Shown in pieces: positions 1-40,214 of a stretch of DNA of 40,214 nucleotides. Origin of the DNA: Rubrivivax sp. (lineage in GTDB: Bacteria > Pseudomonadota > Gammaproteobacteria > Burkholderiales > Burkholderiaceae_C); assembly GCA_030693565.1 (NCBI GenBank), contig JAUYAJ010000620.1, forward strand, positions 1 to 40,214, in the 5' to 3' direction. A program made the position numbers and the translations under genes. The notes below the pieces were generated by a model, which was given only the letters and a program-made list of their open reading frames with translations, searched no databases and was not told where the DNA came from. Each line of letters begins with the position of its first letter. The first letter of the stretch is position 1.

Positions 1-1146
1 GCCCCGATGATGGAATGGACGGCGGACTTCACTGTGGCAGCGGTGGCGCTGTCGGGGGTGCCGGTGTACCGCGAGGGCCTGCAGTTTGTCATTCCATCGG
101 GCAACTGGTCGGTGGTCGAGGCCTGCAGCGGCGTGCGCTACCTGATCGCGTCGTTCATGGTCGGCACCTTGTTCGCCTACCTGAACTACAACTCGAACCG
201 GCGCCGCATCATCTTCATGGGCGTGGCGATCCTGGTGCCCATCGTGGCCAACTGGCTGCGCGCCTACATCATCGTCATGCTGGGCCACCTGTCGGGCAAT
301 ACGATCGCCGTCGGTGTCGACCACCTGATCTACGGCTGGGTGTTCTTCGGTGTCGTCATCATGATCATGTTCATGATCGGTGCGCGCTGGGCCGAGCCCG
401 AGGCCGACCGGTCCGCGCCGCTCGGCGTCACAACCGGTGGCAGCCTGCCCAGCGTCCGCGCTTCAGTGCCGGCGGCGCTGGGCGCGACCTGGCTGGCGGC
501 GCTGCTTGTGGTGACGCTGCCGCACGCCGCGCTGCTGGGGCTGGCCCATGAAGCCCCCGGCAGCGCCGAGGCCCGGCTGAGCTTGCCGGCACAGCTGGCC
601 GGCGGCTGGTCCAGCGAAGGCGCGCGCGCGGTCGCCTGGCAGCCAAAATTCCATGCGCCGTCAGCGCAAGCCACGGCCAGCTATGACGCGGCGGGTGCGC
701 GCACGGTGGGTGTCTACCTCGCTTACTACCGCAGCCAGGGGCCGGACCGCAAGCTGGTCAGTTCGCAGAACATGCTGGTGGCTTCGGAGGATCCGCTCTG
801 GAATCAGGTCGGCAGCGGTCGCCGCGAACTGGCCGTGGCCGGCCAACCCCTGGTGGTGCGCACGGCCGAACTGCTGGGCCCGCTCGACCCGCGCACCGTG
901 CAGCGCTCGCACCTGGTGGTCTGGCAGCTGTACTGGATCGATGGCAGCTGGATCGCTGGCGACGCGGCCGCCAAGGCTTATGGCGCGCTGGCGCGGCTGC
1001 GCGGCCGCGGCGACGACGGCGCGGTGCTGGTGCTGCACGCCGACGACGAGTCGCCGGCCGTGGCCAGCGCCGCGCTGGAGGCCTTCGTCAATGCCAATCT
1101 TGGCGCGCTGGGTACCCTGCTGCGCGAAACCCACGCCGGGCGCTGA
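1..1146 (+). CDS. xrtA: Exosortase A fused to EpsI-like domain (5'-truncated at window edge)
   Basis: Exosortase catalytic motifs EACSGVRY (Cys), ANWLRAY (Arg), GVDHLIYGW (His), multiple TM segments, followed by a soluble EpsI-like domain; the frame is open to the window edge. Confidence 0.9.
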   Translation, partial: APMMEWTADFTVAAVALSGVPVYREGLQFVIPSGNWSVVEACSGVRYLIASFMVGTLFAYLNYNSNRRRIIFMGVAILVPIVANWLRAYIIVMLGHLSGNTIAVGVDHLIYGWVFFGVVIMIMFMIGARWAEPEADRSAPLGVTTGGSLPSVRASVPAALGATWLAALLVVTLPHAALLGLAHEAPGSAEARLSLPAQLAGGWSSEGARAVAWQPKFHAPSAQATASYDAAGARTVGVYLAYYRSQGPDRKLVSSQNMLVASEDPLWNQVGSGRRELAVAGQPLVVRTAELLGPLDPRTVQRSHLVVWQLYWIDGSWIAGDAAAKAYGALARLRGRGDDGAVLVLHADDESPAVASAALEAFVNANLGALGTLLRETHAGR

Positions 1147-1190
1147 GCGGCGGCGGGCACGACAACATGAACGAAAAAGGATTCTTGAAA

Positions 1191-2471
<1,281 letters not shown>

Positions 2472-2552
2472 GTTTGCACGGGTGTCCGGGCCGATGGTGA
2501 ACGCTGCGCGTGCCCCCGGCGCCGACGGCCGGGCCGGCGCGCGACCGGGCCT

Positions 2553-3728
2553 GTGACGGCGCGCACGACATCCCCCGGTGGTGGGCTGGACACCCGGCCG
2601 CTGGTGCTGCACGTGGTCTACCGCTTCGACACCGGAGGCCTAGAGAACGGCATCGTCAATCTCATCAACCACATGCCGGCCACGGCTTATCGGCATGCGG
2701 TGCTGGCCTTGACCGAGGTGGCACCGGCCTTCAGCAGTCGGATCCTGCGCGACGACGTCGAGTTCATCGCCATGCACAAGCCGCCGGGCCACGCGCTCTG
2801 GCTGTACCCACGCTTGTACCGCTTGTTCCGCCGCTTGCGCCCCGCCGTCGTCCACACCCGCAACCTGGCGGCGCTGGAGTGCCAGGTGCCGGCGTGGGCC
2901 GCCGGCGTGCCAGCGCGCGTGCATGGTGAGCACGGCCGCGACGTCGGTGACCTCGACGGCAGCAACCGCCGCCACCAATGGCTGCGCCGCCTGTACCGGC
3001 CTTTCGTCCACCATTACCTGGCGCTGTCGCGCGACCTGGCGGCCTACCTCGAAGGACCGGTCGGCGTGCCGGGCCGGCGCGTGACCCAGGTCTACAACGG
3101 CGTCGATGTCGAGCGCTTCAGCCCCGCTGTGGCAGGCCGTGCACCGATTGCGGGCTGCCCCTTCGACGACCCCGGCCTGTGGCTGGCCGGCAGCGTCGGT
3201 CGGATGCAGGCGGTCAAGGACCCGGTGGCGCTGGCGCAGGCCTTCGTGCGCGCGCTGGAAATGCAGCCGGAACTGCGCCAGCGGCTGCGACTGGTGATGG
3301 TCGGTGACGGCCCGCTGCGCGCTCAGGCGCAGCAAATCGTCGACGCAGCGGGGCTCGCGTCGCTGGCCTGGCTGCCGGGCGAGCGCGCAGATGTGCCGGA
3401 TGTCATGCGCGGGCTTGATTGTTTCGTATTGCCGTCGCTGGCCGAAGGCATTTCCAATACCATTCTCGAAGCGATGGCCACAGCGTTGCCGGTGCTGGCC
3501 ACTGGCGTCGGTGGCAACGCCGACCTGGTGACGGCGGGTGAGACGGGCTTGATCGTTCCGGCGGCCGATGTGCAGGCGATGGCCGCCGCGCTGGTCAGCC
3601 TGGCGGCCGATCCGGTGTCGGCAGCGGCGATGGGCCGAGCCGGCAGGGCGGTCGTCGAGCGCCGGTTCAGCCTGCCGGCGATGGTGGCCACCTACCGTGG
3701 CTTGTACGACCGGCTTCTGGCCCCCTGA
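2553..3728 (+). CDS. Glycosyltransferase family 4, XrtA/PEP-CTERM locus type (TIGR03088-like)
   Basis: GT-B fold motifs: VVYRFDTGGLENGIVNLINHMP, VYNGVDVERFSP, LPSLAEGISNTILEAMATALPVLATGVGGN; GTG start. Confidence 0.85.
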   Translation: MTARTTSPGGGLDTRPLVLHVVYRFDTGGLENGIVNLINHMPATAYRHAVLALTEVAPAFSSRILRDDVEFIAMHKPPGHALWLYPRLYRLFRRLRPAVVHTRNLAALECQVPAWAAGVPARVHGEHGRDVGDLDGSNRRHQWLRRLYRPFVHHYLALSRDLAAYLEGPVGVPGRRVTQVYNGVDVERFSPAVAGRAPIAGCPFDDPGLWLAGSVGRMQAVKDPVALAQAFVRALEMQPELRQRLRLVMVGDGPLRAQAQQIVDAAGLASLAWLPGERADVPDVMRGLDCFVLPSLAEGISNTILEAMATALPVLATGVGGNADLVTAGETGLIVPAADVQAMAAALVSLAADPVSAAAMGRAGRAVVERRFSLPAMVATYRGLYDRLLAP

Positions 3729-3739
3729 CACTGATCAAC

Positions 3740-5656
3740 ATGTGCGGCATCACCGGTATCTTCGACACCCGCGGCAACCGACCCGTCGAGCGCGGCGTGT
3801 TGCAGCGCATGAACGACTCGCTGACCCACCGCGGCCCCGATGAAGGCAGTCTTCACATCGAGCCCGGGGTCGGCTTCGGCCATCGGCGGCTGTCGATCAT
3901 CGACATCGCCACCGGCCAGCAGCCGCTGTTCAACGAAGACGGCTCGGTCGTCGTCGTCTTCAACGGCGAGATCTACAACTACCAGGAACTGATCCCCGAG
4001 TTGCAGGCGCTGGGACATGTGTTCCACACCAAGAGCGACACCGAGGTCATCGTCCACGCCTGGGAGTCCTGGGGCGAGGACTGCGTGCAGCGCTTCCGCG
4101 GCATGTTCGCCTTCGCGCTCTGGGACCGCAACCGCCAGACCTTGTTCATGGCGCGTGACCGCCTGGGCGTCAAGCCGCTGTACTACGCGCTGCTCGACGA
4201 CGGCACGCTGCTGTTCGGCTCCGAACTGAAGGCGCCGATGGCGCATCACGGCTTGCGGCGCGACATCGACCCGCTGGCGGTGGAAGAGTATTTCGCCCTC
4301 GGCTACGTGGCCGAGCCGCGCACCATCTTCAAACAGGCCAAGAAGCTGCCGCCGGCGCACACGCTGGCGATCCGCCGCGGTGAGCCGGTGGGCGAGCCCA
4401 AGGAATACTGGGACGTGCGCTTCACGCTGGGCAACCCGACCAGCCTGGAAGATGCCTGCGACGAGCTGAACCATCGGCTCGCCGAATCGGTCAAGCTGCG
4501 CCTGATCTCCGAAGTGCCGCTGGGCGCCTTCCTGTCGGGTGGCGTCGACTCCAGCGCCGTCGTGGCCACCATGGCCGGTCTGGGCGGCGGTCCGGTCAAC
4601 ACCTGCTCGATCGCCTTCGAGGACCCGCAGTACAACGAAGCCGAGTTCGCGCGCAGTGTGGCCGAGCGCTACCGCACCAACCACCATGTGGAGACGGTGG
4701 GCAGCGATGACTTCGACCTCATCGACACGCTGGCGGCGCTCTACGACGAACCCTATGCCGACAGCTCGGCGATCCCGACCTACCGGGTCTGCCAGCTGGC
4801 GCGCAAGCATGTGACGGTGGCGCTGTCGGGCGATGGCGGCGACGAGGTCTTCGGCGGCTACCGGCGCTACCGGCTGCACATGATGGAAGAGCGCATGCGC
4901 TCGGCCTTGCCGGCGGCGATCCGCCAGCCGCTGTTCGGGCTGCTGGGTCGGGTCTACCCCAAGGCCGACTGGGCGCCGCGCATGCTGCGCGCCAAGACCA
5001 CTTTCGAAGGCATGGCGCGGACTTCGGTCGAAGCCTATTTCCACAGCATGTCGCTGATCCGCGAACCGCTGCGCAGCCAGCTCTTCAGCCCGGCCTTCAA
5101 GGCTCAGCTCGGTGGCTACAGCGCAGGCGAGGTCTTCCACCGCCACGCCAAGAATGCCGAGACCGACGACCCGCTGGCGCTGATCCAGTACATCGACATG
5201 CACACCTACCTGGTGGGTGACATCAACACCAAGGTCGACCGCGCCAGCATGGCGCATTCGCTGGAAGTGCGCGAGCCGCTGATGGACCACAAGCTGGTCG
5301 AGTGGGCGGCGACGTTGCCGTCGTCGATGAAGCTGCGCGGCCACAACGGCAAGGTGGTGCTGAAAAAGGCGATGGAGCCGGCGCTGCCGCACGACGTGCT
5401 GTACCGGCCGAAGATGGGCTTTGCGGTGCCGCTGGCGCGCTGGTTCCGCGGGCCGCTGCGCGAGCGCGTGCGCTCGGCCCTGCTGCAAGGCCCGATGCTG
5501 GACACCGGCTGGTTCAATCCGGCCTGCATCCGCCAGATCGTCGAACAGCATGAGTCGGGTGCGCGCGACCACAGCACGCCGATCTGGAGCCTGCTGATGT
5601 ACGACGCCTTCGTGCGCTGCTCGCTCGGCGAGACCGGCATGGCGCGCGCTGCATGA
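3740..5656 (+). CDS. XrtA-associated asparagine synthase-like amidotransferase (TIGR03108-like)
   Basis: MCGITGIFDTRG with N-terminal Cys2 nucleophile, RGPDEG, LSGGVDSSAVVA PP-loop, SGDGGDEVFGGYRRY. Confidence 0.92.
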   Translation: MCGITGIFDTRGNRPVERGVLQRMNDSLTHRGPDEGSLHIEPGVGFGHRRLSIIDIATGQQPLFNEDGSVVVVFNGEIYNYQELIPELQALGHVFHTKSDTEVIVHAWESWGEDCVQRFRGMFAFALWDRNRQTLFMARDRLGVKPLYYALLDDGTLLFGSELKAPMAHHGLRRDIDPLAVEEYFALGYVAEPRTIFKQAKKLPPAHTLAIRRGEPVGEPKEYWDVRFTLGNPTSLEDACDELNHRLAESVKLRLISEVPLGAFLSGGVDSSAVVATMAGLGGGPVNTCSIAFEDPQYNEAEFARSVAERYRTNHHVETVGSDDFDLIDTLAALYDEPYADSSAIPTYRVCQLARKHVTVALSGDGGDEVFGGYRRYRLHMMEERMRSALPAAIRQPLFGLLGRVYPKADWAPRMLRAKTTFEGMARTSVEAYFHSMSLIREPLRSQLFSPAFKAQLGGYSAGEVFHRHAKNAETDDPLALIQYIDMHTYLVGDINTKVDRASMAHSLEVREPLMDHKLVEWAATLPSSMKLRGHNGKVVLKKAMEPALPHDVLYRPKMGFAVPLARWFRGPLRERVRSALLQGPMLDTGWFNPACIRQIVEQHESGARDHSTPIWSLLMYDAFVRCSLGETGMARAA

Positions 5657-5672
5657 GCGAGCGCCCGGGCCG

Positions 5673-6866
5673 ATGAAGATCCTCTACCACCACCGCACGG
5701 CGTCGAAGGATGGCCAGGCCGTCCACATCGAAGAGATGATCACCGCCTTGCGTGAACTGGGGCACGAGGTGATGGTGGTGGCGCCGCAAGCGCCCACGGG
5801 TGCCGGCATGGGCGGCGAAGTGGGCTGGGTGCAGCAACTGCGCGCCCGGCTGCCCAAGGCGGTGTACGAAATCCTCGAGCTGGCTTATTCGGCATTGGCC
5901 TATGTCCGCCTGGCGCGTGCCGCCAAGGCCTTCGCGCCCGACGTCATCTACGAGCGCTACTACCTCTTCCTGCTGGCCTGTCTGATGCTCAAGCGCCGGC
6001 GCCGCATCCCGCTGCTGCTGGAAGTGAACGCGCCGCTGGTCGACGAACGCATGCGCTTCGGCGGCCTGGGCCTGCCGTGGCTGGCGCGCTGGGCCGAAGG
6101 GCTGGCTTGGCGCGGCGCCGATGTCGTGCTGCCGGTGACCCAGGTGCTGGGCGGCCATGTGAGCCAGCGCGGCGTGCCGGCCGAGCGCATCGTCGTCATT
6201 CCCAACGGCATCAACGAAGCGCATTTCTCGGCTGCACCCACCATCGCGGCCGCCAAGGCCGCGCTGGGCTGGGACGGGGCCCTGGTGCTCGGCTTTACCG
6301 GCTTCGTGCGCGACTGGCATGGCGTCGACCGCGTGCTGCACTGGATGGCGTCGACCGACGCGCCGGCGAATGCGCGGCTGCTGGTGGTGGGCGACGGCCC
6401 GGCGCGGGCCGATCTGGAGGCGCTGGCGCTCGAGCTGCAGCTGGGCGAACGTGTTCGTTTCACCGGCGTCATCGACCGCGAACATGTGCCTGCCCACGTG
6501 GCGGCCTTCGACATTGCGTTGCAGCCTGCGGTCGTGCCCTACGCATCGCCGCTCAAGCTGTTCGAGTACCTGGCGCTGGGCAAGGCCATCGTCGCACCGC
6601 GTCAGCCGAACATCGAAGAGGTGTTGAGCGACGGCAGCAACGCTTTGCTGTTCGACGCCGCGGCCCCGGGTGCCTTCGAGGCCGCGCTGACCCGGTTGTG
6701 CGCCGATGCGGCGCTGCGCGAGCGCATTGCCGCCGGCTCCGCGGCCACGATAACCCGCATGGGCCTGACCTGGCGCGGCAACGCCCAACGCGTCGTCGTG
6801 CTGGCCGGGCGGCTGCGCGCGCAGGATGGCGCTGTGGCCGCACCGACGCCGAGCGCCAGCCGATGA
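5673..6866 (+). CDS. Glycosyltransferase family 4
   Basis: MKILYHHRTASKDGQAVHIEEM, IPNGINEAHF, PYASPLKLFEYLALGKAIVAP; GT4 motifs. Confidence 0.85.
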   Translation: MKILYHHRTASKDGQAVHIEEMITALRELGHEVMVVAPQAPTGAGMGGEVGWVQQLRARLPKAVYEILELAYSALAYVRLARAAKAFAPDVIYERYYLFLLACLMLKRRRRIPLLLEVNAPLVDERMRFGGLGLPWLARWAEGLAWRGADVVLPVTQVLGGHVSQRGVPAERIVVIPNGINEAHFSAAPTIAAAKAALGWDGALVLGFTGFVRDWHGVDRVLHWMASTDAPANARLLVVGDGPARADLEALALELQLGERVRFTGVIDREHVPAHVAAFDIALQPAVVPYASPLKLFEYLALGKAIVAPRQPNIEEVLSDGSNALLFDAAAPGAFEAALTRLCADAALRERIAAGSAATITRMGLTWRGNAQRVVVLAGRLRAQDGAVAAPTPSASR

Positions 6867-8080
6867 TCCGCCGCATCCGCACGCTGCTGTTTTCGACGCT
6901 CTACCCGAGCAGCGCGCGGCCCGTGCACGGCATCTTCGTCGAGACACGTTTGCGCGAACTGCTGCGCAGCGGCGAAGTCGAGACCAAAGTGGTGGCGCCA
7001 GTGCCCTGGTTCTGGTCGACCGATGCGCGCTGGGGCGACTACGCCGCCATGGCCAGAACGCCGACGCGCGAGCAGCGCAACGGCGTCGATGTGCTGCACC
7101 CGCGCTACCCCTTGATCCCGAAGGTGGGCATGACGACGGCGCCGCTGGTGCTGGCGCTGGCCGCCGCGCCGGCGCTGCGGCGGCTGCAGCGCGAAGGCTT
7201 TGACTTCGACCTCATCGACGCCCATTACTACTACCCCGATGGCGTCGCGGCGGCCTTGCTGGCGAGCTGGTTTGGCAAGCCCTTCACCGTGACGGCGCGT
7301 GGCACCGACCTGAACCTGATCCCGAACTACGCGCTGCCGCGGGCGATGACGCGCTGGGCTGCTGGCCGTGCCAACGCGTCGATCGGTGTCTGCGCCGCGC
7401 TGGTGGATGTGCTCAGGGGCTGGGACATCGACCCGGCACGCTTGCACGTCATGCGCAATGGCGTTGACCTGGTGCGCTTCAGCCCACTGCCCCAGCCTCA
7501 GATGCGGGCCGAGTTGAAGCTCGGCGGCGCGCCGTTGCTGCTGTCCGTGGGCCACTTGATCGAACGCAAGGGGCACCATGTGGCGATCGACGCGATGCCG
7601 GCCATATTGGCCCAGCGGCCCGGCGCGCGGCTGGTGATCGTCGGCGAAGGCGAAGAGCGCGGCCGCTTGCAGGCGCAGGTGGCGTCGCTGGGCCTGGGTC
7701 AGCAGGTGCATCTTGCCGGCGCCGTGCCCAACGAACAGATGTCACGCTGGTACAGCGCCGCTGATGCCTTGATCCTGGCTTCGAGCCGCGAAGGCTGGGC
7801 CAACGTGCTGCTGGAGGCGATGGCCTGCGGCACGCCGGTGGTAGCGACGCGCATCTGGGGCACGCCCGAAGTCGTCACCGCCGAATCCGGCGGCTTGCTC
7901 GTCGATCGCCGCGACGGCCCGTCGCTTGCCGCCGTGGTGCTGGCCTTGGCGGCGGCGATGCCTGATCGCGCGCGCGTTCGCAGCTATGCCGAAGGCTTCA
8001 GCTGGGCGCAGACGACGCAGGCCCAGCTAAATTTGTTCCGCCGGCTGCTGCCGGCCGACGAGGGCTTGTGCCGTGCGTGA
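6863..8080 (+). CDS. Glycosyltransferase family 4
   Basis: Start at ATG 6863 overlaps the previous stop (ATGA); LFSTLYPSSARPVHGIFVETRLREL, MRNGVDLVRFSP, SSREGWANVLLEAMACGTPVVAT. Confidence 0.87.
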   Translation: MIRRIRTLLFSTLYPSSARPVHGIFVETRLRELLRSGEVETKVVAPVPWFWSTDARWGDYAAMARTPTREQRNGVDVLHPRYPLIPKVGMTTAPLVLALAAAPALRRLQREGFDFDLIDAHYYYPDGVAAALLASWFGKPFTVTARGTDLNLIPNYALPRAMTRWAAGRANASIGVCAALVDVLRGWDIDPARLHVMRNGVDLVRFSPLPQPQMRAELKLGGAPLLLSVGHLIERKGHHVAIDAMPAILAQRPGARLVIVGEGEERGRLQAQVASLGLGQQVHLAGAVPNEQMSRWYSAADALILASSREGWANVLLEAMACGTPVVATRIWGTPEVVTAESGGLLVDRRDGPSLAAVVLALAAAMPDRARVRSYAEGFSWAQTTQAQLNLFRRLLPADEGLCRA

Positions 8081-9395
8081 CCTGTTCGTCATCGCCTTCA
8101 TCCTCGGCGGCACGCTGTGGGCTTTGCGACAGCCGTGGATTGGCGTGATCCTGTGGACCAACTTCAGTTTGATGAGCCCGCACGTCGAGTTTGGCTGGGC
8201 CACATCAACGTGGCCGGTCGGGACACTGGTCGCGGTGGCCACACTGCTTGGACTGTTGGCGACGAAGGTGCGCCAGAACCCCTTCCTTGGAGCGCCGGTG
8301 TGGGCTTTATTGGCGTTCACCATTTGGATCTGCATCACGCTGCCGTTTTCGTTCTACCTTGAGGACAGCTTGCAGTTGTGGGAGCGGTCGATGAAGATTT
8401 TCCTGATGATCTTCGTCACGTTGTCGCTGATCGACGACCGCAAGAAGCTCGACGTCTTCGTCTGGGCGATCGTCATCTCGATCGGCTTTTATGGCGTCAA
8501 GGGCGGGCTGTTCACGCTGGCCACGGCTGGGAACTACCGCGTCTGGGGGCCAGGCGGGTTCATCGGCGGCAACAACGAACTGGCGCTGGCGCTGGTTGCG
8601 ACCATTCCGCTGATGCGCTACCTGCAGATGCAGATGGTGCGGCGCTGGATGGTGTTGGCGATGGGCGTGGCGATGGCGTTGACGGCCATCACCGTGCTGG
8701 GTACCTACTCTCGCGGCGCCTTGCTGGCGATCGCGGTGATGGCGGTCTTTCTGTGGCTCAAGGGGGATCAGAAAGTCCTCTGGGGCGTCGTCCTGGTGGC
8801 GCTCGGCATCGTCATCGTTTCCTTCATGCCCGAACAGTGGTGGGCGCGGATGGAGACGATACAAACCTACGAACAGGACGATTCGGCGCTCGGTCGCATC
8901 AACGCCTGGTGGATGGCCTGGAACCTGGCCCTTCACAAGCCCTTCGGCGGCGGCTTCATGATCTATTTGCCGGAGGTGTTCCAGATGTACTCTCCGGATC
9001 CGGGGCGCGTCCACGCGGCGCACAGCATCTACTTCCAAGTGCTCGGTGAGCATGGCTTTGTCGGGCTGTTCCTGTTCTTGCTCGTTGGCGTATTGACATG
9101 GACGACCTCGAACAAACTCATCAAGGCCGCGCGTAGCGACGCGCAGCACAAATGGGCAGCGGATTTGGGCGCGATGGTGCAAGTGAGCCTGATCGGCTTT
9201 GCTGCAGGCGGTGCATTCCTCAGCTTGGCGTACTTCGATCTTCCGTACAACCTGATGGTTATCGGGACAGTCGCGCTGCACTTGATCAGCAGAACACTCA
9301 TGAATCCGACGCATTCGATCCCCGAGCCAGTTGCACATGCCTCGACACCGCGAGCTCGCACCGTGGCGTCGACCAACCACTCATCCAACCACTGA
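8073..9395 (+). CDS. Putative O-glycosylation ligase/O-antigen polymerase, XrtA-associated (TIGR03097-like)
   Basis: Polytopic membrane protein with GPGGFIGGNNELALAL, GTYSRGALL and AHSIYFQVLGEHGFVGL (Wzy_C-like); GTG start overlapping the upstream gene. Confidence 0.85.
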   Translation: MRDLFVIAFILGGTLWALRQPWIGVILWTNFSLMSPHVEFGWATSTWPVGTLVAVATLLGLLATKVRQNPFLGAPVWALLAFTIWICITLPFSFYLEDSLQLWERSMKIFLMIFVTLSLIDDRKKLDVFVWAIVISIGFYGVKGGLFTLATAGNYRVWGPGGFIGGNNELALALVATIPLMRYLQMQMVRRWMVLAMGVAMALTAITVLGTYSRGALLAIAVMAVFLWLKGDQKVLWGVVLVALGIVIVSFMPEQWWARMETIQTYEQDDSALGRINAWWMAWNLALHKPFGGGFMIYLPEVFQMYSPDPGRVHAAHSIYFQVLGEHGFVGLFLFLLVGVLTWTTSNKLIKAARSDAQHKWAADLGAMVQVSLIGFAAGGAFLSLAYFDLPYNLMVIGTVALHLISRTLMNPTHSIPEPVAHASTPRARTVASTNHSSNH

Positions 9396-9404
9396 CTCGT
9401 TCAC

Positions 9405-10195
9405 ATGACCCTGAAACAACGCCCAAACAAGGCGCGCTTCAACTGGGCTATCCGCACCATGTCGAGCACACCAACTTATCCCGCGCGGCGACGCGGCCTT
9501 CACCACGCTGTCAATGGTTCACCAGACCGCCGTGCTGCCTAATCTGATTGCGCTCAACGTCAATTGGGTGATTCCTTGCGCCTGGGGAGGTGGTAGTGGC
9601 TGACCCCTCCTCGGATACTAGCGATCGAGCACTGATTTGCGATTACCTTCCACACATCACCTCCCACGATGCCGGCGAGTTTCGTCTGTCAGGGTTGTCT
9701 GTGGATGGGGCCTGGGATCGCCTGAGTGCGGTCGCGTACTACGCTGCCGATTTCTACGTCGTTCAGATAGACGTCGATACAGTGGCCGTCCGCGATCTTG
9801 TGGGCCTTAGATGTTCCATAAGTGACGGGGTCGTGTACTCGGTGGGCACTGGGGACGACTCGGAAGTCAAGTCAATGGCCGGCATTGCCGCCTGCGCGTG
9901 CTGGCGACAGAGTGGCAAGGAACACATCCAGGGACGTTCTGAGTCCGCATTAGATCAGTTCGACCCCAGCAGTCGAGATCGTTACATACGCGAGTGCTCT
10001 GATTTCGCTGATTTTACGCACCGCAGTATCGATCCCGAAGCCGGTCAGGCGGTATCTACTGGTTTGGATCGACTTCTTGGTGAGCGTTGGCAAGAATGGG
10101 GTAACGAGCGGTTCTTATCCAGCCTCTTGGTGACCGGCGACGTGACCGGGCAACTGCGCCGCCGTGCGGGACCAGCCCTAGAACATGCTGCATAA
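9405..10195 (+). pseudogene. Frameshifted remnant of a glycan-locus nucleotide-diphospho-sugar-transferase-like protein
   Basis: Three consecutive frames give one continuous protein: MTLKQRPNKARFNWAIRTMSSTPTYP | RGDAAFTTLSMVHQTAVLPNLIALN | APGEVVVADPSSDTSDRALICDYLPHI...YYAADFYVVQIDVDTVAVRDLVGL...ERWQEWGNERFLSSLLVTG. Confidence 0.7.
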
Positions 10196-11159
10196 CAATC
10201 CTCATGCATTCAGCCTGTTCCGGTGGCTTGCGCCCGGAGGCGCGAATGCACGCCTGTCGACCTTCATCTTTCATCGTGTGCTTCCAGAGCCAGATGACTT
10301 GTTGCCCTGGGAGCCGGACGCCGCCAGGTTCGAACGCATCATGGCTTTCATTGCGCGCAATTTCCATGTCTTGCCGCTGGCTGACGCCGCAGCAAAGTTG
10401 ACAGCAGGTCAACTGCCGCCCGCAGCCGCGTGCATCACGTTTGACGACGGATACAGGGACAATTACACCGTTGCTGCGCCGATCTTGCGCCGCCACGGGC
10501 TGACCGCAACTTTCTTCATCGCCACCGGTTTCATCGATGGTGGCCGTATGTGGAACGACACCGTCATTGAGGCCGTTCGGTGTGCCGCGCCTGGTGAACT
10601 CGACTGGCGGGAGTTGGGACTGGGCCTCTGCTCTATCGATGACGCAGGCTCCAGAGTGCGGGCCTATGGCGATGCGCTCACCCGCTTGAAACACCTCGAC
10701 CCAAGCGACCGTGCTGAGCGAACCGCCGAAATTGCGCGCCGTGCCGGTCTTGAAAATCGGTCGGATCTGATGATGTCACGCGAACAAGTCGTCGACCTGC
10801 GTGAGCAGGGCATGACAATCGGAGGTCATACGGTGACGCATCCGATTCTGCGTTGTCTGTCGCCAGAGCAGGCGCGGGCCGAGATCGAAGGCGGCCGTGA
10901 CGAACTGGCTGCCTGGTTGGGCGAAGCGCCCACCGTGTTCGCATACCCGAACGGCCGGCCGGGGCATGACTACAGTGACCGCGACGTAGCGTTGGTGCGG
11001 CAGGCCGGTTTCAGTGCGGCAGTGTCAACGGCCGCGGCGACGGCGGGCGCGCTGTCCGATGTCCTGCAACTGCCACGCTTTACGCCGTGGGATCGATCGA
11101 TGCCGCGATTCGCGGTCCGCTGCGCCACCACGCTCCTGCGTGCGGCACCAATGTCATGA
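10185..11159 (+). CDS. Polysaccharide deacetylase (NodB-like, CE4)
   Basis: ITFDDGYRDNYTVAAPIL, TATFFIATGFIDGG, GGHTVTHPIL (HxxxH metal motif), FAYPNGRPGHDYSDRDVALVRQAGFSAAVST. Confidence 0.9.
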   Translation: MLHNNPHAFSLFRWLAPGGANARLSTFIFHRVLPEPDDLLPWEPDAARFERIMAFIARNFHVLPLADAAAKLTAGQLPPAAACITFDDGYRDNYTVAAPILRRHGLTATFFIATGFIDGGRMWNDTVIEAVRCAAPGELDWRELGLGLCSIDDAGSRVRAYGDALTRLKHLDPSDRAERTAEIARRAGLENRSDLMMSREQVVDLREQGMTIGGHTVTHPILRCLSPEQARAEIEGGRDELAAWLGEAPTVFAYPNGRPGHDYSDRDVALVRQAGFSAAVSTAAATAGALSDVLQLPRFTPWDRSMPRFAVRCATTLLRAAPMS

Positions 11160-11225
11160 CTGAAGATCGCCGCAAACTCGACCCGGCCCTGGACATCCCT
11201 TGTCTTGAATGAACGAAAGCACTGC

Positions 11226-11477
11226 ATGACAGAAGCTATCAAGGGAGGCGCTAGAGACCCACTGATCGTAAAACTCGACATCGAAGGATCGCAGGTGCAT
11301 TTGTTCAAGGAAAATACCCAATGGGTGGCGAGAGCGGGACTGATCACTTTGGAACTTGACGACTGGCTGATGCCATGGGCTGGTATGAGCCAGACATTCT
11401 TCGCCTGTATCAGTCAGCAGTCCTATGAGTATCTGCTGGGTGGAGAGAGCATCTTCTGTTTCCGCAACGCTTCGTGA
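11226..11477 (+). pseudogene. C-terminal fragment resembling FkbM-family methyltransferase
   Basis: DPLIVKLDIEGSQVHLFKENTQWVARAGLITLELDDWLMP matches the FkbM C-terminal block; the SAM-binding N-terminal half is absent. Confidence 0.6.
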
Positions 11478-11483
11478 TTGGTC

Positions 11484-12374
11484 ATGGATCCAAAAGTGGT
11501 GAGAAATTGTCCTGTGTGCGCCTCCAGTGGAGCCGCGAGTGTCTGGAGCATCGACCACTACACCGTGTCGCGTTGTGGAAATTGTACGCACTCGTTCGTG
11601 TCGGCAGGTCTGGCGGCTGGCGAACTGGACGGAGCGTACGAGCAGCAATACTACGACGCCGGCGGCGGTTCAACTCGGATTGGCTACGAAGACTATTTAG
11701 CCAAGGCGCCATTGCGAATGCGCAGCTTCGCGAAGCGCCTTCGCGAGTTGGAACAACACACGGCAGATCGTGGTCGTCTGCTTGATTTCGGCTGCGCAGT
11801 TGGGCTGTTTGTCAAGGTTGCAGTCGACGCTGGCTGGGATGCTATTGGCTACGAACGCTCGGCCTGGGCGGCGGAGTACGGTCGTCAACACTTCGGAATC
11901 ACGATTGAGTCTGGTCGAGATGGGCAATGTCCGACTTATGCGCGCAGTTTCGACATGGTGACGATGTGGGATGTCTTGGAGCATCTGGAAGACCCCCGAG
12001 GGGTGCTTCGCTCGGTAGCTGGTTGGATGAAACCTGGTGGTGTGCTTGCCCTCAATACGATAGACAGCGCTTCACTGGGTGCCCGACTCGCTGGTGAGCA
12101 TTGGCGGCACATTTCACCACCGCACCATCTGCAGTACTTCACCCGGGGCTCCTTGACGCGCCTACTTCGCGACTGCGGTTTCCAGGTCATCACGCGACAA
12201 AGCCAAGGCGTTATGTGGAGCGCGGATCGGCGCCGCGGTCAACTGTTAAGTTGGCAGTCGTTGATCGAGGAGATGGTTACGCATTGGCGTTTTCGTCGTG
12301 CTGCCGATGCACTTCACTTGCTTGACGAAATCGACATCGTCGCCGTGTTTGATCCGTCTGTGCTGACGACATGA
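11484..12374 (+). CDS. Class I SAM-dependent methyltransferase with N-terminal Zn-ribbon
   Basis: CPVC...CGNC zinc-ribbon, LLDFGCAVGLFVKVAVDAGWDAIGYERS, FDMVTMWDVLEHLEDP, PPHHLQYFT. Confidence 0.85.
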   Translation: MDPKVVRNCPVCASSGAASVWSIDHYTVSRCGNCTHSFVSAGLAAGELDGAYEQQYYDAGGGSTRIGYEDYLAKAPLRMRSFAKRLRELEQHTADRGRLLDFGCAVGLFVKVAVDAGWDAIGYERSAWAAEYGRQHFGITIESGRDGQCPTYARSFDMVTMWDVLEHLEDPRGVLRSVAGWMKPGGVLALNTIDSASLGARLAGEHWRHISPPHHLQYFTRGSLTRLLRDCGFQVITRQSQGVMWSADRRRGQLLSWQSLIEEMVTHWRFRRAADALHLLDEIDIVAVFDPSVLTT

Positions 12375-12648
12375 TGCACACTGGGCTTAGTAGTTTCGCT
12401 GGCGTTCATCTGCGCCCCTTTTTGCCGACTTCGCTGTGATGTCGCCGTGCAGCGTTCGGCTCAATCCGGCCCTGGTGTCATGTCTGGTTGTTGGTCTTGG
12501 TTCGACTGCGCGGTGCGGTGCGGTCGCAGGCTATGGTGGTCTGAGCGTTGGTTTGCCGAGCGACCGCCAGCTCGTCGCGCTAGAGGCTGCGGCAGCGCAC
12601 TGGTGTCACTTAAGTTTTCGTTCATTCAACATCGCGGTTTTCCTTCAC

Positions 12649-13257
12649 ATGAACATCAAAACGGCATTGCAAGTCTTGGCGTTGCGAATAGTTCTCAAGA
12701 TGTTCACATGGCTCCAAAGTTCTGCAGTGAGAAACTTGCCTGTGATCGAGGCGTCATTGGGATTCGACGGTGTAGTACGGTTGTTGGAGCACACTGAAGG
12801 GAGTCAAGCGGTGCAGCTCTTGCGTGACGAGGGTGCTGTGATAATGGGTGGCGTGCGTATTCTGCGCAACCTGACGATTCATAACGCTGATCTTGATTTT
12901 AGAAATTTGCGCATCGGTGAGAACTGCCATATTGGCCGCCAGGTATTTCTAGATCTTGCAAATTCCATTGATATCGGAGATCGAGTTACGATATCAATGC
13001 GAACGACGATTTTGACGCATACTGATATTGGCGATAGCAGGTGCGGCTTGCCGAGAGTCGATGCGAAGGTGACGATTGGTGACGACGTATATATTGGCGC
13101 TGGGGCCATGTTGCTTCCAGGTGTGAACTTGGGTCCGGGCTCGATCGTCGCCGCCGGTGCGGTTGTGACGCGGGACGTTGCTCCAGGAGTTGTCGTCGCA
13201 GGATCACCGGCGCGACCACTGACGAGCGCGGATGGTCAACCATGGAACTGGCGCTAA
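12649..13257 (+). CDS. Left-handed beta-helix (hexapeptide repeat) acyl/acetyltransferase
   Basis: Hexapeptide repeats VTIGDDVYIGAGAMLLPGVNLGPGSIVAAGAVVTRDVAPGVVVAGSPARPL; the upstream part of the ORF (12436-12648) looks non-coding, so ATG 12649 is preferred. Confidence 0.8.
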   Translation: MNIKTALQVLALRIVLKMFTWLQSSAVRNLPVIEASLGFDGVVRLLEHTEGSQAVQLLRDEGAVIMGGVRILRNLTIHNADLDFRNLRIGENCHIGRQVFLDLANSIDIGDRVTISMRTTILTHTDIGDSRCGLPRVDAKVTIGDDVYIGAGAMLLPGVNLGPGSIVAAGAVVTRDVAPGVVVAGSPARPLTSADGQPWNWR

Positions 13258-13278
13258 CCGGTTCCAAAGGAGCAAACA

Positions 13279-14268
13279 ATGACAGAAACCACTAAGAGAG
13301 TTCTCGTCACCGGCGCAGGTGGATTCATTGGTAGTCATCTGGTCGAGCGCCTGGTGCGCGACGGCCACAAGGTCCGCGCGCTAGTGCATTACAACTCGCG
13401 CAACGACTGGGGCAACCTCGAACTGATCGATCCTGCAGTCAAGCGCGAGATCGAGGTCGTCACTGGCGACATTGCCGATCCGTTTCTGGTGCGCCACGCA
13501 ACCAAGCGGGTGCAACTGGTCTACCACCTGTCATCGCTGATTGCCATTCCCTACTCCTACGTGGCGCCACAGAGCTACGTACAGACTAATGTGCAGGGCG
13601 CCATCAACGTGTTGCAGGCTGCTCGCGATGAGGGTGTCGAGCGCGTCGTCCACACATCCACAAGCGAGTGCTATGGCACGGCGCAGTATGTGCCCATCGA
13701 CGAGAAGCATCCGCTGCAGGGCCAGTCTCCCTACTCGGCCAGCAAGATCGGGGCGGACATGCTTGCCGAGAGCTACTGGAGATCATTCGAGCTTCCGGTG
13801 GCCATCATCCGGCCGTTCAACACCTTCGGCCCGCGGCAGTCGGCACGCGCGGTGATCCCGACCATCATTTCACAGGCCCTCAAGGGCGGCACGATCAAGC
13901 TGGGCTCCTTATCGCCCACGCGCGACATGAACTTCGTCGACAACACCATCGACGGTTTCCTGGCGGTGGCCAGCCATCCTGACGCTGTTGGGCAGGTGTT
14001 CAATATCGGCTCGGGGCGCGAGATCAGTGTCGGCGATTTGGCCCGACTGATCGTCGGTCTGGTCGGCAGCTCTTCCGAGGTTGTCGAGGACAGCCAAAGA
14101 ATCCGGCCAGTCAACAGCGAAGTGGAGCGATTGTTATGCGACCATGGCAAGGCATCTCAGCTGTTGGGATGGACGCCCAGGGTCGATCTGGAAGAGGGAC
14201 TGCAACGTTCGATCGAATGGTTCCGGCGCCACCTCGACCGCTATAAGACCGACATCTACAACGTCTGA
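13279..14268 (+). CDS. Extended SDR NAD-dependent nucleotide-sugar 4,6-dehydratase/epimerase (LegB-like)
   Basis: VLVTGAGGFIGSHLVERL, STSECYGTA, SPYSASKIGADML (YxxxK), RPFNTFGPRQSARAVIPTII, IKLGSLSPTRDMNFV. Confidence 0.85.
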   Translation: MTETTKRVLVTGAGGFIGSHLVERLVRDGHKVRALVHYNSRNDWGNLELIDPAVKREIEVVTGDIADPFLVRHATKRVQLVYHLSSLIAIPYSYVAPQSYVQTNVQGAINVLQAARDEGVERVVHTSTSECYGTAQYVPIDEKHPLQGQSPYSASKIGADMLAESYWRSFELPVAIIRPFNTFGPRQSARAVIPTIISQALKGGTIKLGSLSPTRDMNFVDNTIDGFLAVASHPDAVGQVFNIGSGREISVGDLARLIVGLVGSSSEVVEDSQRIRPVNSEVERLLCDHGKASQLLGWTPRVDLEEGLQRSIEWFRRHLDRYKTDIYNV

Positions 14269-14280
14269 CGGGGGAATGCG

Positions 14281-15003
14281 ATGCGTGCTGTGATTCTGGC
14301 GGGGGGTAAAGGCCAGCGGCTGCGGCCGTACACGACGGTGCTGCCCAAGCCGCTGATGCCGATCGGTGACATGCCGATACTGGAGGTGGTGTTGCGTCAA
14401 CTCAAGGCCGCGGGTGTGACCCGCGTGACCATGGCCGTGGGTTACTTGGCGGAACTGATGCAGGCGTTTTTCGGCGACGGCCGGCGCCTGGGGCTGGAGA
14501 TCGACTACTCGTTCGAGGAGCGACCACTTGGTACCGTTGGGCCGTTGACGCTTATCCCGTCTCTGCGTGACGAGAGCGATTTTCTGATGATGAACGGTGA
14601 TGTGCTGACGACGATCGACTATTCGAAGTTGCTCGCCCGGCACCGCGATTCGAATGCCGAGGTGACCATAGCCACTTACCGGCGCGAGGTCAAGATTGAC
14701 TTCGGCGTCATCGAAACCGATGAGGACAATCTGCTGACTGCCTATGTTGAAAAGCCGCAGTTCGATTACCGGGTCAGCATGGGCATCTACTGCTTCAAGT
14801 CCAGCGTGCTAGAGCAGTTGAAGCACGGCCAACACCTTGACTTTCCCGACCTTGTGAAGAGCCTGCTGGCGGGTGGTCGCAAGGTGGCGTCCTACCCGTT
14901 CGACGGCTATTGGCTCGACATGGGGCGACCCGATGACTACGCCACCGCGATAGAGGAGTTCGAGTCGCGGCGCAACGAGTTTCTTCCTCACGAGGCTGCA
15001 TGA
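14281..15003 (+). CDS. Sugar nucleotidyltransferase
   Basis: MRAVILAGGKGQRLRPYTTVLPKPLMPIGDMPILEVVL, NGDVLTTIDY, GYWLDMGRPDDYATAIEEF. Confidence 0.9.
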   Translation: MRAVILAGGKGQRLRPYTTVLPKPLMPIGDMPILEVVLRQLKAAGVTRVTMAVGYLAELMQAFFGDGRRLGLEIDYSFEERPLGTVGPLTLIPSLRDESDFLMMNGDVLTTIDYSKLLARHRDSNAEVTIATYRREVKIDFGVIETDEDNLLTAYVEKPQFDYRVSMGIYCFKSSVLEQLKHGQHLDFPDLVKSLLAGGRKVASYPFDGYWLDMGRPDDYATAIEEFESRRNEFLPHEAA

Positions 15004-16178
15004 TGAACTGGCAAGTTCCGTTGTTCGATCCTGACCTGGGCCCCGAAGAGGAGCAGGCGGTGATCGATGTGATCCGCTCGAAGTGGTTGACGATGGGCGA
15101 CCGCACCAAGGCCTTCGAGCGTGCCTTTGCGTCGGAAACTGGCGTGCCTGTGGCCCTGGCCTGCAACAGCGCCACCGCAGCGCTGCACATGGCGCTGGCG
15201 GCCCTGGACATTGGCCCTGGCGACGACGTGATCGTGCCATCGCTGACCTTCGTGGCCACCGCGAATGCGGTTCGGTACTGTGGCGCTCGCCCGGTCTTTG
15301 CGGACGTGGCATCAATCGATGACTGGAACGTCGACGCCGCATCGATCGAGCGGGTGCTGACGCCGGCCACCAAGGCGGTTGTCGTGGTGCACTACGCGGG
15401 TTATGCCTGCGACATGCCGGGCATCATGGCGCTGGCAGCCCGCCGTGGATTGCTGGTGGTTGAGGACGTTGCCCATGCGCCCTGCGCCAGCCTGGACGGC
15501 GTTGCGCTGGGTGCTTGGGGCGATGTGGGCTGTTTCAGCTTCTTTTCCAACAAGAACATGACCACGGCCGAGGGCGGCATGGTCACGACACGGCGGCCCG
15601 AACTGGCCGAAAGGCTGGGTTGGTTGCGCTCACATGGCATGACGACCCTGACACTCGACCGGCACAAGGGGCACGCCTTTGGCTATGACGTGGTGGCCCT
15701 GGGCTTCAACTACCGCATGAGCGAACTGAATGCGGCGCTGGGGTTGGTGCAATTGCGGCGTGTTCGCGAACGCAATGCGCTCCGAGGCGAACTGGTGTCG
15801 GCCTATCGGCAGCGGCTTGCTCAGGTGCCTGGACTGGGACTGCCCTTTGCCGCTCATCGTGGCGAGGCGGCTTTCCACCTCATGCCGGTGTTGCTTCCGC
15901 CCGGAGTACGCCGGTTCGATGTGATGACAGCCATGCGCGAGGCGGGAGTGCAGACCAGCATCCACTACCGGCCGGTGGACACCTTCACGGCGTATGTGCA
16001 AGCCGGGTTAGGCCCGTCAACCGAGGTTCCACTGTCGCATCTGATCGGCGAGCGCGTGGTCACATTGCCTCTGTATCCCAGTATGCGCATTGAACAGGTT
16101 GACCTTGTGTGCGCGGCGCTTCAGAAAGCCGTGCAGGGCGCTGCAAAGGCGCACGAGTCGCCAGCGACTGACGCATGA
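15000..16178 (+). CDS. DegT/DnrJ/EryC1/StrS-family PLP sugar aminotransferase
   Basis: LACNSATAALHMALAAL, VVEDVAHAPCASLDG, GCFSFFSNKNMTTAEGGMV (PLP Lys), GFNYRMSELNAALG. Confidence 0.92.
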   Translation: MMNWQVPLFDPDLGPEEEQAVIDVIRSKWLTMGDRTKAFERAFASETGVPVALACNSATAALHMALAALDIGPGDDVIVPSLTFVATANAVRYCGARPVFADVASIDDWNVDAASIERVLTPATKAVVVVHYAGYACDMPGIMALAARRGLLVVEDVAHAPCASLDGVALGAWGDVGCFSFFSNKNMTTAEGGMVTTRRPELAERLGWLRSHGMTTLTLDRHKGHAFGYDVVALGFNYRMSELNAALGLVQLRRVRERNALRGELVSAYRQRLAQVPGLGLPFAAHRGEAAFHLMPVLLPPGVRRFDVMTAMREAGVQTSIHYRPVDTFTAYVQAGLGPSTEVPLSHLIGERVVTLPLYPSMRIEQVDLVCAALQKAVQGAAKAHESPATDA

Positions 16179-17266
16179 CGGGCCAGAGAATCTGCTTTGT
16201 CGGTTGGGGCGACCACGTTCACTTTGAACGGTGGGTGAATCGATTTGCAGGTCTGGGACATACGTTGAGTGTGGTCTCGTTCACCGATCTGGGCCGGTTC
16301 TCCCCAGAGGTCACGGCGCATCGCATCGGTCTGCGAGATCGCGGCATGCGTTGGCAGATCTTGATGCTGCGCTACCTTCTGTGGCGCATCCAGCCGCAGG
16401 TCGTACATGTGCACTGGGCAGGCTTCGCACCTGCCGTGATGTCGGCCTGGCGAGGCCCAACCGTCATCACCGCCTGGGGCTCAGATATCTACCGTGCGGG
16501 CGAGCGGCCTGCGCCCGACAGGCTGGCGCTGCAGCGTTCGCTGCGCCAAGCCGATGTTGTGACCTGTGACTCTGACGACCTGGCGCGTGAGATCGCCGGT
16601 CTGGCCGGCACCCTTCGCCGGCCAGTCGATGTGCTCCAGTGGGGCGTGGACGTTGACACCTTCGCGCCTGGCCCACCAATCCATCCGATCGGGCGGCAAC
16701 TGGCTGGGCTGGGGGGGCCTGTGGTCTTCAGTGCACGCAATTTCACGCCGCTCTACAACCAGGACACCGTGGTTCGCGCCTTCGCACTGGCCAGGCGCCA
16801 TGTGCCAGAGGCCGTGCTGGTGATGAAATTCCACAATGGCTTGATCGAAGAGCGTGATCGCATCCAGGCGCTCGCCAATGAGCTGGGCATTGCGCAAGCG
16901 GTAGTCATCATCGATTCGGTTCCCTACGAACAGATGGCTGACTTCTACCGTGTGGCGGCGGTGACAGTGTCCATTCCGTCGTCCGATGCGACGCCAATGG
17001 CTCTGTTGGAGGCCATGGCCTGCGGGTCAGCGCCGGTATTCTCGGACCTGCCGTCATTGCGGGAATGGATCGTCGATGGGCAGAACGGTTATCTGGTTGC
17101 GTCGTCCGATGTCGATATGTTGGCCTTACGGTTGGTTGATCTTCTGCAAAAGCCCGATTTGCGTGCGGATTTCGCGCGCCGGAATCGTGCCATTGTGATC
17201 GAGCGAGGCAGCGAGGCAGCGAGTGCGGCGGCAATGCAGGCCACCTACCGAGAACTCGCTCGCTGA
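16175..17266 (+). CDS. Glycosyltransferase family 4
   Basis: VHVHWAGFAPAVMSAW, WGVDVDTFAPGPP, IPSSDATPMALLEAMACGSAPVFSDLPSLREWI; ATGA overlap with the aminotransferase. Confidence 0.87.
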   Translation: MTGQRICFVGWGDHVHFERWVNRFAGLGHTLSVVSFTDLGRFSPEVTAHRIGLRDRGMRWQILMLRYLLWRIQPQVVHVHWAGFAPAVMSAWRGPTVITAWGSDIYRAGERPAPDRLALQRSLRQADVVTCDSDDLAREIAGLAGTLRRPVDVLQWGVDVDTFAPGPPIHPIGRQLAGLGGPVVFSARNFTPLYNQDTVVRAFALARRHVPEAVLVMKFHNGLIEERDRIQALANELGIAQAVVIIDSVPYEQMADFYRVAAVTVSIPSSDATPMALLEAMACGSAPVFSDLPSLREWIVDGQNGYLVASSDVDMLALRLVDLLQKPDLRADFARRNRAIVIERGSEAASAAAMQATYRELAR

Positions 17267-17340
17267 GTTGCGGGTGAAGCCGCCTACTCGAAGCTGCCCT
17301 GCCGCTGGCATTCCGCTTGATTCAAGGGTTATTTTGTGCG

Positions 17341-18219
17341 TCACTGAGAGCGTGATTGCGGTGCCAGCACGTAAATGGATGAAAGAATGGATACCTGTTC
17401 TGGAGTCATCTTGGCGAAGCGTTCCTTCATCGGCAAGTTCTTGGCCAACTCAAGTGTTTCTGGATGTGGCTGGCTTGACTCAAAAAGTATCGTGTAACCA
17501 GACTTCAGAAACAAGTCGCGATACTCGTGATGGCGCAGCCTATTCTCGCCCTCCTTTGTTAGCCAATTGACGATTTTGTGATTTTCGGTCGACCAAGTTA
17601 GAAAGTTTATTTTTGATATTGATTTGTCTCTATGTTCGAGGTGATCGGAGTGATCGATACAGTGAATCATCATTCCGGTTGTAGATAATTTTGGATGCAA
17701 CTGTGTTAGCAGCCTTGAGATGCCCCCTGGTGGGATGTGCTCTAGTACAGTTCTGGATATTATGAAATCAACGCTACCATCGGGTATTGATTGAGGATCA
17801 AACGGCGCCAAGTACTCTAGATTAAAATCCCGAATTGTCGTTTTTGTCGCTGCGTCAGGGTATGCTTGAAGTTGTGTCCTCAGGACGTCCAAAGTGGCGG
17901 CGAAGGTTACGTCATCGAGGTGTGGAGTTAGATCGGTAAGGAGAAGTTTTTGGGCCCCTCGGAGACTCAACATAATTGGTATTGTTGGAAACCATCCGGA
18001 TCCGATCTCTAGGATGGTTGCACCTGCGAAGGAGCGGCCTAACGATGTGACGGCGCATTCCATCTCATTAAGATCTGTTAACGTGTTGCGAATGTTTCCA
18101 GGATCCGGTTGGTACCCGAATATCTGTCTCTTTAGTCGCCTGATCGAATTTCCGAATGGCAGCCTTCCGAGTATTGCAAGTTTCGTTACATGTAATTTGA
18201 AGTTCATATTGATTATCAA
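17341..18219 (-). CDS. SAM-dependent methyltransferase-like protein
   Basis: ILEIGSGWFPTIPIMLSLRGAQKLLLTDLTPHLDD, VDFIISRTVLEHIPPGGISRLLTQLHPKL; lower GC than surroundings. Confidence 0.75.
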   Translation of the reverse strand: MIINMNFKLHVTKLAILGRLPFGNSIRRLKRQIFGYQPDPGNIRNTLTDLNEMECAVTSLGRSFAGATILEIGSGWFPTIPIMLSLRGAQKLLLTDLTPHLDDVTFAATLDVLRTQLQAYPDAATKTTIRDFNLEYLAPFDPQSIPDGSVDFIISRTVLEHIPPGGISRLLTQLHPKLSTTGMMIHCIDHSDHLEHRDKSISKINFLTWSTENHKIVNWLTKEGENRLRHHEYRDLFLKSGYTILFESSQPHPETLELAKNLPMKERFAKMTPEQVSILSSIYVLAPQSRSQ

Positions 18220-18269
18220 ATATTCGCCAAGCTGATATCGAGTATATGTGAAACGAGTTTATGATGCAA

Positions 18270-19721
18270 CTAGCTACCAATTCGTTTGAGCCAGGCGATC
18301 GACTGACATGCTCGCACTAATTCTGCCCAAAGCGCATGTCTAAACACCCGCAGCGCCAGGACGAATAACAGTGCGGCGGGTGACGCGACCAGCAAGACAA
18401 GCAGAGAGTTGCCGGCTGGTCGCCAACCCAAAACTAGCACGATGAGGGTCGGGACGATGGCGCTCACCAATGCAACCGAGGTGCTGCGGCCGAGGGCGGC
18501 GTTCACGGCAGGCCAGTCGAAGGCAAGGTGGCGGCGCGCCAGGTAAAGCCAGTACGCCGATGACACCAAACTTGCGGGGACGAGCAGCTGAGCGACAGCG
18601 ACAGGGCCATGGAAAGCCCCTATCGCTGCAGCCAACAGCCCAGTAGCTCCTGCGAATGCCGTGCCTTTGACCACCGACCCGAGTGCCCCAAGGGCCACCA
18701 GCGGGGCGTAGCAGATGAGGCCGGGCAGCCCCGCGGCAGACGCCAAAGCCAGCCAACGTACGGTCAGCACGGCGTCGTCCCACTGGTCTCCGTAGAGGAC
18801 GCGCACCATGGGATAGGCCAACAGTGCAGTGGCGGCAAAGAATGCCCAGCCCAGACCGACGACGAGTTCGAGCACCTTGCAAAAGGACTCAGCCAGGGGG
18901 CGTCCTTCGCGCGCCTCCCGCGAGAAGTAGGGCGTTGTGATCGACCCCACTGCGTCCAGCACGAGTTGCTGAAACATCGACACCAGGCCTTGTGCGCGGC
19001 TCAGCAAGCCGGCGTCAGTCATTCCCTGCAGCTTGCCGATCAACAATTCTGGCGCGCCTGTTCTAAGCGTCGTCACCAGCGAGGCAACCGTCAGCGTGCC
19101 GCCGAAAGCGAACACCGGCTTCAGTCCGTGTCGGGTTGGCCGTTTGAACATTGGCCGGTGCGCCAGCATGGCGGTGACAGCGATACCGACGAGCGTCGCT
19201 GCCAGGTTGGCCCAGGCTAGGCTGATGGCGCCCCAACCGAGCCAGGCCAGCGAAATCGCCGAACTGCCATGGGCCAGGGCCCCGGCGAATCGCACTGTGG
19301 CGATGGTGCCGAAGCGCATGTCGCGCACAAGCTGTGCATGGGGAAACGCCATTAGCGGCGTGACAAGAAAGTTCAGCGCCAGCACCAGCATGATGCCGAC
19401 CATTTCCGGTTCGGCATAGAACCGCGCGACCGGCAACGCGCCGAGCGCCAACGCCATCGCGAACAGCAGGCCCAGACCAGCCTGCACAGTGAAGGTGCCG
19501 CGCATCACCTCCTCCGAGGCGAACCTGTTCTGAACCAGATACTGGCCAGCGCCGAAGTCGCGGAACGCAGCAACGAAGCTGAGCAGCACCATCACCACCG
19601 AATAGATACCGATCTCCGCGGGCTTCATGATGCGCGCCAGCACCATGGAGGAGCCGACATGGATCACCAGTCCAGCGTAGCGATCAAGGAACGATAAAGC
19701 GATGGCTCGGCGGGTGGACAT
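18270..19721 (-). CDS. Polysaccharide flippase/exporter (Wzx-like, MOP superfamily)
   Basis: About 12 hydrophobic segments, VIHVGSSMVLARIMKPAEIGIYSVVMVLLSF, AFRDFGAGQYLVQ typical of oligosaccharide flippases. Confidence 0.85.
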   Translation of the reverse strand: MSTRRAIALSFLDRYAGLVIHVGSSMVLARIMKPAEIGIYSVVMVLLSFVAAFRDFGAGQYLVQNRFASEEVMRGTFTVQAGLGLLFAMALALGALPVARFYAEPEMVGIMLVLALNFLVTPLMAFPHAQLVRDMRFGTIATVRFAGALAHGSSAISLAWLGWGAISLAWANLAATLVGIAVTAMLAHRPMFKRPTRHGLKPVFAFGGTLTVASLVTTLRTGAPELLIGKLQGMTDAGLLSRAQGLVSMFQQLVLDAVGSITTPYFSREAREGRPLAESFCKVLELVVGLGWAFFAATALLAYPMVRVLYGDQWDDAVLTVRWLALASAAGLPGLICYAPLVALGALGSVVKGTAFAGATGLLAAAIGAFHGPVAVAQLLVPASLVSSAYWLYLARRHLAFDWPAVNAALGRSTSVALVSAIVPTLIVLVLGWRPAGNSLLVLLVASPAALLFVLALRVFRHALWAELVRACQSIAWLKRIGS

Positions 19722-19939
19722 CAGAGTGATTGTGAGGGAGGACCTCTAGCCGGCTGCATGGCGAGCCGACCGATTCGAGCCTCATCACGTGGCGCGCAAG
19801 TCCTTGGACAAGAGCTCCAATTGTCCACGCAGTCGAAGCGAAGCGATGGCGCGAGTTGCCAGGCAGATCGGCATTACTTGCGGCAAATTGATACTGAAAC
19901 CAAGGGTTTCTAGCAGCAGTAGCGGTTCAGATGTGAAAA

Positions 19940-19961
19940 CGCCCGCCGGGTTCGGCGGGCG
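19940..19961 (-). terminator. Rho-independent terminator for the PEP-CTERM gene
   Basis: Perfect 9-bp stem CGCCCGCCG-GGTT-CGGCGGGCG followed on the minus strand by TTTTC, just downstream of the stop at 19983. Confidence 0.75.
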
Positions 19962-19982
19962 TCGTCCAAAGCCGGTGCTGAA

Positions 19983-21497
19983 TTAGGTCAGTCGCAGAGT
20001 TGCTGCTTGGATTTTGGGGCTTCTGCGAGCGCGAAAACCGATCAGCAGCAAGCCGCCAACCGCCATCAGAGCCCAACTGGCCGGTTCTGGAACTGGTGTC
20101 ACCCAGCCTTCAGGTCGGTACACCCATACGTTGCCGCTTGGGCCATCTTCAAGCGCGATGAACGCATCCAAATCGGACGCGTACTTCCACTTGCCCATGG
20201 TGCCATTGGTGATATTGGCAGCGGGGCGGGCGGAGGCGACAAAGCTGCTGCCATCGGCAACCTGGGTCAGAGTCCACTCGCCGCTGACGCCGCCGGAAGC
20301 CGGCGCTTTCAGTGCCCAGACGGTGCCGCCGCCCGCCCAGATCAACCAAGCGCCACGACTCGGATCCCAGTCAATCCCGCCGGCGCGACCCGGAGTCGCG
20401 TAAGTCCCGCCGATGACCGTTGGATTGATGCGGTAGCTGGGATTGGTGGAGCTGGCGTTATCCAGGTCCCAGGCGACGAACATCTGCTCTCCGAGGCCAT
20501 CGCCACGGTTGCCCTGGCCCAGTCCAACATAGAGCTTCGATTGAGGATCGTAGCCGGCAGCGCCGACCGGATTCCAGGCCCAGATCGGGTTCACAAGCGT
20601 GTTCTCGGATGCGCCGACCTGCTGAAGCGTGTCCAAGGCAGGGTTGCTCACGTCATTGACGGTGTATCGGTAGAGGTTGGCCTCGGTCCTGCCGCGCAGC
20701 GCGGCAGTGAAGTACACGACATCCTTGCCGTTCTCGACCGTGACCGCTGTCGTCCCTTCGACGAACGACAAGTTATGCATCACCGGCGTGTCGCGGTTCT
20801 GCCACATATTGCCGCCGACCGAGTTGGCAGCGATGCCGTTGGGCTGGGTGTTATCTGCCCCTGAGCCACTTGAGCCACCGACCTTGGTTGGATCGGCCTT
20901 GGCCGGATCGAAAGCATAGGGGCCTGTGATGCGGGAAGTCGTGTCATTGACCTTCAACATGAAACCAGCGCCAGCGTTAAACGAGGCGCCCCCGAAGGTC
21001 AACATGCGGTCAATAACAGGGAGGTAATTGTTGTTGTCATAGGTATGCGCAGCCGTCGGTGCATTCAGGGCGCCATCCACCGGCGCCCAGTTCGCAGCGC
21101 CACCGCCGATCGTCGGGATGGGGACCATCTGACTGGGCAGGGAGGCCAAGCCCCACTGCTGGGTTGCCCCGGACCATTTGTACACTTCGTTGCCGGCATA
21201 GTTCGCATGACCGCCGCCCCAGATCAGCAGGTCGCCCCGTTTGCTGTCCCAGGCAAAGCTGCTCCACGCCGTGATCACCGACCCCGGCGTGTAGATGTAG
21301 CCACTGCCGAGGCCGCCGCGTTGGCTCTCTTGCGGCGCGGCGTCAAGAAAGGAATTCAGGTTCAGTTTGCTCCAGGTGTTGTCCTGCATTCCTGCAAGCG
21401 TGCTCAGGAGGTTGGTCGACCCGGCGCCGGCATGCGTCGATGAAGCTGCCGCAATCAACATCGCAAGCCCCATCGTCCGCCGAACAATGTGTTTCAT
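19983..21497 (-). CDS. PEP-CTERM sorted exported protein with Kelch/beta-propeller-like repeats
   Basis: Signal peptide MKHIVRRTMGLAMLIAAASSTHA; C-terminal VPEPASWALMAVGGLLLIGFRARRS (PEP motif, TM, Arg cluster); Gly/Trp-rich repeats SFAWDSKRGDLLIWGGGHANYAGNEVYKW. Confidence 0.88.
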   Translation of the reverse strand: MKHIVRRTMGLAMLIAAASSTHAGAGSTNLLSTLAGMQDNTWSKLNLNSFLDAAPQESQRGGLGSGYIYTPGSVITAWSSFAWDSKRGDLLIWGGGHANYAGNEVYKWSGATQQWGLASLPSQMVPIPTIGGGAANWAPVDGALNAPTAAHTYDNNNYLPVIDRMLTFGGASFNAGAGFMLKVNDTTSRITGPYAFDPAKADPTKVGGSSGSGADNTQPNGIAANSVGGNMWQNRDTPVMHNLSFVEGTTAVTVENGKDVVYFTAALRGRTEANLYRYTVNDVSNPALDTLQQVGASENTLVNPIWAWNPVGAAGYDPQSKLYVGLGQGNRGDGLGEQMFVAWDLDNASSTNPSYRINPTVIGGTYATPGRAGGIDWDPSRGAWLIWAGGGTVWALKAPASGGVSGEWTLTQVADGSSFVASARPAANITNGTMGKWKYASDLDAFIALEDGPSGNVWVYRPEGWVTPVPEPASWALMAVGGLLLIGFRARRSPKIQAATLRLT

Positions 21498-21641
21498 GTT
21501 GTGATCCCTCATTTGTAGTGCTGGTTGATCGCACCCTACCGATCGCATGGCTGTGAATGATCGCTGAGGGCATGATTCTGCGCACGGGAAGTCTCGCACG
21601 CACAATCAGAGTTCGGTATCCCGTGAACAGGGGCCGACGCG

Positions 21642-23309
21642 TCAATGCAATTCGTAGTTGGGCGCATGTGCCCGCAGCCACTGTTCCAGCATCATCAGAA
21701 TCCACACCATCTCGCCGTAATACCCTGGATGGGCCGGCAGGTGTTCGTCGACCAGCCGGGTGATGAAGGAGCGCTGGACGATGCCGCGGTCGGCCAGCGT
21801 GTGCAGCGAGTCGGTCGCCAGCGCCTTCAGCGCTGCGTCCCGGGTCGCCCAGACGCCGAAGGGCAGGCCAAAGCCCTGCTTCTTCTTGGTCAGGATGGCG
21901 TCGGGCAGAAAGCCGCGCAGTGCCTCCTTGAAGAACCAGCGCAGTTGCTGGCCCTTGAGCTTGTAGCCGGTGGGCAGACGCATCGAGAAGTCGACCACCG
22001 CCTGCTCCAGCATCGGAAAACCGACCGCGATGCCGGCCAGCGCCGTGGTGCCACGCACCTTGGGCAGATCGGTTTCGGCCAGCGTGTAGCGCCAGTCGAA
22101 GGCGAGGTGGCGGTTGACGCTGCTGGCTGCCGTCGCGCTGTCCCACACCGCTTGCTGCTGCTGGCCCGGACCGCTGCGGTCGACCTGGGACAGAAAGCCC
22201 GGCGTCAGCACGGTCTGGACGCCGAGTCGCTCGAGCAGGTTGTAGACGTCCATCCGGCCCGGCATCGGGCGCCGCGCCTGGTCGACATAGCTGGCGGCCT
22301 TGCGCAGCAGCGCCGTCGGGCGTTCGCCCGGTGCGCCCAGCCAGGGCTCGAGCACCGCGCTGCGCAAGGCGGCAGGCAGGTGAGCGTACAGATCGAAGAC
22401 GCGCTGCTTGGCGTAGCGCAGGTTGCCGCCAAAGAGTTCATCGCCACCATCGCCGGCCAGGATGCGGGTGACGCCGTCGTCGCGGGCCATCATCGCGCAG
22501 TAGTAGGCGGGCAACGCCGACGAGTTGCCAAAGGGCTGGTCGTAGCTGGCCGCCACCGCGGGGATGCTGGCGACCAGGTCGGCCGGCGTCACGTAATACT
22601 CGTGGTGCTCGGTGCCGAAGTGGCGGGCGGCCAGGCGCGCGAATTCCATCTCGTCGTAACCCTCGGCCTCAAAGCCGATCGAGTAGGTCGCGGCCGGCCG
22701 CCCGGCGGCCAGGCCGATCATGCCGGCAATGGTCGAGCTGTCGGTGCCGCCACTGAGAAAACAGCCCGGTTTGCCGCCGTCGAGCTGCGCCGCCACGGCG
22801 GCTTGCAGATGGCCGCGGAACTCGTCGCGCAAGCTGTCGAAATGCGGCCTAAGGGCTTCGTCGAACTGGGTTTGCCAGTAGGGCTTGGCGACCGGTTTGC
22901 CGGCTTGCACGCTGAGGCAGTGGCCGGGCGGCAGGCGCTGAACGTCCTTGAAGATCGTCCGCGGCGATGGGATGGCGTGGAAGAACAGGTAGTCGTAGAT
23001 GGCTTGTGGATCAAGCTTGGGGTCCGGCCCGGCCAGTTCGTCGGCGCGTTCGGCAAAGCGCACCTGGCCGTTTTCGAGCCGCCAGCACATCGTCTGCATG
23101 GCGAAGCGGTCCACCGCCAGCATCGGGTTGCCGGCGCCGTCGAGCAGACCAACGGCGAAGTCACCTTGGGTGTTGCGCGCGGCTTGTTCGATGCCGGCGC
23201 TGGCCGCTTGCTGCCAGGCGGCTGCCACCGACGTGGCCGCCAGCTCGGCCAGCGCAGGCTCGGCGAAGCGGGGCGAACCGCGCGTCAGTACGGGACTCTG
23301 GGCACTCAT
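21642..23309 (-). CDS. Asparagine synthase-like protein lacking the Cys2 glutaminase nucleophile
   Basis: FLSGGTDSSTIAGMIGL PP-loop, ILAGDGGDELFGGNLRYAKQRVFD; no MCG N-terminus in any plausible start. Confidence 0.85.
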   Translation of the reverse strand: MSAQSPVLTRGSPRFAEPALAELAATSVAAAWQQAASAGIEQAARNTQGDFAVGLLDGAGNPMLAVDRFAMQTMCWRLENGQVRFAERADELAGPDPKLDPQAIYDYLFFHAIPSPRTIFKDVQRLPPGHCLSVQAGKPVAKPYWQTQFDEALRPHFDSLRDEFRGHLQAAVAAQLDGGKPGCFLSGGTDSSTIAGMIGLAAGRPAATYSIGFEAEGYDEMEFARLAARHFGTEHHEYYVTPADLVASIPAVAASYDQPFGNSSALPAYYCAMMARDDGVTRILAGDGGDELFGGNLRYAKQRVFDLYAHLPAALRSAVLEPWLGAPGERPTALLRKAASYVDQARRPMPGRMDVYNLLERLGVQTVLTPGFLSQVDRSGPGQQQQAVWDSATAASSVNRHLAFDWRYTLAETDLPKVRGTTALAGIAVGFPMLEQAVVDFSMRLPTGYKLKGQQLRWFFKEALRGFLPDAILTKKKQGFGLPFGVWATRDAALKALATDSLHTLADRGIVQRSFITRLVDEHLPAHPGYYGEMVWILMMLEQWLRAHAPNYELH

Positions 23310-23337
23310 GGGGCAGGCTGCGTCTTTCATCGAAGGG

Positions 23338-24510
23338 TCAGCGCCGCGCGGCGTCGAGCGGCGCAAAGGCGCCTGGGCTGGCCGGGCCGTCGCGGCGCGG
23401 GCGTGTTGTCCGCGGATGGAGGTATTCGCGCTCGGGCTGTAGCGCCAGTCCGCGCGCGTCCAGGTCGGCAGCGCTGCGGCCGATCAGCGGCGACGTTGCG
23501 CGCAGCCGGTAGGGGCCACCGGCGCCGCTGACCAGGTCGGCCGCGGTCGCCTGATGGTTCTCGCGGTACTCGCCGGGCCCGGCGGCCAGCATCAGGTCGG
23601 CGGCGCCGCCGACGCCCAGGTTGTTCATCGCCAGCACGCGCCCGGCACCGGGGCTGACACGCACGGCGACGCCGCCCGCGGGCCGCTCGTCGACGAAGGT
23701 GTTGTTGACCAGGTAGAGCTCATTGACCGGCCAGCCATAGCCTTCGACGCCATAGGACAGCATGTGCGGATTGCTCGTGGTCGCAGCCTGGCGGATCAGG
23801 TTGCCGACCACGATGGCGACGCCGCCCGAAGGGAATTCGAGCTCGTAGCTGGAACGGCCGTCGGCGCCATCGGCCAGCAGGTTGTAGCGCACGACATTGC
23901 GTGCCGCGCGGCTCTTGATCAGGTGACCCTGGTTGGCGTTGTGGAACCAGCTGCCCTGCACGCGCAGGCTGGCGATCGAGCCGACATAGAGGTTGTGGCT
24001 CATGCCGTCACCATGGCCGTTGTGGCCGAACTCGCTGTTCTCGATGTCGAGCACGGCCTGGCCGTCGTTGCCGGTGAGGATGCCGTTCTCGTTGCCACCG
24101 AAGGCACAGTCGCGCACGGTGAGCGTGCCCGACTCGAAGCGGATGCCGGCGCCGTTGCGGCTGGCGACGCGGGCGCCGACGAAGTCGAAGCCTTCGACCT
24201 GCAGCCGCGAGCGGCGCACGACCCAGATCGCCTTGGCTTCGGCGGCCGCGCCATCGGCCTGCAGGCGCACGCGCCCGCCGACGGCTTTGAGGCTGACGTC
24301 GGCGTCGCTCCACACCGCGACGTCGCCGGCGTAGACACCGGCGTCGACTTCGATCAGCGTCGCGCCTTGCGCGCGCCGCGCCGCTTCGGCGATGGTCTTG
24401 ATCTCGCGCTCGGGGCCGACCTGCAGGCGCGCTGGCGCGGCGCTGGTCGCCGAGGCGCTGAGCAGCAAGCTGCCGGCGAGGGCGAGCAGCAGTCGGCGCC
24501 AGGCGGTCAT
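23338..24510 (-). CDS. Secreted right-handed parallel beta-helix (pectate-lyase-like) protein
   Basis: Signal peptide, then beta-helix repeats: GIRFESGTLTVRDCAFGGNENGILTGN...NSEFGHNGHGDGMSHNLYVGSIASLRVQGSWFHNANQGHLIKSRA. Confidence 0.82.
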   Translation of the reverse strand: MTAWRRLLLALAGSLLLSASATSAAPARLQVGPEREIKTIAEAARRAQGATLIEVDAGVYAGDVAVWSDADVSLKAVGGRVRLQADGAAAEAKAIWVVRRSRLQVEGFDFVGARVASRNGAGIRFESGTLTVRDCAFGGNENGILTGNDGQAVLDIENSEFGHNGHGDGMSHNLYVGSIASLRVQGSWFHNANQGHLIKSRAARNVVRYNLLADGADGRSSYELEFPSGGVAIVVGNLIRQAATTSNPHMLSYGVEGYGWPVNELYLVNNTFVDERPAGGVAVRVSPGAGRVLAMNNLGVGGAADLMLAAGPGEYRENHQATAADLVSGAGGPYRLRATSPLIGRSAADLDARGLALQPEREYLHPRTTRPRRDGPASPGAFAPLDAARR

Positions 24511-25760
24511 GAGGATGCCACCCGTGGGGCGATGCTGGCGTCGAGCAAGGCGGCAAGCTGCGCGCTGCGCGCCGACCTTGAGGCGGCGGCAACGCCTTGC
24601 GCGGGGGCCGTCAGCCCGCTGTCGTCGCCGGCGGCGACGCGGCCCAGCAAGGCGGCTATGGCGCCGGCGTCGTCCAGGCCGGCGTGGCGCGTCACCCCGG
24701 CGTCGCGCAGGACGGCGCAGGTGTCACCCAGGGGGTCCGACAAGCAGACGATCGGTCTGCCGGCGCGCAGGTATTCGTAGAGCTTGGCCGGCACTTGTTC
24801 GTTGCAGTTGCTGGCCTGCAGCACGAGCAAGGCGTCGGCACGCAGCATCTCGGCCAAGGCCTCGCCGTAGCCGACCGGGGGCAGCACCTCGATCAGCTCG
24901 GTCACGCCGGCGCTGGCGGCCAGCGTCTGCAGCAGCTCGCCATGCACGGGCGCGCGAAAGCGCAGGCACAAGCGGCTTGCCAGCGCCGGGTCGGCGGCCT
25001 TGAGCTGGGCGAGCCCGGCAATCAGGTGCGTCGGGTCGCGTTCGGCGGGGTAGATCGTGCCGCTGTGCAGCAGTGTCAGGCGGCCCGGGTTCAGCGGCGT
25101 CGGCGTGCCCAGCGCGGCCTGCGCGCTGGCGAAGCTGTCTTCGTCGAAGCCGTTCTCGAGCACGCTGATGCGCTCGGCGGCGTCGGGGTAGCGCTGGCGG
25201 TAGAGGGCGGCGGCGCTCGGGGTGGTGAAGCACAGCTGGCGCGCCTGGCGCGCGGCGCGGGCTTCGATGGCGTCGAAGGCCGCCCAGGTCTTGGGGTCGG
25301 CGGGGTAGCCCTGCTGTGCCATCGGGTCGCGGAAGTCGGCGATCCAGGGCAGTCCGGTGCGCCGCTGCAATTCGGCGCCGATCACGTGGGCGCTGGCGAT
25401 CGGGTAGGTCGACCAGATTGCGTCGGGGCGGAACTCGCGCACCATCTGCAGGCCTTGGCGCACGCCGTCGAATCGCCAGCTCATCCAGCGGTCCGGGCGC
25501 GCCAGCATGCCGGGGTAGCGGCCGCCAATCGCCAGATCGCGCGCGGTGTCGAGCGCGAAGGCGCGGCGCACGACGACCGACGCCGGCACCTCGGCGTCGA
25601 GGTCGGTGCTGGTGCGCTCGTAGACGCGCGGATGGGCGCTCAGCACCAGCGGCTGCCAGCCCGACGCCGGCAGGTGCTGCATGAAGCGCAGCGTGCGCTG
25701 GATCCCGCTGCTGCCGGCCAGCGGCGGGAAATGGAAGGCGATCATCAGGACGCGCTTCAT
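24507..25760 (-). CDS. Glycosyltransferase family 4-like
   Basis: MKRVLMIAFHFPPLAGSSGIQRTLRFMQHLPASGWQPLVLSA, VLENGFDEDSF, VPAKLYEYLRAGRPIVCLSDPLGDT. Confidence 0.85.
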   Translation of the reverse strand: MKRVLMIAFHFPPLAGSSGIQRTLRFMQHLPASGWQPLVLSAHPRVYERTSTDLDAEVPASVVVRRAFALDTARDLAIGGRYPGMLARPDRWMSWRFDGVRQGLQMVREFRPDAIWSTYPIASAHVIGAELQRRTGLPWIADFRDPMAQQGYPADPKTWAAFDAIEARAARQARQLCFTTPSAAALYRQRYPDAAERISVLENGFDEDSFASAQAALGTPTPLNPGRLTLLHSGTIYPAERDPTHLIAGLAQLKAADPALASRLCLRFRAPVHGELLQTLAASAGVTELIEVLPPVGYGEALAEMLRADALLVLQASNCNEQVPAKLYEYLRAGRPIVCLSDPLGDTCAVLRDAGVTRHAGLDDAGAIAALLGRVAAGDDSGLTAPAQGVAAASRSARSAQLAALLDASIAPRVASS

Positions 25761-25803
25761 GCGCGGCCTGGCATGCTCTGGCGGGCGCGGTGCAGCGTCA
25801 TGC

Positions 25804-26508
25804 TCACGGCTTTGGTGGTGCGGTGTTTGCCGCAACCCCGGGCGAAGGCGCGGCCGGCAGCTCGACCCATTTGCCCTGTGCCTTCAGACGCTCGCGCAAC
25901 TCGGTGCGCGGCATGCCCAGGCGGGCCGCGGCGTGGGCTTGCTTCAAGGCCTTGTCGAATTCCTGCAGGTCGAAGTAGGCGAGGCCGGCGTTGTAATGCG
26001 TGAACGCGTTGTCGGCCTTGGCGGCCACGTGGTCGAGCTGAGCCAGGGCATCGGCCTTGCGCCCGGTGCGGCCCAGGTGGCCGGCGTAGATCATGCGGAC
26101 GACGAGGTCGTCCTGGGCGAAGCGCATCGCGCGGTCGAAGTAACAGTCGACGGTGTAGCTGGCGTCGGGGGGTGTGGGGTTCTTCAGCCGCTCGCTCCAG
26201 CGAGCCATCGTGATCAAGGCCCGGTGGTGGTTGGGCGAGGCACGCAGCGTGTAGTCCATGTCACCCCCGAAGTGCCGCGCTATTGGCTTGATCAAGCCTT
26301 CGACCAGCGGTGTGAAGTGATGCTGATCGACGCGCTGGATCTCGATGCTGTCCTTGTAGACGCGGTAGTCGTAAGGACCGTAGGCATTGACCAGCGATCC
26401 ACATTCGACGGTCGAGATCTGGGCCGCGGCAAGGGTGGGCAAGCCGAGCCAGGCGCCGCACAGCAGGCCGGCCGCAAACCGGCGCAAGAGGTTGGCTGAC
26501 ACGCTCAT
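25804..26508 (-). CDS. Exported TPR-like protein of unknown function
   Basis: Signal peptide MSVSANLLRRFAAGLLCGAWLGLPTLAAAQ, TPR-like helices (NAFTHYNAGLAYFDLQEFDKALKQAHAAARLG), conserved-looking DYTLRASPNHHRAL. Confidence 0.7.
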   Translation of the reverse strand: MSVSANLLRRFAAGLLCGAWLGLPTLAAAQISTVECGSLVNAYGPYDYRVYKDSIEIQRVDQHHFTPLVEGLIKPIARHFGGDMDYTLRASPNHHRALITMARWSERLKNPTPPDASYTVDCYFDRAMRFAQDDLVVRMIYAGHLGRTGRKADALAQLDHVAAKADNAFTHYNAGLAYFDLQEFDKALKQAHAAARLGMPRTELRERLKAQGKWVELPAAPSPGVAANTAPPKP

Positions 26509-27404
26509 GGTCTTTGCTCCGGGGCCGGACTGGCGGCTTGTGCTGCAGGTGCGAATCGCTGTTGCAGCCATCGCAGGACATCAGCCTCCAGCGTCAGCCG
26601 GTGTGTCGACTGCGACAGCGTGTGGTCGGCGCCTGGCAGCTCGATCCGCGTCAGCCCCGGTCGCTGCAGCGCAGCGCGCCAGGCGGCACTGCTCGCAGCC
26701 ACGTCGGCGAACTCGCGTGCCGTGTAATCGTCGCCACTCAATGCCAGCAGAATCGCTCCAGGGTACATCGTCCAGGCCTTTGCCATCGCGCCGCGGAAGT
26801 CACCCGCGGCGGAGGGTGCGGCCGGCGCGGACTGTTCTGCGCGCATGCGACTCAGGTTTTGCGTCAATTCGCGCCAGGCTTTGAGCGCGATACCGCCGCT
26901 GAGCAGCTTGCGCCAGAAGTCCGGCTGCCGCAGCCGGTCCAGATAATAGTGCTTGACATGGGTGCGGGCCAGACTGGCTTCGGAGCGCAGCCAGGGGTTC
27001 AGCAGGCACAGGCCGGCGACCCGGGCTTGGGGGCGCGCGCCCACATGCAGCAAGGCCGCCGAAGCGCCATCGCACAAGCCCCAGAGCACGACCTGGCGCA
27101 GGCCTGGCAGCGCAGCCATGCAGGCGCCGATGGCGGCTTCGATGTCGTCGTCGACGCGCTCGAAGTCGCGCGCGCCGCCGCCGCTGTCGCCCATGCCGCG
27201 GTAGTCGAAGCGCAGCACCGGCCAGCCTTCGGCGGCCAGCCGCCGTGCCAGCAGCGTGAACTGGCGGTGGCTGCCGGCGCGGTACTGCGGGCCGCCGACG
27301 ACGACGATGACAGCGGTGTCGCGTGCGGCCTGGGGCGCGGTCAGGATGCCCACGAGCGACTCGCCCTGGCATTCGAAGCACAGCACTCGCTCGGTGACGG
27401 TCAT
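26505..27404 (-). CDS. Exosortase A system-associated hydrolase 1 (TIGR03100-like alpha/beta hydrolase)
   Basis: VVVGGPQYRAGSHRQFTLLARRLA, LRFDYRGMGDSGG, nucleophile elbow LWGLCDGASAAL, PGADHTLS. Confidence 0.87.
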   Translation of the reverse strand: MTVTERVLCFECQGESLVGILTAPQAARDTAVIVVVGGPQYRAGSHRQFTLLARRLAAEGWPVLRFDYRGMGDSGGGARDFERVDDDIEAAIGACMAALPGLRQVVLWGLCDGASAALLHVGARPQARVAGLCLLNPWLRSEASLARTHVKHYYLDRLRQPDFWRKLLSGGIALKAWRELTQNLSRMRAEQSAPAAPSAAGDFRGAMAKAWTMYPGAILLALSGDDYTAREFADVAASSAAWRAALQRPGLTRIELPGADHTLSQSTHRLTLEADVLRWLQQRFAPAAQAASPAPEQRP

Positions 27405-28228
27405 GTCGGAAAGGCGTTGCACACGGCGTCTACAGAGGCTTGCAGCAGCGCTGGCGCTTCTTCGATCTCGGTGGTCTGCCAAAAGGCCGGGCCTGCCACG
27501 GCCAGGCTGCTGACCTGGAAGCCAGCTGGCTGCCAAAGGGCGGGCGCTGCCTCGGCCGCTGGTGACAGGGCCGGCGGCTGGCGGTTCGTGACCTCGATCC
27601 AGAGCAGCTTGGCCGCGGTGCCGCCAGGCGGTGGCTGCAGCGTGGCCGCTTCCAGGCCACTGGCCAGCGCGGGATGGAGTGTGTAGCCAGCGATTTCGGG
27701 GGCGTCGCCGCTGCGCAGTGCCTGGCGCAAGGCCTCGGTGACGCCTTTTGCAGATCCTGCCTCGAGTTGGCCAGCCATCTTCAGACGCAAGAACTGTTGC
27801 AGCAAGACCTTGCCGCTGGCCGGCGGCTGCCAGAACAGGAAGTGGCTAGGCGACTCAAGGCGCCGTGCTGCCTCGGTGGCCAGCAGGCAACCGGCGCGCA
27901 GACCCCAGAGCAGCAGCGGCGCGGCGTGGTGCTGGCGCAGCCAGGCCGCGGCTGCGATCAAGTCGTCGATCCAGCCGGCCCAGGTGGCGTCACCGAAGTC
28001 GCCGCTGCTGTCGCCGCAGCCGTGCAGATCGATTTGCAGCACGGCGCAGCCGGCGTCAGCCAGCTGGCGCGACTGCAGGGCAGCCATGCGCCGCGACTTG
28101 TTCATCTCCTCGGCAAACGGGTGCACGTAGAGCACGGCGGCGCGCACGGCGCCGCGCGGCGGATGGTGGATGCACAAACGCTGGCCACCGCCGACAGCCA
28201 GAAAGAAGGCCTCGAAGGGCGGTGTCAC
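27401..28228 (-). CDS. Exosortase A system-associated hydrolase 2 (TIGR03101-like alpha/beta hydrolase)
   Basis: LYVHPFAEEMNKSRRMAALQSRQLADAGCAVLQIDLHGCGDSSGDF, LLLWGLRAGCLL; ATGA overlap with hydrolase 1. Confidence 0.87.
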   Translation of the reverse strand: MTPPFEAFFLAVGGGQRLCIHHPPRGAVRAAVLYVHPFAEEMNKSRRMAALQSRQLADAGCAVLQIDLHGCGDSSGDFGDATWAGWIDDLIAAAAWLRQHHAAPLLLWGLRAGCLLATEAARRLESPSHFLFWQPPASGKVLLQQFLRLKMAGQLEAGSAKGVTEALRQALRSGDAPEIAGYTLHPALASGLEAATLQPPPGGTAAKLLWIEVTNRQPPALSPAAEAAPALWQPAGFQVSSLAVAGPAFWQTTEIEEAPALLQASVDAVCNAFPT

Positions 28229-28232
28229 CGCG

Positions 28233-28484
28233 TCACGCGGCAGCCTTGCTGGCGACGAAGTCCACCAGCGAACCCACGGTCTCGAAGGTGCCGCCGTCGA
28301 TGTCGTCGTCGTCGACGGCGATGCCGAAGCGGTCTTCCAGCGCGGTGATCAGCGACACCACGGCCATCGAGTCGAGCTCCGGGATCGCCCCCAGCAAGTG
28401 GCTGTCGCGGGTCAGTGCGGCGCTGCGCCCTTTGAGGCTGAGCACCTCGTCGAGGACGGCTAGCACTTCGCGATCGATGTTCAT
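28233..28484 (-). CDS. Acyl carrier protein (ACP1), XrtA-associated
   Basis: MNIDREVLAVLDEVLSLKG...LLGAIPELDSMAVVSLITALEDRFGI; 4'-phosphopantetheine motif LDSM. Confidence 0.88.
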   Translation of the reverse strand: MNIDREVLAVLDEVLSLKGRSAALTRDSHLLGAIPELDSMAVVSLITALEDRFGIAVDDDDIDGGTFETVGSLVDFVASKAAA

Positions 28485-28693
28485 CGGCACTCCGGCGGTG
28501 GTTGATGGCAAGGCAGCAGAACATTCTAGAAGTGAAGTCCGCCACCGCCTGCTGCGCATCCGTGCGGGAATTGGCGCTGCCCTGGCTTCGATGGCGTGCG
28601 TGCACGGCAAGGGGGGTCGACTTCAGGGCGCCGTATGACATACTTTTTTCGCTCCCGCCGCTTTGGCCCCACAGCGCACTGCCGCTTCAATCG
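28485..28693. promoter_or_regulatory. Divergent intergenic region between the ACP1/hydrolase operon (-) and the ligase/mutase operon (+)
   Basis: 209 bp between divergent start codons with no convincing ORF; promoters for both operons expected, exact boxes not identified. Confidence 0.5.
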
Positions 28694-30289
28694 ATGCCCG
28701 AATCCCATCTGCTGCACGAATTGATCGCGGTCTCCAGCGATCGAGCCGGCGCCTCCCTGGCGTTGACCCATGGCCAGGCGTCGCTGAGCTACGAAGGCTT
28801 GCAGCAGGCGGTGACGGCCTGCGCCGCCGGCTTGCTCGGCCTTGGGCTGCAGCGCGCCGAGCGCGTCGGCATCTACCTCGAAAAGCGCTTCGAGACTGTG
28901 ATCGCCAGCTTCGGCGCCCCGGCCACCGGCGCGGTCTTCGTGCCGATGAACCCCTTGCTCAAGCCCGAGCAGGTGGCTTTCATCGCCCAGGATTGTGATG
29001 TGCGGGTGCTCGTCACCTCGCCCGAGCGGCTGGCCCTGCTGGCGCCGGTGCTGGCTGAGTGCAAGGCGTTGCGCCATGTCGTCGTCACCGAGATGCCGGC
29101 GCAGCCGCCCGCGCTGCCTGCCGGTGTCGGCCTGGTGCGCTGGGCGGAGCTGCTGGCCGCAGCGCCGCGCGCCGGCCACCGTGTCGTCGACACCGACATG
29201 GTGGCGATCCTCTATACCTCGGGCAGCACCGGCCGCCCCAAGGGCGTGGTGCTGTCGCACCGCAACATGGTGGCCGGCGCCAAGAGCGTGGCCTCGTACC
29301 TGCAGAACCATGCCGGCGACACCTTGCTGGCGGCGCTGCCGCTGTCTTTTGATGCCGGCTTCAGCCAGCTGACCACCGCCTTCCACGCCGGTGCGCGCGC
29401 CGTGCTGCTGAACTACCTGATGCCGCGCGACGTGCTCAAGGCGATGGCGCGCGAGCGCGTCACCGGGTTGACCGCGGTGCCGCCGCTGTACATCCAGCTC
29501 GCCGGCCTCGAATGGCCGGCGGCCATTGGCGAGCACCTGCGCTACTTCGCCAATACCGGCGGGCACATGCCGCGCGAAACCCTGGGCTTGCTGCGCCAGC
29601 GGGTGCCGGCGGCCCGGCCCTTCCTGATGTATGGGCTGACCGAAGCCTTTCGCTCGACCTACCTGCCGCCCGACGAGGTCGACCGCCGGCCCGACTCGAT
29701 CGGCAAGGCGATCCCGAACGCCGAGATCCTGGTGCTGCGCGACGACGGCAGCGAGTGCGCCGCGGGCGAGCCGGGCGAACTGGTGCACCGCGGCGCCCTG
29801 GTCGGCATGGGTTACTGGAACGATGGCGAGAAGACCGCCGAGCGCTACAAGCTGCTGCCGGGCCGCGACAGCGGGCTGCAGCTGCCGGAGTACGCGGTGT
29901 TCTCGGGCGACACCGTGCGCCGCGACGACGAGGGCTTCCTGTACTTCATCGGTCGCCGCGACGAGATGATGAAGACCTCGGGCTACCGCGTCAGTCCGAC
30001 CGAGGTCGAAGAGGTGCTTTATGCGACGCGGCTGGTCGGCGAATGTGTCGCCTTTGGTGTCGATCACCCGACGCTGGGCCAGGCCATCCAGGTCATCGCC
30101 AGCGCGCCCGACGGCAGCGCGGCGGTCGACGTCGACGCCTTGCTGGCCCAGTGCCGCATCCACATGCCGGCCTACATGCTGCCCGCCGGCATCGAGCCGA
30201 TGGCCGGGCCACTGCCGCGCAACCCGAACGGCAAGATCGACCGCAAGCTGCTGAGCGCTGGTTGGGTGGAGCGGCAGCAACAAGCCTGA
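28694..30289 (+). CDS. AMP-forming acyl-CoA/ACP ligase 1, XrtA-associated (TIGR03098-like)
   Basis: ILYTSGSTGRPKGVVLSH P-loop, YGLTEAFRSTYLPPDE, SGDTVRRDDEGFLYFIGRRDEMMKTSGYRVSPTEVEE, RNPNGKIDRKLL. Confidence 0.9.
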   Translation: MPESHLLHELIAVSSDRAGASLALTHGQASLSYEGLQQAVTACAAGLLGLGLQRAERVGIYLEKRFETVIASFGAPATGAVFVPMNPLLKPEQVAFIAQDCDVRVLVTSPERLALLAPVLAECKALRHVVVTEMPAQPPALPAGVGLVRWAELLAAAPRAGHRVVDTDMVAILYTSGSTGRPKGVVLSHRNMVAGAKSVASYLQNHAGDTLLAALPLSFDAGFSQLTTAFHAGARAVLLNYLMPRDVLKAMARERVTGLTAVPPLYIQLAGLEWPAAIGEHLRYFANTGGHMPRETLGLLRQRVPAARPFLMYGLTEAFRSTYLPPDEVDRRPDSIGKAIPNAEILVLRDDGSECAAGEPGELVHRGALVGMGYWNDGEKTAERYKLLPGRDSGLQLPEYAVFSGDTVRRDDEGFLYFIGRRDEMMKTSGYRVSPTEVEEVLYATRLVGECVAFGVDHPTLGQAIQVIASAPDGSAAVDVDALLAQCRIHMPAYMLPAGIEPMAGPLPRNPNGKIDRKLLSAGWVERQQQA

Positions 30290-30460
30290 GCCGCGCGGTG
30301 CCGGGCCGTGACGGCTCGCTGGGCCCGAAGGTGAGCATTCCTGCGCAGCCAGCGGCGCGGTGGCATGGCAAACTCGCTGCGCTGCGGTCAATGACTTGTC
30401 CGCGCGTGCCCATGTCCGCGGCCCATGCCGCCGGACCTGTCTGCCTTTCAGGGAGCAAGG

Positions 30461-31234
30461 ATGTTGCGCAGGGTCCTCGGCCCGTTCAAGGAGTTCGGCC
30501 TCGTCGCCGGTGTGCTCTACCTGATCGACCGCATGCTGCGCAGCGTGTCGCCGCGTCTGGGCCTGTTCGTCTACGAACTGATGGTGCAGCCGATCGCCAG
30601 CAAGCCGATGCTGCCGGCCAACCTGACCAAGAACCTGCGCTTTGCCGAGATCGGCCGCGGCGACCCCGAACTGGCGCTGATGCCGGCCCGCGAAGACATC
30701 AAGGCGGCGCGATTCGACCAGGGCGCGCGCTGCCTGGGTACCTACCGCAAAGACAAGCTGATCGGCTACATCTGGTTCAGCTTCGGCCACCACGAAGAAG
30801 ACGAAGTGCGCTGCGACTACGAGCTGACGGCGCGTGAGCAGTCAGTGTTCGACTTCGACCTCTACGTGCTGCCCGAGCACCGCATGGGCATCGCCTTCAT
30901 GGCGATCTGGCATGGTGCCAACGAGTACCTGCACCAGCGCGGCATCCGCTACACCTTCAGCCGGCTGACGCGCTTCAACCTGGCGTCGCGGCGCTCGCAC
31001 GCCCACCTGGGCTGGCGCCGCGTCGGGCAAGCGGTCTTCCTGCAAGCCTGGGCCGTCGAGCTCATGCTGGCCGACATCCACCCCTATGTGGCGCTGACCT
31101 GGTCGCCGACGCAGCGCACACGTTTGCGCCTGGCGCCTGATGCGTTGCTGGCGACCGCGCCGGCCCCTGGCCAGGCGGCCCGGCCGCCCACCAGATCCGC
31201 TGGCGAGCAACCCGAACCGAAAGCCGGACCATGA
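30461..31234 (+). CDS. GNAT-family N-acyltransferase
   Basis: GTYRKDKLIGYIWFSFG, FDFDLYVLPEHRMGIAFMAIWHGANEYLHQRGIRYTFSRLTRFNLASRRSHAHLGWRRVGQAVFL; alternative start at 30425. Confidence 0.75.
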   Translation: MLRRVLGPFKEFGLVAGVLYLIDRMLRSVSPRLGLFVYELMVQPIASKPMLPANLTKNLRFAEIGRGDPELALMPAREDIKAARFDQGARCLGTYRKDKLIGYIWFSFGHHEEDEVRCDYELTAREQSVFDFDLYVLPEHRMGIAFMAIWHGANEYLHQRGIRYTFSRLTRFNLASRRSHAHLGWRRVGQAVFLQAWAVELMLADIHPYVALTWSPTQRTRLRLAPDALLATAPAPGQAARPPTRSAGEQPEPKAGP

Positions 31235-31479
31235 GCACCGACATCGACATCCTTGCCGAATACATCCGCAGCGAGACCGGCCACACCGGCCCGCTGGACC
31301 CCGACGACGACTTGCTGGCGGCGGGTGTGCTCGACTCCTTCAACATCGTCTCGCTGGCGATGTTTGCGCAGGAACGCTTCGGCGTCGAGTTCGAGGCCGA
31401 AGACCTGATGCGCGACAACCTGGCCAAGCTTTCCAGCCTGGCGGCGCTGATCGCAGCGCGGCGCGACGCCAGCGCCTGA
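31231..31479 (+). CDS. Acyl carrier protein (ACP2)
   Basis: DDDLLAAGVLDSFNIVSLAMFAQERFGVEFEAEDL; LDSF phosphopantetheine site; ATGA-coupled to the GNAT gene. Confidence 0.88.
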   Translation: MSTDIDILAEYIRSETGHTGPLDPDDDLLAAGVLDSFNIVSLAMFAQERFGVEFEAEDLMRDNLAKLSSLAALIAARRDASA

Positions 31480-31547
31480 GGCACTCGCCGCCAACAGGCC
31501 GCAGCCGCGCGGCCGCACAAGCCCAACGAATTCAAGGAAGACCGAAG

Positions 31548-33143
31548 ATGCCCGCATCGATTCCACGCTACCTGGCCGAGACCGCGCAGCGGCTGCCCGA
31601 CAAGGTGGCGATCGTCTCCGCCGCGCGCTCCATCACCTTTGGCGAGCTCTATCGCGAAGCGGTGGCAACGGCCGAATGCCTGCGCGAGATCGGCCTGAGC
31701 AGCGGCGACCGCATCGGCATCTGCATGGAGAAATCGGTCGACCAGGTGCTGGCCATCCTGGGCGTGCTGTTCGCCAACGGTGTCGTCGTGCCCATCCTGC
31801 CGCGGCTCAAGGGGCCGAACATCCGCCACATCATCGAGAACTCGGGCATGGCGGCGATGATCACCGACAGCGAGCGCCTCACCGAGGTGACCGAGTTCGA
31901 AGGCCTGACCCGGCTCATTACCGGCCATGGCGAGATCAGCCAGGCCTGGCCCAACCTGCCTTACTTGCGGCGCTTCATCCAGCCGCGCAACTTTTTCGAC
32001 CGCATCGGCAACGACAACGCGGCCATCATCTATTCGTCGGGCTCGACCGGTCGCCCCAAGGGCATCCTGATCGCGCAGCGCAACCTGGCCGAGGGTGCCG
32101 ACATCGTCGCTGAATACCTGGGCACGCGCGAAGACGACCGCATCGGTTGCATGCTGTCGTTCAACTTCGACTACGGCATGAACCAGATCTGGCAGACCAT
32201 CCGCCAGGGCTGCACGCTGGTGTTGCACGACCTGGCGCTGCCCAACGACTTGTTCTCGATGATGGCCAAGCAGCGCATCACCGCGCTGCCGGTGATGCCG
32301 GTGTTCATCACCAAGATGTTCGACCGCCGCCTGAAGGTCAACACCGCGGCCTTCGACTTCTCGGCGCTGCGCTATGTCTGCTCGACCGGTGGCCGGCTGT
32401 CGGCCGACATGATCGCCGACCTGCGCGGCGCCTTCCCGGGCGTCAAGGTCTACTCGATGTTCGGCCTCACCGAAGCCTTCCGCTCGACCTATCTGCCGCC
32501 TGACAAGCTCGACACCCACCCGACCTCGGTCGGCCGCGCCATTCCCGACTGCCAGGTGATGGTGCTCGACGAGCAAGGCGAGGAATGCGCGCCCAAGGTC
32601 GTCGGCGAACTCGTGCATCGCGGCACCACCGTCACCAAGGGCTACTGGAACGATCCGGTGAACACCGCCAAGTCGTTCCGCAGCCACCCGCGCTTTCCCG
32701 GCGAGACGCTGGTCTTCAGCGGCGACAAGGTCTACCGCGACGAAGAAGGCTTTCTGTACTTCGTCGCCCGTGCCGACGACATGATCAAGACCAAGGGCTT
32801 CCGCGTCAGCCCGACCGAGGTCGAGACCGAGGTCGTGCGCCACGCCGACATCGTCGACGCCGTGGCCTTCGCGGTGCCCAACATCAGCGTCGGCGAAGAC
32901 GTCGCCTGCGCCTACACCACGGTGGACGGTCAGCCGCTGGCCGAGCCCGTGCTGCGCCAGTTCCTCAAGTCCAACCTGCCCAACCACATGGTGCCGGCGC
33001 TGCTGGTGCACTTCGACGCCTTCCCGATCCTGGGCAACGCCGGCAAGCTCGACCGCAAAGGCATCAAGCAAGCGGCCTGTGAGCGCCTGGGCGTGGTGCC
33101 GGGGGCTGCCGAAACGCCGCCGCCCGGCCTGCGCAGCGCCTGA
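31548..33143 (+). CDS. AMP-forming acyl/aminoacyl-ACP ligase 2
   Basis: IIYSSGSTGRPKGILIAQ, YSMFGLTEAFRSTYLPPDK, FSGDKVYRDEEGFLYFVARADDMIKTKGFRVSPTEVE, LGNAGKLDRKGIK. Confidence 0.9.
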   Translation: MPASIPRYLAETAQRLPDKVAIVSAARSITFGELYREAVATAECLREIGLSSGDRIGICMEKSVDQVLAILGVLFANGVVVPILPRLKGPNIRHIIENSGMAAMITDSERLTEVTEFEGLTRLITGHGEISQAWPNLPYLRRFIQPRNFFDRIGNDNAAIIYSSGSTGRPKGILIAQRNLAEGADIVAEYLGTREDDRIGCMLSFNFDYGMNQIWQTIRQGCTLVLHDLALPNDLFSMMAKQRITALPVMPVFITKMFDRRLKVNTAAFDFSALRYVCSTGGRLSADMIADLRGAFPGVKVYSMFGLTEAFRSTYLPPDKLDTHPTSVGRAIPDCQVMVLDEQGEECAPKVVGELVHRGTTVTKGYWNDPVNTAKSFRSHPRFPGETLVFSGDKVYRDEEGFLYFVARADDMIKTKGFRVSPTEVETEVVRHADIVDAVAFAVPNISVGEDVACAYTTVDGQPLAEPVLRQFLKSNLPNHMVPALLVHFDAFPILGNAGKLDRKGIKQAACERLGVVPGAAETPPPGLRSA

Positions 33144-33154
33144 CGCCCGCCACC

Positions 33155-33592
33155 ATGCCGAACCCCCCCACGCAGCGGCCCCGCATCGTCATCGGCGTGA
33201 TCGGCGACGACATCCATGTCGTCGGCAACCGCATCATGCAGCTGGCGCTGGAAGAGTCGGGCTGCCAGGTCTTCAATTTGCGCACCCGCAACCGCCCCGA
33301 GCATTTCTGCCAGGCCGCGCTCGAGGTCAACGCCCACGCCGTCTTCGTTTCCTCGCTCAACGGCGAGGGTGAATACTGGTGCGCCGACTTCCGCCAGCGC
33401 CTGCAGGCGATGGGGCTGGGCCATGTGCTGCTCTATGTGGGCGGCAACGTCGTCGTCGGCAACCGGCCCGAGCCCGAAGTGGTGGCGCTGTTCAAAGGTT
33501 ACGGCTTCGACCGCGTCTACCACCAGCGGCCCGACATCGGCGCCGCCATCGTCGACCTTTTCCAGGATCTCGAGCATGGCACGCCCCAGTGA
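33155..33592 (+). CDS. glmS: Methylaspartate (glutamate) mutase, cobalamin-binding S/sigma subunit
   Basis: IVIGVIGDDIHVVGNRIMQLALEESGCQVFNL: B12-binding DxHxxG motif; YVGGNVVVG; small stand-alone B12-binding domain next to the E and L genes. Confidence 0.87.
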   Translation: MPNPPTQRPRIVIGVIGDDIHVVGNRIMQLALEESGCQVFNLRTRNRPEHFCQAALEVNAHAVFVSSLNGEGEYWCADFRQRLQAMGLGHVLLYVGGNVVVGNRPEPEVVALFKGYGFDRVYHQRPDIGAAIVDLFQDLEHGTPQ

Positions 33593-34982
33593 CAAAGCGC
33601 GGCTGACCGACATCGAGCGCCAGCGCCGCCAGGTCTTGTCGCACCCGCTGGCGCGCGGTCTGGCGCCGGCCGAGGTCGCCGGCTTTCTGCAGCAACTGCC
33701 GCGCCGGCGCTTCCCCAGCGTGGTCTACGCTGAACGCGGCCCGGTGCCGCTGATCCAGCCGCGCGGCGGCGTGCCGCTGTTCGACGACCAGCTGCGCCTG
33801 ACGCAGGCGCTCGACGCCGCCGGCGCCGACTTCATCCCGCTGACCATCGACAGCTGCACCCGCCACAACCAGTACGACACCGCGGCGCAGCTGCTGCGGC
33901 GCAGCGAGGAAGAGGGTCGCAGCCTGCTCAACGGCTACCCGCTGGTGTGCCATGGCCACGAACTCACGCGCCAGCTCTACACCGGCCTGGACAAGCCGGT
34001 GAGCCTGCGCCACGGCACGCCCGACGCGCGCTTGCTGATCGAGGTGGCGATTGCCTCGGGCATCGTCGAGATCGAAGGTGGCGGGCTGTGCTACTGCCTG
34101 CCTTATTCCGAAGGCTTTCCGCTCGACCGCGCCTTGCTGCACTGGCAGTACGTCGACCGCGTCTGCGCGCTGTATTCGACGCCTGAGCGGCCGATTCACC
34201 GCGAGAGCTTCGGCCCGCTGAGCGCCACCTTGGTGCCGCCGGCGATCGCCATCGGGATCGAGATCATCGAGGCCTTGCTCGCCGCCGAACAAGGCGTGCT
34301 GTCGTTCGCGGTCAGCTTCGGCCAGACCGGCTCCTTCATCCAGGACGTTGCCACCGCGCGTGTGCTGCGCAAGCTGGCGCGCGAATACGTCGACGAGTTC
34401 GGCTTCGGCGCGATGCAGCTGCGCCTGGTCTATCACCAGTGGATGGGCCAGTTCCCGATGCAGCGCGAGCGCGCCGCGGCATTGATTGCTGGTTCCGCGC
34501 TGGTGGCCGGTGTCATCGGCGCCGACAAGATCGTCGTCAAGACCGTCGACGAGGCGCTGGGCGTGCCGCGCGCCGAGGTCAACGCCGAGGCCGTCGACAT
34601 GGTGCGCTACGTGCTGCGCAGCTTTGCGGCGCCCGAAACCGTCGACTCGCCAGCCATCGCGCTGGAAGCCGCGCTGATCGAATCCGAGGTGCGCAGCATC
34701 CTTGGCGCCATCTTCGCCCTCTCGGGCGAGGCCTTCTGGGAAAGCGTCTACCGCGGCTTCCAGCTCGGTTACCTCGACCTGCCGTTTTCGCCGCATGCCG
34801 ACAACGCCAACCGGTTGGTCTCGGTGCGCGACGTCAACGGCTCGATCCGCATCGCCGACCCCGGTGGCGTGCCGATCTCGGCCGCCGACGCCGCCACCGA
34901 ACGCCAGCTGCTGGAAAGCCGCACCCAGCGCGGCGAGAAGACCTACCAGCAGATGCTCGCCGACATCACGCTGATGGTGTGA
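33576..34982 (+). CDS. glmE: Methylaspartate (glutamate) mutase, catalytic E/epsilon subunit
   Basis: VPLIQPRGGVPLFDDQLRLTQALDAAGADFIPLTIDSCTRHNQYDTA, VSLRHGTPDARLLIEVA, SFGQTGSFIQDVATARVLRKLA, PVxHQWMGQFP-like YHQWMGQFP; overlaps glmS. Confidence 0.9.
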   Translation: MARPSDKARLTDIERQRRQVLSHPLARGLAPAEVAGFLQQLPRRRFPSVVYAERGPVPLIQPRGGVPLFDDQLRLTQALDAAGADFIPLTIDSCTRHNQYDTAAQLLRRSEEEGRSLLNGYPLVCHGHELTRQLYTGLDKPVSLRHGTPDARLLIEVAIASGIVEIEGGGLCYCLPYSEGFPLDRALLHWQYVDRVCALYSTPERPIHRESFGPLSATLVPPAIAIGIEIIEALLAAEQGVLSFAVSFGQTGSFIQDVATARVLRKLAREYVDEFGFGAMQLRLVYHQWMGQFPMQRERAAALIAGSALVAGVIGADKIVVKTVDEALGVPRAEVNAEAVDMVRYVLRSFAAPETVDSPAIALEAALIESEVRSILGAIFALSGEAFWESVYRGFQLGYLDLPFSPHADNANRLVSVRDVNGSIRIADPGGVPISAADAATERQLLESRTQRGEKTYQQMLADITLMV

Positions 34983-34996
34983 GGACCGCCCGGACC

Positions 34997-36274
34997 ATGG
35001 ATCGAATTTCCCCCACCGCCGCGGTCGCGCCGCCCGCGCGCATCGCTCTGGACATCGGCTCGACCGTGGTCAAGATCGCACGCGTCGGCAGCGACGGCCA
35101 GCTTGAGTCGCAGCAGTTCTTTCCGCGCGACTTCGAAGCCGGCGTCGCCGGCCAGCTCGGCAGCCTGCTGGCCGAACTGGGCATAGACCCCGAGCTCGAA
35201 CCCATCCTGGCCTGTTCGTCGGCCAACGGCGGCCTGCGCGTGGGCATCGTCTGCCTGAGTCAGCACTTCAGCGGCGCCGCGCTGCGCAACCAGGTGCTGC
35301 TGGCTGGCGCCAACCCGGTGTTCGTCCACGACCTCGACGAGGCCCAGGGCGATGCACGCCGGGTCGACATCCTGCTCGTCGGCGGCGGCATCGACAACGA
35401 CGACGCAGCGCCAGCGGCGCTGCGCCTGCAAAGCTTCGACCCCACGCGCTACGGCTATGCGGCGCTGGTCTACGCCGGCAACCGCCATCTGGCGGCGGCC
35501 TTTGCCCAGCGCTTCCCGCAGGCGGTGGTGATCGCCAACCCGCTTGGCGAAACCTTGTCCGACCGCGTCGGCAGCGTCTTCGAGTGCGTGCGCCGCGCCT
35601 ATCTGGACGACCTGGTGCTGAAGGAAGGCGTCTCAGAGCTGCCGCCGTCGATCGCCCGCAGCATCCGGCCCACGCCCGAGGTGGCGAGCCGGGGCTTTCT
35701 GCGCTCGGTGATGAACCAGTCCAGCTTCGCTATCGTCGGCGCCTGCATCGCGCTGGACATCGGCGGCGCCACCACCGACCTGCACTACACGGTGGAAGTG
35801 GTCGCCGACGACAGCCCGGAGCGGCCGTCCAGCGGCGTCTCGGTGGCGCGCTACGTGTTCACCGACCTGGGCATCGTCGCCTCGCGTGACACCTTGCTGA
35901 TGCAGTTGCGCAGCCATCCGCAGCTTTACGAGTTCCTGTGCGCCGTGCACGGCGCCAGCGTGCGCGAGCTTTACGCCGCGCTGCGCGAAGGTGACCACGA
36001 ACCGTCTGCCGAGCTGCTGTCCTACGCTTGTCTGTTCCTGGCGCTGGACCGTTTCAGCACGGGCCGCGGGCCGGGGCTGCCGGTGGCGCAACTCGACCGC
36101 GTGGCGCAGATCATCCTCACCGGGGGCGCGGCCCAGGTGCTCGACGAAGCCGTCGTCGGTCGCATCACCGCGTTGCGGCTGGCACCGACGACACCGGCGC
36201 CGCTGGTGCAGATCGACCGCCGCTACGAGATCTGGGTCGCCGGCATCACCTGGACCGAGGACTTGCAGCCATGA
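34997..36274 (+). CDS. glmL: Glutamate mutase L (MutL/GlmL), actin-like ATPase accessory/reactivation protein
   Basis: IALDIGSTVVKIARV and CIALDIGGATTDLHYTVE phosphate motifs, DILLVGGGIDNDD, FTDLGIVASRDTLL, IILTGGAAQVLDEAV. Confidence 0.88.
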   Translation: MDRISPTAAVAPPARIALDIGSTVVKIARVGSDGQLESQQFFPRDFEAGVAGQLGSLLAELGIDPELEPILACSSANGGLRVGIVCLSQHFSGAALRNQVLLAGANPVFVHDLDEAQGDARRVDILLVGGGIDNDDAAPAALRLQSFDPTRYGYAALVYAGNRHLAAAFAQRFPQAVVIANPLGETLSDRVGSVFECVRRAYLDDLVLKEGVSELPPSIARSIRPTPEVASRGFLRSVMNQSSFAIVGACIALDIGGATTDLHYTVEVVADDSPERPSSGVSVARYVFTDLGIVASRDTLLMQLRSHPQLYEFLCAVHGASVRELYAALREGDHEPSAELLSYACLFLALDRFSTGRGPGLPVAQLDRVAQIILTGGAAQVLDEAVVGRITALRLAPTTPAPLVQIDRRYEIWVAGITWTEDLQP

Positions 36275-37521
36275 AGGCCATCGACTGGATGGGCATGGCG
36301 CCCGCTGAGTGGCAAGCCTTGGCCGCCGCGCACGCGACGCCGTTCTATCTCTTCGACGCCGACCATGTGCGCCAGCGCATCGAGGCCGTGCGCGACGCGC
36401 TGCAAGGCCAGGCCCAGGTCTATTACGCTGTCAAGGCCAACCCCAACCTGGGCTTGCTGCGCGCCGTGCAAACGGTGGCCGATGGCGCCGACATCTCGTC
36501 GGCGGGCGAACTGGTGCAGGCGCAGCTGGCCGGCTTCGACGCCGCGCGCATGAGTTTTGCCGGTCCGGCCAAGACGGTGGGCGAACTGGAAGCGGCGATA
36601 AGCGCCGGCGTCGGCGCCATCAGCGTCGAGTCGCTGCGTGAGATCGACGACTGCGCGCGCATCGCCACCCGGCTGGGGCAGCGTGCGCGCATCCTGGTGC
36701 GTGTCAACCCGCTGCTCGCCAACCGCGCCTACGGCTTGAAGATGGGCGGCCGCGCAGTGCAGTTCGGCATCGAGGAAGACGCCTTGCCGGCGGCCGAGGC
36801 ACGCATCCAGGCCCAAGCCGCGGCGCTCGACTTTCGCGGCATCCATGCCTATGTCGGCAGCCAGTGCTTCGACCCAGCCGGGATCGTCGACGCCACCGCC
36901 AACGCACTGAGGATCGCGCGCGAAATCGAGCAGCGCAGCGGCCTGCGCTGCGCCAAGATCAATCTGGGCGGCGGCTTCGGCGTCGCCCATGCCGAGCAGC
37001 GGCGCGAACTCGACCTGCAGGCGCTGGCCGCGCCGCTGGTGGCGGTGCTGGCGGCGCATCGCCAGGCCGCACCCGACTGCGAGCTGATCTTCGAGCTGGG
37101 CCGCTACCTGAGTGCCGAGGCCGGCATCTACGTCACCCGTGTCATCAGCGGCAAGGTGTCGCGCGGCAAGGCCTTCGTTGCCTGCGACGGCGGCCTGAAC
37201 CAGCACCTGGCGGCCGCCGGCACCTTTGGCGCTGCGCTGCGCGGCAACTTCCCGCTGCGCAATCTGTCGCGCCCGGATGCGCCGCCCGTGGTCTGCCAGA
37301 TCGCCGGGCCTTCGTGCAACCCGACCGACTTGCTCGGCGTCGACGCCAGCGTCGGCGAGCCGCTGGAAGGCGACCTGCTCGGGGTGCTGATGTCGGGCAG
37401 TTACGGGCTCACTGCCAGCCCGGTGCTGTTCCTGGGCCGGCCGACGCCGGTCGAGCTGGTGCGCTGCGACGGCGCCATCACCGTCGGCCGGCGCAGCCAC
37501 CCGATGACCGACTTCAACTAG
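36271..37521 (+). CDS. PLP-dependent fold-III decarboxylase 1 (DAPDC/ODC superfamily, BtrK/VinO-like)
   Basis: QVYYAVKANPNLGLLRAV (PLP Lys), ADISSAGEL, KINLGGGFGV, ELGRYLSAEAGIYVTRV, GPSCNPTDLLG; ATGA-coupled to glmL. Confidence 0.88.
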   Translation: MKAIDWMGMAPAEWQALAAAHATPFYLFDADHVRQRIEAVRDALQGQAQVYYAVKANPNLGLLRAVQTVADGADISSAGELVQAQLAGFDAARMSFAGPAKTVGELEAAISAGVGAISVESLREIDDCARIATRLGQRARILVRVNPLLANRAYGLKMGGRAVQFGIEEDALPAAEARIQAQAAALDFRGIHAYVGSQCFDPAGIVDATANALRIAREIEQRSGLRCAKINLGGGFGVAHAEQRRELDLQALAAPLVAVLAAHRQAAPDCELIFELGRYLSAEAGIYVTRVISGKVSRGKAFVACDGGLNQHLAAAGTFGAALRGNFPLRNLSRPDAPPVVCQIAGPSCNPTDLLGVDASVGEPLEGDLLGVLMSGSYGLTASPVLFLGRPTPVELVRCDGAITVGRRSHPMTDFN

Positions 37522-37563
37522 GCGGGCCGCCGAGCCGGCGAGCGCTGCAATGAGATCCAAGCC

Positions 37564-38817
37564 ATGAACGACACCCCAGCGGCCCGCGCGGCGCCCGTCC
37601 ACGCCCCGATGTCCCAGTTCGGCGAAGCCGGCGCCGAGCTCGTCGTCGGCGGCATGCCGCTGTCCAGGCTGGCGGCAAAGGTCGGCAGCACGCCTTTCTA
37701 TGCCTATGACCGCGGCCTGCTGCGTGCGCGCGTCGCCGAGTTGCGCGCCGCCTTGCCGCCCGCTGTCAAGCTGCACTACGCAATGAAGGCCAACCCGATG
37801 CCGGCCGTGGTCGGTTGGATGGCCGGCCTGGTCGACGGTGTCGACGTCGCCTCGGCGGGCGAACTGAAAGTGGCGCTGGACGCCGGCGCCGACCCGGCCG
37901 AAGTCAGTTTCGCCGGCCCCGGCAAGCGCGACGCCGAGTTGCGCCAGGCGGTGGCCGCCGGCGTGCTGGTCAACGTCGAGTCGGCGCGTGAACTGGCGCC
38001 GCTGGCCGCGGCCTCGCAGGCCTTCGGCGTGCCGGCGCGGGTGGCGCTGCGCGTCAACCCCGATTTCGAGCTCAAAGGCTCGGGCATGAAGATGGGCGGC
38101 GGGCCCAAGCAGTTCGGCGTCGACGTCGAGCTGGTGCCGGCCTTGCTGGCCGAGCTGGCGCGGCTGGGCCTGGCCTTCGAAGGCTTCCACCTCTTCGCCG
38201 GCTCGCAGAACCTGCGCGCCGAATCGATCTGCGAAGCGCAGCAGAAGTCTTTCGCGCTGGCGCTGCGGCTGGCCGAATACGCGCCTTCACCGGTGCGTTT
38301 TCTCAACCTCGGCGGCGGCTTCGGCATCCCCTATTTCCCGGGCGAACAGCGGCTCGATCTGGCGCCCATCGGTGCCAACCTGGCCGAGCTGGTGGCGCGC
38401 GCGCGCAGCGAGCTGCCGGCGACGTCTCTGGTCATCGAGCTGGGCCGCTACCTGGTCGGCGAAGCCGGCGTCTACGTCACCCGCATCGTCGACCGCAAGG
38501 TCTCGCGCGGCCAGGTCTTCCTGGTCACCGACGGCGGCCTCAACCACCACCTGGCGGCCTCGGGCAACTTCGGCCAGGTGGTGCGCAAGAACTACCCGGT
38601 CACCGTGGTGCCGCAAGGCCGCCGCAGCGACGCCGTCGAGATCGCCTCGGTGGTCGGCCCGCTGTGCACGCCGCTGGACCTGCTGGCCGACCGCATGGCC
38701 TTGCCGGCGGCCGAGATCGGCGACCTGGCGGTTGTCTTCCAGTCGGGCGCCTACGGCGCCAGTGCCAGCCCGCAGGCCTTTCTGGGCCACGCGCCCTGCG
38801 CCGAAGTGCTGGTCTGA
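37564..38817 (+). CDS. PLP-dependent decarboxylase 2, exosortase A system-associated (TIGR03099-like)
   Basis: KLHYAMKANPMPAVVGWM, VDVASAGELKVAL, FLNLGGGFGIPYFPGEQRLDL, ELGRYLVGEAGVYVTRI, GPLCTPLDLLADRM. Confidence 0.9.
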   Translation: MNDTPAARAAPVHAPMSQFGEAGAELVVGGMPLSRLAAKVGSTPFYAYDRGLLRARVAELRAALPPAVKLHYAMKANPMPAVVGWMAGLVDGVDVASAGELKVALDAGADPAEVSFAGPGKRDAELRQAVAAGVLVNVESARELAPLAAASQAFGVPARVALRVNPDFELKGSGMKMGGGPKQFGVDVELVPALLAELARLGLAFEGFHLFAGSQNLRAESICEAQQKSFALALRLAEYAPSPVRFLNLGGGFGIPYFPGEQRLDLAPIGANLAELVARARSELPATSLVIELGRYLVGEAGVYVTRIVDRKVSRGQVFLVTDGGLNHHLAASGNFGQVVRKNYPVTVVPQGRRSDAVEIASVVGPLCTPLDLLADRMALPAAEIGDLAVVFQSGAYGASASPQAFLGHAPCAEVLV

Positions 38818-38945
38818 CCCACCCGTTCACAGGGGTGTAGCGGGCGCCGTTCTGCGGGTACATTCGCTGGCGCGGAGGCGCCGATGTCAACCAGAAGAAT
38901 GAACCCGGCCGGGCCGGCTGTCCGGCGCTTTTTGGGCAGCAGGGC

Positions 38946-40214
38946 ATGTCGGTGACGACGAGCGGCGTCGGCGAGCACGCCGATTCGGCTGCGGCGCCAC
39001 GCGCTGGTGCGCGCAGCCGGCGCCACCGTTTTTCGTGGCGTCATGGCGGCTGGTCGGCATTGCTGACCGTGCTCGGCCTCACGCTGGCAGCCCACCACCC
39101 CTTGTCGGCAGCGCTGGTGACGGCGGCCTTCGTGCTGCTCGGCCTGGCCGTGGCCTGGCGGCCCTGGCTCGGTTTGATGCTGTTGCCGGCGCTGTTGCCG
39201 GCCATCGGACTGATGCCTTGGACCGGCTGGCTCACGCTCGAGGAGTTCGACCTGGCAGTGCTTGCCGTGGCGGCCGGGGCGCATGCGCGGCTGGCTTCGC
39301 GGCGCGGCCTGGCGGGGCTGCGCGATGGCCCTGTCGACGCCGTCGAATCGCGGGCGTCGGCGCTCAAAGGCTTGCTGTTGCTGCCCTACGCGGCGGCCTT
39401 GCTGGTCAGCATGTTGCGCGGTTTCGACGACGCCGGCGGCCTGGTGTGGGGCTGGTGGCAGGGCTATCACGAGCCGCTGAACAGCCTGCGCCTGGCCAAG
39501 AGCTTTTTTCTCGCCCTGCTGCTGCTGCCGATGTGGCGCGCCGTGGTCAGGGCCGCGCCGCGACAAGCCCCGGACAGCCTGGCGCTGGGCCTGTGCGCCG
39601 GGCTGGCCGTGGTCGCCGTGCTGGCGCTGTGGGAGCGCTGGGCCTATACCGATCTGGCCAACTTCTCGTCCGATTACCGCACCACGGCCTTGTTCTGGGA
39701 GATGCATGTCGGCGGCGCTGCCTTTGACGGCTTCCTGGCGTTGACGATGCCGTTTGCCGCCCATGAGCTGACGCGAACCGGCAGCCGCTGGCGCTGGCTG
39801 TTCGCGGCCGCGGCGGTCCTGCTCGGCGCCTATGCGTGCCTGACGACGTTCTCGCGCGCCGTCTACCTGGCGCTGCCGATCGGTCTGGCGGTGATGGCGG
39901 CGCTGCAGGCGCTGGCCGCGCGGCGCCAGCAGCGCGCCGGCGCGGTCACCCGCGAAGGGGTGGTCGCAGTGGCGCTGGCCTGCGCCGCTTTCGCTGCGGT
40001 CGCGGCCACCATGTTCCCGACCAGCGGTTACCGCGGCGCGCTGGCCTTGCTCGGCGCGGCGGCACTGTTGCTGCCGACGGCGGCCTGGCTGCGCGGGCTG
40101 CCTGCCGCGTCCTGGGCGGCCGGCGTGGCGGCCGGTGTGGCGCTGTCGCTGCTGCTGGGCTTGCTGTCTTATGTGCTGCCCAAAGGGCCGTACATCGTCT
40201 ACCTGCTGGCCTGG
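38946..40214 (+). CDS. Polytopic O-antigen ligase/polymerase-like protein (3'-truncated at window edge)
   Basis: Manual translation from ATG 38946 gives 423 stop-free codons to the window end, with multiple TM segments and FSSDYRTTALFWEMHVGGAAFDGFLALTMPF, LTTFSRAVYLALPIG; missing from the ORF track because no stop lies in the window. Confidence 0.75.
   Translation, partial: MSVTTSGVGEHADSAAAPRAGARSRRHRFSWRHGGWSALLTVLGLTLAAHHPLSAALVTAAFVLLGLAVAWRPWLGLMLLPALLPAIGLMPWTGWLTLEEFDLAVLAVAAGAHARLASRRGLAGLRDGPVDAVESRASALKGLLLLPYAAALLVSMLRGFDDAGGLVWGWWQGYHEPLNSLRLAKSFFLALLLLPMWRAVVRAAPRQAPDSLALGLCAGLAVVAVLALWERWAYTDLANFSSDYRTTALFWEMHVGGAAFDGFLALTMPFAAHELTRTGSRWRWLFAAAAVLLGAYACLTTFSRAVYLALPIGLAVMAALQALAARRQQRAGAVTREGVVAVALACAAFAAVAATMFPTSGYRGALALLGAAALLLPTAAWLRGLPAASWAAGVAAGVALSLLLGLLSYVLPKGPYIVYLLAW

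Follow-up and report, generated by a model that had tools for sequence, protein, structure and literature searches.

In an exosortase A (XrtA) locus of a Rubrivivax sp. contig (JAUYAJ010000620.1, analysed as a stretch of 40,214 nucleotides and hereafter called the window), seven co-directional genes at 30461-37521 probably, if by a modest degree, constitute one co-inherited pathway, which, judging from sequence comparisons, would lead from glutamate to a 3-aminoisobutyryl group on an amine of a polysaccharide or its precursor. The genes, all on the forward strand, encode in order a GNAT-fold acyltransferase (30461..31234), acyl carrier protein 2 (ACP2; 31231..31479), AMP-forming ligase 2, a putative 3-methylaspartate:ACP2 ligase (31548..33143), the B12-binding subunit S (GlmS; 33155..33592) and the catalytic subunit E (GlmE; 33576..34982) of glutamate mutase, a MutL/GlmL-like ATPase proposed to reactivate the mutase (34997..36274), and fold-III PLP decarboxylase 1, a putative 3-methylaspartyl-ACP2 decarboxylase (36271..37521). 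The tightly packed seven-gene cassette described in the earlier note is real: all seven reading frames are intact without internal stops and match their family profiles, ATGA overlaps are found at 31231 and 36271, and GlmS and GlmE overlap by 17 bases at 33576. In the proposed pathway, GlmS and GlmE, kept active by MutL, would convert L-glutamate to (2S,3S)-3-methylaspartate; ligase 2 would adenylate the side-chain carboxylate and load the product onto ACP2; decarboxylase 1 would strip the alpha-carboxylate on the carrier to give 3-aminoisobutyryl-ACP2; and the GNAT would transfer the acyl group onto a free amine, with an amino sugar in the XrtA-locus polysaccharide, or in the precursor of that polymer, as the most likely acceptor.

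The survey of other loci that had been suggested recovered the cassette as a conserved seven-gene unit in eight further contigs (L002-L009). Six of these, mostly from Burkholderiales, span the block and have the same gene order (L003-L007 and L009), while two are cut by contig ends: L008 retains six genes up to the end, and L002 the last five. Because of this syntenic recurrence, the block is taken to be more than a chance arrangement. Furthermore, GlmE, ligase, decarboxylase and GNAT of the cassette each form a separate supported clade. XrtA scores above the cut-off in six of the eight other cassette genomes; a planctomycete bin has lower-scoring exosortases only, and the exosortase search found none in a Gracilibacteria bin. 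The enzyme identities are well supported, and the tie of the cassette to XrtA genomes was borne out as well. The placement of the cassette inside an XrtA locus holds for the window but not for Aquincola (L003) and L005, where it lies on a separate contig, though both genomes have XrtA. Aquincola tertiaricarbonis strain MIMtkpLc11 carries the cassette, and this species offers a floc-forming strain with working genetics (PMC9850573). In a genome of the same genus as the window, the flanks and a cassette-type GNAT are present and the other six genes are absent. Two Rhodoferax contigs considered as one further cassette were dropped, since identity over the ligase segment that they share is only 90%.

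The profile search proposed earlier for the mutase genes placed GlmS and GlmE above curated cut-offs and identified MutL through PF13941. GlmS, which contains DxHxxG and belongs with the 1i9c/1ccw family, scores 148.5 bits with NF002612 (cut-off 110) and 120 with the stricter TIGR01501, below its cut-off of 135.8. GlmE scores 402.5 with TIGR01503 (cut-off 390) and 425 bits with PF06368, and, compared with 6h9e/1ccw, retains all of the clostridial enzyme's catalytic residues R66, R100, R149, H150, E171, Y177, Y181, K326 and E330. MutL matches PF13941 at 93 bits and GlmL NF040745 at 77 bits, below the cut-off of 475. Cobalamin adenosyltransferase is present in all nine genomes tested. GlmS, GlmE and MutL are also the core of glutamate fermentation, and a comparator locus (L035) has the order GlmS-GlmE-ammonia-lyase, so that a catabolic mutase sitting in the locus by accident had to be weighed. 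Against this stand the constant association of the mutase genes with those for ACP, ligase, decarboxylase and GNAT and the separate clade of cassette GlmE (nine sequences, support 100/100), whose members are 63-83% identical to the window copy, while those outside are 31-40% identical. Moreover, methylaspartate ammonia-lyase, already noted as missing from the locus, was found neither in the window's own genome (76% complete) nor in the eight other cassette genomes, while this search did detect the enzyme in another, catabolic locus (G1134). The catabolic explanation was rejected on this absence of the lyase, and we consider it very improbable. Among 72,556 plasmids, GlmE searches turned up nothing but relatives of less than 60% identity in other settings, and the idea of plasmid-borne relatives was dropped.

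ACP2 matches PF00550 and carries the phosphopantetheine serine in a DSF motif, the Asp-Ser of which is invariant in nine sequences. Ligase 2 matches PF00501 and scores 494.7 bits with TIGR03098, below the cut-off of 592 for the canonical family; cassette copies form their own clade (100/100). Its D208, Y209 and R312 are invariant and T280 is kept among eight orthologues. The pocket of VinN, the vicenistatin ligase, is listed as D230, F231, S299 and a shorter loop with basic residues (PMC11253843). Mapped by motif only, Asp of ligase 2 corresponds to D230, the bulky Tyr to F231 and Thr to S299, and the loop is one residue shorter and contains Arg, as for VinN. Against this, the pocket Tyr occurs also in a ligase from Shinella that has no mutase alongside it, and the pocket Arg is common to all 14 ligases compared. 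A 131-residue segment searched against PDB sequences for an alignment with VinN gave no match at 1e-8, and in Foldseek the ligase 2 model (pLDDT 78) showed no preference for VinN-like enzymes. 3-Methylaspartate is a putative substrate of ligase 2.

Decarboxylase 1 was examined for its type: its best solved relative is BtrK (263 bits, 38% identity) rather than DAP decarboxylase (161 bits), and PLP Lys K55 and catalytic Cys C349 are invariant, which bears out the assignment to the BtrK type. It matches PF02784/PF00278, and its score with the canonical family TIGR03099 is 400.7, below the cut-off of 478. BtrK works on an amino acid attached to a carrier (PMC7857480), and decarboxylation by decarboxylase 1 would take place on ACP2. 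Alternatively, 3-methylaspartyl itself may be delivered and the decarboxylase may serve another step or the other carrier. Such an arrangement would fit an independent alphaproteobacterial surface-sugar locus (L075), where ACP, an FDYG-type ligase, an aminoglycoside-acetyltransferase-like PF02522 enzyme, GlmS and GlmE are encoded with no decarboxylase within the stretch read; it seems unlikely for the cassette, in which decarboxylase 1 comes after MutL in every contig long enough and forms its own clade (100/100) tracking the cassette.

The GNAT at the head of the cassette scores 27.1 with PF00583 (cut-off 20.7) and has orthologues in every cassette contig reaching the gene. Its AlphaFold model (pLDDT 85) matches GNATs in Foldseek at probability 1.00, including MprF, PamZ-type enzymes, glucosamine acetyltransferases and aminoglycoside acetyltransferases. 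Homologues were found in 12 other genomes within the family; all 12 are XrtA-positive, whereas the base rate is 102/400. They lie near hydrolase 2 in 11 of the 11 neighbourhoods read, and ligase 1, ACP1 and decarboxylase 2 are close by in 10 of these, so that the suggested tie of the GNAT to a carrier-protein module is upheld. Indeed, in XrtA loci without a mutase, related GNATs stand beside the ordinary ligase/decarboxylase pair. A GNAT search of the 72,556 plasmids gave no match, and proteins adjoining alphaproteobacterial ligases were rejected as GNATs since they have no Pfam match. The GNAT may use an acyl-ACP donor and an amino-sugar acceptor, while most GNATs use acyl-CoA, a point against this reading. 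Cassette GNATs and the GNAT of genome G663 form a single clade (100/99), and since G663 lacks the mutase block, its cassette-type GNAT may draw on a different donor or be no more than a relic. As to the acceptor, the amine that receives the same acyl-ACP product could instead belong to a lipid, to a PEP-CTERM protein or to a small molecule, as the fold matches to MprF and PamZ-type enzymes and the separation of the cassette from the XrtA cluster in L003 and L005 would allow. This appears rather unlikely, since the GNAT relatives in the family sampled occur only in XrtA-positive genomes near XrtA-module genes, amino-sugar enzymes are encoded in the window locus, and mutase-free ACP/ligase/decarboxylase trios have glycosyltransferase genes around them in Sinorhizobium, Aureimonas and Shinella. 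An amine of the polysaccharide or its precursor is preferred; genes for a 4,6-dehydratase, a sugar nucleotidyltransferase and a PseC/LegC-like aminotransferase (13279..16178, forward strand; NCBIfam matches below equivalog cut-offs) are a possible source of the amino-sugar acceptor.

The window begins within XrtA itself: the gene at 7..1146 (forward strand), cut by the contig start, encodes the C-terminal part of XrtA with the EpsI domain (TIGR02914; TIGR03109 at 200.8 bits over the second half, match 4-396). XrtA-context families TIGR03108, TIGR03088, TIGR03097, TIGR03098, TIGR03099, TIGR03100 and TIGR03101 are all represented. A canonical module surrounds the cassette, with hydrolase 1 (26505..27404; TIGR03100, 320 vs 168.45), hydrolase 2 (27401..28228; TIGR03101, 285.6 vs 202.75) and ACP1 (28236..28484; Asp-Ser present, ACP matches below cut-offs) on the reverse strand, and AMP ligase 1 (28694..30289; TIGR03098, 780 vs 592) and PLP decarboxylase 2 (37564..38817; TIGR03099, 613.7 vs 478) on the forward strand. 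Ligase 2 is 38% identical to ligase 1, and decarboxylase 1 is 40% identical to decarboxylase 2, homologous and divergent, and FDAG in ligase 1 is replaced by FDYG in ligase 2. The earlier reading as a candidate undescribed pathway needs to be narrowed: the mutase-bearing unit stands, but ordinary XrtA loci already harbor a homologous ACP/ligase/decarboxylase set, some with a related GNAT, so that the cassette is best read not as an entirely new device but as a paralogous version, equipped with a mutase, of the ACP1/ligase 1/decarboxylase 2 set. Since it contains its own substrate-making enzyme, the likely substrate is narrowed to 3-methylaspartate, and this gives a clue to the whole XrtA module, whose ligase, decarboxylase, ACP and hydrolase families have so far been named by association only: possibly, an amino-acyl group is placed on a surface sugar. 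A broader proposal appears quite possible, if short of probable: surface polysaccharides of XrtA bacteria would bear amide-linked 3-aminoisobutyryl or 3-methylaspartyl groups, made from glutamate by a B12-mutase route via a carrier and a GNAT, and the ordinary XrtA set would make a simpler relative. If true, B12 glutamate mutase extends from fermentation and antibiotics to surface-polymer assembly, and an amide-linked decoration chemistry of surface polysaccharide not recorded before is added. A literature search, with subscription papers outside its scope, found none pairing an exosortase with glutamate mutase and none joining 3-methylaspartate, ACP and polysaccharide; matches for glutamate mutase with exopolysaccharide were unrelated by title and abstract.

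Each enzyme step has a known precedent, whereas no description seems to exist of these steps combined in a sugar-coat locus. If the block instead supplied a polyketide, peptide or signal with its starter unit, in the style of macrolactam clusters, it would share the enzyme logic of the vin, sce and pac clusters (PMC5785472; PMC10662134); this is quite improbable, since the window genes annotated include no polyketide or multidomain peptide synthase and VinK and VinM are replaced by the GNAT and the XrtA link. The vicenistatin cluster (VinH, VinI, VinN, VinL and VinO) likewise groups mutase S and E subunits, a stand-alone ligase, an ACP and a PLP decarboxylase, and its VinN may resemble ligase 2 in pocket features, mapped by motif only. 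In contrast to it, no VinM, VinK or polyketide synthase is found among the genes examined, which cover part of the window, and the cassette adds MutL and GNAT and resides in an exosortase/polysaccharide locus of Gram-negative bacteria. In butirosin biosynthesis (BtrI, BtrJ and BtrK), a ligase similarly loads an amino acid on an ACP and a fold-III PLP enzyme decarboxylates it, whereas glutamate is used directly, no mutase takes part, and transfer is by BtrH, which is not known to be a GNAT. The methylaspartate pathway of glutamate fermentation shares GlmS, GlmE and the MutL/GlmL family, while the cassette lacks ammonia-lyase and is tied to carrier-protein enzymes. The canonical XrtA set (TIGR03098/TIGR03099/TIGR03100/TIGR03101 plus ACP) shares a homologous ligase and decarboxylase and, in some genomes, a related GNAT nearby; it has no mutase, and the cassette ligase and decarboxylase fall below its TIGR cut-offs. 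By analogy, the predicted chemistry of the cassette resembles the starter pathways of vicenistatin and butirosin, while its context and its GNAT are new.

Seven co-directional open frames occupy positions 30461–37521 of the window, and profile searches bear out the gene identities proposed in the earlier note: GlmS and GlmE score above curated cut-offs, and a MutL-family ATPase, an ACP (ACP2), an AMP-forming ligase (ligase 2), a fold-III PLP decarboxylase (decarboxylase 1) and a GNAT are also identified. The tight junctions described there are likewise real, with ATGA at 31231 and 36271 and a 17-base overlap at 33576. The surroundings of this cassette are a typical exosortase A (XrtA) locus, with profile matches to the XrtA end with EpsI, amidotransferase TIGR03108, glycosyltransferase TIGR03088, O-ligase TIGR03097, hydrolases TIGR03100/TIGR03101, and ligase TIGR03098 with decarboxylase TIGR03099. 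The window is an entire contig of 40,214 bases from a 4.38-Mb draft genome, 76% complete. A second asparagine-synthase-like gene lies on the minus strand at 21642–23366; it matches TIGR03108 at only 249 bits, incompletely at the N-terminus.

In comparison with Clostridium cochlearium GlmE (6h9e/1ccw), the catalytic residues R66, R100, R149, H150, E171, Y177, Y181, K326 and E330 of the clostridial enzyme are all retained, and DIHVVG in GlmS represents the B12-binding DxHxxG motif. A PduO-type cobalamin adenosyltransferase is found in all nine genomes tested. Methylaspartate ammonia-lyase, already reported missing from the sequence, is found neither in the 76% complete window genome nor in the eight other cassette genomes; the search is valid, since it recovers a lyase adjoining a GlmE in another genome (G1134). 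Other mutase settings exist. A GlmS-GlmE-MutL-ligase operon occurs in one XrtA-positive genome from the window's class (L073, G1132:C1:66000-85000, 5841–10400; GlmE 44–46% identical), near which no ACP or decarboxylase is found. On two Streptomyces plasmids (L030 and L032), GlmS/GlmE stand beside aspartate kinase, aspartate-semialdehyde dehydrogenase and an oxygenase, neighbors that suggest another use of 3-methylaspartate.

Ligase 2 and decarboxylase 1 are divergent relatives of their canonical XrtA counterparts: ligase 2 shares 38% identity with ligase 1, and decarboxylase 1 shares 40% with decarboxylase 2, 38% with BtrK and 33% with a DAP decarboxylase. In phmmer, decarboxylase 1 scores 263 bits with BtrK versus 161 with the DAP decarboxylase; BtrK decarboxylates carrier-bound glutamate (PMC7857480). 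VinN accommodates 3-methylaspartate via its side chain with D230, bulky F231, S299 and a one-residue-shorter loop containing K330 and R331 (PMC11253843). Ligase 2 and its orthologues have D208, Y209, T280 and a TEAFR loop at these positions, as mapped by motif rather than by VinN alignment; the loop is one residue short when aligned to the first linear-gramicidin synthase domain, and the residue matching the Tyr is Ala in ligase 1. The loop Arg alone does not separate the ligases because it is common to all 14 compared.

The predicted GNAT model (pLDDT 85) has a GNAT fold with many matches, none close, including glucosamine and aminoglycoside N-acetyltransferases. Profile search finds homologues in 13 of 300 family genomes, the window's included; the other 12 are all XrtA-positive (base rate 102/400), a count whose independence is overstated because genera repeat. 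Since all 11 GNAT neighborhoods that were read contain hydrolase 2, and 10 of them contain ligase 1, ACP1 and decarboxylase 2, the GNAT belongs with the carrier-protein module. In one genome, a homologue opens a 617-residue frame whose second part looks ATP-grasp-like by eye (L065, G576:C8, about 8068–8691, minus strand).

A scan for close GlmE relatives yields eight further loci. Six block-spanning contigs (L003–L007 and L009) have the identical order GNAT, ACP2, ligase 2, GlmS, GlmE, MutL, decarboxylase 1; one from a planctomycete bin (L008) carries the first six genes and stops before the decarboxylase, and one from a Rhodoferax bin (L002) begins within ligase 2. L007, binned as Gracilibacteria, may be a mis-binned contig. 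This recurrence is not chance. The cassette copies of GlmE (9 rows), of ligase 2 (8) and of decarboxylase 1 (8) each form a single clade at 100/100, and cassette-type GNATs form one at 100/99, sister to GNATs from mutase-free loci. The cassette is rare: it occurs in 3/400 genomes of the family sample, counting the window's own, and in two additional genomes of the order-wide sample, apparently those of L005 and L006; a phylum-wide sample of 399 genomes adds none.

In G663, a genome of the window's genus, the genes run in the order TPR, hydrolase 1, hydrolase 2, ACP1, ligase 1, GNAT, nucleotide-sugar dehydrogenase, decarboxylase 2; this XrtA locus (L058, G663:C82, 3462–8851) has a cassette-type GNAT and lacks the other six cassette genes. 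In Rubrivivax L004, these six genes, from ACP2 through decarboxylase 1, occupy exactly the interval between a GNAT and a nucleotide-sugar dehydrogenase that match those of G663. Because the G663 GNAT nests within the cassette GNATs, adjoining that of L004 (99/97), it is simpler to suppose that G663 has lost the six genes. Elsewhere, the cassette adjoins hydrolase 2 (in a Rhodoferax bin), lies roughly 13–42 kb from XrtA (L006, L009, L004) or is on a different contig from XrtA (Aquincola L003, and L005). On the L002 contig, a FemAB-like PF13480 domain is fused to XrtA hydrolase 1 (L002:5660-7660).

Plasmids of Sinorhizobium, Aureimonas and Shinella carry mutase-free ACP-ligase-decarboxylase trios amid glycosyltransferase genes. 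Upstream of the trios at L041, L043 and L044, on alphaproteobacterial plasmids, is a protein of about 230–290 residues with no Pfam match. Furthermore, a separate surface-sugar locus in an alphaproteobacterium, a class judged from sampling (L075, G809:C1:630000-646000, 7702–12945), encodes an ACP, a ligase with the FDYG motif of ligase 2, a PF02522 aminoglycoside-acetyltransferase-like acyltransferase, a methyltransferase, GlmS and GlmE, and no decarboxylase in the stretch read. Mutase, ligase, carrier and N-acyltransferase are paired here independently.

The most likely mechanism has four steps. Conversion of glutamate to 3-methylaspartate by the mutase is strongly supported; loading of the product on ACP2 would follow, as supported by family and neighborhood, and its decarboxylation to 3-aminoisobutyryl-ACP2 would be the third step, as supported by family. 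Finally, we infer that the GNAT would transfer the acyl group to an amine of the polysaccharide; a 4,6-dehydratase/aminotransferase pair encoded in the locus could supply an amino sugar. No earlier description of the cassette was found in the literature search. A close parallel is the vicenistatin starter route: VinM, VinK and a polyketide synthase, which that route has, are not found among the window genes examined, so the cassette is not classed as a member, but it would work in the same manner.
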